DNA from: an uncultured Candidatus Puniceispirillum sp.
GTDB taxonomy: Bacteria; Pseudomonadota; Alphaproteobacteria; Puniceispirillales; Puniceispirillaceae
Direction: 5' to 3'
DNA: 64,000 nucleotides
Assembly: GCA_905182545.1 (NCBI GenBank)
Contig: CAJJBY010000009.1
Location: 62,001 to 126,000, forward strand
This document shows positions 1 through 64,000 of this stretch, in pieces (the first letter of the stretch is position 1; the number at the start of each line of letters is the position of its first letter). Position numbers and translations under genes: made by a program. Below the pieces are notes generated by a model. That model did not search any database. It saw only the letters and a program-made list of their open reading frames with translations, and was not told the origin of the DNA.

Positions 1-96
1 ATCATCTGTTGCAATCATAGTAAAGGTGGTTTTAGGCAGAAATTAGGCAAAAAAAAGAGGAGCGATTGCCCCCCTTTTTCAATCAGGTCAAACTGT

Positions 97-613
97 TTAG
101 TTCAGAACAGTTGCAGCACGGCGGTTCTTTGCCCATGATTCTTCATTCGAACCAGAAACCGCTGGACGCTCTTTGCCGTATGATACGGTGCGGACACGGG
201 CGGCGTTCAGACCTTTGGCAAGAAGATAATCACGAACAGCCACGGCGCGGCGATCGCCAAGCGCAAGGTTGTATTCGCGGGTGCCACGCTCATCAGCATG
301 ACCTTCGATGATGACAACCATGGTTGGGTTCACATTCAAGAAGGCGGCCTGACGATCCAGAGTGGCTTGCGCCTCACCGGCCAGCTCAGAGCTGTCAAAT
401 CCAAAATACACCGTGTTACCAACCTGTGCCAGCTTTTCAGCGTCGCTCATCTGTGTTGCTGTCGTTGACTCTTGATGAGCTGCTTCCTGCTCCAGCAGCT
501 GTTGCACTGCTTGATGAACTGCCGGAGGCACTGTCAACGGCGACGTTTGAGGCGGTTTCACAGGCGGTGAAAAGGAAAGCTACTGCACAAATAGCGAGAA
601 ATCGTTGAAACAT
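97..613 (-). CDS. pal: Peptidoglycan-associated lipoprotein Pal, apparently frameshifted (lipoprotein signal in one frame, OmpA domain in another)
   Basis: N-terminal frame MFQRFLAICAVAFLFTAC (lipobox) ends at 437; OmpA-like C-terminal frame (VYFGFDSSEL...IIEGHADERGTREYNLALGDRRA) covers 97-561; next to tolB. Confidence 0.85.
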
Positions 614-976
614 CTGTATGCTCCCAAATTGTTTGTCCGGCACACCGGATGGTTTCTAGTTCGCGTTATTAGGTGACCAGCATAAACAACTCGTCATCTA
701 AATGTCACGATATTCATCTAACGGTCGCACCCACAAGACCAGACTCTAGTGGTCTAAATAATGTGTTCTCTATAGCGCAAATTCATAGCAATTGAAACCA
801 AAAAATTGACCAATCACCTATAAAACTAGAATTTTTTGGAAAGACCATCTATCTTCATCGTCAATTAGCATGACGATCATGGCCTTGTCCAAACATCATC
901 AGACAAACGAAAACCCTTCTCCCAAAGCTTGCAAACAGAGATTGTAAAATTTCTTTAACTCGCCAAATTCGTTTGG

Positions 977-2305
977 TTAGCGCAATATAGGAGACCATGC
1001 TGGATCAGACGCATCCGATGGGGTAATGATGCGCTTTTCGTTAAACCCAGTGATATCGATGCGGTAAACATGCGTATCGCCACCACTGCCATCGGTTTCA
1101 AAGGGCTGTTGCTTGAAATACATCAAGACGCGGCCATTTGGCGCCCAAGTCGGCCCCTCAACAAGAAACCCGCTTGCAAGAAGCCGCTCACCAGACCCAT
1201 CAACATTCATCACGCCAATGTAAAATTGGCCATTCGCCATTTTGGTAAAGGCAATGATATCGCCGCGGGGCGACCAAACCGGCGTTGCATAGCGGCCTTG
1301 GTTAAAGCTAATGCGCCGGACATTGGCACCATCAGCATCCATCACATAAAGCTGCTGGCTGCCACCACGATCAGAATTGAAAACGATTTTGGAACCATCA
1401 GGTGAATAGGATGGCGATGTGTCAATTGACGCTGATTGCGTTAGGCGGTTAATCGCTTGGGTTCGCATATCCATTTCATAGATGTCGGTCATGCCATTTT
1501 GCGCAAGGCTCATAATCAATTTATCACCTGATGGTGCAAAGCGGGGCGCAAAGGTCATGCCCGGAAAGGAGCCAAGACGTTCGGTGCGCCCTGTCGCAAT
1601 TTCGAACAGATAGACATTTGGTTCATCATTGAAATAGTTCAGATAGGCAATTTCATTAGCTGTCGGTGAAAAGCGCGGGGTCAAAACCAGATCAGCACCT
1701 GAGGTCAAAAACTGGTGATTATGTCCATCTTGATCCATAATGGCCAACCGCTTTAAACGACGGCTTTGCGAACCCGATTCAGCAACATAGACAACGCGCG
1801 TATCAAAATACCCCCTGTCACCAGTGAATTCTTCATAAACAAAATCGGCAATCTGATGCGAAATCCGGCGAATAGCATTTTGATCGGCATTGCCGCCACC
1901 GCCAGTGATATTGCGCTGGATCACCACATCCCACAGCACAAATTCCACCTGCAACATGCCCGCCGAATCAACATAGGCCGACCCGACAAGAAGCCCCTTG
2001 ACCCCCAAAGGGCTCCAATTGGTGAAATTTGGCCGGATTGACGGCGCTTTTGGTGGCTCGATAAAGGCTGCGCTATCAACCGGCGCAAACAGGCCCGAAC
2101 TTTCCAGATCTTCAGAAATAATCTGGGCGATTTGTTTGCCGACCTCGGACACGACACCATCAGGGCCGGTAAAATTGGCGATCGCTATCGGTGTTGGCGC
2201 GACCTGGCCTTCGGTAATATCAATGCGAAGCTGGGCATGGGCGATATTTCCAAACAGACTAAAACAAGTCGCAATCACAGTTACCAATCGCAAAAACATC
2301 ATCAT
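977..2305 (-). CDS. tolB: Tol-Pal system beta-propeller protein TolB
   Basis: 442 aa, signal peptide, repeated SPxGxxIxF propeller motifs, synteny with pal/tolA. Confidence 0.95.
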
Positions 2306-2370
2306 CGCTAATCTATTCCTATCTATTTACCTGCCGATATGCGCTGTCTGGCGCAAACCATATCACATCA

Positions 2371-3345
2371 TTATCGTGTTAAAAATTTCGGATCAAACCC
2401 GAAGATAAAGCTTTTCCATTGTTCATATTTATCCAAAGGCACCGGCAAAGGCGAACATTTAAACATTGTGCGAATGGCCTCATCGGCGGCAACCCGGTAT
2501 GTCCGGTCGGTGGTAAGTCGCATTTTATTGTCAACCTCGGCAGTCAAAACCTTTCCGTCTCTATCTAACGTGACAATTATGTCAACAATTAGCGTGTTTG
2601 CACCTGCCGTGCCAATTGGCGGCGACCAGCATGATGACACATGCTGGCGAATGCGATCAATGTCGGAAAGGCCAAGCGGGCCAACAACCGGCTTTTCCGG
2701 GGCGCTAATGGCATTACCAGCCGCCGTTGTCAAATTGCTGGTCAAAGTTTCAGCCGCTTTTTTGCGTTCTTTTTCGCGCCGTTTCTTTTCCGTATCTTCA
2801 GATACTGCCTTAGCCTTAGCAAGATTTTGCATCACCCCGCTTAACGCGTCTTTGCGCTGTTTTTGCAACGCTTTCTGGCGTGCCAGCTTATTGATGCGTT
2901 TTGGCGGTGATTGCGGCAGGCGTTTTGGCGCTTTGACTGTCGCGGCAGTTTTCGGCTTTGATTTTGGCGGTGCCGGTGGCTGGGCAATTGCCGGCTTTGG
3001 CTTTGGCTTGGGCGTGATTTTTTGTGGCAGGATTTCTGCTTTTGGATCAGGTGCCTTTGGGGCTGGCTTGGCAACGGGCTTTGGCGCGGGCGGTTTTGCA
3101 CGCGGCGGGGCTGGCGGTGGTGGCGGTGGCGGCTTTTTTGATTTTGCTGCCTTTTGTTCCTTTTTTGCCGTATTGGGTTTATCGCCTTGCGTCAGATTTG
3201 TCGTTGGCACTGATTGCACCATTTCCATCACCACGATGGGTTGTTCGTCGGGAAGATCACGCTTGATTGACGGCAAGCCAATCCACGCCAGTACCGCAAC
3301 ACTGACGTGCAATCCAACCGAAATAATTAGCGAACGACGATCCAT
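2371..3345 (-). CDS. tolA: TolA-like cell envelope protein (Pro/Lys/Ala-rich)
   Basis: N-terminal TM, proline/lysine-rich linker, C-terminal TonB/TolA-like domain, between tolB and tolR; start chosen at MDRRSL. Confidence 0.85.
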   Translation of the reverse strand: MDRRSLIISVGLHVSVAVLAWIGLPSIKRDLPDEQPIVVMEMVQSVPTTNLTQGDKPNTAKKEQKAAKSKKPPPPPPPAPPRAKPPAPKPVAKPAPKAPDPKAEILPQKITPKPKPKPAIAQPPAPPKSKPKTAATVKAPKRLPQSPPKRINKLARQKALQKQRKDALSGVMQNLAKAKAVSEDTEKKRREKERKKAAETLTSNLTTAAGNAISAPEKPVVGPLGLSDIDRIRQHVSSCWSPPIGTAGANTLIVDIIVTLDRDGKVLTAEVDNKMRLTTDRTYRVAADEAIRTMFKCSPLPVPLDKYEQWKSFIFGFDPKFLTR

Positions 3346-3381
3346 CTCTAGCGTTCCACGCAAATTTCCATCAGGCGACCA

Positions 3382-3810
3382 TTATTTCGCTTCAGGAAGC
3401 TGGGCCACTAATGCAACCTTTTCAAATCCGGCTGCCTGAATGCGACCCATAACACCAAGCACATCACCATAGGTCACTGCCTGATCACCCCGCACAAAAA
3501 TACGAACATCAGGATTGGCGTTGGAAATGGCCTTCAGGCGCGGGATCAAAACCTCGGCGTCAACCGCGGCCTCCTGCAAATAAAGACTGCCATCAGCTTT
3601 GATCGAAACCACCAAAGGCGCTGCATCGGCATTGATTGCCCCAGCCTTGGTTTTTGGCAAATCAACCTCAACCCCGACTGTCAAAAGCGGTGCTGTCACC
3701 ATAAATACAATCAGCAGCACCAGCATAACATCAACAAAGGGGGTGACGTTAATCTCGCCCATTGGACGATGCCGCCGCCCACCGGTTGATCGTTTGACTA
3801 CCGCCCCCAT
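3382..3810 (-). CDS. tolR: TolR biopolymer transport protein
   Basis: [19 protein letters not shown] motif of ExbD/TolR. Confidence 0.95.
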
Positions 3811-4535
3811 TATTTGCCGCCTTCATCAAGCTGGCGCGCCAATAGCGTGCTGAATTCCTGCGCAAATGTTTCAAGCCGCGCGCCAAATCGTTCAAGATCA
3901 CCAGCAAATTTATTATAAGCAACAACCGCCGGAATGGCCGCAGCAAGCCCAAGCGCGGTGGCGAAAAGCGCCTCGGCAATTCCGGGCGCAACAACCGCAA
4001 GGCTGGTATTTTTTGACTCGGCAATCGACTGGAACGAACTCATGATTCCCCAGACCGTGCCAAGCAAACCAACAAAAGGCGATACCGAACCGATTGACGC
4101 CAGAAGATTCATCCCGCGTTCCATCCGCTCCATTTCACGCGTGATGGTGAAATTCATCGACCGGTCAATCCGGCTGACCAATGACGCGCGCAAATCGGCA
4201 CGGCCAGAATCGGCAAGCCCGCGCGACGTTGCCCGTCGCCATTCACGCATCGCCGCAACAAACACAATCGACATTGAATCGCGCGGATTGGCGCCGGTAT
4301 CATCATATAGCTTGTCAAGCGATCCACCTGACCAGAAGGCATCTTCAAAGGCCTGCGCCAAACGCCGCTCACGCCGAATGATGGTAATTTTTTCCACCAC
4401 AATCGCCCAGCACCAAACCGATGCCAAAATCAAAAGCAACATGACCAGCTTGACGAAAGGATCCGCCGCCCAGAACAACCCCATAATGCTGAGATCTGCA
4501 CTCGAATGGGTTACCGTCAACTCCACAGAATTCAT
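3810..4535 (-). CDS. tolQ: TolQ proton channel protein
   Basis: MotA/TolQ/ExbB domain ([22 protein letters not shown]). Confidence 0.95.
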
Positions 4536-4595
4536 TTATTCACCCTCTGTTTTCGTCCAAATAGCATTTGCGTTCGCACCTTTCGCCGGTGCTGG

Positions 4596-5123
4596 TTATC
4601 CATCTGACAATGCCAGATCGGAAAATTTGGCTTTGACCGCCGCGGGCAGCCGACATATTTTCGGCCGCGTCCCATCTGCCAACGCGACAAGTCCTATGTC
4701 TACGACAAGTCGGGCAAGAATATGGCGGTTTTCACGATTTATGATTTTTTGTTGTAATTTCAGTGATGCGCCGCCAAGCCGAAGCAAGCTGCTTTCAACA
4801 TCAAGAACATCACCAAAACCAGCAGGAAGATGAAAATCAATCACAATCCGGCGCACAACAAAGCCTAATCCGTCATCGGCAAGCATTGCTGGCTGGTCAA
4901 TGCCAAGACATCGAAGCCATGCTGATCTGGCGCGTTCGGCAAAGGCCAGATATTGGGCATGATAAACAATGCCGCCAGCGTCGGTATCTTCATATTGAAC
5001 ACGAAGCGGGTAAAGATGATTGCCAGCGTCAAACAGGCCATCAAGCATGGCATCGGCACCGGCTGCCAGATTGGCATGATCGAAGGTTCCTGCCCGATTT
5101 TTTTGCCGATCACCCACCATCAT
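4596..5123 (-). CDS. ybgC: Tol-Pal associated acyl-CoA thioesterase YbgC
   Basis: Hotdog motif VQYEDTDAGGIVYHAQYLAFAERAR; tol operon context. Confidence 0.93.
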   Translation of the reverse strand: MMVGDRQKNRAGTFDHANLAAGADAMLDGLFDAGNHLYPLRVQYEDTDAGGIVYHAQYLAFAERARSAWLRCLGIDQPAMLADDGLGFVVRRIVIDFHLPAGFGDVLDVESSLLRLGGASLKLQQKIINRENRHILARLVVDIGLVALADGTRPKICRLPAAVKAKFSDLALSDG

Positions 5124-5126
5124 ACC

Positions 5127-6191
5127 CTATTCGATATCTTCCTCATCACCGGCGATTTGCGTTAGAAGATCTAGCTGTTTGGCAGCCGATGCGGGCGGCG
5201 TCATGCCAAGATAGGCCCAGCCACCAACCGATAGGCACCGCCCGCGCGGTGTTCGCATCAATAATCCGGTTTGCATCAAATAAGGTTCAATCACTTCTTC
5301 TAAAACATCACGCTGTTCAGACAATACCGCCGCCAGCGTTTCCACGCCAACCGGCCCACCAGCATAGGATTCGGCCAAACAGGCAAGATAGCGCCGATCC
5401 ATCTGATCAAGGCCATTGGCATCAACTTCAAGCCGGTGCAAAGCGGCATCGGCAACCGCCGCGGTTACGGTTCCCGCGGCTTCGACCGCCGCAATATCGC
5501 GAACCCGCCGCAATAACCGGCCCGCCACACGCGGCGTTCCGCGCGCACGCCCAGCAATTTCGGCCGCCCCATCAGCACCAAGATCAAGCCCAAGCTTGAT
5601 CGCCTGTTTGGTCAGAATAAGTGACAATTCGTCAGGGGCGTAGAACTGCATCCGCATTTGAATGCCAAACCGGTCACGAAGCGGGGTTGTTAATAGCCCC
5701 GATCTTGTAGTGGCACCAACAAGCGTAAATGGCGGCAAATCAATCCGCACTGAACGCGCCGACGGCCCCTCGCCAATGATCAGATCAAGCTGAAAATCTT
5801 CCATCGCCGGGTAAAGAACTTCTTCAACCGCAGGCGCAAGACGATGAATTTCGTCAATAAACAACACATCGCGTGGCCGTAAATTGGTAAGCAGCGCTGC
5901 CAAATCACCCGCCCGCGCAATCACCGGCCCTGATGTTGCCCGAAAGCCAACACCCAATTCAGCAGCAATAATCTGCGCCAAGGTTGTTTTGCCAAGGCCC
6001 GGTGGCCCATGAAGCAAACTGTGATCCATCGCATCACCACGATCGCGCGCGGCATGAATGAATGTTTCAAGATTGCGGCGTCCATTACCCTGCCCGATAA
6101 ATTCGGCAAGCGAGGTTGGCCGCAAGGCATTATCACTTCGTTCTTGGCTATCAGCACCAATCAGGCGGCTGGGGTCATCTGATTGGGTCAT
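5127..6191 (-). CDS. ruvB: Holliday junction helicase RuvB
   Basis: [13 protein letters not shown] Walker A, RuvB C-terminal domain, followed by ruvA and ruvC. Confidence 0.97.
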
Positions 6192-6829
6192 GTTCCCATC
6201 TCCCGCAAGGCCGCCGCAATCACATCTGAAAGATTATCATCGCCAGCTTTTGCCTGAACCCGCATTACCGCGCTATGTGCCTCGGCGCGTCCATAGCCAA
6301 GATTGACCAGTGCAGAAACCGCATCACCAAATGATCCAGCGGCGGCACCGTCAAGCCCGCCAGCCGCGCCGCCAGCCGTGCCAGCACCAGAATCACCAAT
6401 CCCCAAGGCCCCACCAAGGCTGGTGATTTTGCCAATTTTCTCCCCAAGTTCATTGACCACACGCTGGGCAATTTTGGGGCCAACACCATCGGCACGCGCC
6501 ACCATTGCCTTGTCACCTGCGATAATGGCATTGGTCAGATCGCTTGGTGATAAAACCGATAAAATCGCCATCGCCGCCTTGGCACCAACGCCCTGAACCG
6601 TGATCAAGAGCCGAAACGCATCGCGTTCAGCCAGATCAAGAAAGCCAAACAGGGTCATGCTGTCTTCGCGAACCTGCATTTCGGTTAAAAGCGTAACCTC
6701 ACCTGCCATTGTGCCAAGCTGGCCTTGTGTGCGACCAGAAATATTGACCGCATAGCCAACCCCCTGAACATCAAGGATCGTTTGCTGATCATCGGTTCGC
6801 ACTATTGTGCCACGCAATTGCGCAATCAT
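6188..6829 (-). CDS. ruvA: Holliday junction protein RuvA
   Basis: [10 protein letters not shown]-terminus, [11 protein letters not shown] and [14 protein letters not shown] helix-hairpin-helix motifs. Confidence 0.96.
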
Positions 6830-7428
6830 GTCTTGCCCCCATTGCCGGCATCATCTCGGGCAAGCGCCACTGCGATGGCCGCCAAAAGACCACTGGTCGC
6901 TTGTCCCTTGCCCGCTTGTTCCTTCCCCAACTCTACCCCGACTGACGCCGCTGTACCAGCCTCATTGCTGGCGGCAATCGCAATTGCCAGCGCATCGGCA
7001 GCATCGGCATTTTGTGCCGTGACTGCCAACAGACGGGTGACCATATCTTGGATTTGTTTTTTATCGGCAGTGCCAGTGCCAGCAACAGCCTTTTTGACCG
7101 CACGCGCCGAAATTTCGCCAACGCCAAGCCGATTGACGCCACAAGCAAGAATGCCAACGCCGCGCGCCATGCCAAGCCGAAGCGCCGATCCGGCTGATTT
7201 TGCCACAAAAATCTGTTCAATCGCTGCCTGATCGGGCTGGTGAAGGGTGATCACCTCGCAAAGCCCATCAAAAATAATTTGCAGTCGTGACGCATCATCA
7301 AGGGTGGGTTTGGGCTGGATGGCACCATTGGCAATATGCTGCAACCGCCCACCATCAACCGCGATAACGCCCCAGCCGGTGCATCGCAATCCGGGATCGA
7401 TGCCAAGAATCCGCATCATCACCCCCAC
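6826..7428 (-). CDS. ruvC: Crossover junction endodeoxyribonuclease RuvC
   Basis: MRILGIDPGLRCTGWGV and AADALAIAI motifs. Confidence 0.96.
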   Translation of the reverse strand: MGVMMRILGIDPGLRCTGWGVIAVDGGRLQHIANGAIQPKPTLDDASRLQIIFDGLCEVITLHQPDQAAIEQIFVAKSAGSALRLGMARGVGILACGVNRLGVGEISARAVKKAVAGTGTADKKQIQDMVTRLLAVTAQNADAADALAIAIAASNEAGTAASVGVELGKEQAGKGQATSGLLAAIAVALARDDAGNGGKT

Positions 7429-8169
7429 TTAGGCAAGCTTGGCAATGACATCATCCGAAATGTCAAAATTTGACGATACATTCTGCACATCGTCATTATC
7501 ATCAAGCGCATCAAGAAGCTTTAACAAGGTAGAGGCCTGCCCCTCATCAACGGCGATCAAATTTTGCGGTTTCCATGTCAGACCTGATTCTTCGGGCGCA
7601 CCAAATACGGTTTCTAGTGCTTCGCGAACGGCGTTAAAATCATCCGGCGCGCAAGCCACTTCATGCCCAGTTTCATCCGATTCCACATTTTCGGCACCGG
7701 CTTCAAGAACCGCTTCGAACATTGTATCAGCATCGGTCACAGCAGCCGGATAGATGATCTGGCCAACCCGATCAAACATAAAGCTAACCGATCCGGTTTC
7801 ACCAAGTGAACCGCCGAATTTATTAAAGGCGGCGCGCACTTCTGATGCAGTGCGGTTCCGGTTATCGGTCATCGCATCAACGATCAGTGCAGTGCCACCC
7901 GGGCCATAGCCCTCATAGCGGATTTCATCATAATTTTCACCCTCACCGCCCTCGGCGCGTTTGAGCACGCGTTCGATATTATCCTTTGGCATATTGGCAG
8001 CACGAGCCGCCGATAGAGCCGAGCGCAAGCGCGGGTTTGAATCAGGATCGGTGCTGCTTCGGGCGGCGACGGTCAGTTCTTTAATAAGACGACCGAAAAC
8101 CCTGGCGCGTTTTTTGTCCTGCGCACCTTTGCGATGCATGATATTTTTGAATTTGGAATGGCCTGCCAT
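7429..8169 (-). CDS. yebC: YebC/PmpR (TACO1) family protein
   Basis: [23 protein letters not shown]-terminus. Confidence 0.97.
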
Positions 8170-8339
8170 GATCTCTTATTGCTTTATCTACTTTATTGCG
8201 GGGGTTTGCTTGTCTATTTTCGGCTCAAGCCAACGGCAAGACCCGATCCGCAACGGTATAGCAGATCAAAGCTTAGGGAACCAGCCTTGCCACTCATTTT
8301 TCGTCACAACCATTATGGCTGGCAAAGATAATGCATCGG

Positions 8340-9138
8340 CTAGGCTGACGACAAAACCCCGCCACGGCGAAGCGGATAAATCGCGGTTGCAAGGCCAGTT
8401 TCCGCTGTTTCCACAATCACACCGCTTAGCGTTACCGGCCCAAGCGCGACCGAAAGACGGCTATTGCCACGCCCAAGAAAGCGATCGGTTGCCGCGCCCT
8501 TATCCATGCCAATCACACTATCATAATCGCCGCACATACCAGCATCGGTCTGATAGGCCGTGCCACCTGCCAAAACGCGGTGATCGGCGGTTGGCACATG
8601 CGTATGCGTTCCCACCACAAGCGAGGCTCTGCCATCAGCATAATGAGCCAAGCGCCATTTTTTCCGATGTTGCCTCGCCATGGACGTCAATCAAGATGAA
8701 ATCGGCATCACGGCCAAGCTTGTTGCGAACCAGCGCATCATTCAATGCCGGAAAAACCGGATCATTTACCGCCATGAATAGATTGGTCATCAGATTCACC
8801 GCAACAAGCCGCTTGCCAGCAGCATTCGTCACCTGAACAATGCCTTTTCCCGGGGTGCCTTCAGCCATGTTCAATGGCCGCAGCAACCTTGGTTCAGACG
8901 CGATGTAATCAATAATTTCTTTTTTGTCCCAAACATGATTGCCAGTTGTTAGAACATCAGCACCAGCGGCAAAAAGCGCATCACAGATTTTCGGCGTGAT
9001 GCCAAACCCCCCAGCCGCATTTTCACAATTCACCACGATAAAATCGAGCGCCAACTCATCACGCAGAAGTGGTAATTGTTCAATCACATCATTGCGCGCC
9101 GTCCGGCCAACAATATCTCCCAAAAACAAAACGCGCAT
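8340..9138 (-). CDS. YmdB-family metallophosphoesterase (TIGR00282 type), frameshifted into two ORFs
   Basis: N-terminal ORF 8635-9138 (MRVLFLGDIVGR...TTGNHVWDKKEI...GEATSEKMAL) continues in another frame as ADGRASLVVGTHTHVPTADHRVL...DAGMCGDYDSVIGM (8340-8690). Confidence 0.85.
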
Positions 9139-9255
9139 TACACTCTATCCTTACTGATCTGCCGCCGATTTGCAGCATTGCTTGGCATGTCACGATCACC
9201 TTGGCGTCTACCGCCAGCAAACATCAAAAAGCGGCACCCCAACAGCGGAATCAAA

Positions 9256-9879
9256 TCAATTTTGCGGAGGCACCGGCGTGAACAAACCGGTTGGGCACAG
9301 AACCGCATCAAGCGGCATGTCGTAGGGGCCAACCGGTATTTTGTCCAGCTTTTGACCATCATAGGCAATGCCGATTACCGATAGATGATGCCCCGCGCCC
9401 CTGAGAACAGCAAGCGTGCGATCATAAAAACCACCACCATAGCCAAGCCGCCAGCCAGCCGAATCAAACGCCAGCATCGGTGCCAGAATCACATCAGGAC
9501 GACAAAGCGGCTGATCTGCAGGCGGTTGTTTGGTGCCATAAGGCCCATCATCAAGCCGATCACCAACCGCCCAGCGATGAAAGCGCAAAGGCTGGCCATC
9601 GGCAGGTGTAATGGGCAATGCGGTCGCACAGCCCAAATCGGCAAGCCGCGCCAATAGATCAAGCGGCGATAATTCACTTCGAATGGGGAAATAGGCGGCA
9701 TAAATGCCTTTGCCAAACCGATCAATCAGACGCTCGGCATGTGTTGCCAGCAAGGGCGCGGCATCGGTTTTACTTGCGGCAAGGTGATTGCGATTTTGCG
9801 CCGCCAGCTTGCGGCAGGCCGCTTTGGCTTCGGCTGGATCAAGGTTGGCTTTGGACAAGCCAGACGTCTTTTGTGACAT
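9256..9879 (-). CDS. 5-formyltetrahydrofolate cyclo-ligase
   Basis: RLGYGGGFYDRTLA motif; zapA-6S-fau synteny. Confidence 0.92.
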   Translation of the reverse strand: MSQKTSGLSKANLDPAEAKAACRKLAAQNRNHLAASKTDAAPLLATHAERLIDRFGKGIYAAYFPIRSELSPLDLLARLADLGCATALPITPADGQPLRFHRWAVGDRLDDGPYGTKQPPADQPLCRPDVILAPMLAFDSAGWRLGYGGGFYDRTLAVLRGAGHHLSVIGIAYDGQKLDKIPVGPYDMPLDAVLCPTGLFTPVPPQN

Positions 9880-9904
9880 TCAAGCCTCATGGCCAATAGC
9901 AAGA

Positions 9905-10070
9905 AAGCGGCGGCGACCACCTTAACCGTCGTTGTATCATCCTCTGTGACCTGCTTTGCAGGTGGGTGCCACATAACCAAACCACGGCTCGGCCAGAGGC
10001 AGCTCCCGAGAGAAAATTTATGGCCCCAGGGATTGAATAACTAATCGCGAAAACGCAGCCGTCGCCTAGG
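9905..10070 (-). ncRNA. ssrS: Probable 6S RNA (ssrS)
   Basis: Lies between zapA and the 5-FTHF cyclo-ligase, the usual ssrS position; closing stem GGCGAC/GTCGCC flanks a long imperfect hairpin containing TGGCACCCACCTGCAAAGCAGGT. Confidence 0.6.
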
Positions 10071-10076
10071 CATCAT

Positions 10077-10450
10077 TTAGGGTTTTGTCGCATCAAATGC
10101 AAGCTTTGATGTCAGCTTGGCAATCTTTGTCGCTGCATCTTCCAGAAGCGCCGCAGCCCGATCTTCGGCTGCGTTCGCTTCATCAGCCGATGCGGCTGCC
10201 GCGCGGCCGCTGATGCCGCCGCATTGGATGAGCCATTTGCCGCTGCGGCCGTGCTTGCGCGATCGGCCAGAATAAGTGCCACCATAGCCAGCAACCGCGC
10301 TTCGCCAATCTGGCCAACCGAATCGACAAGCGACTGCATGATCGATTCAACTTCAGCTCCCAAATTGGCAACATGGTCTTCTTCACCGGCACCGCAGCCG
10401 ATCTGATAAGGATGGCCGTTCAACCGGATGGTGACAACTGACTGGCTCAT
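10077..10450 (-). CDS. zapA: Cell division protein ZapA, C-terminus apparently frameshifted
   Basis: MSQSVVTIRLNGHPYQIGCGAGEEDHV...ARLLAMVALILADR; the called ORF ends in basic junk (RQPHRLMKRTQPK), while the neighbouring frame reads AASADEANAAEDRAAALLEDAATKIAKLTSKLAFDATKP*. Confidence 0.8.
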
Positions 10451-10701
10451 TCACTGTCTCCCATGTCGCCAGCATTGGCCGCGCTTGTTTGCGCCGCATC
10501 AATATCGGCAATCACCTGCATGGCTTCGCCAAGCTTGGCCTCAATCCCGCTAACCTCGTCAATCAGCGCAGCAAAATCAGCCTTTGATGGAGTCGCCACA
10601 ATGGCGCTTGAGGCAGACGCCTCGATCGACGATGCAACTGCCGATTCCAATGCCGCAAGGGCATCGCTTAGCTGTTTTTCGGCATTTTGCAATCGCGTCA
10701 T
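10447..10701 (-). CDS. Small coiled-coil protein upstream of zapA (DUF4164-like)
   Basis: 84 aa Ala/Glu-rich helix, overlaps the zapA start. Confidence 0.6.
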   Translation of the reverse strand: MTRLQNAEKQLSDALAALESAVASSIEASASSAIVATPSKADFAALIDEVSGIEAKLGEAMQVIADIDAAQTSAANAGDMGDSE

Positions 10702-11029
10702 TACCTGCCAAATCTCTCTTGCTAACCGTGCTTATTGTTTTCCTATGGCATGCATTACCGCCAAAACAGACAAAACAACAGGCCGGTTTTTTCTCTAGAA
10801 CATAATATGTTACGAACCGAACTTGCCTGATTCACGAATCGAAATAAAGCGCAAAATATGACTTAAGTCAGAAAGACGACCTGTTTGACCACGGTAATCT
10901 TGGCGTTGATGCATTGACGAACGCGCCCAACAAGGGCAAATTGCGGCTCATCAATTACTTGTCGATTATGCCAAAAAAAAACAGCATGATCTTGCCTGAC
11001 ATTCAAACCAGCGATCTTTGGAGGCTACA

Positions 11030-13006
11030 ATGCCGAATTCGTCTCAACGTCAAACAATGGCAAATGCGATTCGGGCTCTTGCAATGGATGCTGTCCAAGC
11101 CGCCAATTCGGGCCATCCGGGCATGCCAATGGGCATGGCCGATGCTGCAACCGCGCTGTTTTGCGACCATCTGAAATTTGATGCGGCCAGCCCTGACTGG
11201 CCTGACCGTGATCGTTTTGTCCTATCTGCCGGACATGGTTCGATGCTGATTTATGCGCTTTTGCATCTTACCGGTTACGAAGATATGACCATCGAGCAGA
11301 TTCGCAATTTCCGCCAGCTTGGCGCCCACACCGCCGGACATCCCGAATTTGGTCATGCCAAAGGCATTGAAACCACAACCGGCCCGCTTGGTCAGGGCAT
11401 TGCCAATGCTGTTGGCATGGCGATGGCCGAACGCCATATGGCTGCACGCTATGGCGGTGATCTGGTCAATCACCACACTTATGTCATTGCTGGTGATGGC
11501 TGTCTTATGGAAGGCGTTAGCCATGAAGCCGCCTCGATGGCAGGCCATATGAAGCTTGGCCGGTTGATCGTGCTGTTTGACGATAACAACATTTCAATTG
11601 ACGGCAGCACTGACCTGTCGACATCGGATGATACGAGCGGCCGGTTCGAGGCCTATGGCTGGCAGGTGCTAAGCTGTGACGGGCATGATATGGACGCCGT
11701 TTCCGCCGCGATTAGCGCCGCCCAAGCCGATGACCGGCCAAGCCTGATCTGCTGCAAAACCATAATCGGCCTTGGTGCGCCAAACAAACAAGGCACATCC
11801 GGCGCTCATGGTGCCCCGCTTGGCGATGCCGAAATTGCGCTGGCGCGCGAAACACTTGGCTGGCCACATGCGGCGTTTGAAATCCCCGCCGATATTCTGG
11901 CCGAATGGCGCGCTGTTGGCGCACATGGCGCGGCGGCGCATCAATCATGGCAAGATCGGCATGCCGCAAGCCAAAACAAAACCGCCTTTGATGCCGCGAT
12001 TGCCAATGATTTTGACAAGGATGTTGCCGCTGCGGTTCTTGCGTGGAAAAACCAATTGGCAAGCGCGCCACAAAAACTGGCAACGCGCGTTGCCAGCCAG
12101 AAAGCCATCGAAGCCATTTTGCCAGCCTGCCCAACCCTATTTGGCGGATCGGCCGATCTGACCGGATCGAACAATACCCGGGTTGCCGATCACACGATTT
12201 TCGATCATGGCAATTATGGCGGCACCTATATTCATTATGGCGTTCGCGAACATGGCATGGCGGCAGCGATGAATGGCATTACCCTTCATGGCGGCGCCAT
12301 CCCTTATGGTGGCACTTTTATGGTGTTTACCGATTATTGCCGCCCATCCATTCGTTTGTCGGCACTGATGGAACAGCGCGTTATCTATGTCATGACGCAT
12401 GATTCTATCGGCCTTGGCGAAGATGGCCCAACGCATCAGCCAGTCGAACATCTTGCCGCGCTTCGCGTGATGCCGAATTTATTCGTATTCCGCCCGGGCG
12501 ATGCTGTGGAAACCGCCGAAGCGTGGCAAACCGCACTTGAGGCCAAAACCACGCCATCAATTCTGGCATTAAGCCGTCAAGGATTGGCGCAGTTCCGGCA
12601 TGGTGATATGGCTGAAAACAAAACCGCAAAAGGCGCTTATGTCGCTGTTGATTGTGACGGCACACGCCAGATCACTTTGCTGGCATCAGGATCCGAAGTC
12701 AGCATTGCCATTGACGCGCAAAAACAGCTTGCCGATAGCGGTATCAACGCTGCTGTTGTTTCGGTGCCTTGTCTTGATCTTTTTGCCATGCAGGATGCTG
12801 CCTATCGGGCGCAGGTGCTCGGCAAGACGCCGCGCATTGCCATTGAGGCTGGGCTGCGGCAAAGCTGGGATTGGCTGCTTGACGAGACTGACAGCTTTAT
12901 CGGCATGACCGGTTTTGGTGCCTCGGCGCCGATTGATGATCTGTATAATCATTTTGGCATTACCGCTGACGCTGTTGTTGCGGCGGCAAAACGCCAACTT
13001 GGATAA
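11030..13006 (+). CDS. tkt: Transketolase
   Basis: ANSGHPGMPMGMADAATALF, GDGCLMEGVSHEAASMAGH and other full-length transketolase motifs. Confidence 0.97.
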   Translation: MPNSSQRQTMANAIRALAMDAVQAANSGHPGMPMGMADAATALFCDHLKFDAASPDWPDRDRFVLSAGHGSMLIYALLHLTGYEDMTIEQIRNFRQLGAHTAGHPEFGHAKGIETTTGPLGQGIANAVGMAMAERHMAARYGGDLVNHHTYVIAGDGCLMEGVSHEAASMAGHMKLGRLIVLFDDNNISIDGSTDLSTSDDTSGRFEAYGWQVLSCDGHDMDAVSAAISAAQADDRPSLICCKTIIGLGAPNKQGTSGAHGAPLGDAEIALARETLGWPHAAFEIPADILAEWRAVGAHGAAAHQSWQDRHAASQNKTAFDAAIANDFDKDVAAAVLAWKNQLASAPQKLATRVASQKAIEAILPACPTLFGGSADLTGSNNTRVADHTIFDHGNYGGTYIHYGVREHGMAAAMNGITLHGGAIPYGGTFMVFTDYCRPSIRLSALMEQRVIYVMTHDSIGLGEDGPTHQPVEHLAALRVMPNLFVFRPGDAVETAEAWQTALEAKTTPSILALSRQGLAQFRHGDMAENKTAKGAYVAVDCDGTRQITLLASGSEVSIAIDAQKQLADSGINAAVVSVPCLDLFAMQDAAYRAQVLGKTPRIAIEAGLRQSWDWLLDETDSFIGMTGFGASAPIDDLYNHFGITADAVVAAAKRQLG

Positions 13007-13092
13007 ACAGACGATACATAAACAGCATAATTTCTAGATGATATCTGGTCAAACCATGATTGGTCAGCCGAACAAACCAAGGAGACAGTCGC

Positions 13093-14100
13093 GTGACATT
13101 AAGATTGGCGATCAGCGGATTTGGCCGCATTGGCCGGATGACACTTCGTGCTTTTCAGGAAATGGGGCATCAGGATATGGAGATTGTGCTGATCAACAGT
13201 CCCGGGCCGGTTGAGACCTCGGCACATCTTTATGAATTTGACTCGGTTCATGGACGCGCTGTCGGCACGGTGACACATGGCGAAGATTGGATGGATGTTG
13301 GCAGTGGCAAAATCCACATGAGCCGCGAGCGCGATCCGGCCAATATTCCGCATGCAGCACATGGTGTTGATATTGTTCTGGAATGTTCGGGAAAATTCAA
13401 TAGCCGCGAAGCATCAGTCGCGCATCTTGCCGCTGGCGCGAAAAAAGTGCTTGTGTCCGCACCATGCAAAAACGCCGATCAGACCATTGTTTTTGGCGTC
13501 AATGACAGCCTTTTAACGGCTGATGCCGATGTGGTGTCAAACGCGTCCTGCACGACCAATTGTCTTGCCCCTGTTGCCAAGGTTCTGGCCGACACTGTTG
13601 GCATTGAAGCTGGCTATATGACGACAATCCACGCCTATACTGGCGATCAGCCAACGCTTGATTCAAGCCATAAGGATTTGCGCCGCGCCCGCGCCGCCGC
13701 CATGTCAATGATTCCAACCTCAACCGGCGCCACAAAAGCTGTTGGCGAGGTTCTGCCGCAATTACAAGGCAAGATGTCGGGATCGGCCATTCGGGTTCCA
13801 ACGGCCAATGTTTCGGTTGTTGACCTGGTGGTCACGACAAGCCGCGATACATCACTTGAAGAAATTAACCAGCTACTCACCGCGGCTGCAAATGGCCCAA
13901 TGAAAGGCGTTCTTGGCATCAATGTGCGCCCGCTTGTTTCGATTGATTTTAACCATGATCCGCATTCTTCGGTTGCCGACCTGACCCAAACAAGCGTATT
14001 GAACAAGCGTTTGGTGCGGGTATTGGCATGGTATGACAATGAATGGGGCTTTTCCTGCCGGATGCTGGATAATGCCGCCGCTATTGGCAAATTTTTGTAA
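13093..14100 (+). CDS. gap: Glyceraldehyde-3-phosphate dehydrogenase, type I
   Basis: LAISGFGRIGR, SNASCTTNCLAPVAKVL active site; GTG start at 13093 preceded by GGAG. Confidence 0.96.
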   Translation: MTLRLAISGFGRIGRMTLRAFQEMGHQDMEIVLINSPGPVETSAHLYEFDSVHGRAVGTVTHGEDWMDVGSGKIHMSRERDPANIPHAAHGVDIVLECSGKFNSREASVAHLAAGAKKVLVSAPCKNADQTIVFGVNDSLLTADADVVSNASCTTNCLAPVAKVLADTVGIEAGYMTTIHAYTGDQPTLDSSHKDLRRARAAAMSMIPTSTGATKAVGEVLPQLQGKMSGSAIRVPTANVSVVDLVVTTSRDTSLEEINQLLTAAANGPMKGVLGINVRPLVSIDFNHDPHSSVADLTQTSVLNKRLVRVLAWYDNEWGFSCRMLDNAAAIGKFL

Positions 14101-14152
14101 ATACGGATAGACCTTTGCTGCAAACCGCAGCTATGCGAACAAGGATTTAGCG

Positions 14153-14719
14153 ATGAAACTCAACGGAAATGCCGTCAAACCCGGCAATGTGATCGAACAT
14201 AATGGTCGTCTTTGGACAGCGGTAAAAGTGGCGCATGTCAAACCTGGAAAAGGCGGTGCCTTTGCCCAGATCGAATTGCGCGATATCCGCGATGGCACCA
14301 AATTGAATGAACGCTTCCGGTCATCAGAAACGGTTGAGCGAGTAATCCTTGATGAAGCTGCCTGTACCTTTCTTTATGACGAAGGCGACCATCTGGTGTT
14401 CATGCATTCCGAAACCTTTGAACAAATCAGCATCGTCAAAGACATGGTTGGCGAGCGCGCTGCCTATTTGCAAGATGGCATGGTTGTGACCATGTCCAGC
14501 CATGAAGGTGATCCAATTTCAGTTGAGCTTCCCGATACGGTTGTGATGGAAGTTGTCGAGGCCGATGCTGTTGTCAAAGGCCAAACCGCATCATCATCAT
14601 ACAAGCCCGCTATTTTGGAAAATGGCGAGCGTGTCATGGTGCCACCACATATCGAGTCTGGTACACGCATTGTTGTGCGGCCAGAAGATGCAAGCTATGT
14701 AGAGCGTGCAAAGAATTAA
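14153..14719 (+). CDS. efp: Translation elongation factor P
   Basis: KPGKGGAFAQIELRDI...FRSSETVERV. Confidence 0.97.
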   Translation: MKLNGNAVKPGNVIEHNGRLWTAVKVAHVKPGKGGAFAQIELRDIRDGTKLNERFRSSETVERVILDEAACTFLYDEGDHLVFMHSETFEQISIVKDMVGERAAYLQDGMVVTMSSHEGDPISVELPDTVVMEVVEADAVVKGQTASSSYKPAILENGERVMVPPHIESGTRIVVRPEDASYVERAKN

Positions 14720-14742
14720 TTTTCAGAGTTACAGGACTTTTT

Positions 14743-15552
14743 ATGGCAACCCGCTCCGCCCTCATTAATGTCATGCACAAGGCGGCCACCGCCGCTAGCC
14801 GCAATATGCTTCGCGATTTTGGCGAAGTCGAAAATTTGCAGGTTAGCCGCAAGGGGCCAGCCGATTTTGTTTCGCGCGTTGACACCAATGCCGAACGCAT
14901 CATCAAGGCTGAATTATCAAAGGCACGCCCCGATTGGGGATTTGAGATGGAAGAAAGCGGCATCACCGCTGGCGCCGATCCTGATGCGCCTTGCTGGATT
15001 GTTGACCCGCTTGACGGCACCACAAACTATCTTCATGGCATTCCGCATTTTGCCATTTCGATTGCTGTTCGCGACAAGGGCAAAATCACCGCAGCGTTAG
15101 TCTTTGACCCGCTTCGCCATGAATATTTCTTTGCCGAGGCTGGATCAGGTGCCTATATCAATGACCGCAGATTGCGCGTTTCCGGACGTCGCCAGATGGG
15201 CGAGTCTATTTTTGCCACCGGCATTCCATTTATCGGGCGCGGCAGTGATGAAGACCATGCGCTTTTTGCCCGCGAATTATTCAATATTATGGGTGTCAGC
15301 GCTGGCGTGCGCCGTTTTGGTTCGGCCGCGCTTGACCTTGCTTATGTCGCCGCAGGGCGCTTTGACGGCTATTGGGAACATGGGTTGAAAAGCTGGGATA
15401 TCGCCGCAGGTATCCTGTTGGTTCGCGAGGCTGGTGGCTTTGTGTCCGACTTTGCGTCGCGCGACCGCGTTTTGCAAAGCGGCGATGTGGTTGCTGGCAA
15501 TCCGGCCATCCATGCCGAATTGCTAAAGCATCTTGCCAAGGCGCGGGCATAG
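14743..15552 (+). CDS. suhB: Inositol monophosphatase family protein (SuhB-like)
   Basis: CWIVDPLDGTTNYLHGIPHFAISI and SWDIAAGILLVREAGG motifs. Confidence 0.93.
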   Translation: MATRSALINVMHKAATAASRNMLRDFGEVENLQVSRKGPADFVSRVDTNAERIIKAELSKARPDWGFEMEESGITAGADPDAPCWIVDPLDGTTNYLHGIPHFAISIAVRDKGKITAALVFDPLRHEYFFAEAGSGAYINDRRLRVSGRRQMGESIFATGIPFIGRGSDEDHALFARELFNIMGVSAGVRRFGSAALDLAYVAAGRFDGYWEHGLKSWDIAAGILLVREAGGFVSDFASRDRVLQSGDVVAGNPAIHAELLKHLAKARA

Positions 15553-15795
15553 GCCCTCTTTCTTTTCCTGCCAGATTTCGGAACACGGCCAAAAGGCTGC
15601 TTGGCTGTTGCTGTCCAGAATCAGGGTGGTTTTTGCGCCCGTGATTGCAACCTTTCATCCGGCAAGACTTGCGAATATTCACAATCCTGCCATTGTTTCA
15701 TGACAAGAAACTGCTTGTGGATTTTCGTGCCTGTCTGGCAGTTGCGATCATCCGCATAAAACTGCCGTGACCGACCATGCCTAGGAGATAAGATC

Positions 15796-16851
15796 ATGGA
15801 AACCAACCCAAGACGTTATCTTGTCAGAATGTTCATCTTTTTGCTTGGGGTTGGCATTATTGCCGCGCTTTTGGCCGCGCCTTTACAAGCCGCCTTTATG
15901 GGAAACCCAGCATTAAATGGCGTTATTCTTGGCGCATTTGGCATTGGTATTCTCTATATCATCCGGCAAACCTTGCGGCTGATGCCCGAACGCAATTGGC
16001 TTCTTGCGGTGAAATCCACTGGCAAGCTTGATCCACCCGAACGCCGCCCCGTTCTTTTGGCAACCGTTTATGCAATGCTGGCAGATTCGCGCCATGATGC
16101 GCAGCTATCGGCATTGTCGCTGCGTTCGGTTCTTGATGGGGTGGCTGCTCGCCTTGATGAAGGCCGCGAAATTTCCCGCTATATGATTGGCCTATTGGTC
16201 TTTTTGGGATTGCTTGGCACTTTTTGGGGGCTGCTTCAAACGATTGGCGCCGTTGGGAATGTTGTGAGTTCAATTGACGCCAACAGCAATAATTTTGAGG
16301 CGATGATGGGGCAATTGCGCATTGGACTTGATGCGCCGCTTTCCGGAATGGCAACCGCATTTTCATCATCTTTATTTGGCCTTGCCGGTTCTTTGATCCT
16401 TGGGTTTCTTGACCTTCAGCTAGGCCAAGCCATAGGTCGGTTTTTTAACGAACTGGAAGATTGGCTGTCGGCCTTTGCGCGGTTTAACGACAGCAGCCCA
16501 TCATCAAACGCCCAACAGAGTGCGCTTGCCAGCGGCATGAGCGAAGAAGCCGCCCGCGCGGTTATGGCTTTGTCGCAATCAATTTCAAATGGCGAGGATA
16601 ACCGCGAACGCCTGCTAGAGCAGGTCTCACAATTGACTGGCACGATGGCGAATTTGAACGAGGCTTTGGCCGATGACCGCCGCATTCGAGAACATCTGGC
16701 GCAGCTAAACGCCAATATCATGCAGCTATCTGAAGATTTGCGCGCTGATCGAAACCGGCAAACCGATATTGTGGCCAGTGAATTACGCGGCCTGTCCTCA
16801 TCAATTGCTGCGATGATTGACGTCAAAACGCGTCGCGGCAAAGGGGAATAG
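15796..16851 (+). CDS. MotA/TolQ/ExbB-family proton channel protein with C-terminal coiled coil
   Basis: Transmembrane helices with GLLVFLGLLGTFWGLLQTIGAVG; C-terminal helical tail; paired with the downstream OmpA-domain gene. Confidence 0.85.
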   Translation: METNPRRYLVRMFIFLLGVGIIAALLAAPLQAAFMGNPALNGVILGAFGIGILYIIRQTLRLMPERNWLLAVKSTGKLDPPERRPVLLATVYAMLADSRHDAQLSALSLRSVLDGVAARLDEGREISRYMIGLLVFLGLLGTFWGLLQTIGAVGNVVSSIDANSNNFEAMMGQLRIGLDAPLSGMATAFSSSLFGLAGSLILGFLDLQLGQAIGRFFNELEDWLSAFARFNDSSPSSNAQQSALASGMSEEAARAVMALSQSISNGEDNRERLLEQVSQLTGTMANLNEALADDRRIREHLAQLNANIMQLSEDLRADRNRQTDIVASELRGLSSSIAAMIDVKTRRGKGE

Positions 16852-16856
16852 CCACA

Positions 16857-18026
16857 ATGGCGCTGGCACGAATTGGCAATGCGCGTCGGGTCGAAAATTT
16901 TACCTGGCCCGGCTTTGTTGACGCCTTAGCAACCTTGCTGATGGTGATCATTTTCGTGCTGATGGTCTTTGTGCTGATTCAGGTAAATTTGGCCTATCGT
17001 GTCTCTGGCCAAGATGCCACGCTTGGCGAGATGCGCCAACAATTAGCCTCGCTTGGCGAGCTGTTGAATATTGAGCGCCGTGCAAGCGCCGATCTTGCCG
17101 CCAATCTGGCGCAAATCACCAACCAGTTAAATGCCAGCAATGCCAATCATGATGAGCTACAAGTCCAGTTGGCAAGCGTGCAAACCGCCATTGCGGCGCG
17201 GAATAGCCAAATTGCAAACCTGACAGCAAAACAGGCCGATACCGAGGCCGCCCTTGCCGCCGCACGGAACAGCCTTGAAGAACGGTTAGGCGCGCTGCAG
17301 CTTGCCGAAGGGCAATTGGCAATGGCACAAGCACAAAACCAGAGCGCCGCCAATCGAATTGACGCGTTGCGCGCCGAAACCACCGCGTCAAAAGCCGAAA
17401 TCGCGCAGATGACCGGCGCCTTGGCCGCCTTGCGGCTTCGCATTGAAGAACTAACCAGCCTTCTTGCCGAAAAAGACCGGCAGACAACGCGTGACAAGGT
17501 CGCCATTACCAGTCTTGGGCGGTCATTGAACAATGCCTTGGCAAGCCGTGTTCAGGAGTTACAACGCTTTCGGTCGGAATTTTTTGGACGGTTGCGTGAC
17601 GTATTGAAAGGGCGCGATGATGTTCAAATTGTTGGCGATCGCTTTGTCTTTCAGTCGGAAGTTCTTTTCGCCCAAGGTCAGGCTGAGATAGGCTCGCAAG
17701 GTGAAGAACAGCTTGCCAAGCTAGCAATTACCCTTACCGATATTGCGCAAAAAATTCCAGGCGACATTAATTGGATTTTGCAGGTCGACGGCCATACTGA
17801 CAATGTGCCAATCCGTGCTGGCCGTTATGCTGATAACTGGGATCTATCAACCGAACGTGCTCTATCGGTAGTGCGCTATTTGAATCAGCAGGGCTTACCT
17901 GCCAGTCGGCTTGCTGCTGCCGGTTATGGCGAATATCAACCGCTTGACGCCAGTGACAGCGATAATGCCCGCCGCAAGAACCGTCGGATAGAGATAAAAA
18001 TCACCCAGCGCGTTACAATAAAGTAA
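16857..18026 (+). CDS. MotB-like protein: N-terminal TM with Asp, long coiled coil, C-terminal OmpA domain
   Basis: WPGFVDALATLLMVIIFVLMVFVLIQ, about 150-residue coiled coil, LQVDGHTDNVPI...LSTERALSVVRYL OmpA/MotB domain. Confidence 0.87.
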   Translation: MALARIGNARRVENFTWPGFVDALATLLMVIIFVLMVFVLIQVNLAYRVSGQDATLGEMRQQLASLGELLNIERRASADLAANLAQITNQLNASNANHDELQVQLASVQTAIAARNSQIANLTAKQADTEAALAAARNSLEERLGALQLAEGQLAMAQAQNQSAANRIDALRAETTASKAEIAQMTGALAALRLRIEELTSLLAEKDRQTTRDKVAITSLGRSLNNALASRVQELQRFRSEFFGRLRDVLKGRDDVQIVGDRFVFQSEVLFAQGQAEIGSQGEEQLAKLAITLTDIAQKIPGDINWILQVDGHTDNVPIRAGRYADNWDLSTERALSVVRYLNQQGLPASRLAAAGYGEYQPLDASDSDNARRKNRRIEIKITQRVTIK

Positions 18027-18088
18027 TTTGGGCCCGCCCTATTTCCGGATCATCATCAAAGCCACCACCCCTGCCAAAAGCTTATATC

Positions 18089-18343
18089 TCAGAGAGAAAT
18101 ATTTCTATGCGCCCAGTTTCTAGCAATCATTTCATCATGCGTAACCAGAACCAAGCCAATATTTTTCTCGCTGGAAATCTTGGCCAGCATGTGAAGCGTC
18201 TCGTGCTGCGTGATTGGATCAAGTCTTGAAGTAGGTTCATCGCATAACAAAATTTGTGGTTTTGTGATTAAGGCTCTGACGATGGAGATTCTCTGCAACT
18301 CACCACCTGACACCTGATTTGGATAGTGTTTCTGCAAACCCAA
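18089..18343 (-). pseudogene. C-terminal fragment of an Opp/Nik-type ABC transporter ATPase
   Basis: QVSGGELQRISIVRALITKPQILLCDEPTSRLDP...VLVTHDEMIARNWAHRNISL; signature and Walker B present, no Walker A half upstream. Confidence 0.75.
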
Positions 18344-18711
18344 ATAACAACCGAGATGTTGAACCCTCAGCCTGGCTTGTCAGCACCCCAATCAGTGCGT
18401 TCGGGTGGGCAAGCCACCACTCACAAGTTTGGGTTTTATTTGTTGCGGCATCTTTGCAACTATTTTGCGTTTATGATCTTTAACACCTCGAGCGTTTAGA
18501 TTAGATTTCTCACAGCACGGAAAAATAGACAGCCGCAAATCCGGATGAAGCTGGCTGAAGGTGTCAGGTGAGAATGACGCGGCACAGTCAAAGGCGCATT
18601 TCAAATCCCAGTAGCAGCGATGTTCAGTGGAAATTTCATGACCCACACAAACACCTGAAATGAAATATGATTGGGCGTTTTGAAACCTAGTAAAAGGTAT
18701 GTTCCCCTCAA

Positions 18712-20532
18712 TCAGACCTTTGGAATTGAAAATTGCAATTCGGCAAGGGTACGGTAGAGCGCCGACTCACCCATCAGTGTTTCATGGTTACCCTCGGCGA
18801 TCAGCCGGCCCCGATCCATCAGCAAAATCCGGTCAGCGCGCACCACAGTTGCCAGCCGGTGCGCAATAACCAGGCTGGTGCGGTCGGTCATTAGATACTC
18901 CAAGGCATGCTGAACCGCCGCTTCAGATTGCGCATCAAGCGCGCTTGTCGCCTCATCAAGCAACAGCAAGCGCGGATTACGCAAAATTGCCCGTGCAATG
19001 GCAATGCGTTGACGCTGCCCCCCTGACAGCCGCACACCTTTTTCCCCAACAAACGCATTATAACCGCCATCGATCGCCATGATAAAATCATGCGCCTGTG
19101 CCTGTTTTGCCGCCGCTACAATGTCGGCATCATTAGAGCCTGGCTGGCCAAATGCGATATTGTCACGAAGCGACGCAGAGAAAAGCGCCGACTCTTGCGG
19201 AACCAAACCGATGTGCGCGCGAAGATCAGCAAGCGAAAGATCATGAAGATCAATGCCGCCAACCCTGACGGCACCACCAATCGGATCATAAAACCGCAAC
19301 AGCAGATGAAAAATGGTTGATTTACCCGCCCCGCTTGGCCCAACAATTGCCACCCGCTCACCCGCCTTAATGCTAAAGCCAACGTCACTGATAGCAGGTC
19401 GGTTCAGTGCCGCCGAATAGGCAAATTGCACGGCCACAAATTCACAAGCCGTCGCAGCAGCTGAATTGATCCGTTGCGGAGCCGCTGGCTCGGGCAGGCT
19501 AGCCTCAGTATCCAGCAACTGGGCAATCCGCTCAGCCGCACCAGCAGCACGCTGCAGGTCACCGGCAAGCTCTGATAAAAAGCCGGTCGAGCTTGCCACC
19601 AGAAAAGCATAGAAAATAAACGATGACAGATCGCCAGCGCTGATCCGTCCAGCCATCAGATCCTGTCCGCCAATCCACAGAATGACGCCAATACCACTAA
19701 AGACCAGAAAAATCACAATGCCGCTTAACAGACCGCGAAGCCGAACCCGCGCAAGACCAGCATCAAGCGATAGATCAACCGCTCGTTCAAAATGCCCTTT
19801 GACATAATCTTCGCGGCCAAAGGCCTGCACCGTGCGAATGGCGCTAACCGTTTCTTCAGCTTCAACCCCGACATCGGCAAGCCGGTCTTGTGCTAATCTT
19901 GAGGCAGCGCGTAACCGGCGTCCCATGAAAATCAGCGGCAACACAACCAGCGGCACAACGATCAACACCACAAGCGACATTTTTGGACTGGATAGAACCA
20001 CCATCACAAGCCCGCCAATCAAAAGCAGGAAATTACGCGCTGCCATTGACAGGGTCGAGGTCATGACCGTTTGGACAATGCTGGTATCGGTTGTAATTCT
20101 GGATAGCACATCACCGGTTCGTGCATTTTCAAACCACCCAGCCGATAAGGTAATGGCATGGCCAAAAATCGCGCGGCGAATATCAGCCAGCACCATTTCG
20201 CCAATTTTATTCACCATGCTGGTGCGAAGATAGCTACCAAAGGCCAAAACCACGGCAATCATCGCTGTCGCCATCACCGCGCGATCAAGCAAGGCAGGGT
20301 CGCGTTTGCCAAGCCCTTCATCAACAAGATAGGCAAGACCACGCCCCATTCCAAGAAGCGCACCAGCAACAAGCACAAGCGCCAAAATGGCAAGCGCGAT
20401 TCGGAGACGATGCGGCTTGAGATAGGGCCAAAAGACGGCCAATAGCTGGCGGCTGGTGTAACGGCGAGTTGTTTCTAATGTCTGATCCACCAAAAATGCT
20501 GTCTGGTGATCAGTTTTCTGCCCGTTATTCAT
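18712..20532 (-). CDS. ABC transporter, fused permease/ATP-binding (MsbA-like)
   Basis: 606 aa, N-terminal TM domain, GPSGAGKST, LSGGQRQRIAIARA. Confidence 0.95.
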   Translation of the reverse strand: MNNGQKTDHQTAFLVDQTLETTRRYTSRQLLAVFWPYLKPHRLRIALAILALVLVAGALLGMGRGLAYLVDEGLGKRDPALLDRAVMATAMIAVVLAFGSYLRTSMVNKIGEMVLADIRRAIFGHAITLSAGWFENARTGDVLSRITTDTSIVQTVMTSTLSMAARNFLLLIGGLVMVVLSSPKMSLVVLIVVPLVVLPLIFMGRRLRAASRLAQDRLADVGVEAEETVSAIRTVQAFGREDYVKGHFERAVDLSLDAGLARVRLRGLLSGIVIFLVFSGIGVILWIGGQDLMAGRISAGDLSSFIFYAFLVASSTGFLSELAGDLQRAAGAAERIAQLLDTEASLPEPAAPQRINSAAATACEFVAVQFAYSAALNRPAISDVGFSIKAGERVAIVGPSGAGKSTIFHLLLRFYDPIGGAVRVGGIDLHDLSLADLRAHIGLVPQESALFSASLRDNIAFGQPGSNDADIVAAAKQAQAHDFIMAIDGGYNAFVGEKGVRLSGGQRQRIAIARAILRNPRLLLLDEATSALDAQSEAAVQHALEYLMTDRTSLVIAHRLATVVRADRILLMDRGRLIAEGNHETLMGESALYRTLAELQFSIPKV

Positions 20533-20711
20533 TCATCAACCCCAATTTTTGTTCACCTAGCCCGCTAACCATTTAATTTCTAGGTCGTGGGGCTTGCTTA
20601 TCATCGCTATAGGGGATATACCACCAGCGCTGTTTGTTGGCGAGGATCATTCTGCTGCATAGCAAATCTAGCATCACGAACAGGCAGTTAAGCATAAAAC
20701 CGGAGACCGGC

Positions 20712-20933
20712 ATGAAAAAAGATATTCACCCAGATTACCACGAAATCACCGTTGTAATGACCGATGGCAGCGAACATACAACGCGCTCGACTTGGGGAAA
20801 GCCTGGCGATGTGTTGAAACTCGACATTGACCCAAAGACCCATCCAGCATGGACCGGCCAGCATCGCATCCTTGACTCAGGTGGTCAGGTTGCCCGCTTT
20901 AACAAGCGCTTTGGCGGTCTTGGCATCAAATAA
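20712..20933 (+). CDS. rpmE: 50S ribosomal protein L31
   Basis: [20 protein letters not shown]...[25 protein letters not shown]. Confidence 0.96.
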
Positions 20934-20974
20934 GGCTGTACCAGCCCAATTTCAAACCCAATCTACCCATCGAC

Positions 20975-21001
20975 AAAAGCCAGCATTTGCTGGCTTTTTT
21001 C
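20975..21001 (+). terminator. Rho-independent terminator downstream of rpmE
   Basis: AAGCCAGCA-TT-TGCTGGCTT followed by a T run. Confidence 0.85.
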
Positions 21002-21092
21002 TTGTCTTATCTCTTTTGATGGCAAGGGGCCACGCCGCAACCGAACAGGCGGCGCATTTGTGGCGGCGGTTTATGCTAATAACCGGCGAGGA

Positions 21093-23765
21093 TTAATCGG
21101 TTTGGCGGGTTTTGATCGTGGCCTGTGCAGCGGCAAGACGCGCCGCAGGAACGCGGTACGGCGAACAAGACACATAATCAAGACCGACCTTTTCAAAGAA
21201 CAGAATTGAGTCGCCATCGCCACCATGTTCACCGCAGATACCAAGCTTGATATCAGGGCGGGTTTTGCGGCCACGCTCAACCCCCATTTCAACCAAACTG
21301 CCAACCCCTTCAAGGTCAATCGACACAAACGGATCAACCGGATAAATCTCTTTATCAGCATAATCATGAAGGAAAGATCCGGCATCGTCACGGCTGATGC
21401 CAAGCGAGGTTTGCGTCAAATCATTCGTCCCAAAGGAGAAGAATTCGGCCTCAACCGCCAGATCAGCAGCACAGATTGACGCACGGGGCAATTCAACCAT
21501 TGTGCCAACAAGATATGAAATAGTGACGCCCGTTTCAGCCATAACCGCAGCCGCAGCAGCATCAATCTCGGCCTTGCAAAGCGCAATTTCCCGTGCCGTT
21601 GCCGCAAGCGGAACCATCACTTCAGGAATTGGTGATGCGCCAGTGTTTTTGGCAACAGCGCAGGCCGCCTCAAAAATGGCGCGGGCTTGCATTCGGCAGA
21701 TTTCCGGATAAGTCACCGCCAAGCGGCAGCCACGATGACCAAGCATCGGGTTGGTCTCGGCAAGTTTGACCGAGCGTTGACGCGCCGTCTCGATTGTTAC
21801 GCCAGCGGCGGCGGCAACTTCGGCCAATTCATCGGCCGAATGCGGTAAAAACTCATGTAATGGTGGGTCAAGAAGCCGGATGGTGACTGGCAAGCCAGCC
21901 ATGATGGTGAATAATTCTTCAAAATCACGGCGCTGCATTGGCAATAATTTGGCAAGCGCCAATTCACGACCTTCAGTATCGGCAGCCATGATCATCTGGC
22001 GCATGGCAATGATGCGGTCAGCATCGAAAAACATATGTTCGGTTCGGCATAGGCCAATGCCCTGCGCGCCGAAATCAACGGCAACACGCGCCTCAGTTGG
22101 GGTTTCGGCATTGGTGCGCACTTCCATGCGGCGCACCTCGTCAGCCCAGCCCATAACGCTGGCAAAGGCACCTGACATTTTTGGCTGGATCGTATCGACT
22201 ATACCGGCATAAACCTCGCCGCTAGTGCCATCAATGGTAATGACATCACCTTCGACCAGAACCTTATCGGCGATTAAGACCTTGCCGCTTACCTCGTCAA
22301 AGCGCACATCACTTGCACCCGAAACACACGCCCGCCCCATGCCACGAGCAACCACCGCCGCATGGCTTGTCATGCCGCCACGCGCCGTCAGGATACCAGC
22401 GGCAGCATGCATACCGTGAATATCTTCAGGGCTGGTTTCAAGACGAACCAGGATCACCGCCTCGCCGCTAGCCGCCAATTCCTCGGCACGATCGGCACTC
22501 AGCACAATCTTGCCGCATGCAGCACCTGGTGATGCGGGCAGACCGCGTGCCAGAATGACCTTATCAGCATTGGGATCAAGCGTTGGATGAAGCAGCTGGT
22601 CAAGCGAGTTTGGATCAACTCGGCATAAAGCCTCATCACGGGTGATCAGCCCTTCATCAGCCATTTCAACAGCCATGCGAAGCGCGGCTTCGGCAGTGCG
22701 TTTTCCACTACGGGTTTGCAGCATATACAGCACGCCCTGCTGGACGGTAAATTCAAGATCCTGCATATCGCGATAATGCGCCTCAAGCTTTTTGCGAACC
22801 GCATCAAGCTGATCAAAAGCCGCTGGCATGGCTTCTTGCATCGACAAAGAATCGCCGCCGCCTTTTTCTCGGGCAGCCGCCGTTAATGGTAATGGCGTGC
22901 GAATACCGGCAACAACATCTTCGCCTTGCGCATTGATCAAAAACTCGCCGTAAAAGCTGTTTTCACCGGTTGATGGATCGCGCGTAAACGCAACACCAGT
23001 TGCGCAATCATCACCCATATTGCCAAAAACCATGGCCTGAATATTGACCGCTGTTCCCCATGCCGCAGGAATGTTATTCAGCCGCCGGTAGGTGATGGCG
23101 CGGGTATTCATCCAACTGGTAAACACCGCTCCAATCGCACCCCAAAGCTGTCCCCACGGATCTTGCGGAAAGCCGGTGCCAGCCTCATCTTGAACGATGT
23201 CCTTGTAGCTGGCGACCAATGCTTTTAAATCATCACCGGTCAATTCAGTGTCTTCATGAACGCCGCGTTGAAGCTTCATATCCTCAAGCGCATCTTCAAA
23301 CAGGCCGTGATCGACCCCCATCACAACATCGCTATACATCTGGATAAACCGGCGATAGCTGTCATAGGCAAAACGCGCATCATTGGCGCGGCTAGCAAGG
23401 CCTTCGACCGTGACGTCATTCAGTCCAAGATTGAGAACCGTGTCCATCATGCCCGGCATCGAGGCACGTGCACCTGACCGAACCGAAACAAGAAGCGGGT
23501 TAGCAGAATCGGCAAAACGGGTGCCGGTTTCATTTTCGATTTTCGCAATGGCGTCACGCACCTGCTGATCTAATGTGTCAGGATAGGTTTTGTCATGGTC
23601 ATAAAAATGCGTGCAAACATCTGTACTAAGGGTAAATCCGGGCGGAACTGGCAGGCCAATACCACTCATTTCGGCGAGATTAGCACCCTTGCCACCAAGA
23701 AGATTGCGACGCGATGCATCGCCATCGGTTCCGGTTTTGCCAAAATTATAAACCCATTGTGTCAT
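21093..23765 (-). CDS. ppdK: Pyruvate, phosphate dikinase
   Basis: 890 aa; LTARGGMTSHAAVVARGMG and CGEHGGD motifs. Confidence 0.97.
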   Translation of the reverse strand: MTQWVYNFGKTGTDGDASRRNLLGGKGANLAEMSGIGLPVPPGFTLSTDVCTHFYDHDKTYPDTLDQQVRDAIAKIENETGTRFADSANPLLVSVRSGARASMPGMMDTVLNLGLNDVTVEGLASRANDARFAYDSYRRFIQMYSDVVMGVDHGLFEDALEDMKLQRGVHEDTELTGDDLKALVASYKDIVQDEAGTGFPQDPWGQLWGAIGAVFTSWMNTRAITYRRLNNIPAAWGTAVNIQAMVFGNMGDDCATGVAFTRDPSTGENSFYGEFLINAQGEDVVAGIRTPLPLTAAAREKGGGDSLSMQEAMPAAFDQLDAVRKKLEAHYRDMQDLEFTVQQGVLYMLQTRSGKRTAEAALRMAVEMADEGLITRDEALCRVDPNSLDQLLHPTLDPNADKVILARGLPASPGAACGKIVLSADRAEELAASGEAVILVRLETSPEDIHGMHAAAGILTARGGMTSHAAVVARGMGRACVSGASDVRFDEVSGKVLIADKVLVEGDVITIDGTSGEVYAGIVDTIQPKMSGAFASVMGWADEVRRMEVRTNAETPTEARVAVDFGAQGIGLCRTEHMFFDADRIIAMRQMIMAADTEGRELALAKLLPMQRRDFEELFTIMAGLPVTIRLLDPPLHEFLPHSADELAEVAAAAGVTIETARQRSVKLAETNPMLGHRGCRLAVTYPEICRMQARAIFEAACAVAKNTGASPIPEVMVPLAATAREIALCKAEIDAAAAAVMAETGVTISYLVGTMVELPRASICAADLAVEAEFFSFGTNDLTQTSLGISRDDAGSFLHDYADKEIYPVDPFVSIDLEGVGSLVEMGVERGRKTRPDIKLGICGEHGGDGDSILFFEKVGLDYVSCSPYRVPAARLAAAQATIKTRQTD

Positions 23766-23773
23766 GTTTCTAT

Positions 23774-25844
23774 CTAGCCTTCTATTTTCGTGAAATCGGC
23801 CACAGCCAACATTTTTTCACGAATCATTGCCAATAGCCCAAGTCGATTCAGGCGGATCGCCGAATCATCATCATTCACGACGATTTTTTCAAAAAATAAA
23901 TCAATGGGGGAACGCAGCGCACCAAGCGCGGCAAGCTGCAACTCAATATTGTCTTGATTCACAACCATTGTCGATAGAGGTTCAAAAAGTGCTTTTTCAG
24001 TTTCGGTAAATAGCGCCGGATCAGATATTGCAGCAAAGGCAGTTTTGGCCTTTTTTTCCTCGGCAGCAAGGATGCTGCTGACCCGCCGCCAACCAGCCAT
24101 CAATCCAGTGCCATCGGCGGCGGCCAAAAAGCCAGCAAGCGCTGACGCGCGTGTCGCCATCAAGCAGATATCATCACCATCATCATCGGCCAAGGCCGCG
24201 GCAACCACATCATGCCGCATTTTCTGATCACGAAGATAGCCGCGAAGCCGGTCACGAATGAAGGGCAACAGATCAGCATCAACTTCGGCAAAGCCATAGC
24301 CGCTGGCACCCACCTGCAAAATCTTGCCAAGCGGGATGGTTAGCTGTCCATCAACAATGATGCGGATAACGCCCAAGGCCGCACGGCGAAGCGCAAACGG
24401 ATCTTTTGATCCAGTTGGTTTGGCATCAATGCCAAAAAACCCGACAAGCGTGTCAATCTTGTCCGCCAGCGCAACAACCATGGCTTCGGGTGTTGCTGGC
24501 AAATCATCGGCTGGGCCTTGCGGCCGGTAATGCGCGGTGATGGCGTCACAAACGGCTTTATCTTCGCCGCTAGCAGCCGCATAATAGCCACCCATGATGC
24601 CCTGCAATTCGGGAAATTCACCAACCATACCCGTGACAAGATCAGCCTTGGCAAGACGGGCGGCGCGTGATGCGGCTTTTTGGTTGGCAGATGGCATATG
24701 CGGCGCAATGGCGCTTGCCAGCGTTTCCATCCGGTTTGCCTTATCGTGGATCGAGCCAAGCCCCTCATAAAATGTGACATCGCCGAGCGCGGGAAGATAG
24801 CTTTCCAGTTGGCTTGCCTGATCCTGTTGCCAGAAAAATTCGGCATCAGCCAATCGCGCCCGCAACACACGCTGATTACCTGCGATAATCACCTTATCGC
24901 GCGCCGCATCTCCAAGCCGATTTGATAGAACGATGAAATTTGACGAGAATTTTCCATCAGCATCACTAAGCGTGATGTATTTCTGATGCGTTGCGATTGT
25001 GGCCTGCAGCAATTCTGGCGGCAGCACCATGAACCGGTCTTCGATCTGCCCCATAAGCGGCGTTGGCCATTCGACCAAACCAGCAATATCGGCAAGATAG
25101 CTTCCGAGTTGAGCCTCATTAAGATGGCATGACTGGCTGGCGGCTAATTTTTTAGCCTCGCTGATAATCGCATCATGGCGTTCATCTTGGTCAAGCATCA
25201 CATAGCCAGCGCGTAATCTGGCCTTTACATCATCAAGGCTGGTAACGCCGGTAAGGTCAATATCGTCAGGTGCCTCAAAATAATGGCCACAGCTAGTCGC
25301 CCCAAAATTGAGTTGCATCGCCGCCACCCAGATCCAGCGCACCGGCAAGCGGCCTGCCATCAAACAGAATATTGATCCGGTAAAGCGGGCGCACCCAGCG
25401 GAATTTACCGCGACCCCATCGTTGGCTTTTTAGCCACGGAAAATGGTTTAAAATATCAACAATGATCGGCACCAACAGCTTGGCTGTATCACCGCCGGTG
25501 ATTTCGCTTCGCGCAAACAAGAACCGGCCTTTTGGCGTATCTTCTTCAACAAGTTCTTCGCGGCTGACCCCTGCCGAATTCAAAAAACCAGCAATCGCCG
25601 CCTCGGGTGCATCAACACGCGGCCCGCGTTTTTCGATAATACGATCCGGCTGCGATGCAGCAATATTGGTGGCATAGGCTAGTAAATGACGCGGCGCACA
25701 AAGGCCGGTTGCCACACTGTCATAATGCCAGACGCCAAGCGTTGTTAAGGCCGATTCAATCAGCCGCGCCAGATCACGGCCAGCACCAGCCTGCATGCGG
25801 GCAGGAATTTCTTCTGAGACAAATTCAATTACCAGATCAGCCAT
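23774..25844 (-). CDS. glyS: Glycyl-tRNA synthetase beta subunit, frameshifted into two ORFs
   Basis: N-terminal ORF 25293-25844 ([17 protein letters not shown]...[19 protein letters not shown]) continues in another frame as [18 protein letters not shown] (23774-25363). Confidence 0.92.
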
Positions 25845-26751
25845 TGGTTGTGGTCTCCGTTATTTCCATCCATGCTTCGCAGCACCCTTTGGCCAAGTTC
25901 CGAACACGCCCGATATAGGCGGCGCGTTCAGTCACCGAAATCACCCCACGCGCATCAAGCATATTAAACAGATGGCTGGCTTTCATACATTGATCATAGG
26001 CCGGCAATGCGAGTGGCGTTTCCAGCCCCAGCAAGCGGCCACATTCAATTTCGGCATCACGGAAATGCCCAAGAAGCATATCCGTATCGGCATGTTCAAA
26101 ATTCCAGCCAGAAAATTCAACCTCAGCGCGTTTGAAAATATCGCCGTAGGTTTTGCCGCCTTCGGCCGCTGGCACACCATCCCAATCAAGGTCATAGACA
26201 TTTTCGACACCCTGAATATACATCGCCAGCCGTTCCAACCCATAGGTGAGTTCAAGCGGCACCGGATTACATTCAATCCCGCCAACCTGTTGGAAATAGG
26301 TGAATTGGGAAATTTCCATGCCATCACACCAGACTTCCCAACCAAGGCCCCATGCGCCAAGCGTTGGGGATTCCCAATCATCTTCGACAAATCGGATATC
26401 ATGCTTGTCGGGGTCAAGCCCGATTGCCTTTAGCGAGTCTAGATACAGCGCCTGCGATTCCGCTGGTGATGGTTTGAAAATCACCTGAAACTGGTAAAAA
26501 TGCTGCATCCGGTTTGGGTTTTCACCATAGCGCCCATCCGAAGGCCGCCGCGATGGCTGAACATAGGCCGCGCGCCAAATATCATCGGGGCCAAGCGAAC
26601 GAAGCGTTGTTGCCGGGTGAAATGTACCCGCGCCAACCTCCATGTCATAGGGCTGCAGGACAACCGCGCCCTGCTTTGCCCAATGGCGTTGTAAATTTAG
26701 AATAATCGACTGGAAATCGGTTCTAATTTCGTCGCTTTGTGATGTTGGCAT
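25837..26751 (-). CDS. glyQ: Glycyl-tRNA synthetase alpha subunit
   Basis: [41 protein letters not shown]. Confidence 0.97.
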
Positions 26752-26826
26752 CCGTCACGATTCCTATTGCAAAAGATGCACGGAAATTAGCCGGAAACCA
26801 TATCAAAAGGCAAGCTGTTGCTGCCG

Positions 26827-27069
26827 CTAATAGGGACAGTTTTCCCGATCACAGGTCTCGCCGCTTACCCATGCCCCGCAAATTGTGCATTCCTGCAAAT
26901 CAACCGATGCGTCATTCTGGTCTTTTTTCGCCGCCCCCGCCGCGTCGCCATTTTTGTCTAATGGCTGATCAGCACGGTTTTTCTGGCGTGCCTCGATAAA
27001 CCGAAATGCCATCCAGACAAGCCAGATCAGGGCAAAAAGACCAAGGATTTTCGGAAGTGAGAGAACCAT
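26827..27069 (-). CDS. Small membrane protein with C-terminal Cys motif
   Basis: One TM helix then CTICGAWVSGETCDRENCPY. Confidence 0.6.
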   Translation of the reverse strand: MVLSLPKILGLFALIWLVWMAFRFIEARQKNRADQPLDKNGDAAGAAKKDQNDASVDLQECTICGAWVSGETCDRENCPY

Positions 27070-27189
27070 TATTCAAGCGTCCTTTAAAGGCGTGATGCTA
27101 CCGGCGTATGCTGGTTTTGCGTAAAGCCAGCCATTGGTCTGCCAGCAAGCAGCAAATATGGCGCTATCCTGACATAACCGGTTTGGCTT

Positions 27190-28020
27190 TTACAGCCCGA
27201 AACGCGAAAAATAAGCACGCTCAATCGCAAGATCGGCGGTTTCTTGAACAAGATGGCTGCTCATTGCCGGAAGTCCAAGCGGCAGGAATTTGCGCTTTGG
27301 CTCAACAAACATCACGTCAGTGTCATCGCCAAAGCGTTGAAGCAATGTTTGGCGACATTCACCAAGCCCGTCAATCAATCCCAATTCAAGCGCACGTTGG
27401 CCTGTCCAGAACGCACCGCTGAATAATTCATCATGTGCGCCTTTCAGCCGTGATCCACGACGCTGTTCGATATGGCTGATAAATTGATTATGGATATCAG
27501 CCTGCAATCCTTTCAGCCGGTCAATTTCTTCATCGCGTTCAGGCTGAAACGGATCAAGCGTCATTTTGGCCTCTCCAGCGGTGTAAACCCGCCGGTCAAT
27601 GCCAAGCTTGGCAATGGCTTTATCAAAACCGAAACCAGCCGATATCACCCCAATAGACCCAATCACCGATGCCGGATTGGCAAAAATTTCATCGGCTGAT
27701 GCCGCCAGCCAATAGCCGCCACTCGCCGCCACATCCTCGCAAAAAGCCAAAACCGGCACATCGGCGCGGTTGGCAAGGTCACGAATTCGCTGGCCAATCA
27801 ATGATGATTGCACCGGCGAGCCTCCAGGCGAGTTAATGATGATGGCTACCGCCTTGGCACGCTTGATCGAAAAGGCCTTTTTCAATTGCGGCTCAACCGA
27901 TTCAAGCGATAGGCCGCGCCGCCCAAGACTGCCCGATTGCGAGATCACACCGCTTAAGCGCACCACCGGCACAACCGACCTGCGCCGCCGCCAAAACATT
28001 ATTTTGGACAAAAGTCCCAT
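27190..28020 (-). CDS. S49 family signal peptide peptidase (SppA/SohB-like)
   Basis: INSPGGSPVQSSLIGQRIR and VAASGGYWLAASADEIFANPASVIGSIGVI. Confidence 0.93.
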   Translation of the reverse strand: MGLLSKIMFWRRRRSVVPVVRLSGVISQSGSLGRRGLSLESVEPQLKKAFSIKRAKAVAIIINSPGGSPVQSSLIGQRIRDLANRADVPVLAFCEDVAASGGYWLAASADEIFANPASVIGSIGVISAGFGFDKAIAKLGIDRRVYTAGEAKMTLDPFQPERDEEIDRLKGLQADIHNQFISHIEQRRGSRLKGAHDELFSGAFWTGQRALELGLIDGLGECRQTLLQRFGDDTDVMFVEPKRKFLPLGLPAMSSHLVQETADLAIERAYFSRFGL

Positions 28021-28061
28021 TTCCCCTATTTCCCTTCATCTGGCATCACTGCCGGTCACGC

Positions 28062-28880
28062 CTAAACCCTGCGGGCAGGATGCACCATATACAGGCCTTG
28101 ACCATTCATAATGCGGCTAGCAGCTTCGGTAAAGCTGCCATCATCATTATGCATGATAAGACCGGGTAAAATTGCGCCCGGGCCAGACACCGCCTTGCGC
28201 ACCTGAATGATCACCCGCCCAGCCGGCACCATTGGCCGCGGCCAAAGCGGGAATTGTAGAACTTCTGAAGCACCTGCCACGGTAAAGAGATGGATCAATT
28301 CATCAGCCCGATCAGCCCGGCAAATAAAGCTGATCCGTCCACGCGGTTTTGCAGCCCACATTGCCGATGCAACCCAATCACCAAGCGCCAAACCTTCGCC
28401 AATGTGCGCCAAAGCCCGCCGTTTGTCGCGCGGCCTTGTGCCGGTTGCGTAATGATAGGGCGGGTTACTAACAACATGATCAAAACTGCCCGCCAGAACC
28501 GATGGCATTTTGACAATATCATCGCGCAGAATACGAAGCCGGTCATCAAAACCATTGGCCGCGACATTCCGCTGCGCCAGTGCCGCCATCACCGGATCAA
28601 TCTCAATCGCGGTTATCTGCACCGCATCAAGCCGCCGTGCCAAGCACAGGCTGACCCCGCCAACCCCTGCTCCCATATCTAGAACACGGCCACGATTCAC
28701 CCCAATCGCCGCCGCCAGAAGCACCGCATCAGTGCCAACACGAAACCCACTTTTTGGCTGCATAACCGACACGGTTTTGCCAAGCAAATGATCATGCGTT
28801 ACCGCCAGATCATCAAGGCCATCAGGCGGTGCGCCATCGCCTGTTTTGGCATCATTTCCGGTTGTCGGATCTTGGCTCAT
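28062..28880 (-). CDS. TrmN6-like N6-adenine methyltransferase
   Basis: VLDMGAGVGGVSLCLARR and SNPPYHYATGTRP (NPPY). Confidence 0.9.
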   Translation of the reverse strand: MSQDPTTGNDAKTGDGAPPDGLDDLAVTHDHLLGKTVSVMQPKSGFRVGTDAVLLAAAIGVNRGRVLDMGAGVGGVSLCLARRLDAVQITAIEIDPVMAALAQRNVAANGFDDRLRILRDDIVKMPSVLAGSFDHVVSNPPYHYATGTRPRDKRRALAHIGEGLALGDWVASAMWAAKPRGRISFICRADRADELIHLFTVAGASEVLQFPLWPRPMVPAGRVIIQVRKAVSGPGAILPGLIMHNDDGSFTEAASRIMNGQGLYMVHPARRV

Positions 28881-28949
28881 GTTTTTGTCACCCTTATCAG
28901 GGGCTGGAGCGTCTGGCTTTGCTGCCAGCCGCTGGACAAACGACCATGA

Positions 28950-29165
28950 TCAATCATCATAAAATTCATTTGCATCCTCAAGCAGCGTTTTTGCCGCCAA
29001 AAGCCGTTTCGCCGGTACCATGATCCGGCGCGGAAAAGCCCCAATGCCAGCCTCAAGCGCCGAAATATTTGCATCGAATACATGCGCCTTTATGCCTGCA
29101 TCACGCAACAGCGCCAGCAAAAATGACAGGCGCACACTATCGGTTGTGCTAACAAGATGTTCCAT
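28950..29165 (-). CDS. DUF2007 family protein
   Basis: 71 aa; DSVRLSFLLALLRDAGIKAHVFDANISALEAGIGAFPRRIMVP. Confidence 0.8.
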   Translation of the reverse strand: MEHLVSTTDSVRLSFLLALLRDAGIKAHVFDANISALEAGIGAFPRRIMVPAKRLLAAKTLLEDANEFYDD

Positions 29166-29419
29166 GAAGCCGCATCATGCCGCATTTTTGGCGAATTACC
29201 AAGCGTTGCAACGACAAAAGTCGCCGTGGGTTGGCCTTTTTCCTTGCTAGGCGGTTATACGGCATCGTAATGAATGAGGAGAGATTTTAGACAGGTCATC
29301 TACGTGCGCCGCCAATGGCTAGCGCGATGAAGCTGTCGTCAAAAAGCCAAATGGCTTTAATTGCGCAAATACATATTTTCTTTAGGAAGATGGCAATAGC
29401 CATTTGGTGAGTTGAAAGA

Positions 29420-30445
29420 ATGAGTGCTAATCCTGTGATCTATAATCACGGCGAACTGGTTTCGCTTGACCCATTGGTCAATCTGCTTGCCGATGATATG
29501 AAAGCCGTCAATGCAATGATTTTGCAGCGGCTTGCCAGCGATGTGCCGTTGATCCCCAAACTGGCCGGACATTTGATTGCCGCTGGCGGTAAACGCATCC
29601 GCCCGATGATGACACTGGCTGGAGCGCAAATTGCCGGTGGCAGCGCGCATGCAGTGGGGCTGGCAACCGCCGTCGAATTCATCCATTCGGCAACGCTTCT
29701 TCATGATGATGTGATTGATGAATCAAATTTACGGCGTGGCCGCGATACGGCAAATGCGCTTTGGGGAAATGAAGCCTCGGTTCTGGTCGGTGATTTTCTG
29801 TTTGCCCGCGCCTTTGAATTAATGGTTGAGGCTGGTGATATTACGGTTCTTGGCCAGTTGGCAAACGCGTCGGCGCGGATCACTGAAGGCGAAATCAAAC
29901 AAATGACCATCGCTGGCATGCCCGACACGCCGCAAGATGCCTATTTCGATGTGATCACAGGCAAAACAGCAATTTTATTCGCCGCCGCCGCCGCCGCTGG
30001 AGCCAAGCTGGCAGGCGCAAATGATGATGATGTTGCGGTGATGCATGATTACGGGCTGCAGCTTGGGCTGGCATTCCAGATCATGGATGATGCAATGGAT
30101 TATGGCGTCAGCAGCAGTGCGATGGGCAAAAATACCGGCGATGATTTCATCGATCAGAAAATCACCCTTCCGATCATTCTGGCATGGCAGGATGGCGATG
30201 CAAATGACCGTGAATTCTGGCAACGCACAATGGGTGACGGCAATTTTGCCGATGACGATCTTGCCACCGCACAGGCCATTCTTGCCAGCCATGATGCCAT
30301 TGACCGTTCGATTGCGATTGCTGGCGATTATGCCAATGCCGCCATTGCCGCGCTGTCGCGGCTGTCATCACCCGATCAAAGCCAGATGCCCATCATCGCC
30401 GCGCTTAAGGCCGCCGCTAGGTTTTCAGCAGCGCGGCAAAATTAG
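29420..30445 (+). CDS. ispB: Polyprenyl diphosphate synthase (octaprenyl-type)
   Basis: GGKRIRPMM, HSATLLHDDVIDESNLRRG (DDxxD), FQIMDDAMDYG. Confidence 0.92.
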   Translation: MSANPVIYNHGELVSLDPLVNLLADDMKAVNAMILQRLASDVPLIPKLAGHLIAAGGKRIRPMMTLAGAQIAGGSAHAVGLATAVEFIHSATLLHDDVIDESNLRRGRDTANALWGNEASVLVGDFLFARAFELMVEAGDITVLGQLANASARITEGEIKQMTIAGMPDTPQDAYFDVITGKTAILFAAAAAAGAKLAGANDDDVAVMHDYGLQLGLAFQIMDDAMDYGVSSSAMGKNTGDDFIDQKITLPIILAWQDGDANDREFWQRTMGDGNFADDDLATAQAILASHDAIDRSIAIAGDYANAAIAALSRLSSPDQSQMPIIAALKAAARFSAARQN

Positions 30446-30516
30446 TCACCCAATCACCCGCGCCCAATGATCTGCGCCTGATAAGGGGCGTCTTTTAACG
30501 CCATTTGTTTTACGGC

Positions 30517-30957
30517 TTATGCAAGCCGCGAAGCCGTGCGAGCAATATCGGTGGCGCGGTGCCGTGTTTGACGCGCCCAAAGGCTGTTTTCGGCTTCATT
30601 AGCCGCCCCATGCCAATTGCCACGATTAATCGCAGCGCGCATCCGCCTAAAACCGGCAAGACACGGCTTACCAAGATTAAATGTCATTGAAATAAGCGCT
30701 GCCTGCAGCGCCGGTGTTAAGCAGGCAAAACACGGATATAGATCATGGCAAATATTCAGCGTAATGATCAGATCATTGGCAAATAGATAGTCAATTTCAT
30801 CATCAGCAAGGCCGCGATCGGTAAGATTGCGACCAACCGCGATGGTTAATTTACCGCGCGTGTCGTAATAGGGGAATTGCCGCCACCCTTCATGGCGTTG
30901 CAACAGATCACGGCTGGCGTCAATGATATTCGACAGGGTTTCACGAGCTGCGGTCAT
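30517..30957 (-). CDS. GH24 phage-type lysozyme
   Basis: HEGWRQFPYYDTRGKLTIAVGRNLTDRG...LISMTFNLG. Confidence 0.85.
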   Translation of the reverse strand: MTAARETLSNIIDASRDLLQRHEGWRQFPYYDTRGKLTIAVGRNLTDRGLADDEIDYLFANDLIITLNICHDLYPCFACLTPALQAALISMTFNLGKPCLAGFRRMRAAINRGNWHGAANEAENSLWARQTRHRATDIARTASRLA

Positions 30958-30971
30958 GCGGCTGGACCCGT

Positions 30972-31238
30972 TTGCTATTCAGGCTGGATTTGATTTGCGG
31001 CGCGATTTTTTCCACCGACCGCCCAACAACATTACCGCCAAGACCAATTTGCAGTCAGCCCCGCCCGCCACCGCCAGGTATTTTCATTCTTGATGATGGT
31101 ATTGGCCTTGTTGCCAAACGCATTGAGATTATTCCCAGCACCACACCGCTAATGGTTCGTATTTCCTTAGAAAATTCGGCCTATGGCAGTTACCAGCGGC
31201 GGATTGATGAGGTACATATCATCGGGCGTATGGTATAG
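30972..31238 (+). pseudogene. C-terminal remnant of an S24-family (LexA/CI-like) repressor
   Basis: PPPGIFILDDGIGLVAKRIEIIPST...ISLENSAYGSYQRRIDEVHIIGRMV resembles the S24 C-terminus; no HTH half and no space for one upstream. Confidence 0.65.
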
Positions 31239-31349
31239 CTTGCGCGTCGCCTGTAATTAAGCGTTTTTTAATTGAGCATTTTTAATTGGGTGTTTTCTTT
31301 CTTGCGCAAATGGCGCATGTCACATTTAACCAATAAGGGCGATCAGCAA

Positions 31350-32750
31350 ATGGCACGCCAATCCAACCGAAAGCCAAGCAAGAAACGGTCGGCAAAATCT
31401 AACCAGATGGCTGGCCGCCTGCCTCGCAATGCGCCGCCAATCGAGGTTACAATCAGCCATATAGGTGGGCGCGGCGACGGCATTGCCAAAGCGCTTTATA
31501 CCCATAATTACAGCGAGGCCGAACATGATGTATTTGTTCCGGCCAGCCTTCCGGGCGAACGCTTGTTAGTTCAGCCGCTTTCCCTGACTCCACAAGGAAT
31601 CAAGGCGCGCATTATCGAGCTATATACGCCGTCACCCGATCGCCATACACCGCGCTGCGATGCTTTTCCGGCATGTGGTGGATGCCGGTTTCAGCATTGG
31701 GATGAAACCAAAATCGGCAGCTGGAAAAGCGCCCTTGTTGCCAATTTCCTCGATCGTGCCAAAATCAAAGCTGGCACGATAAGGCCGCTTTACAGCTCGC
31801 CGCTGAAAAGCCGCCGACGCGCCAACTTCCATCTGAAATGCATTGCTGATGGGGCGATTGTCGGTTTTCGCGAACATATGGGTCAACATATTGTCAGCCC
31901 TGACGGCTGTGCTGTTCTTCACCCAAACCTGTTGGCACTGCAAGAAGCCTTGCAGGATTTTGCCAGCGCCCATCTTCCTGCTGGCTTTGCCGCAGATGCG
32001 CATGCCAACCTTCTTGACCGCAGCACCGGCAATGCAGAAGACAGCAATATCTGTCTCTATATTGAACCAATTTCAGGGGCGCGGCCTTGGAGTCCGGACA
32101 TGCTTGCAAAATTGGGCAATTGGGCAGCAAGCATAAGATTGGCACGGCTATCAGTTACCGATCATGGCAGTCCGATGACGCTTTTCGCCCCTGAAATTCC
32201 TGTGGTTCAATTTGGCAAGATTGGCGTTTCACCTCCTCCGGGTGCTTTTTTACAAGCCACCCGTGATGGCGAAACGATTTTACAAAATGCCATTGCTGAA
32301 ATCGCTGGATCAGCGCGCCAGATTGTCGATCTTTTTGCCGGATGCGGCACGCTTAGCCTGCCGCTGCTAGATAATATTGCCAATCTTCTGGCCGTTGAGC
32401 AAAGCGAGGATGCCCTTGCTGCGTTGAAATTTGGCGTTGACGCCACAGGCATTGGCGGGCAGGTAAAGACCGCCAGCCGCAATTTGTTTGACGCGCCGTT
32501 AATGCCTGATGAGTTGGAAGGTTTTGACATGGCCATTCTTGACCCGCCTCGAAGCGGCGCTGCTGCACAATGCCAGATGCTGGCGCAATCCGGCATTGCA
32601 ACAATCGCGATGGTGTCATGCAATCCGGCAAGCTTTGCGCGGGATGCGGCCATTTTGACAGAAAGCGGGTTTCAGCTTGAATGGGTTCAAGTCATTGATC
32701 AATTCTCATTTAGCAATCATCTTGAGCTGATTGGCGCTTTCCGCCGCTAG
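31350..32750 (+). CDS. Class I SAM-dependent RNA (uracil-5-)methyltransferase, RumA/TrmA family
   Basis: Cys cluster CDAFPACGGCRFQHW, VDLFAGCGTLSLPL, DPPRSGA, VSCNPASFARD. Confidence 0.93.
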   Translation: MARQSNRKPSKKRSAKSNQMAGRLPRNAPPIEVTISHIGGRGDGIAKALYTHNYSEAEHDVFVPASLPGERLLVQPLSLTPQGIKARIIELYTPSPDRHTPRCDAFPACGGCRFQHWDETKIGSWKSALVANFLDRAKIKAGTIRPLYSSPLKSRRRANFHLKCIADGAIVGFREHMGQHIVSPDGCAVLHPNLLALQEALQDFASAHLPAGFAADAHANLLDRSTGNAEDSNICLYIEPISGARPWSPDMLAKLGNWAASIRLARLSVTDHGSPMTLFAPEIPVVQFGKIGVSPPPGAFLQATRDGETILQNAIAEIAGSARQIVDLFAGCGTLSLPLLDNIANLLAVEQSEDALAALKFGVDATGIGGQVKTASRNLFDAPLMPDELEGFDMAILDPPRSGAAAQCQMLAQSGIATIAMVSCNPASFARDAAILTESGFQLEWVQVIDQFSFSNHLELIGAFRR

Positions 32751-32872
32751 CACTGATCACTCGCACCGATCACCGGCACCGTCTCAAATCTTGGCCAAGC
32801 CACACCTTTGCCAAAGTTGATTTTGCCAAAAACGGGTTTGCCAAAATCGGCCTTAAAGCGCATGATATTACG

Positions 32873-33115
32873 ATGATGATCAAGCGATCCATGACCATTC
32901 ACGGACACCGGACAAGCGTGTCATTGGAACAGCCTTTTTGGGACGTGCTGCAGGATATTGCAGCCAGTCGTGGGCAATCAATTGCCAGCCTTGTGCAAAA
33001 TATTGACCGCAAACGTGATGGCGGGCTGTCATCGGCCTTGCGGCTATTCGTTCTGGCCGAATTAAAAAAAGAAACTGCCGCTGTTAAGACAGATATAAAG
33101 CCGCTGGATCACTAG
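32873..33115 (+). CDS. Ribbon-helix-helix domain protein
   Basis: SMTIHGHRTSVSLEQPFWDVLQDIAASRGQSIASLV. Confidence 0.8.
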   Translation: MMIKRSMTIHGHRTSVSLEQPFWDVLQDIAASRGQSIASLVQNIDRKRDGGLSSALRLFVLAELKKETAAVKTDIKPLDH

Positions 33116-33199
33116 CCTTTTTGGGATTATAAGTCGTTTGGGTTGGCATTTTAGTGCCGCAGATAAACGAGTCCTGCGAATAGATAGGAACCATCGCAT

Positions 33200-33922
33200 A
33201 TGCATATCGCAATTCTTTTGGCGGGTCATACCAACAAGGCGATGCCCCAGCGCTTTCATGATTATAATGATATGTTCAGCGATCTTTTTGCCAGCCTTCC
33301 AGTCGGCAAGAATTTCCGATTTACCACATTGGCAGTGGTCGATGACGTGTTTCCAGCGCAAATTGACGATTATGACGGCTATCTTGTTTCCGGTTCCGCC
33401 TATGGTGTTTATGACGATGCGCCATTCATTCTGAAATTAATGGATTTTCTGCGCCAGATCTATGCTGCCAAAAAGCCGCTTGCCGGCGTTTGTTTCGGTC
33501 ATCAGATCATTGCTCATGCGCTTGGCGGCCATGCCCGCAAATGGGATAAAGGCTGGGGTCTTGGCGTCAAGGAACTGGCCTTAACCGACCTTCCAGATTG
33601 GATTGAAACCAGCCGTGACAAAATCAATCTGATTCATGTTCATCAAGATCAGGTGACCAGCCTTCCCGATGGGGCACGGCGCATTGCCAGCGCCAACCAT
33701 TGCGCAAATGCTGCTTTTGTTATCGGGGATGATGTTTTTGCCATTCAGGGTCATCCCGAATTTGACGCTGACTATACCGATGCGCTTTCCAACCTGCTTG
33801 TTGATAGGGCCGGTGCCGATTGCGTCAATGAAAGTCGTCAATCGCTTGCCACACCGCATGATGGCAAATTGGTTGCAAGCTGGATTTTAGCGTTTTTTGC
33901 CAAACATGCGCCAACAGGATAA
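33200..33922 (+). CDS. Type 1 glutamine amidotransferase (GMP synthase-like)
   Basis: GVCFGHQIIAHALGG and IQGHPEF. Confidence 0.9.
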   Translation: MHIAILLAGHTNKAMPQRFHDYNDMFSDLFASLPVGKNFRFTTLAVVDDVFPAQIDDYDGYLVSGSAYGVYDDAPFILKLMDFLRQIYAAKKPLAGVCFGHQIIAHALGGHARKWDKGWGLGVKELALTDLPDWIETSRDKINLIHVHQDQVTSLPDGARRIASANHCANAAFVIGDDVFAIQGHPEFDADYTDALSNLLVDRAGADCVNESRQSLATPHDGKLVASWILAFFAKHAPTG

Positions 33923-33983
33923 TCGCATTTGCGGGTGATCGGCGTAATTTGCTACCTGGCACCAAACCAAAAGGAATAATCGC

Positions 33984-35986
33984 ATGTCACTTGTAATCGG
34001 CCTTGATACTGGCGGCACCTACACTGATGCGGCGCTTCTTGATGTTGATCGCGGCGTTGTTTTAGCAACCGGCAAGGCGCTGACCACACGCGATGATTTG
34101 TCGGTTGGTCTTGGCGGTGCCATTGCCAAAGTTCTTGCCAATTTTGACGGTACGCCAGATGATATCAAGATGGTGTCGCTGTCGACAACGCTTGCCACCA
34201 ACGCTGTTGTTGAGGGTGTTGGCGGACGCGTTGGCTTGTTTTTGATCGGATTTGACGAGGCTGCGCTTGAACGCGCCGATCTGGCGCGCGCCCTTGGACA
34301 GGATCCGGTCTATTTCATCAATGGCGGCCATCGCCCCGATGGCGGCATTCAAGCACCATTAGACATTGCCGCACTCGATGCTGCCGCGCATAAGCTGAAA
34401 TCCGAAGTCTCGGCCTTTGCGGTTGCTGGTCATTTTGCCACGCGAAACCCACTTCATGAGACTGAAACCCGCGATTTGCTTCGTGAAATAACCGGCCTTC
34501 CCATCACCTGCAGCCATGAATTATCTTCATCGCTTGGTGGGCCGCGACGCGCCCTGACCGCGGTGTTGAATGCCCGCCTGATCAATCTTTTGGAACGGCT
34601 AATTACCGCCACGCAAAACATCATGTCACAACAAGGCCTGACTTGCCCGCTGATGGTGGTCAAGGGTGATGGCTCGCTGCTTCAGGCCGATTTTGCCCTG
34701 TCGCGTCCGGTTGAAACCGTTTTGTCGGGCCCAGCCGCCAGCCTTTCCGGCGCGGCGTTTCTGGCTGGTGCAAAATCAGCCTTGATTGCCGATATTGGCG
34801 GCACCACAACCGATATTGCCTTTTTGCATAATGGCACGCCACGCTTGAAAAAAGACGGTGCCTTTGTTGGCGGCTGGCAAACAATGGTCGAGGCCGCCGA
34901 GATACGAACCTACGGACTTGGTGGCGACAGCGAGGTCATGCCAATCTTGCGCGGCAGAACGGGCGGGCTTACCCTTGGCCCAAGACGGGCAACGCCGCTG
35001 TCCTTGCTGGCGCTGCGCTGGCCGACATTAAAGGACCTTCTTTCCCGCCAGCTTGATCTGGCCGTGCCAATGGCCACTGATGCGCGTTTCGTCTTTCCGA
35101 TCATGCCTGATGGCGTTCCACAATGGCTTACGCGTTCGGAAATCAGGCTTGCCAAGAAAGCCATTGCCGTTGGCCCCGCGCCGGTTGCTGAACTGGCGGC
35201 AACGCAATTGGCGCTTGGCGCGGTTGACCGATTGATCAGCCGCGGGCTTCTTGGCCTGTCCAGCTTTACCCCGACCGATGCTGCGCATGTCTCGGGTGCC
35301 TTTACCGAATTTGACGATGAGGCTGCCATGCTTGGCGCAAAATTAATGGCACGCCAGCGCAATGGGGCCGGCATTGCAATTGCGACAACACCGCTAGATC
35401 TTGCCGAACTGGCTCTTGATGAATTGCACCGGCGATCGGCTTTGGCACTGACGGATGCCGCCTTGGCGCATGAAGGCGGCGGCGAAGCGGCAATTTCCAG
35501 CAATCCGCTTCTGGCACAATCATTTCGCAAAACACCGGCAATAACGACCAGCTTGTCTCGGTTGGGGTAAAATTAAATACTGATCTAATTGCGCTTGGCG
35601 CATCAGCCGCCACCCATTACCCTCCAATCGCCAACGCGATGGGGGTTGTGCTGACGGTTCCTAATCATGCCGATGTTGCTGGCGCGGTTGGCGCAGCGGC
35701 CGGATCGGTTCGCCAGCGGGTGATGGTTTCGATTACCCAGCCTGCCGAAACAAAATTCCGCATTCATCTTGCCGATGGCCCAATTGATAAATCCAGCCTT
35801 GATGACGCGCTTGCCACCGCACGGATTGCGGCAAAACAGCTTGCAGAAGCGCGCGCCAAAAGCGCCGGTGCCACCAAAATTGATCTTCATCTTGAAGAAG
35901 ACATAAAGCTGGTGCCATTATCATCGAATAAGGACTTGTTTATCGAGGCGCTTATCTATGCCACCGCCAAAGGCCGCGCAATTTAG
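33984..35986 (+). CDS. Hydantoinase/oxoprolinase (HyuA-like), frameshifted near the C-terminus
   Basis: VIGLDTGGTYTDAAL, SGPAASLSGAAFL, ADIGGTTTDIAFL in 33984-35570; C-terminal LIALGASAATHYPPIANAMGVVLTVPNHADVAGAVGAA in another frame up to 35986. Confidence 0.85.
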
Positions 35987-36054
35987 GCCCCACGCGCGCT
36001 AGAGCAAACGCTGGCGCATCACATCACCACCATCAAGATCAACCGTTGCATATG

Positions 36055-36206
36055 TAGAGCAGTTGGTACCATTCACTGATCGTTGGCTGGCAACTGGCAA
36101 AGGCTACCATATCGTATCCGATGCATGCAGGCCACATCGAGAAGTAGATGAGTTCGCAGGATGGTTGGCGGATGAGTTAGTATTTGAAGCTGCTTCATCT
36201 TCATAA
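36055..36206 (+). pseudogene. C-terminal remnant of a GcvA-type LysR regulator
   Basis: In-frame translation VEQLVPFTDRWLATGKGYHIVSDACRPHREVDEFAGWLADELVFEAASSS* resembles the LysR/GcvA effector-domain C-terminus; no DNA-binding half. Confidence 0.6.
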
Positions 36207-36256
36207 ACGGCTGTGGCCACGCAATCTTCGTGACAGACGATCCAAAATGCAAGGGT

Positions 36257-36333
36257 TGGTGGGCCCGGCAGGACTCGAACCTGCAACAACACGGTTATGA
36301 GCCGTGGGTTCTAACCAATTGAACTACAGGCCC
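36257..36333 (-). tRNA. tRNA with CAT anticodon (probably tRNA-Ile2 with lysidine, or tRNA-Met)
   Basis: GGGCCTGTAGTTCAATTGGTTAGAACCCACGGCTCATAACCGTGTTGTTGCAGGTTCGAGTCCTGCCGGGCCCACCA folds as a cloverleaf, encoded CCA. Confidence 0.93.
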
Positions 36334-36429
36334 CACCCCTTTGGCGGGTCGATGACAAGCGCTAACGCCAGCCCCTTTCCCCGCAACAGATATATTCACG
36401 GCGCGCCCCATCAGGCATGCCGTATAAAC

Positions 36430-38470
36430 CTAGCTTTCGAGAAAGCTACGCAATTTACGCGACCGTGACGGATGCTTTAGCTTGCGAAGCGCCTTGGCCT
36501 CGATTTGCCGGATACGTTCGCGCGTTACGCTAAATTGCTGGCCAACTTCTTCCAACGTGTGATCGGTATTCATGCCAATGCCAAACCGCATGCGCAAGAC
36601 GCGTTCTTCACGCGCTGTCAGGCTGGCCAGAACACGCGTTGTGGTTTCGCGCAAATTGGCATGGATGGCGGCGTCAAGCGGTTGCACAGCATTTTTATCT
36701 TCGATGAAATCACCAAGATGGCTGTCTTCCTCATCACCAATTGGGGTTTCAAGACTGATTGGCTCTTTGGCAATCTTCAAAACCTTACGGACTTTATCAA
36801 TCGGCATAGACAGTTTTTCAGCAAGCTCTTCGGGTGTTGGCTCACGACCAATTTCATGCAGCATCTGGCGCGATGTACGAACCAGCTTGTTGATTGTTTC
36901 GATCATATGAACCGGAATCCGGATCGTGCGCGCCTGATCTGCAATCGAGCGCGTGATGGCCTGTCTAATCCACCATGTTGCATAGGTCGAAAATTTATAG
37001 CCACGCCGATATTCAAATTTATCAACCGCCTTCATCAGGCCGATGTTGCCCTCTTGAATAAGATCGAGAAATTGTAGGCCGCGATTGGTGTATTTCTTGG
37101 CAATCGAAATCACCAGCCGCAAATTGGCTTCGACCATTTCTTTTTTAGCGCGCGCTGCTTCGCGCTGGCCACGCTGGATGGTTTGGATCACTTCACGGAA
37201 TTCAGGAACCGACAGACCAATATCATCAACAACAAGCTTGATTTTGTCGCGCAGTTCGGCAATTTCATCAGCACTATTGGTCAACAGCTTTTTCCAGGCC
37301 TTGTTGTTAAAGCCAGTGCCAGGCCAATCGTCACAAATCTCGCGGCCGTTCCATGCACCAATCATCTGAACGCGGGTTACGCCATTATCGGTGGCAAGGC
37401 GCATCAGGCGGCCTTCAACCTGGGTAACATGCCGGTTCAGGGTAAAGACTTGCTCGCTCAAGGCTTCAATCCGGTTCGGGTTGAAAATCACCCCTTCCAT
37501 CAATTCACACAGCTTGACTTTAATCTCAAAATGCGTGGTTTCGCTTTTTTGGACAAGCGGCTGTTCCTTGGCCATACGGGCAAGGCGACGATCCTGGCTT
37601 TTGACAAAGGCCTTATAGGTTGTGCCAACTTCGTCAAGAAGCGCCATCACATCATCACGAACGGCATCTTCCAGCGCGGCAAGCGATAGGTTCAGATCGT
37701 CATTTTCATCATTATCATTGTGCGAGTCACGGGTTGATGTGTCGGTATCGCTATCCCGACTTTCATCATCCTCATCTTCGTCTTCTTCTTCTTCTTCGTC
37801 TTCAATTTCTTCTTCTTCGTCTTCGAGGTCTATCCTCGAGGTCATTATCAGGAATGTCATCGCCGAGAGGGTTGACGGTGTTCTGGTCGATCAGCGGGTT
37901 ACCGTTAATTTTGGCGTAAGTGGCTTCAAGATCGATAATATCGCGAAGCGGAACAACGCCATCGGCAATCTGGTCACGCCAATGCATCAAGGCGCGAATG
38001 GTCAATGGTGATTCACAAATGCCACCAATCATCATTTCACGGCCAGCTTCGATCCGTTTGGCAATGGCAATTTCGCCCTCGCGCGATAACAGCTCGACAC
38101 TACCCATTTCGCGGAGATACATCCGCACCGGATCATCGGTACCCGATACATCACTATCGGACAGATTGCCTGCGGCGCGGCCTTCTTCGGTTGCCTCGTC
38201 ATCACTGTCGCTTTCAGCGCTATCAATAACTGAAACGCCCATCTCGTTCAAAGATGACATCACATCATCAATCTGTTCGGATGTGTAATCTTCGGCAGGG
38301 AGCGCCGCGTTCAGCTCGTCATGCGTAACAAAACCGCGTTCCTTGCCAAGCTTCATCAAGGTTTTGATGGTTTGCTGAGCTGCGTCGAGGCTGGCCGCTT
38401 CGGCTGCTTCTGGCGTGTTCTGCTCAGGTTCGGCTTGTTTTTTTGCTTTACTGGCCATTTTGTTGCTCAT
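36430..38470 (-). CDS. rpoD: RNA polymerase primary sigma factor RpoD (sigma-70), frameshifted at an acidic repeat tract
   Basis: N-terminal ORF ([12 protein letters not shown]...[30 protein letters not shown]) and C-terminal ORF ([38 protein letters not shown]...[12 protein letters not shown]-like region 4) in different frames overlapping at 37802-37860. Confidence 0.95.
37761..37828. repeat. GAA/GAC (TTC) microsatellite-like tract encoding acidic residues in rpoD
   Basis: catcttcgtcttcttcttcttcttcgtcttcaatttcttcttcttcgtcttcg. Confidence 0.85.
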
Positions 38471-38644
38471 ATTCCTGTCCGGCTGCGCACCCAACCGAAT
38501 GCGCTTGACCCGGTGTTGTTGCATCAAATGTCATTTACCTGCCATTTCGGCAAAGCCTGTGGGCAGAGGCCCGGTATTATCTATTTTTTTGAGGTGCCAG
38601 CCTGCGAAAACAATCCGGACTTACCGCCAACAAGTTGAAGTAAT

Positions 38645-40265
38645 TCACCTAGATGCATCGCGGCTTTGTCGTTTGACAATGTGGCTCGGATCAAATGGCA
38701 GTCTGGCTTTCATGTCATCCCCCGTCACTGCCGCCAATACATCACCCAAATTCAGATCCCTGTAGATGATAGTTTATCGCTGCTGCGTCAAGGTCTGGAT
38801 CGCGGATTACCGCGTCAATAAGTGCTTTTTTCAGGCTTTCGAGTGTTTGATCCCCCGAATCGAGCATCAACAAGGCCTCAAAATTGGCAGAAACCAAGGA
38901 TGGATGCGCCAATAATATTGCCACAACCGCACGATGCCGATTAATCAGCCCTGTTTGCGGCCGAAACGCGCGCCGCGGTGCCACCATTGATGATATGCCA
39001 CGAATTTGATTACGCATTGCGGCGATTCGGCTTTCGATTTCATCACCATAGGCGCTTCGTACCTGATTATTGCCAATGCTGCGAACATGGCCGCGAACCG
39101 CCTGCCAGAATTGCGCCCGCGCCTCGGGCTGGCGAATATCAAATTCGGCCTGTGTCTGTTCCCACAGACTATCAACAAGTGACCGCGCCGTGCCAATCAA
39201 TTTGCGAAACCCCTCAGGCCCGCTTGCCGCAATTAGATCGTCAGGATCCATGCCTTGAGGAAGCGCCGCCAGCCGCACCGATCGTCCGGGCTCGAGAAGC
39301 GGTAAAATCCGTTCAAGGGCGCGCGTTTGCGCCCGTTGTCCGGCAGCATCACCGTCAAAGCACAAAACCGGTTCATCATGCAATTTCCACAACAGCGCAA
39401 TCTGTTCAGGCGTCAAGGCCGTGCCAAGCGGTGCCACTGCCGCAGCAGCGCCGCTGCGATGAATGGCAATCACATCCATATAGCCCTCAGCAACAACAAG
39501 AGGCAGATTCCGGCGAAGCCCTTCACGCGCTTGAACCCATCCATAAAGAACGGCTTTTTTCGAAAAGGTCGGCCCCTCGCCCGAATTCAGATATTTTGGC
39601 TGGGCATCACCAAGCGCCCGCGCGCCAAAGGCAATCACCTTGCCTTGTCTGTTTTCGATCGGAAACATGACGCGGTCGCGAAAATAATCATAAAGACTGC
39701 CATCACGATCCGACTTACGGATCACACCCGCGGCAAGCATATCCTCATCGGAAAAGCCCTTATCCTTTAACGCGGCACGCAGCCCCATTCGCGGCGAATA
39801 GCCAATCCGGTAGGTTTTCACAATCGCCGAATCGAGCCTGCGCTGCTTTAAATAGCGGGTTGCATTGCGGCCACCATCAAGCTGCATTGCGGCTTCGAAA
39901 AACAAGGTTGTCTCTTCCAGAATTTCAAGCGCGGCCTTGCGCTGACGTGATGTGGCCAGATCTTGTGGAACTGTGCTCGGCACGGCCAATCCGGCCATTT
40001 CGGCAAGACGTTCAACTGCTTCCATAAATTCCAAACCATCCATTTCACGAAGAAACGAAATCGCATCTCCATGAACACCACATCCAAAACAATGGTAAAA
40101 CCCATCATCATCAACAACGGAAAAAGACGGGGTTTTTTCGGCATGAAACGGACATAGACCGCTGTGACGGCGGCCTTTGCGGATCAGCTTTACCCGCCGC
40201 CCAACAACATCGGAAAGCGGCACGCGTTGGCGAAGATCTTCGATAAATTCGGGCGGCACCGCCAT
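38645..40265 (-). CDS. dnaG: DNA primase DnaG, C-terminus probably frameshifted
   Basis: CPFHAEKTPSF zinc finger, GYMDVIAIHRSG, FDGDAAGQRA TOPRIM; called ORF stops at 38742 (LQGSEFG) while another frame continues YRDLNLGDVLAAVTGDDMKARLPFDPS. Confidence 0.9.
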
Positions 40266-40475
40266 AATTTAAAGCTCCGCTTGGCTGGTCAGCTAAAAGA
40301 GGTTTCAGTGATGGGGTCACTGTTGGCCAGCAACCATATTTATCGATATCATAAACTGAGGCGTCAAAACCACCAAATTTGGCAAGGTCGATCAACTTGG
40401 CATCAGGCGGGCAGGATCAGAACGTCTTAAAACCGCGATAAATAACGAACTTGTTAGGTACAGTGAAAAGGCTGA

Positions 40476-40937
40476 TCAGCTTTTTCCCATCAGGGCTGTC
40501 TTGACCGCCTGACTGGCAGCCGAAAAATCCATCTGGCCAGCGTAATTGCTTTTCAAAAAGCCCATCACCTGCCCCATATCCTTGACCGATGCTGCGCTTG
40601 TTTGTTCGATGGCAACGGCAATTGCCGACTTCATTTCGTCATCACTTAGCTGGGCTGGCAAAAATCCTTTGATGATGGTAATTTCGGCTTCTTCAGCGTC
40701 GGCCAGTTCGGGGCGCCCACCATCATTATACATTTTTGCTGATTCGGTGCGTTGCTTGATCATCGTCTGTAACAGGCCAAGGATATCATCATCGCTGATG
40801 CCATCAGGATTGCCATTGCCTCTTGCAGCGATGTCACGATCTTTCAGGGCAGCCATAATAAGCCGCATTGTGCCTAAAGCTGCCTGATCCTTATCCTTTA
40901 ATGCCTGCTTCATTGCTGCTGCAATATTTTCGCGCAT
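40476..40937 (-). CDS. GatB/YqeY domain protein
   Basis: ALKDKDQAALGTMRLIMAALKDRDIAARG, IIKGFLPAQLSDDE, MGQVMGFLK. Confidence 0.94.
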   Translation of the reverse strand: MRENIAAAMKQALKDKDQAALGTMRLIMAALKDRDIAARGNGNPDGISDDDILGLLQTMIKQRTESAKMYNDGGRPELADAEEAEITIIKGFLPAQLSDDEMKSAIAVAIEQTSAASVKDMGQVMGFLKSNYAGQMDFSAASQAVKTALMGKS

Positions 40938-41125
40938 GAGAATGTAATCCTTTATGAAACCAATGAGGTGTCGCTCCAACTAAACGACGCGCTTTTACGT
41001 GACTAAAGCAAATGCTGCAAGCCCTCCTGCTTTGGCTTGACCAATTGCGTCTGCTCGGGTATCACAACATCCGTTTGGTAACATCGGTTTGCTAACGGGT
41101 TTCTTGTAGCAGGATATAGGATCAA

Positions 41126-42319
41126 ATGGGGCAGAAAATCAAGTCTGGCCAGTATTTTGCTGCGCTTCGCTCCAATCAGTACAATCCGACAGCAGCCCTC
41201 GTTCTTGAAGATGGATCTGTCTTCACCGGCTATGGATTCGGTGCCGCCATCACCAATGTTGGCGAAATATGTTTCAACACATCAATGACTGGCTATCAGG
41301 AAATCCTGACCGACCCTTCCTATGCTGGACAGATCATCACTTTCACCTTTCCGCATATTGGCAATGTTGGCGCCAATAATCAGGATTTCGAGACCATAAA
41401 ACCGGCCGCCTTGGGATTGATCGTTCGTCAAGCGGTCACCAATCCGGCAAGCTGGCGGGCAACAAGTGATCTTGATAGCTGGCTGAAAACGCATAATCTG
41501 CCCGGGATTAGCGGCATTGACACGCGCGCGCTGACCCGCCGCATTCGCGATCTTGGCGCACCGCGCGGCGCTTTGTGTCATGCGCCTGATGGCAATATTG
41601 ACATTGACGCGCTTAAGGCACAGGCCGCCGCATGGCCTGGTCTGAAAAACATGGATCTTGCGATTGATGTCACTTGTGACAATCCCCACGATTGGCATCA
41701 GGGAAGCTGGCAGATGGACAAATCAATCCACCTTGAAACGCCGTCCAAATATAAAGTCGTGGCCATGGATTTTGGCTGCAAACACAATATTCTGCGCAGT
41801 CTTGAAGATGCTGGCTGCGCGGTTCACGTTGTGCCAGCGAATGCCACAGCTGACGAAATCATGGCCTTGCAGCCAGACGGCGTATTTTTATCAAATGGTC
41901 CCGGTGATCCGGCTGCAACCGCCGCTTATGCTGGCCCGCAGATTGCTAAGCTGATTGATCAAAATATGCCGGTATTTGGCATTTGTATCGGTCATCAGCT
42001 TATGGCCTGGGCGCTTGGTGCCAAAACCCACAAAATGGACCGCGGTCATCGCGGCGCCAATCATCCGGTCAAAGACCTTGCCACTGGCAAGATCGAGATC
42101 ACCAGCCAGAATCATGGTTTTGTGGTCGATCCGAACAGCCTGCCTGCCACATTGGAAGTGTCGCATATTTCGCTTTTCGATCAATCGATCGAAGGGCTGC
42201 GTCACACCAGCAAACCTGCCTTTTGTGTTCAATATCACCCCGAATCATCACCTGGACCACATGATTCGCGGTATCTGTTTGAACGATTTACCGACCTGAT
42301 GGAAAAAACGAGAGCTTAA
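41126..42319 (+). CDS. carA: Carbamoyl-phosphate synthase small subunit
   Basis: GEICFNTSMTGYQEILTDPSYAGQIITFT, FGICIGHQLMAWALG. Confidence 0.97.
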   Translation: MGQKIKSGQYFAALRSNQYNPTAALVLEDGSVFTGYGFGAAITNVGEICFNTSMTGYQEILTDPSYAGQIITFTFPHIGNVGANNQDFETIKPAALGLIVRQAVTNPASWRATSDLDSWLKTHNLPGISGIDTRALTRRIRDLGAPRGALCHAPDGNIDIDALKAQAAAWPGLKNMDLAIDVTCDNPHDWHQGSWQMDKSIHLETPSKYKVVAMDFGCKHNILRSLEDAGCAVHVVPANATADEIMALQPDGVFLSNGPGDPAATAAYAGPQIAKLIDQNMPVFGICIGHQLMAWALGAKTHKMDRGHRGANHPVKDLATGKIEITSQNHGFVVDPNSLPATLEVSHISLFDQSIEGLRHTSKPAFCVQYHPESSPGPHDSRYLFERFTDLMEKTRA

Positions 42320-42322
42320 GAT

Positions 42323-45300
42323 ATGCCGCGCCGCAACGATATCAAATCTATTCTCATCATCGGCGCTGGCCCCATTATTATTGGGCAGGCCTGCGAATTC
42401 GACTATTCTGGCGCACAGGCCTGTAAGGCACTCAAGGCCGATGGCTATCGCATCATTCTGGTAAATTCCAATCCAGCAACGATCATGACCGATCCGGACA
42501 TGGCCGATGCCACCTATATCGAGCCAATCACCCCGGGCACCGTTGCCAAAATCATCGAAGCTGAGCGCCCCGATGCACTGTTGCCGACAATGGGCGGCCA
42601 AACTGCGCTGAATACCGCGCTTTCGCTTTATCATGACGGCACTTTGGAAAAATACGGCGTCGAAATGATTGGCGCACGAACCGCCTCAATCGAAATGGCC
42701 GAAGACCGCGAATTATTCCGCCTGGCGATGGAACGGATCGGGCTTGAATGCGCCCGCGCCAGCACGGTCAATAATTTTGCCGACGCACTGGCTGCCCTTG
42801 ATAAGGTTGGTTTGCCAGCGATTATTCGCCCGTCTTTCACCCTTGGTGGTGAAGGTGGCGGCGTTGCCTATAACCGCGCCGAATTTGAGACCATCGTTGG
42901 CAATGGTCTTCGTCTGTCGCCGGTGTCCGAAGTGCTGATCGAAGAATCGCTTCTTGGCTGGAAAGAATTTGAGATGGAGGTTGTGCGCGACACGACCGAT
43001 AATTGCATCATCATCTGTTCAATCGAAAATATTGATCCGATGGGTGTCCATACAGGGGATTCGGTTACCGTTGCCCCTGCCCTGACCCTTACCGACAAGG
43101 AATATCAGGTACTTCGTAATGCGTCATTGGCGGTGCTTCGTGAAATTGGCGTCGATACTGGCGGGTCAAATGTACAATTTGCCGTTTGCCCAAATACCGG
43201 CCGTGTCATTGTGATCGAGATGAACCCGCGCGTCAGCCGCTCATCAGCACTTGCTTCAAAGGCAACCGGTTTTCCGATTGCCAAAGTCGCTGCCAAATTG
43301 GCAGTTGGGTATCGGCTTGACGAGCTGGTCAATGACATTACCGGCGTCACCCCAGCCAGTTTTGAGCCAACCATCGATTATGTTGTGACCAAAATCCCGC
43401 GCTTTACCTTTGAAAAATTTGCTGGTGCCGAACAAAATCTTTCGACCTCGATGAAGTCGGTTGGTGAGGCCATGGCGGTTGGCCGGTCATTTGAAGAAAG
43501 CCTGCAAAAGGCGCTTCGGTCGATGGAAATTGGCCTGACAGGTTTGAATAATGTCGATATGCCTGCACCTGACAGCGCGCTTGGCGAAGACCCGCTCCGC
43601 GGCTGGCTTGGCGAGCTGGTTCCAAACCGGATTTTGCGCATTGCGATGGCATTGCGAAGCGGCATGTCAATTGCCGAAGTGCATAGCGCAACAAGTTGGG
43701 ATATCTGGTTTCTGGAACGGATTGCGGCCATCATTGAGGCTGAAAACGCCATTATCAATAATGGCTTGCCAGATGATGCGGTATCACTTCGCCATCTGAA
43801 AACGCTTGGCTTTGCCGATAGCCGCCTTGCCGAGCTTGCCAATCTTGATGATGCCACCGTTCGGGCGATGCGCGTAACCGCAGGGGTCAAACCTGTCTAT
43901 AAGCGGATCGATACCTGCGCTGCCGAATTTGCATCTGATACCGCCTATATGTATTCAACCTATGAAGTCACCGATCAGGCCGAATGTGAGTCTGATCCAA
44001 GTGACCGGAAAAAAATTGTCATCCTTGGTGGCGGGCCAAACCGCATTGGTCAGGGAATCGAATTTGACTATTGCTGTGTTCATGCTTGCTATGCGCTGTC
44101 CGAGGCTGGCTATGAAACCATCATGATCAATTGTAATCCGGAAACAGTTTCAACCGATTATGACACGTCCGACCGGCTGTATTTTGAGCCTTTGACCGAC
44201 GAAGATGTGATTTCTGTCATCAAGCGCGAGGCCGAAAATGGCGATCTGCGCGGCGTTATCGTCCAGCTTGGCGGGCAAACTCCGCTGAAAATCGCCGCCG
44301 CTTTGGAAGCCGAAGGCATCCCCATCCTTGGTACCAGCCCAGATGCAATCGACCTTGCCGAAGACCGCGAACGCTTTCAAAAACTATTGCAAAAGCTGGA
44401 TCTGTTGCAGCCCGAAAATGGCATTGCCCATTCGGCCGAAGAAGCCCGCGCGATTGTTGACCGTATTGGCCTGCCGGTTGTCATCCGGCCATCCTATGTT
44501 CTTGGTGGGCGGGCGATGGAAGTCGTTCACCAAATCACCGATCTTGAACGCTATATGCGTGATGCGGTTGTTGTATCGGGAGCCAACCCTGTGTTGATTG
44601 ACCGCTTTCTCAATAATGCCATCGAAGTTGATGTTGATGCGCTATGCGATGGCACTGATGTCTATATTGGTGGCATCATGGAACATATCGAAGAAGCTGG
44701 TATTCATTCTGGCGATTCTGCCTGTTCCTTACCGCCACAGCATTTATCCGACGAAATTCTTGCCGAAATCCGCCACCAAACCTCAGAGCTTGCCTTTGCG
44801 CTGAATGTTGTCGGTTTGATGAATATCCAATTCGCCATCCGCGAAGATAAAATCTATCTTCTTGAAGTTAATCCGCGCGGCAGTCGCACGGTGCCGTTTG
44901 TCGCAAAAACCACCGGCGTTCCACTTGCCAAAATCGCCTCACGCGTGATGGCTGGCGAAAAGCTGGCAAGCTTTAATCTCAAGGATTTTGATTTGCCGCA
45001 TGTTGCGGTGAAAGAAGCGGTCTTCCCATTTGCCCGGTTCCCGGGTGTTGATGTGTTCCTTGGCCCTGAAATGAAATCAACTGGCGAGGTCATGGGCATT
45101 GACCGCAGCTTTGGCGCGGCATTTTCCAAAAGCCAGCAAGGTGCCGGTGTTGATTTGCCGCTATCGGGCACTGTCTTTATTTCGGTCAGGGATGAAGATA
45201 AACAAGCGTTTGTCGAAATTTGTCGAAGCCTTGTCAAAGATGGCTTTAAGGTTCTGGCAACAGGCGGCACCACCGATGCCTTGAATGAGGCTGGTGTTCC

Positions 45301-45571
45301 GGCAACACGGATCAATAAGGTGATGGAAGGCAGGCCGCATGCTGTTGATGCGATGCTGTCTGGCGAGATTCAGCTTGTTTTCAACACCGCCAAGGGTGCT
45401 GGGGCTATCAAGGATTCTTTCTCGCTTCGGCATAACGCCCTTACCAATAAAATCCCCTATTACACAACGGTTTCAGGAAGCCGCGCCGCGGCTGAAGCCA
45501 TTCGCGCCCTTCGTCAAGGACAGCTTGGTGTCCGCACCTTGCAGGATTATCTTGCAGATATTAAGCGTTAA
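42323..45571 (+). CDS. carB: Carbamoyl-phosphate synthase large subunit
   Basis: 1082 aa, [28 protein letters not shown], duplicated ATP-grasp. Confidence 0.98.
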
Positions 45572-45639
45572 CCGTTAACCTACGGTAAGACTATTGGTTA
45601 ACGCCGCTTTGCGGCTCGCGTAGATGGATTTGTAAAACG

Positions 45640-46128
45640 ATGGAAAAAATACCTTTCACCCCACAGGGGCTCGATGTCATTAAAGAAGAGCTTGCGCATC
45701 TAAAAGGCACTGAGCGTCAGGCCGTGATTAATGCCATTGCCGTTGCCCGCGAGCATGGTGATCTGTCGGAAAATGCCGAATATCACGCTGCGCGTGAAAA
45801 ACAATCATTCATCGAAGGTCGCATTTCTGAGCTTGAAGATGTGACAAGCCGCGCCGAAGTTATCGATGCGGAAAAATTAAATGGTGAAAAAGTGACATTT
45901 GGCACAAGCGTTGGTGTTGTTGACGAAGAAACCGACGAAGAATCGCTGTATCATATTGTCGGGCCTTACGAAACTGATATTTCCAAACGCATGATTTCAA
46001 CATCATCACCCGTTGCGCGTGCCGTCATTGGCAAAAGCGTTGGCGACTCGGTTGAGGTGCAAACCCCGGGCGGCGTGCGGTCTTATGAGATATTGACGAT
46101 TGCCTTATTTGACATCACCAAGGTCTAA
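45640..46128 (+). CDS. greA: Transcription elongation factor GreA
   Basis: FTPQGLDVIKEELAHLKG, AREHGDLSENAEYHAARE. Confidence 0.97.
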   Translation: MEKIPFTPQGLDVIKEELAHLKGTERQAVINAIAVAREHGDLSENAEYHAAREKQSFIEGRISELEDVTSRAEVIDAEKLNGEKVTFGTSVGVVDEETDEESLYHIVGPYETDISKRMISTSSPVARAVIGKSVGDSVEVQTPGGVRSYEILTIALFDITKV

Positions 46129-46174
46129 TAAAACCAAACACGCATGAGCAAAACCAACCAAGGTTTGGCATTAG

Positions 46175-46654
46175 CTAGGCTTGGTTGATTGGCACGCCAT
46201 CAAGCTGTTTTGCCGACCGGATCGACAAGGCGGTTTTCACATGGCTGACATTTTTTGCTGGTGTCAGATAGCTTGTCAGGAATTTCTGGAAATCATCCCA
46301 ATCATGCGCAACTATTTTCAATAGAAAATCGGTTTCGCCCATCAGCATATGGCATTCGCGCACTTGCGGCCATGTCGATACCAGCGTTTCAAAATCCTGC
46401 AAATCGGTTTCGGCCTGACTGGTCAGACCAACAAAGGCAAACACCTGAACGCTATAGCCAAGCGCGTCCGAATCAATATCGGCATGATAGCCTTTGATAA
46501 TACCAGCATCTTCTAATGCGCGAACCCGCCGAAGACATGGCGGTGCCGAAATACCGGCATTTTTGGCAAGATCGACATTCGTCATGCGCCCATGATCTTG
46601 CAAATCATGCAAAATCTGCCGATCAACCGAGTCCAGTTTGATTTTTTCAGCCAT
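46175..46654 (-). CDS. Lrp/AsnC family transcriptional regulator
   Basis: LDSVDRQILHDLQDHGRMTNVDLAKNAGISAPPCLRRVRALEDAGII. Confidence 0.95.
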   Translation of the reverse strand: MAEKIKLDSVDRQILHDLQDHGRMTNVDLAKNAGISAPPCLRRVRALEDAGIIKGYHADIDSDALGYSVQVFAFVGLTSQAETDLQDFETLVSTWPQVRECHMLMGETDFLLKIVAHDWDDFQKFLTSYLTPAKNVSHVKTALSIRSAKQLDGVPINQA

Positions 46655-46746
46655 AAATACAGCGCCAGCATTAATAAAGCGTTACGATAAGATATGCATA
46701 ATAGACGCGCCACGCATCATTCGACAAGCGATATTGCGTAATATTA

Positions 46747-47856
46747 TTGCCTGAAGACCGCGCCCAAGTTACTTATAGTTATCAAACCGACCAAGATGGA
46801 GACATCGCCTTGCCCGCATCCACCCCTTTGCCCTCCTCGGGCAAAACTAACGAAACCAACGGTGAAAATTCCCAGATTTGGGTGATTAGCGATGGCACGG
46901 CAGGCATGCGGCTGCAGGCAATTGCGCTTGGCGATGCGTTGATCGCTGCCGACATAACAAACCAGACCAGCCTTGCCGATATCATCAGTAAACCATCTTG
47001 GTGGCTTCGGCACTTGCCGCGGCTTGTTCCTTTCCTGCCGAAAACCTTGTTATCGTCTTGGCTTGGGTCAATTGCCGGTCGCCTAAGCAAGGACAAACCG
47101 GCAATCATCATCACTTGTGGTCGGCGTATGGCGGGAACTTCGATCGCCCTCAAACAGCTTTCAAAGGCACATGCGGTTGGCACACGCACAATCCATATTC
47201 AAGATCCGCGCTTGCCGCCACATTATTTTGATATTTTGATCGTGCCACAGCATGATCCGGCACGCGGCGCAAATGTCCTAACAAACATGGCATCGTTAAA
47301 CCGTCTTGATATGCCTAAGATCGCCGATGCGGCAAATCAGCTTGGCAAGAAATGGCGCGCCCTTCCCGCGCCGCGGGTGGCGGTGCTGCTTGGCGGGGCC
47401 AATCGGCGCTATGATATTTCGGCGATCATGGCAAAGGATATGGCGAGCCGGCTTGCCGATTTTGCCACCAAAACAGGGGCCAGCCTTGCGCTGATCCCAT
47501 CACGGCGCACACCTGCCAATCTTGTTACCCAGCTTACAGCCGCGCTTGGGCCATTGCCCTATGCGGTCATGGATCAGGCCGAAAATAACCCCTATCCGGG
47601 GATTTTGGGGCTAGTTGATGCGGTGATTGTCACATCTGATTCGGTCAATATGATTTCTGAGGCAACAATCACCAGCCTGCCAATTCTGATTGCCGAATGG
47701 AAAAGCGAAACCGGCCGGATTGGCGCGTTTCATGATGCAATGATGGCAGCGGGGCATATTGCGCCATTGCGCGAGAAGATTCCGCAAGACGGCTTTACCC
47801 CGCTTTTTGAAATGCCCGCTATTGTAAAATCGGTTTTGGCGCGGCTTAACAGCTAG
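46747..47856 (+). CDS. Mitochondrial fission ELM1-like family protein (DUF1022)
   Basis: IWVISDGTAGMRLQAIALGDAL, IQDPRLPPHYFDILIVPQHDP, TSDSVNMISEA. Confidence 0.88.
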   Translation: MPEDRAQVTYSYQTDQDGDIALPASTPLPSSGKTNETNGENSQIWVISDGTAGMRLQAIALGDALIAADITNQTSLADIISKPSWWLRHLPRLVPFLPKTLLSSWLGSIAGRLSKDKPAIIITCGRRMAGTSIALKQLSKAHAVGTRTIHIQDPRLPPHYFDILIVPQHDPARGANVLTNMASLNRLDMPKIADAANQLGKKWRALPAPRVAVLLGGANRRYDISAIMAKDMASRLADFATKTGASLALIPSRRTPANLVTQLTAALGPLPYAVMDQAENNPYPGILGLVDAVIVTSDSVNMISEATITSLPILIAEWKSETGRIGAFHDAMMAAGHIAPLREKIPQDGFTPLFEMPAIVKSVLARLNS

Positions 47857-47882
47857 AGTGCCGCCAGCCAAGCCAAGGGTAA

Positions 47883-48860
47883 TCAGTGAAATAATTTGCG
47901 GTCATCATTGGGGAACATGCCATCATAAAGACCGGCAACCTGTTCACCATATCCGTTATAGATTTGCGTTCTCACATTCTTATTACTGCCAAGCAGCCGT
48001 TCGGTTTTTTGTGACCAACGCGGATGCGGCACATCAGGATTCACATTTGCCCAAAACCCATATTCACGCGCATTCAACTGTTCCCAAAAAGACACGGGCT
48101 GTTGGTCGGTAAAGGTAAAGCGCGTAATCGATTTGACCGATTTAAAACCATATTTCCACGGTGTCACCAACCGGATTGGCGCACCGTTCTGCGCTGGCAT
48201 TGGTTTACCATAAATGCCAGTTGCCAAAAAGGCCAATTCATTTGTGGCTTCGGCAAGGGTTAGCCCCTCAACATAGGGCCATGGATACCAGCTTTGCTTT
48301 TGTCCAGGGGCAATTGACGGGTCAAAAAAGGTTTCCATCTGCAAATATTTAGCTTCGGGTTTTGGGTTTGCCAGCTTGACCAAATTGGCCAATGGCACGC
48401 CACTCCACGGCACAGCCATCGCCCATGCCTCAACACAGCGATGCCGGTAAAGTCGTTCTTCCAGCCCGCCCGCCTTGGCGATCATATCTTCGGCATCTAG
48501 CTGCATTTCAGTTTCAACCAAGCCGTCAATTGTGACCATCCACGGATCAGTAACCAGCTTTTGCGCCCGTTTCAAGATATTCTTTGATGATCCGAATTCG
48601 TAAAAATTCGTATAGGTTGTTGCATCATCTTCGGGCGTGATATCGCGGTCTAGCCGATAGGCCATATTGCGCGGCGCTGGATAACCTTCGATGGCAGCCG
48701 CCGCAGCCGCCGCAAACCCGCCAACGCCAGTCAAGGCAGTCGTCAGTCCAAGACCAGCAAAGCCTGCAGCGCGAAGCCATTCTCGGCGGTTTAGGTAAAT
48801 ATGCTCAGATGTCGCATCGGCTTCAGCCATAGCCCAGCTTGGGCATTTTTTGATCAGCAT
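47883..48860 (-). CDS. msrP: Protein-methionine-sulfoxide reductase catalytic subunit MsrP (YedY)
   Basis: Tat-like NRREWLRAAGF, YRHRCVEAWAMAVPWSGVPLANL, KYGFKSVKSI. Confidence 0.93.
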   Translation of the reverse strand: MLIKKCPSWAMAEADATSEHIYLNRREWLRAAGFAGLGLTTALTGVGGFAAAAAAAIEGYPAPRNMAYRLDRDITPEDDATTYTNFYEFGSSKNILKRAQKLVTDPWMVTIDGLVETEMQLDAEDMIAKAGGLEERLYRHRCVEAWAMAVPWSGVPLANLVKLANPKPEAKYLQMETFFDPSIAPGQKQSWYPWPYVEGLTLAEATNELAFLATGIYGKPMPAQNGAPIRLVTPWKYGFKSVKSITRFTFTDQQPVSFWEQLNAREYGFWANVNPDVPHPRWSQKTERLLGSNKNVRTQIYNGYGEQVAGLYDGMFPNDDRKLFH

Positions 48861-48972
48861 TGGCTATCTCCTTCGGCGACAAGGCGTTGGTGATCTCTAT
48901 CCCTACTGAGCCAATATGGCAACTATGCGGCATAATCTTGCGGCATCCGCACCAATCGCAACATCAGATGTT

Positions 48973-50174
48973 TCAAGATAGACTGGCAGTTACTTTGGCA
49001 ATTCTTTGCATCGCATCGGCCAAAACATCATCCGCCGCGGCATAAGAGATTCTGAAATAGGGCGACAGACCAAACGCAACTCCCGGCACCACCGCCACTT
49101 CACCCACCTCAAGAAGATAGCTGACAAAATCGCTATCGCTTTCGATGATTTTACCATCAGGCTGCTTTTTCCCAATCAATTTGGCAATTGAGGGATAGAC
49201 ATAAAAAGCCCCTTCGGGGAGCGGGCAATCAATCCCGTCAATATTGTTCAGCGCATTACAAACAAGCTGGCGACGGCGGGCAAAGGCAGCGCAGTTTTCA
49301 GCCATGAAATCCAACGGCCCATCCAGTGCGGCAATCGCAGCATATTGCGCCATTGAATTCGGGCTTGATGTTGATTGCGATTGCACCTTTGCCATTGCCT
49401 TGATCAATGGCACTGGCCCACTGCCATAGCCAATGCGCCACCGGTCATGCAATAGGATTTCGACACGCCATTTACGGTTAGAATACGGTCTTGCAGATCC
49501 GGCGTAATCGTTGCCATGGTCGTAAATTTGAAATCGTCATAGACCAGATGTTCATAGATATCGTCACTGATCAAATGCAATTGCGGGTGGCGGCGCATGA
49601 CCGCGGCAAACGCCATCAAATCATCTGCATCATAGCCAACCCCACCCGGGTTTGATGGGCTGTTCAAGATAAGCCATTTGCTATTTGGCGTGATGGCTGC
49701 TTCCAGATCTTCGGCGCTAATCTTCATGGGATTGGCACCGCTTCCCTTCACAAAGACCGGTTTTGCCTCGCAAATTTCGACAATGCCGGCAAAGCTAACC
49801 CAATAGGGTGTTGGGATAATCACCTCATCACTTGGGTTCAAACTGGCCATTAACGCGTTAAACAAAACCTGCTTGCCACCGGTGCTAACCGTAATCATAT
49901 CCGCCGTGCAGCTAACGTTGTTTTCACGCGCAAATTTCCGGCAGATCGCTTCTTTTAATTCAGGGATACCGTCAACTTGCGTATATTTCGTTTTGCCTGC
50001 CTTCATCGCTGCAATCGCAGCATCCTTAATATGCTGCGGCGTATCAAAATCAGGCTCACCAGCAGCAAGCCCAATCACCTTGCGGCCTGCGGCTTTCATA
50101 TTCAATGCCATGTCGGTAATCGACACTGTTGGTGATGGCGCGATGCGGTTTAGCCTGTCCGAAATAAGGCCCAT
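48973..50174 (-). CDS. Class I aminotransferase (aspartate aminotransferase-like), frameshifted into two ORFs
   Basis: N-terminal ORF ends NGVSKSYCMTGGALAMAVGQCH* where TGWRIGYGSGP is expected; the other frame reads WRIGYGSGPVPLIKAMAKVQSQSTSSPNSMAQ. Confidence 0.92.
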
Positions 50175-50285
50175 TGATCCGGTCTCCTTTTCCCTTTCAA
50201 ATTTATGGGGTGCTTTGTGGTTTAGGACAAGTGCTTTTCGCCGCGCCCCCTTTCTTCTTTGGTCGAACATGCCTATCTTAGGGGC

Positions 50286-52415
50286 ATGAACGAAACCAGT
50301 AACGACAACCTCATTATCACCCGATCAAGCGGCCCGGCAAATTTTGACCTAAACTCAGAATTTAAACCAGCTGGTGATCAGCCAACCGCCATTGCCGAAT
50401 TGATCGAAGGCATTCAAACCGGCGAACGCGATCAGGTTCTGCTTGGGGTGACAGGATCAGGCAAAACCTTTACCGCCGCGCATGTCATCCAGCAGATCAA
50501 GCGGCCAACGCTTATTCTGGCACCAAACAAAACATTGGCAGCCCAGCTATATGGCGAGATGCGGTCGCTATTCCCCAATAATGCAGTCGAATTTTTCGTT
50601 TCCTATTATGATTATTACCAGCCCGAAGCCTATGTGCCTCGATCCGATACCTATATCGAAAAAGAGTCGTCAATCAATGAGCAGATTGACAGGATGCGCC
50701 ATTCGGCAACCCGCTCCCTTCTTGAGCGTGACGATGTCATCATTGTCGCGTCGGTATCATGTATCTATGGCATTGGTTCGGTTGAAACCTATTCCAGCAT
50801 GACGATGAAACTCACCACTGGTGAAACTGTTTCACGGCAAGATTTACTGCGCCAGCTGACCGAGCTTCAATATCGCCGCAATGATACAAATTTTGTGCGT
50901 GGCACATTTCGGGTTCGCGGTGACTCGGTTGAATTATTTCCAGCTCACCTTGAAGATAGCGCATGGCGCATTTCGCTTTTTGGCGATGCGATCGAAGCCA
51001 TTTTTGAATTTGACCCGCTAACCGGGTCAAAAAATGCGACATTGGATAGCATCACGATCTTTGCCAATTCGCATTATGTGACGCCGCGGCCAACCTTGCA
51101 GCAAGCCTGCAAACAGATCAAACAGGAACTCAAAGGCCGTATTGCCGAATTCACCGCCAATAATCAGCTTCTCGAAGCCCAGCGCATCGAACAACGCACA
51201 CAATTTGATGTTGAGATGATCGAGGCGACTGGTGCTTGTGCCGGTATTGAAAATTATTCGCGCTATCTTTCCGGTCGTGGGCCGGGCGAGCCGCCGCCAA
51301 CGCTGTTTGAATATCTGCCAGAAAATGCGCTTTTGATCATTGATGAAAGCCATGTCACGGTTCCCCAGCTTGGCGCGATGTATAAAGGCGATTTTGCGCG
51401 CAAATCAACCTTGTCAAATTATGGCTTTAGGCTGCCATCATGCCTTGATAACCGGCCTTTGAAATTCGAAGAATGGGAAGGATTCCGGCCACAAACCATT
51501 TTTGTTTCAGCCACCCCGGGCAAATGGGAGCTAGAGCGAACCGGCGGTGTCTTTAGCGAACAGGTGGTAAGGCCAACAGGGTTGATTGATCCGAATTGTG
51601 TTGTCCGGCCAACGGTCAATCAGGTTGATGATATCATTGCCGAATGCCGTGACGTTGCCGCCAAGGGTCAGCGGGCGCTAATTACGACCCTGACCAAAAA
51701 AATGGCCGAGGCCTTGTCCGAATATATGTATGAATCAGGATTGCGCGTTCGCTATCTCCATTCCGATATCGATACGCTGGAACGGATCGAAATCATGCGT
51801 GATCTGCGCCTTGGTGTGTTTGACGTGTTGATCGGCATTAACCTGCTTCGTGAGGGGCTTGATATCCCCGAATGTTCGCTTGTTGGCATTCTGGACGCTG
51901 ACAAGGAAGGCTTCCTTCGGTCGCGAACATCACTTATCCAAACCATCGGGCGCGCCGCGCGAAATCTTGATGGCCGTGTTATCCTTTACGGCGACCGCGT
52001 GACCGATTCAATGCAATATGCGCTGGATGAAACCAACCGGCGGCGCGAACGCCAAACAGCCTATAACATCGCCCATGGCATTACGCCTGAATCGGTTCGC
52101 AAAGAAATCGCTGATGTTCTGGATTCGGTTTATGAACGTGGTGATCATCTAACGCCGCAAGCTGGTGCCAAATCAGGCGATCTGATCGGCAGTAACTTCA
52201 AAACCGTGCTTACTGATCTTGAAACCAATATGAAAGCCGCTGCCGCTAATCTGGAATTTGAAGAAGCGGCGAGGTTGCGCGATGAAATTCGCCGCATGGA
52301 AGCCGCCCAGCTGGGCCTGTTTGAACCCGGGGTTCCATCCGCCATTGCCGAAAGGCATGGGTTTCCTGCTGGCACCCCCGGCGCGCCAATTAAAAAGCGT
52401 GGACGGCGACGCTAA
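50286..52415 (+). CDS. uvrB: Excinuclease ABC subunit B
   Basis: [43 protein letters not shown]-terminal UVR motif. Confidence 0.98.
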
Positions 52416-52691
52416 GGCTGATAAAGATCAAAGAACCAAGGCGTCACACCGCTTTGCGCCAATCGCAAGAATCACCGTAAAACAGCCGCTAATCACCAGT
52501 GGTTTTGCACAAGTTCTGCAAAAATGCCTTGATTCGGTTAGGTGACTTTAAAATTTACGCCGATTGAACGTCTTTTTGCCCTTGAAATATATTAACTATC
52601 TGTAATAATTATGTTTTAATTTTATGCCTATTTTTTAGGCAAAGGGTAATTTTTCGTAGAAAAACAGTACGCCATAAAAAAAATTAGAGGT

Positions 52692-52712
52692 TTTTCCACA
52701 GGTTTATCCACA
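52692..52712 (+). promoter_or_regulatory. Two direct consensus DnaA boxes (TTTTCCACA and TTATCCACA)
   Basis: TTTTCCACA at 52692-52700 and TTATCCACA at 52704-52712, both matching TTWTNCACA, in an AT-rich intergenic region. Confidence 0.55.
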
Positions 52713-52996
52713 GCAATCGGGGAAAACAATTTTTACCATTTCCGAAGATGAAATCTAGCTGATTCGCAAATTCCACATTCGCGCAGCTAGACGGTAACCA
52801 TATCCTTGTATTCGGGCGTAAATCATCGATTGATCATAGATCATTCTCGGTCGAGGATCATCGGCATGACTTGAAAATCGCCTCATTCCCGACTGCGGCA
52901 ATGACTTTTCTTGGGAAATTTTTTATACTGAACCTTTCATACGCCCCGAACGCCGATCGCAATTCTTCACCCCGAAACGCCGCCAAACCCCAATAG

Positions 52997-54892
52997 GTGA
53001 GACATAAAGTGGAAGACACACCAAACATGCCACCAAATTTGAAACGCGGCATTGCCTATTTGAAAACCGAGCTTAAGACCTTGCCAAGTCAGCCTGGGGT
53101 TTACCGCATGCAGAATGCGGCTGGTGAGGTGCTTTATGTTGGCAAGGCGCGCAATCTTGTTCGCCGTGTCACAAACTATACCCAACCAAATCGCCTATCC
53201 AACCGGATCATGCGCATGGTTGGCGAAACCCAAAAATTAGAAGTGATTGTCACAAAATCTGAAATCGAAGCGCTGCTTCTTGAGTCAAATCTGATCAAGA
53301 AAATGCAGCCACGATATAATATCCTGCTTCGTGACGACAAAAGCCTGCCGCAAATTCTGCTAACCGACGATCATGAATTTGGCCAATTGACCAAACATCG
53401 TGGCCGGAAAAACCGCAAAGGCGATTATTTTGGGCCATTTGCCTCGGCCGGATCGGTCAATCGCACCGTGGCCGACCTTGCCCGCGCTTTTATGCTTCGC
53501 ACCTGTTCTGACAACGTGTTCGCAAGTCGCACACGCCCCTGTTTGCAATATCAAATCAAACGCTGCTCAGGGCCTTGTGTTGGGCTTGTCACCCGCGAAG
53601 ATTACGCCAAGCAAATGGCGCAAGCCCGCCGTTTCCTTAATGGCGAATCTGCTGATGTGCAACGCGAATATGCCGCCCGCATGCATGCGGCGGCTGAAAC
53701 GCTGGAATTTGAAACAGCCGCCATCTGGCGCAACCGCATTCGCGCCTTGACCGGCATTCAGGCCAATCAAGACATCAATCTGCCAAGTGTTAGTGATGCT
53801 GATATCATCGCTGTGGCGCGAAGTGGCGAGCGAAGCTGCATTCAGATTTTCTTTATTCGTGGCGGATCAAATTATGGCAACCGATCCTATTTTCTGACAC
53901 ATCTTGCTGATACCCCAGCCAATGAGGTGATTAGTGCCTTTATCGGCCAATTTTATGAAGATAAAGAACCGCCTGCCGAAATCATGCTTAGCGAAATGCC
54001 CGAAGATCACCGCCTTCTAAGCGAGGCATTGACCCGTAATGCAGGCCATAAGGTCACGCTTAGCTGTCCCGTGCGCGGCAATCGGCGCAAAGTCACAACA
54101 ATGGCGCTTAAAAATGCCGAAGAAGCGCTTGCCCGCCATCTTGCCAATGCATCATCACAACGCCGTCTTTTGCGCGAACTGGCAGTGGCGCTTGATCTGG
54201 GTGAACCACCAACGCGCATTGAAATTTATGATAATTCGCATATTCAAGGCAAACATGCGGTTGGCGGCATGGTTGTTGCGGGGCCGGAAGGTTTCGAAAA
54301 AGGTGCCTATCGCCGCTTTAACATCAAGGATGAAGGCAAATTTGCAACCGCCATTGGTGATGATTTTGCCATGATGCGGCAGGTCATTCATCGGCGATTT
54401 TCACGCGCCTTAAAAGAAGATGCCGACCGCCAGTCGGGAAATTGGCCTGATTTGCTGTTGATTGATGGCGGGGTTGGCCAGCTATCGGCCGTGCATGAGG
54501 CGCTTGATGATCTTGGGCTTGTTGATCTAAACGTCGTTGCCATCTCAAAAGGGCCTGACCGGCATGCTGGACGCGAACAATTTCATATCCGTGGCCGTGC
54601 CAGCTTTACCCTCGCACCCAACAGCGCAGCGATGCATTTTTTGCAACGGCTTCGCGACGAATCACATCGCTATGCCATCGGCACGCATCGCGCCAAACGA
54701 ACCAAGACCGAGTTCACCAATCCATTGGACGCTGTTCCAGGCATTGGGCCAAAGCGCAAAAAGGCGCTTTTGGCGCATTTTGGCTCGGCGCGGGCGGTTT
54801 CTGCCGCTGGGCTTAGCGATTTAGAAGCGGTTGAGGGAATTTCGAAAAAATATGCTCAACAAATCTATGATTGGTTCTATAGTGGCTCTTAG
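52997..54892 (+). CDS. uvrC: Excinuclease ABC subunit C
   Basis: LPSQPGVYRMQNAAGEVLYVGKARNLVRRV, IEIYDNSHIQGKHAVGGMVV, DAVPGIGPKRKKALLAHFGS. Confidence 0.97.
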   Translation: MRHKVEDTPNMPPNLKRGIAYLKTELKTLPSQPGVYRMQNAAGEVLYVGKARNLVRRVTNYTQPNRLSNRIMRMVGETQKLEVIVTKSEIEALLLESNLIKKMQPRYNILLRDDKSLPQILLTDDHEFGQLTKHRGRKNRKGDYFGPFASAGSVNRTVADLARAFMLRTCSDNVFASRTRPCLQYQIKRCSGPCVGLVTREDYAKQMAQARRFLNGESADVQREYAARMHAAAETLEFETAAIWRNRIRALTGIQANQDINLPSVSDADIIAVARSGERSCIQIFFIRGGSNYGNRSYFLTHLADTPANEVISAFIGQFYEDKEPPAEIMLSEMPEDHRLLSEALTRNAGHKVTLSCPVRGNRRKVTTMALKNAEEALARHLANASSQRRLLRELAVALDLGEPPTRIEIYDNSHIQGKHAVGGMVVAGPEGFEKGAYRRFNIKDEGKFATAIGDDFAMMRQVIHRRFSRALKEDADRQSGNWPDLLLIDGGVGQLSAVHEALDDLGLVDLNVVAISKGPDRHAGREQFHIRGRASFTLAPNSAAMHFLQRLRDESHRYAIGTHRAKRTKTEFTNPLDAVPGIGPKRKKALLAHFGSARAVSAAGLSDLEAVEGISKKYAQQIYDWFYSGS

Positions 54893-54973
54893 ATAGTCCA
54901 GTTGGTTCACCTGAACCGTCTTAAAGGGCTAGATTATAAACAAGGCTTTTCGCAAAGGATCGCAGGCGCATTC

Positions 54974-55543
54974 ATGTTTACACTTGCTTCGCTTCCAAAT
55001 TGGATGACCGTTATGCGCATTGCCATCACGCCGCTGATTGCGGTCTTGATCTGGAGTGATGTAGCGCCCTTCTATTACCAATTGGCGCTGTATCTCTATA
55101 CAATCGCCAGCGTCACTGATTATGTCGACGGCTATATTGCGCGGCGGCTTAAAGTTGAATCGCCGTTTGGCGAGATGCTGGATCCAATCGCCGATAAATT
55201 GCTAATCGCGGCGGTATTGCTGGCGCTTGCCAGTGTGCAAACAAGTGGATGGCTGTTTTTAGTGCCAGCTTTGATAATTCTCATTCGTGAATTTATGATT
55301 TCGGGATTGCGCGAATATCTGGCCAAACAAAATGTATCAGCGCCAGTCACCAAGCTTGCCAAATGGAAAACAACCGCGCAGATTCTGGCGCTAGGCTTTT
55401 TGATGGGCGCACCGGGCTTTCCGGGCTTTCCTTATGCGCATGAGATTGGGCTGATCCTTTTATGGATTGCCGCGATTCTGACCGTACAAACTGGGTCAGG
55501 CTATGTCAGGGGTGCCTTGGGGCATGTAAATAGCCTTCGCTAG
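54974..55543 (+). CDS. pgsA: CDP-diacylglycerol--glycerol-3-phosphate 3-phosphatidyltransferase
   Basis: LPNWMTVMRIAITP, SVTDYVDGYIARRLKVESPFGEMLDPIADKLL. Confidence 0.95.
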   Translation: MFTLASLPNWMTVMRIAITPLIAVLIWSDVAPFYYQLALYLYTIASVTDYVDGYIARRLKVESPFGEMLDPIADKLLIAAVLLALASVQTSGWLFLVPALIILIREFMISGLREYLAKQNVSAPVTKLAKWKTTAQILALGFLMGAPGFPGFPYAHEIGLILLWIAAILTVQTGSGYVRGALGHVNSLR

Positions 55544-55671
55544 GCTGCATCATTGCCGCAAAATCACGATTAGGCCTTGATTGACAGCATCGGCTGTTGA
55601 ATCATAGCTAGGCACAATTGGCAGCTGCGTCATCAGCGGCTGCCCAACAATGATAAATGAGACCATAGATA

Positions 55672-55923
55672 ATGAAAATTATGTATTTTGCATGGCTAAA
55701 GGAACATACCGGCTGTTCATTTGAAGATATGCCCATCCCGGATGGCGTTGATACAGTTGGCGCCTTGATCCCGCATATCACATGCAAATCAGCTGGTCAC
55801 AAAACCGCTTTACAAAACCTTGATGCAGTTCGGGTTGCGGTAAACCGTGTTTATGGTGATCTTGCTACACCGATTAGCGATCGTGACGAAATTGCCTTTT
55901 TCCCACCAGTTACAGGCGGCTAA
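55672..55923 (+). CDS. moaD: Molybdopterin synthase sulfur carrier subunit (MoaD)
   Basis: 83 aa ubiquitin-like protein ending in DEIAFFPPVTGG; uvrC-pgsA-moaD order. Confidence 0.88.
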   Translation: MKIMYFAWLKEHTGCSFEDMPIPDGVDTVGALIPHITCKSAGHKTALQNLDAVRVAVNRVYGDLATPISDRDEIAFFPPVTGG

Positions 55924-55956
55924 CAAAAAGCCACCAACCGCATACGGTTCGTGGCT
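55924..55956 (-). terminator. Rho-independent terminator for ilvE
   Basis: Minus strand AGCCACGAACCGTATGCGGTTGGTGGCTTTTTG hairpin plus T run. Confidence 0.75.
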
Positions 55957-55992
55957 ATTGCAATCTTCAGATCATTTCGGATGCTTGTTCTA

Positions 55993-56868
55993 TCAGGCGT
56001 GAACCAATGCGCTATAGCCTTCAACCATCTTGCGGCAAACATCACCTGGGGTGAATTGATAGTCACCGACCCTAGAAACTGGCGTGACCTCGGCTGCCGT
56101 GCCAGTTAAGAAACATTCCTGCATCGAGCCTAATTCTTCTGGCTTGATATGCCGTTCGACCACTTCAATTTGCATTGATTTTGCCATGGCAATCACGCTT
56201 TGGCGAGTGATGCCATTCAAGAAACAATCGGCAATCGGCGTATGAAGCGTGCCTGCATCATCAACAAAAAACACATTGGCACCGGTGGCTTCGGCAATAT
56301 AGCCACGATAATCCATCATCAACGCATCTTGAAAGCCCTTGCGCTCGGCCTCATGTTTCGACAGCGTACAAATCATATAAAGACCGGCTGCCTTGGCATG
56401 AACAGGTGCTGATTCGGGCGATGGCCGTTTCCAGCTAGCAATATCAAGCGTAATGCCCTTCATCTTGGTTTCAGGGTCAAAATAGCTTGGCCATTCCCAT
56501 GCAGCAATCGCCAGATGCGCGGTTGTTTGCTGCGCCGAAATCGCCATCATTTCGGAACCGCGCCAACAATAGGCCCGCACATAACCATCAACAATATTAT
56601 TGGCTTCGATAACCGCCTGTTTGGCAGCATCCAACGCATCATCTGAAATTGGCAGATCAAAATCCAGCAATTTGCTTGATTGCCGAAGCCGAACAGTATG
56701 TTCACGCTCTTTAAAGATTTTACCGGCATAGACGCGCTCGCCTTCAAACACCAGACTGGCGTAATGCAGCCCGTGGCTTAGCGTATGCGCTTTTGCATCG
56801 CGCCATGGCACAATCTCGCCATCCATCCAAATGCTACCATCGCGATCATCAAACGGAATCAATGCCAT
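55993..56868 (-). CDS. ilvE: Branched-chain amino acid aminotransferase
   Basis: GLHYASLVFEGERVYAG, EATGANVFFVDD, NGITRQSVIAMA. Confidence 0.95.
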   Translation of the reverse strand: MALIPFDDRDGSIWMDGEIVPWRDAKAHTLSHGLHYASLVFEGERVYAGKIFKEREHTVRLRQSSKLLDFDLPISDDALDAAKQAVIEANNIVDGYVRAYCWRGSEMMAISAQQTTAHLAIAAWEWPSYFDPETKMKGITLDIASWKRPSPESAPVHAKAAGLYMICTLSKHEAERKGFQDALMMDYRGYIAEATGANVFFVDDAGTLHTPIADCFLNGITRQSVIAMAKSMQIEVVERHIKPEELGSMQECFLTGTAAEVTPVSRVGDYQFTPGDVCRKMVEGYSALVHA

Positions 56869-56986
56869 ATCATGCTCTCCCTAAAAACAGCCAAAGCTTT
56901 TATCTCACGAATTTAAATGGTTCCATTTCGGCCATTTCATGCTAAAGACTAGAGATTTTTACCACTCACATTCTATATTGGTCAAC

Positions 56987-57520
56987 ATGGCTGACGTAAA
57001 ACCAATTGGCAAGGCTCTTTTTCTCCGCGAAGAAGAATTGCGCCGCGGCATTGAATTAATGTTTTTCGCTTACCGCGATTTCACCGGTGAAGCCGACTCA
57101 ATTCTTGCTGAGCAGAATATGGGGCGTGCGCATCATCGGGCAATCTATTTTATTGGCCGCAACCCCGGAATCACGGTCAGTGATCTTTTGACCATTCTTT
57201 GCATCACCAAACAAAGCCTGTCGCGTGTTCTGTCTGGATTAATGCAAGATGGCTATGTCATTCAAAAACCAGGGGCAACTGACCGCCGCCAGCGTTTGCT
57301 ATATCTTACCGAAACCGGCATCGCGCTTGAATCACGCCTAACCTCATTACAGGGGCGCCGTTTTGCCGCTGCCTATCGTGAAGCCGGTGTTGATGCGGTT
57401 GATGGGTTCCAACGGGTATTGCAGGGATTGCTCGACAGCGATACGATTGACCAGATCGCGCAACAAGATCAGAACAAGCGATATCTGATTGCGATGATTG
57501 CGCCAGTCGAATCGAAATGA
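56987..57520 (+). CDS. MarR family transcriptional regulator (PetP-like)
   Basis: PGITVSDLLTILCITKQSLSRVLSGLMQDGYV...TDRRQRLLYLTETG; immediately upstream of an OmpR-type regulator. Confidence 0.9.
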   Translation: MADVKPIGKALFLREEELRRGIELMFFAYRDFTGEADSILAEQNMGRAHHRAIYFIGRNPGITVSDLLTILCITKQSLSRVLSGLMQDGYVIQKPGATDRRQRLLYLTETGIALESRLTSLQGRRFAAAYREAGVDAVDGFQRVLQGLLDSDTIDQIAQQDQNKRYLIAMIAPVESK

Positions 57521-57592
57521 CCAAAATTACGCTAAATTGAATTGACGGGCCTTAAATTCACTTAACCCAGCATTCAATCATAGAGGGGCTTT

Positions 57593-58288
57593 ATGTCAGA
57601 GCATCACATCCTTGTCATCGATGATGATGAACGGCTTCGCGTTCTGCTTCGCCGGTTTCTCGAAGAAAGCGGCTTTCGCGTCACTGATGCTGGCAATGCC
57701 AGCGAAGCACGCAAAATTCTGCAAGGCATTGCCTTTGACCTTTTGGTTGTCGATATCATGATGCCTGGTGAAACGGGGCTTGAATTTCTAGCTGATATTC
57801 GCAAAGACAATGCAGTTCCTGCGCTGTTTCTGACAGCAATGTCCGATACGGAAAATCGCATTGAAGGGCTAGAGGCTGGTGCTGATGATTATATGTCAAA
57901 GCCATTTGAGCCGCGCGAACTTGTGCTGCGGATCAAACGTATTCTCCAGCGCAATCGCAGCAATGACCATTTTGACATGCAAATCAATTTTGGCCCCTTT
58001 CTGTTTGATCCCGATACCGGCATGTTATCAAAATCAGGCGACCGGCTGCATATCACAACAGCTGAGCAGCAGCTTTTGACCAGTTTTGGCAAACGCCCAA
58101 ATCAAATCCTATCGCGTGATGATCTTGGCGCGGCGCTTGATGGACGTATGGAAGGCCGGTCAATTGATGTGGCTGTTGCCCGACTTCGCCGCAAGCTAGA
58201 GCCTGACCCGCGCCATCCTGTTTACCTGCAAACTGTGCGGAACCGTGGCTGGATGCTGCGCACCGACACTGCTGCACCAAAACGTTAG
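57593..58288 (+). CDS. OmpR-family response regulator (PetR-like)
   Basis: Receiver HILVIDDDERLRVLLRRFL...VVDIMMPGETGLEFL, C-terminal winged helix. Confidence 0.95.
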   Translation: MSEHHILVIDDDERLRVLLRRFLEESGFRVTDAGNASEARKILQGIAFDLLVVDIMMPGETGLEFLADIRKDNAVPALFLTAMSDTENRIEGLEAGADDYMSKPFEPRELVLRIKRILQRNRSNDHFDMQINFGPFLFDPDTGMLSKSGDRLHITTAEQQLLTSFGKRPNQILSRDDLGAALDGRMEGRSIDVAVARLRRKLEPDPRHPVYLQTVRNRGWMLRTDTAAPKR

Positions 58289-58300
58289 GCAGGGCTGATC

Positions 58301-59620
58301 ATGCAATTGCGCGAATTTCTTCCCAAAACCCTGTTTGGCCGAATGCTGTCGATCATCTTGATGCCGATGATTTTTGTGCAGGTCATTACCGTTTTCATTT
58401 TCTATGAACGTCACTGGGATACTGTCACCCGCCATATGGCGCAAAATCTAGCTGGCGAAATGGCCTTGCTGGTCAGTGATATCGGCACAAATCCGGATCC
58501 GGCCAGCATCGCGGCTATTACCGAAAAAGGCTGGCAATATTTCAGCTTTCCGATCGATTTTCAAGCGGGCGCGGTTTTGCCTGCCACCTCAATTGACCCG
58601 CCAGAAACCTATGCCGAAACCATGCTTCGGCGTGAATTGAAACGACAGATCAAACTGCCTTGGATTCTTGATATCAGCACTGATCCAAATCTGATTTTCA
58701 TTGATCTGCAAATGGAAAATGGCGTTTTGCGGATTTACGCAAGTCGCAAACGAATCTTTAGCTCAACAAGCTGGACCTTTATTGGCTGGACAGTTGGCAG
58801 CTCGATCATTCTGTTTGGCATCGCCTTGATGTTCCTTCGCGGACAGGTGCGCCCGATCCACCGTTTGGCTGCAGCGGCGCGCCAGCTTGGGCTTGGACGC
58901 GCTGCCCCCGATTACCGGCTTGAAGGCGCGCGCGAGGTTCGGCTTGCTGGCCGTGCGTTTCAGGCGATGCGCTATCGCATCATGCGGCAATTGAATGAAC
59001 GCACCGAAATGCTTGCCGGTGTTAGCCATGATTTGCGCACCCCACTGACCCGCATGCGTCTTCAACTGGCCTTGATGACCGATAATGAAGACACCAAAGC
59101 CATCAGCAGCGATATCAGCGAGATGGAAGAAATGATTGACGGCTATCTTGCTTTTGCCGCTGGCGAGGGTGATGAGACCCCGCAAGAGCTGGCGGTTGAT
59201 GACCTTTTGAACCGGCTGGTTATACAAGCGCACAAAAGCCACAAATTTGATATCACCCTATCGCCGGTCAAAGATGAGATTCCGGCGTTCCCGATGCGGC
59301 GCAATGCCATCCAGCGCGCCTTTTCCAACATCATTTCCAATGCCATTCGCTATTCAACCAAAACAATTGTGGCAGTCCGCATGCGCAATGATGAGGTGAT
59401 CATCACCTTTGATGATAATGGCGCTGGCATTCCGCAAGAACGCCGCGCCGACGCAATCCGCCCCTTTATCCGGCTTGAAAAGTCACGCAACCGACGCACC
59501 GGCGGTGCCGGTCTTGGCCTGTCGATTACCAGTGATGTGATCCTAAGCCATGGCGGCGAGCTAACGCTTGGTGACTCGCCGCTTGGCGGGCTTCGTGTTG
59601 CGGTCAAATTACCCGTCTAG
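58301..59620 (+). CDS. EnvZ-like sensor histidine kinase
   Basis: HAMP, LAGVSHDLRTPLTRMRLQLAL, DDNGAGIPQE, GGAGLGLSI. Confidence 0.95.
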   Translation: MQLREFLPKTLFGRMLSIILMPMIFVQVITVFIFYERHWDTVTRHMAQNLAGEMALLVSDIGTNPDPASIAAITEKGWQYFSFPIDFQAGAVLPATSIDPPETYAETMLRRELKRQIKLPWILDISTDPNLIFIDLQMENGVLRIYASRKRIFSSTSWTFIGWTVGSSIILFGIALMFLRGQVRPIHRLAAAARQLGLGRAAPDYRLEGAREVRLAGRAFQAMRYRIMRQLNERTEMLAGVSHDLRTPLTRMRLQLALMTDNEDTKAISSDISEMEEMIDGYLAFAAGEGDETPQELAVDDLLNRLVIQAHKSHKFDITLSPVKDEIPAFPMRRNAIQRAFSNIISNAIRYSTKTIVAVRMRNDEVIITFDDNGAGIPQERRADAIRPFIRLEKSRNRRTGGAGLGLSITSDVILSHGGELTLGDSPLGGLRVAVKLPV

Positions 59621-59955
59621 AATAGTTTCCCGCCATCTGGAACCGGCTGATCTGGCGTGACCAACACAACCTCGCCTGTGGCATCCGGCACACCAAGCGT
59701 CAACACTTCTGACATAAATGGCCCAATCTGGCGCGGCGGAAAATTAACCACTGCCATGACTTTTTTGCCAATCAATTCATCTAGCTGGTAATGGGTGGTG
59801 ATTTGCGCTGATGATTTGCGCGTTCCAAGCGGCGCGCCAAAATCAATCTCCAGCTTATAGGCGGGTTTGCGCGCTTCGGGAAAGGACGTGGCCGCAACAA
59901 TCGTTCCGCATCTGATATCGAGTTTCAGAAAATCTTCAAATGACACCTCAGTCAT
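59617..59955 (-). CDS. csaA: tRNA-binding domain protein (CsaA-like)
   Basis: FLKLDIRCGTIVAATSFPEARKPAYKLEIDFG...GKKVMAVVNFPPRQIGPFMSEVLTLG. Confidence 0.93.
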   Translation of the reverse strand: MTEVSFEDFLKLDIRCGTIVAATSFPEARKPAYKLEIDFGAPLGTRKSSAQITTHYQLDELIGKKVMAVVNFPPRQIGPFMSEVLTLGVPDATGEVVLVTPDQPVPDGGKLF

Positions 59956-59957
59956 TA

Positions 59958-60629
59958 TCAACACCATACCGCCCGCTGACGCGTCATCATGATGATCTTG
60001 ATCGGCTGATCGCCATGCTTGCCACCAAACAGGCGAAGGCTGACACCCCATTCTTCGGCTTTCACCATCCGTTGATCGAGCATTTTCATCGTTGCTGCAA
60101 GATCAGGGCTGTCATCTTTCATCCAAACGCGTGCTGTTGCCAAAAATACCGCAACAACCCCCTTGACCCGCAACATGCCTTTTAACCCATGCGCAGGATC
60201 ACCGGCCATCACAAGAACACGCCGAACCACGGCTTCCAGCCCATCAAGCAAGCACAACGCCAATTCAGGATGGCGGCGTGCCGACCGGTTCAACTGATCA
60301 ATCTGCGCGCGATATGGGGCATAGGTCTCAAACCGGTGAAGCAAGCCTTCGATGATTTTCTCACGGATAGATACCTCGCCAGCATCTTCAATATCGTCAA
60401 AGCTCTCCATGACTGATTGGTGATCCAGCGCGGCCATCTTGGCCAGAACCAACCGTTGCACACTGCCGCCAAGCGCTCCTGCCAAACCATGTTCAATACC
60501 TCCCATATCGGCAACCATATCAAGGCCAATCTTATCGATATCATGCGTGGCCAAAAGCGCCCATGCCGCATCGGCAAGCACGGCGCGTTTTTCATCATTT
60601 GAGTGCGGCGAGGCAGAATCCTGCAACAT
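59958..60629 (-). CDS. COQ9 family protein
   Basis: TetR-like N-terminus and COQ9 C-terminal domain (VRRVLVMAGDPAHGLKGMLRVKGVVAVFLATARVWMKDDS). Confidence 0.85.
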   Translation of the reverse strand: MLQDSASPHSNDEKRAVLADAAWALLATHDIDKIGLDMVADMGGIEHGLAGALGGSVQRLVLAKMAALDHQSVMESFDDIEDAGEVSIREKIIEGLLHRFETYAPYRAQIDQLNRSARRHPELALCLLDGLEAVVRRVLVMAGDPAHGLKGMLRVKGVVAVFLATARVWMKDDSPDLAATMKMLDQRMVKAEEWGVSLRLFGGKHGDQPIKIIMMTRQRAVWC

Positions 60630-60755
60630 CAGACATCCTTTTCATAAAATTTTAAAACAGTCTGAACAGATGATGGCACCGTCCAGCAGGTGCAACGAAC
60701 ATAGCACAGATTCGGCACGAAATCTAAATAGAGGATATTTTGGCTGTCTTTTGGC

Positions 60756-61598
60756 CTATTCGCCAAGTTCGATTGACCGCGCTTTTGCCGCGGCAACCGC
60801 CTTTGTCATCAGGCTGGCCAACCCATCATCGGCCATCAAAACCGCCAGTGCTGCCGCCGTTGTGCCGCCTTTGCTTGTCACATTTTCGCGCAGAATAGCA
60901 GGCGCTGTATCGACCGCCGCCATCAGCGCGCCAGCTCCGCAAACCGTTGCCTTTGCTAATTCACCCGCCAAATCATCGGGAAGCCCTGCTTTGATGCCTG
61001 CTTCGGTCATGGCTTCGACCAGTAAAAACACATAGGCAGGCCCCGATCCAGACAAAGCGGTAACGCCATCCATCAGGGCTTCATCTTGAACATGCACAAC
61101 CTGCCCAACAGCCGCCAAAAGCTGGCCTGCCAGATCACGCGCCCGATTGGGTGCCTGATTTGATGCATGATTTGGCGCATCGGCATAAAGCGCGGTGATA
61201 CCTTTGCCAATCGCCGCCGGTGTATTCGGCATCGCCCTGATGACAATCGCATCATCACCAAGCCGTTGTTTCAACCAGCCTGTTGAAATGCCAGCAGCGA
61301 TCGAAAGATAGGCGCAATCAGCATGTTTCATCACGCCAAGACCGGCGATGGCGTCATCCATCATTTGTGGTTTAACGGCAAGTACGATCATTGTGCTGAC
61401 CGGTGCGCCATCGGCAATCGCCGCCGCACAATCGGCATAAAGCCGAACAGTTTTTTGCCCTTCCAGCCAGCCAAGATGGGTTTGATGCGGTTCGATAATG
61501 GTAAAATTGGCGTCAAGGTTGGTGTCGGCAAGCCAGCCTTGCAGCATTGCGCTTCCCATTTTGCCACACCCCAACAGCGTGATCTGCTGCTGCGCCAT
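60756..61598 (-). CDS. proC: Pyrroline-5-carboxylate reductase
   Basis: ITLLGCGKMGSAMLQGWL, RAMPNTPAAIGKG, TALSGSGPAYVFLLVEAM. Confidence 0.96.
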   Translation of the reverse strand: MAQQQITLLGCGKMGSAMLQGWLADTNLDANFTIIEPHQTHLGWLEGQKTVRLYADCAAAIADGAPVSTMIVLAVKPQMMDDAIAGLGVMKHADCAYLSIAAGISTGWLKQRLGDDAIVIRAMPNTPAAIGKGITALYADAPNHASNQAPNRARDLAGQLLAAVGQVVHVQDEALMDGVTALSGSGPAYVFLLVEAMTEAGIKAGLPDDLAGELAKATVCGAGALMAAVDTAPAILRENVTSKGGTTAAALAVLMADDGLASLMTKAVAAAKARSIELGE

Positions 61599-61603
61599 GA
61601 TAA

Positions 61604-62107
61604 TTAGGCCTCACCCTCGGTGGTAAATAATGCCGCCGCTGCCGCATCACTTGCCGACAGCTGGTTACTCGCCACCTGAAAAATTGCTGGAAAACAATGT
61701 TCACATTCGCCAAGCATGATATCGACAACATCTTCAATCTGTTCAGGTGTTGCCCCGCCAGCTCCGCGAAGCGGCAAAGTATGTCGCAATTCCAGTTCAC
61801 CAGTGCCAATATCCAATGCCAGATGCCCCATGAATATCTGCTGGTTCAATAATGCGGCAAGAAGGGCAATCTCGCCAAGACGATCATTTTCACATTGAAC
61901 ATCAATGCGGCAGGTGACCTGCATCGCTTCTTCATTATGCTGCCAAGTCACCGCCAATTGGTAATCACACCATTTGCCAGGCACCTCGACAAGAACCGCA
62001 TTTTCGGCACGTCGTTGCAACAACCAGTCCTGATTGGTGACAAAACGCGTGACCAATTCGATGGGATCGCCAAGAAGGATATCATGCTGATTTTGGCTAG
62101 GTGCCAT
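61604..62107 (-). CDS. YbjN domain-containing protein
   Basis: 167 aa; DIQCENDRLGEIALLAALLNQQIFMGHLALDIGTGELELRHTLPLRG. Confidence 0.85.
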   Translation of the reverse strand: MAPSQNQHDILLGDPIELVTRFVTNQDWLLQRRAENAVLVEVPGKWCDYQLAVTWQHNEEAMQVTCRIDVQCENDRLGEIALLAALLNQQIFMGHLALDIGTGELELRHTLPLRGAGGATPEQIEDVVDIMLGECEHCFPAIFQVASNQLSASDAAAAALFTTEGEA

Positions 62108-62288
62108 GCGATGCGTTCCGAAACTCTGGGTTCGGCTTCATTGCCGACTACCATCCTAAAATGCCAAATTCGGATCGCGCATTCAATCTAATTCAATACA
62201 ATATTTTGTGGTTCAAACAGGCATGACCCACATCAAATTGTGTTTTTTCCGCCTTTTCCGCTGATTCGCGGTGGGTTCAAACCGCTGA

Positions 62289-62600
62289 TTATTTTCCGGT
62301 CTTTTTTGCCGCTGACTTGGCTTTTGCCGCTGGTTTAGCAGCCGCAGCAGCCTTGCCCGCCGACTCGGCCGGTGATGCCATTGTCGATTCGAAAAATGCC
62401 AACCGTGCCGCAAGCGCCTCATGACGGGTGCGAAGCGCGTCAAATTCTTCGCGCGTAACAAGGCCACGGGCATTCAAGCTTCGTTCCATACGTTGGCGAA
62501 TCAGATTATCCACTTCTTCGCGCATCCCGCCAAAGGCTGACGCCGCACCATTTGCCATTTGCGCAATATCGGCCATGAAATTTGAACGCGGTGCCATCAT
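62289..62600 (-). CDS. ubiK: Accessory factor UbiK family protein
   Basis: IRQRMERSLNARGLVTREEFDALRTRHEALAARLAFFE with Ala/Lys-rich tail. Confidence 0.88.
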   Translation of the reverse strand: MMAPRSNFMADIAQMANGAASAFGGMREEVDNLIRQRMERSLNARGLVTREEFDALRTRHEALAARLAFFESTMASPAESAGKAAAAAKPAAKAKSAAKKTGK

Positions 62601-62797
62601 AAATCTCCTGTTACGATCCTGCCGGTTTATGCCTCCGGTGATTGTCGCGATCTTTTCGCGTGACTGATGTTTCTTATCATAGATAATGCCGCTAGAGTAG
62701 CGTTGCAATCGTTGTTGATGGCGACAAATCGTGTCGCAGATGCATATTTTGATGACAAATGCCATTGCGGCGCTGCCAAAAGACCGAAAGACACGAT

Positions 62798-63643
62798 ATG
62801 ACAATCCAGCCGAAACCTGTTGAATTTCTCCATGGCGCCATCACGCTTCCTGAATTTAATGTCTTTGCCATTGAATTTGGGGGGGTTGGCATTCGCTGGT
62901 ATGCGCTTGCCTATATCGCTGGGTTGCTTATCGGCATTTATATTCTGCGCCGTGAAACACGATCACCCCATGCGGTTATGACAGCCGACCAGACGGATTG
63001 GCTGCTCAATTATCTATTGATAGGTATCATTCTTGGTGGGCGGCTTGGTTATGTGTTTTTCTATAATGCTGCCTATTATTTGGAAAACCCGCTTTCGATC
63101 CTGCATGTCTGGCAAGGCGGCATGTCCTTTCACGGCGCGTTGATCGGCGTTGGGCTTGCGCTTTTCACGATGGCAAAACGGCATAATATTGCGTTTCTGG
63201 CCTTAAGCGACAGGGTGGCGATGGTCACACCAATTGGCCTGTTTTTGGGGCGCTTGTCCAATTTCATCAATGGCGAGCTTTATGGCCGCGTTACCGATGT
63301 GCCTTGGGCGATGATCTTTCCGCATAGTGATGGCCTGCCGCGCCACCCAAGCCAGCTTTATGAGGCTGGGCTTGAAGGGATTCTGCTTGGGCTTGCCATG
63401 TATCTATGCTGGCGCCGGGGCTGGCTAAAAGCAGCCGGACGGCTGACCGGCCTGTTCTTATTTGGCTATGGTCTGGCACGGTTTCTTGTCGAACTGGTGC
63501 GCCAACCCGATGCGCATATCGGCCTTCTTGCAGGCGGGCTTAGCATGGGGCAGATATTGTCATTGCCGATGATGCTTTTGGGATTATATCTGCTTCGTCA
63601 TGCCTTGCGGCCAAGCCGTGATCAAGGGCGTGATCATGAATGA
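62798..63643 (+). CDS. lgt: Prolipoprotein diacylglyceryl transferase
   Basis: GGRLGYVFFYN, GGMSFHGALIG, GRLSNFINGELYGR, RHPSQLYEAGLEG. Confidence 0.96.
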   Translation: MTIQPKPVEFLHGAITLPEFNVFAIEFGGVGIRWYALAYIAGLLIGIYILRRETRSPHAVMTADQTDWLLNYLLIGIILGGRLGYVFFYNAAYYLENPLSILHVWQGGMSFHGALIGVGLALFTMAKRHNIAFLALSDRVAMVTPIGLFLGRLSNFINGELYGRVTDVPWAMIFPHSDGLPRHPSQLYEAGLEGILLGLAMYLCWRRGWLKAAGRLTGLFLFGYGLARFLVELVRQPDAHIGLLAGGLSMGQILSLPMMLLGLYLLRHALRPSRDQGRDHE

Positions 63644-64000
63644 GCCGCATCTTTCGCAAACCGCACAAGGCACCGCCCTATTTGAGACAATCACCAGCCA
63701 GATTGAACATGACGGGCCAATATCACTGGCAAATTATATCGGCCTTGCGCTTGGTGATGCGGATCACGGCTTTTATCACAAACAAGACCCGTTTGGGGCA
63801 GATGGCGATTTTACCACTGCACCTGAAATTTCCGGCCTGTTTGGCGAGATGTGCGGGCTTTATCTTGCGTATATGGCCGATCTGTCAGGCCTCAAACAAC
63901 CGGCTATTCTAGAGCTTGGCCCGGGCCGCGGCAGTCTGATGGCCGATATGCGGCATGTCTGGTCACAAATCATGCCGCAACTGGCCGAGGCACCTGTGCA
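63636..64000 (+). CDS. MidA/NDUFAF7-family SAM-dependent methyltransferase (COG1565), truncated by the window end
   Basis: ATG at 63636 overlapping lgt; LANYIGLALGDADHGFYHKQDPFGADGDFTTAPEISGLFGEMCGLY...ILELGPGRGSLMADM. Confidence 0.92.
   Translation, partial: MNEPHLSQTAQGTALFETITSQIEHDGPISLANYIGLALGDADHGFYHKQDPFGADGDFTTAPEISGLFGEMCGLYLAYMADLSGLKQPAILELGPGRGSLMADMRHVWSQIMPQLAEAPV

Follow-up and report, generated by a model that had tools for sequence, protein, structure and literature searches.

Two adjoining genes in a stretch of 64,000 nucleotides from an uncultured Candidatus Puniceispirillum sp. (the window) encode a member of a genuine, conserved family of non-flagellar motors composed of known building blocks. 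Gene A (15796-16851, plus strand, 351 aa) codes for a channel subunit of the MotA/TolQ/ExbB family and gene B (16857-18026, plus strand, 389 aa), which begins after a gap of 5 nt, for a MotB-like subunit of the NCBI family PRK09039; together they very probably form an ion-driven motor. An earlier note on this DNA had placed both genes at these positions. Its proposal of an undescribed system had to be given up, because B belongs to a curated family (PRK09039), the pair is annotated in Sinorhizobium meliloti, and probable orthologues have been overexpressed in Komagataeibacter hansenii (PMC6570709, PMC6315621).

The assignment of gene A relies on a Pfam profile search, a fold match and an alignment of 39 homologues. 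The MotA_ExbB profile (PF01618) scored 26.2 bits at a cut-off of 22.9, which places A in the superfamily, and four hydrophobic helices were computed from the protein sequence (approximately residues 5-40, 32-63, 125-157 and 183-214); the channel helices described in the earlier note are thus present. The TM3 channel motif LLVFLGLLGTFWGLLQT (residues 133-149; 16192-16242, plus strand) is invariant from G138 to L146 and at T149 in 40 sequences. It aligns with the GLFGTVWG motif of TolQ/ExbB, and T142 occupies the position of the ExbB/TolQ channel Thr. Within the TM4 channel motif LDAPLSGMATAFSSSLFGLAGSLILGFL (residues 178-205; 16327-16410, plus strand), P181, M185, F189, S192, G195, L196, G198, L200 and G203 do not vary in the alignment, and N37, G51, W68 and E221 are likewise invariant in 40 sequences. 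The patterns GLLGTFWGLLxT (TM3) and PLxGMxTAFSSSLFGL (TM4) are invariant or nearly so across the A homologues. A cytoplasmic C-terminal helical tail (residues 224-351; 16465-16848, plus strand) is predicted to contain helices at 244-289 and 294-349, with low model confidence. Since the tail ranges from 11 to 177 residues among homologues, it is no fixed part of the protein.

A single-chain model of A (mean pLDDT 71.8, pTM 0.54) was used for a fold search, which returned ExbB as the top match, followed by ZorA (8vvn) and TolQ, all with a probability of ~1.0; flagellar stators were weaker matches. A sequence search of solved structures with A gave nothing but unrelated helical bundles, and A reached none of the NCBIfam cut-offs (MotA1 13.7 vs 303.8 bits, ZorA_2 18.1 vs 100). 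A tree built from the channel region places the 15 A proteins (support 78/79) and TolQ/ExbB (99/98) in separate groups; the support for the A group is modest and, due to the shortness of the region, the deep branching is poorly resolved. A profile search of the assembly detected two MotA_ExbB genes, namely TolQ and A. The tol genes lie at ~97-5123 of the window on the minus strand, apart from the A-B pair, as had been claimed.

Gene B scored 379.6 bits with the NCBIfam model PRK09039.1-2 (NF006543, titled 'peptidoglycan-binding protein'; cut-off 305) and is thus a full member of this family, distant members of which share 36-48% identity with it. One hydrophobic helix (residues 14-52) was computed from the protein sequence, in agreement with the single N-terminal TM helix noted earlier. 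The helix as delimited here (residues 17-45; 16905-16991, plus strand) starts with WPGFVD, of which W17, P18, G19, V21 and D22 are invariant in 38 sequences. Asp22 (codon 16920-16922, plus strand, read in FVDALATLLMV) is the candidate ion-carrying aspartate; it takes the position of the MotB proton-path Asp, as had been suggested, and is conserved in 97-100% of homologues. Loss of this Asp or of the channel residues in homologues, which would have spoken against the earlier proposal, was looked for, and the residues were found conserved in approximately 40 homologues.

Following the membrane helix, B is predicted to form a long periplasmic helical rod (residues 46-250; 16992-17606, plus strand), modelled as a single helix over residues 20-250 in the single chain (model mean pLDDT 79.5, with a block >90 over ~80-190). 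Of the coiled coil expected for this part, the long helix was retained in the prediction, but heptad periodicity was not significant in a simple test. The rod measures 95-337 residues among homologues (median 173) and is therefore no fixed ruler; at 1.5 Å per residue even the shortest could still span to the wall. The C-terminal OmpA-like peptidoglycan-binding domain (residues 261-385; 17637-18011, plus strand) was confirmed by the Pfam OmpA profile (62.7 bits, cut-off 27.2), by the residues H313, D315, N327, R334, R376 and R377, which are invariant in 38 sequences, and by a fold search, in which the periplasmic domains of MotS, PA0833, PomB and MotB were the nearest solved structures. The polar channel residues in A and the membrane Asp in B, by which motors of 5:2 type are recognised, are thus both conserved; these residues together with the fold support the motor mechanism well.

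At a threshold of E 1e-20, 198 of the 289 alphaproteobacterial genomes contained PRK09039, against none of the 14 named controls, Caulobacter among them. A phylum-wide sample contained it in 112 of 398 genomes, seven of which lie outside Alphaproteobacteria, and a Desulfobacteraceae contig also bears the A-B pair. The family thus occurs in about two thirds of the sampled alphaproteobacterial genomes, plant symbionts included. A and B adjoin each other in nearly all loci examined, including loci beyond Alphaproteobacteria with unrelated neighbours, and as the neighbours differ there, A-B is taken to be the minimal unit. A is the constant partner of B, mostly in the order efp-suhB-A-B across the class. 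A core envelope function fits the frequency of B in this class and its position beside housekeeping genes; since approximately 30% of the sampled alphaproteobacterial genomes are without B, the pair is not universally needed.

The neighbours were counted in 43 A loci, and all counts are lower bounds, because a simple ORF caller misread some high-GC loci. Two conserved upstream genes are considered to stand outside the motor: efp (14153-14719, plus strand; 24/43 loci) and a suhB-like inositol monophosphatase gene (14743-15552, plus strand; 30/43), which ends 243 bp upstream of A. Further upstream, tkt and gap are often present, and an ABC exporter, mostly convergent, accompanies A in 30 of the 43 loci. 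The neighbours suhB and ABC exporter named by the earlier note are therefore present, but suhB is no random neighbour, given the conservation of efp-suhB-A-B across the class. Between B and the exporter, a C-terminal fragment of an ABC-transporter ATPase (18089-18379, minus strand) was observed, apparently a decayed gene, and no near-identical copy of it was present in the relatives compared. Promoter and terminator scans gave results no better than shuffled sequences. A phage or plasmid origin of the pair was rejected, as A matched no phage records and B matched only five rhizobial megareplicon records. Two further observations concern the surroundings. A small lysozyme-like gene (30520-30957, minus strand) has, by eye, a phage-type look in a core-gene setting of the window, and near A-B in a non-alphaproteobacterial genome (L171, 12197-13156) a tandem repeat encodes CDLKGIVVWLH units, the spacing of which looks like that of a CRISPR-type array read as protein.

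Possible links to function come from two other species. In S. meliloti Ak57 the gene order is thiamine phosphate synthase (thiE), a Sel1-repeat gene, inositol monophosphatase (suhB), A, B and ABC exporter, where the annotation reads 'MotA/TolQ/ExbB proton channel family protein' for A and 'peptidoglycan-binding protein' for B. On the same record, genes for pyruvate kinase, for a DUF1036 protein and for a 605-aa DUF882 protein are arranged as would be expected of SMc04005 (pykA), SMc04006 and SMc04010; SMc03999 (DUF465) and SMc03998 (regulator) fit the expected order as well. SMc04006 is RgsB, and SMc04010 is RgsC, for which a length of 605 aa is reported (PMC7327166). RgsF (SMc03995) contains a TPR and six Sel1 repeats, is periplasmic and essential, localizes to the growing pole and the septum, and is the sole Rgs protein substantially conserved beyond Rhizobiales (PMC7327166). 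From the locus order we infer that the Sel1-repeat gene is rgsF, an essential growth-zone gene, and A and B would be SMc03993 and SMc03992. An RgsF-like Sel1 gene was found in six of the 43 sampled A loci in addition to S. meliloti, and is absent at the locus of this genome. Neither A nor B is named in the main text of the RgsA pulldown paper, and a literature text search for SMc03988-SMc03993 found no phenotype.

In flagella-less K. hansenii, overexpression of genes termed 'motA' and 'motB' led to elongated cells and increased colony spreading, and GFP fusions were polar (PMC6570709, PMC6315621). The reported proteins have 348 aa ('motA') and 321 aa ('motB'), the latter being 46-48% identical to alphaproteobacterial relatives (PMC6570709, PMC6315621), which resembles the identities between distant PRK09039 homologues and the present B. 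Like A-B, they are encoded by adjoining genes, comprise a 4-TM A and an OmpA-type B, and occur in a non-flagellated host (PMC6570709). By size, topology and reported identities, they are probable orthologues of A-B. Cell elongation can follow unspecifically from the overexpression of a membrane channel.

The explanation preferred here, which as a whole we consider reasonably probable, is a peptidoglycan-anchored motor serving envelope growth or division. The inner-membrane channel would consist of five A subunits enclosing the membrane helices contributed by a pair of B subunits (5:2). Protons, or sodium, would pass Asp22, and B would turn relative to A. The long helical rod of B would traverse the periplasm, and the OmpA domain of B would grip the peptidoglycan, so that the motor may pull on, turn or sense the cell wall. 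Working in parallel with Tol-Pal but independently of it, the motor would most likely help the alphaproteobacterial envelope to grow, to divide or to be kept mechanically sound. The analysis establishes the two genes, the conservation of their channel and peptidoglycan-binding residues, their genetic linkage and their independence from flagella and Zorya, whereas the 5:2 stoichiometry, the flow of ions, the rotation, the binding of peptidoglycan and the role in envelope or division are inferred. While the motor itself is considered well founded, its part in envelope growth or division is given slightly less than an even chance and should be read as a reasoned guess. If the pair does drive wall growth or division, Alphaproteobacteria would possess a further energised envelope machine.

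A narrower form of this proposal, and a Ton-like one, involve a third gene. Of 30 non-SAR116 alphaproteobacterial loci, 25 have gene C inserted between suhB and A (for example L056:6346-7575, L067:11057-12187 and L074:7124-8008). The gene C product has what looks like a signal peptide, a long stretch rich in Pro and Ala and, at its C-terminus, an OmpA domain (41-53 bits), which according to the alignment is degenerate and is missing the His-Thr-Asp motif. A gene C profile matched at 47-143 bits, compared to ≤ 31 for the other OmpA proteins of this genome. Gene C is absent from all SAR116 loci, from the S. meliloti locus and from members beyond Alphaproteobacteria; hence, A and B work without it. 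In the narrower form, A-B would be a dedicated alphaproteobacterial cell-wall motor, separate from the Tol-Pal, Ton and flagellar systems, whose PMF-driven, peptidoglycan-anchored rod supplies mechanical work for the wall to grow or divide; in some lineages, gene C and RgsF would be its periplasmic partners. This form is put forward tentatively and appears rather unlikely.

Improbable, in our estimate, is a Ton-like accessory energiser of transport or of an outer-membrane process, with gene C as the driven partner. The frequent position of gene C next to A, its Pro/Ala-rich stretch, which recalls TonB and TolA, and the fold of A, nearest to ExbB, speak for it. However, the gene C product is apparently secreted, its OmpA domain is degenerate, a TonB domain is absent and no linked receptor gene was found. 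Membership in TolQR/ExbBD proper was rejected, based on the OmpA-type B, the position of A outside the TolQ/ExbB clade and the fact that no tolA- or tonB-like gene was found in the A-B operon.

That A-B serves this organism as its flagellar stator, under a different name, is highly improbable. No flagellar genes were seen within the window, as the earlier note had remarked, but the genome is not free of them: a flagellar cluster including FlhA (805 bits) is located on another contig (C8, ~10000-30000; loci L112 and L113). Neither MotA nor MotB_plug gave a match that exceeded its cut-off anywhere in the assembly (2.0 Mb, 13 contigs, 98.4% complete), and the same combination of FlhA without a MotA match was found in a second genome (G296), both of which favour the stator reading, as does the proximity of the B OmpA domain to that of flagellar MotS/PomB. 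At 98.4% completeness, however, the stator may simply be missing from the assembly, and incompleteness may also account for G296. Stronger weight is given to the relatives. In flagellated SAR116 relatives, the channel genes fall into classes by score (TolQ ~127, MotA 95-104 and A 25-31 bits), and the flagellated sisters G181, G093 and G257 each have a MotA of their own (95-104 bits) in addition to A, whereas eight FlhA-negative relatives (G302, G304, G306, G310, G312, G318, G328 and G331) keep A with B adjoining. The MotA1 score of A is far below its cut-off and B has no MotB_plug match. A flagellar stator was rejected on this basis; orthology to a characterised stator pair was not obtained with any model tried, and the earlier view of a non-flagellar, ion-driven pair distinct from tolQR is upheld. 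Among the SAR116 genomes, G257 (contig C32, L120), G289 and G298 encode, in addition to TolQ and A, one more MotA-like protein (~294 aa, 53 bits).

A Zorya-like phage-sensing motor, in which B would sense peptidoglycan damage and the A tail would signal to an effector encoded elsewhere, is very unlikely. In its favour, PADLOC gives ZorA as the best match of A (49.6 bits) and ZorB as that of B (95.6 bits), the A model matches 8vvn, and B is assembled from the same elements as ZorB. Against it, true alphaproteobacterial ZorA proteins reach 176-538 bits when scored with their own models; the tail required in Zorya, where ZorB binds peptidoglycan (PMC11890865), comprises only 11 residues in one A homologue; no gene like ZorC, D, E, F or G was recognised in any neighbourhood (judged from translations and similarity clusters); and most of the class shares the pair at a fixed housekeeping locus instead of carrying it on a patchy island. 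Membership in Zorya was rejected for the low ZorA score, the optional tail and the lack of adjoining effector genes; the likeness in parts without adjoining effector-like genes agrees with what had been noted before. A search with the ZorA1 model at E 1e-12 gave at least one match in 44 of the 192 alphaproteobacterial genomes; many of the matching sites adjoin a PRK09039 gene. The PADLOC ZorA model PDLC00597 matches the partner gene of PRK09039 at E 1e-12. Loose searches with Zorya models could thus miscount the A-B family as phage defence in Alphaproteobacteria.

Three known systems share features with A-B. TolQ/TolR and ExbB/ExbD are similar in the fold of A and the GLxGTxWG channel motif; they differ in that B possesses an OmpA domain and a long rod in place of the TolR/ExbD domain, A falls into a separate tree group and Tol-Pal is present in the window in addition. 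MotA/MotB and PomA/PomB share the Asp-bearing single-helix partner with a periplasmic OmpA domain, but A resembles ExbB/TolQ more closely, no plug was matched in B, the pair is retained in genomes without flagella, and relatives own a separate MotA. ZorA/ZorB are alike in the channel core, the MotB-like partner with an OmpA domain and the helical cytoplasmic tail on A, whereas in the present family A scores far lower, its tail is short and optional, effector genes are absent and the pair resides at a fixed core-genome locus.
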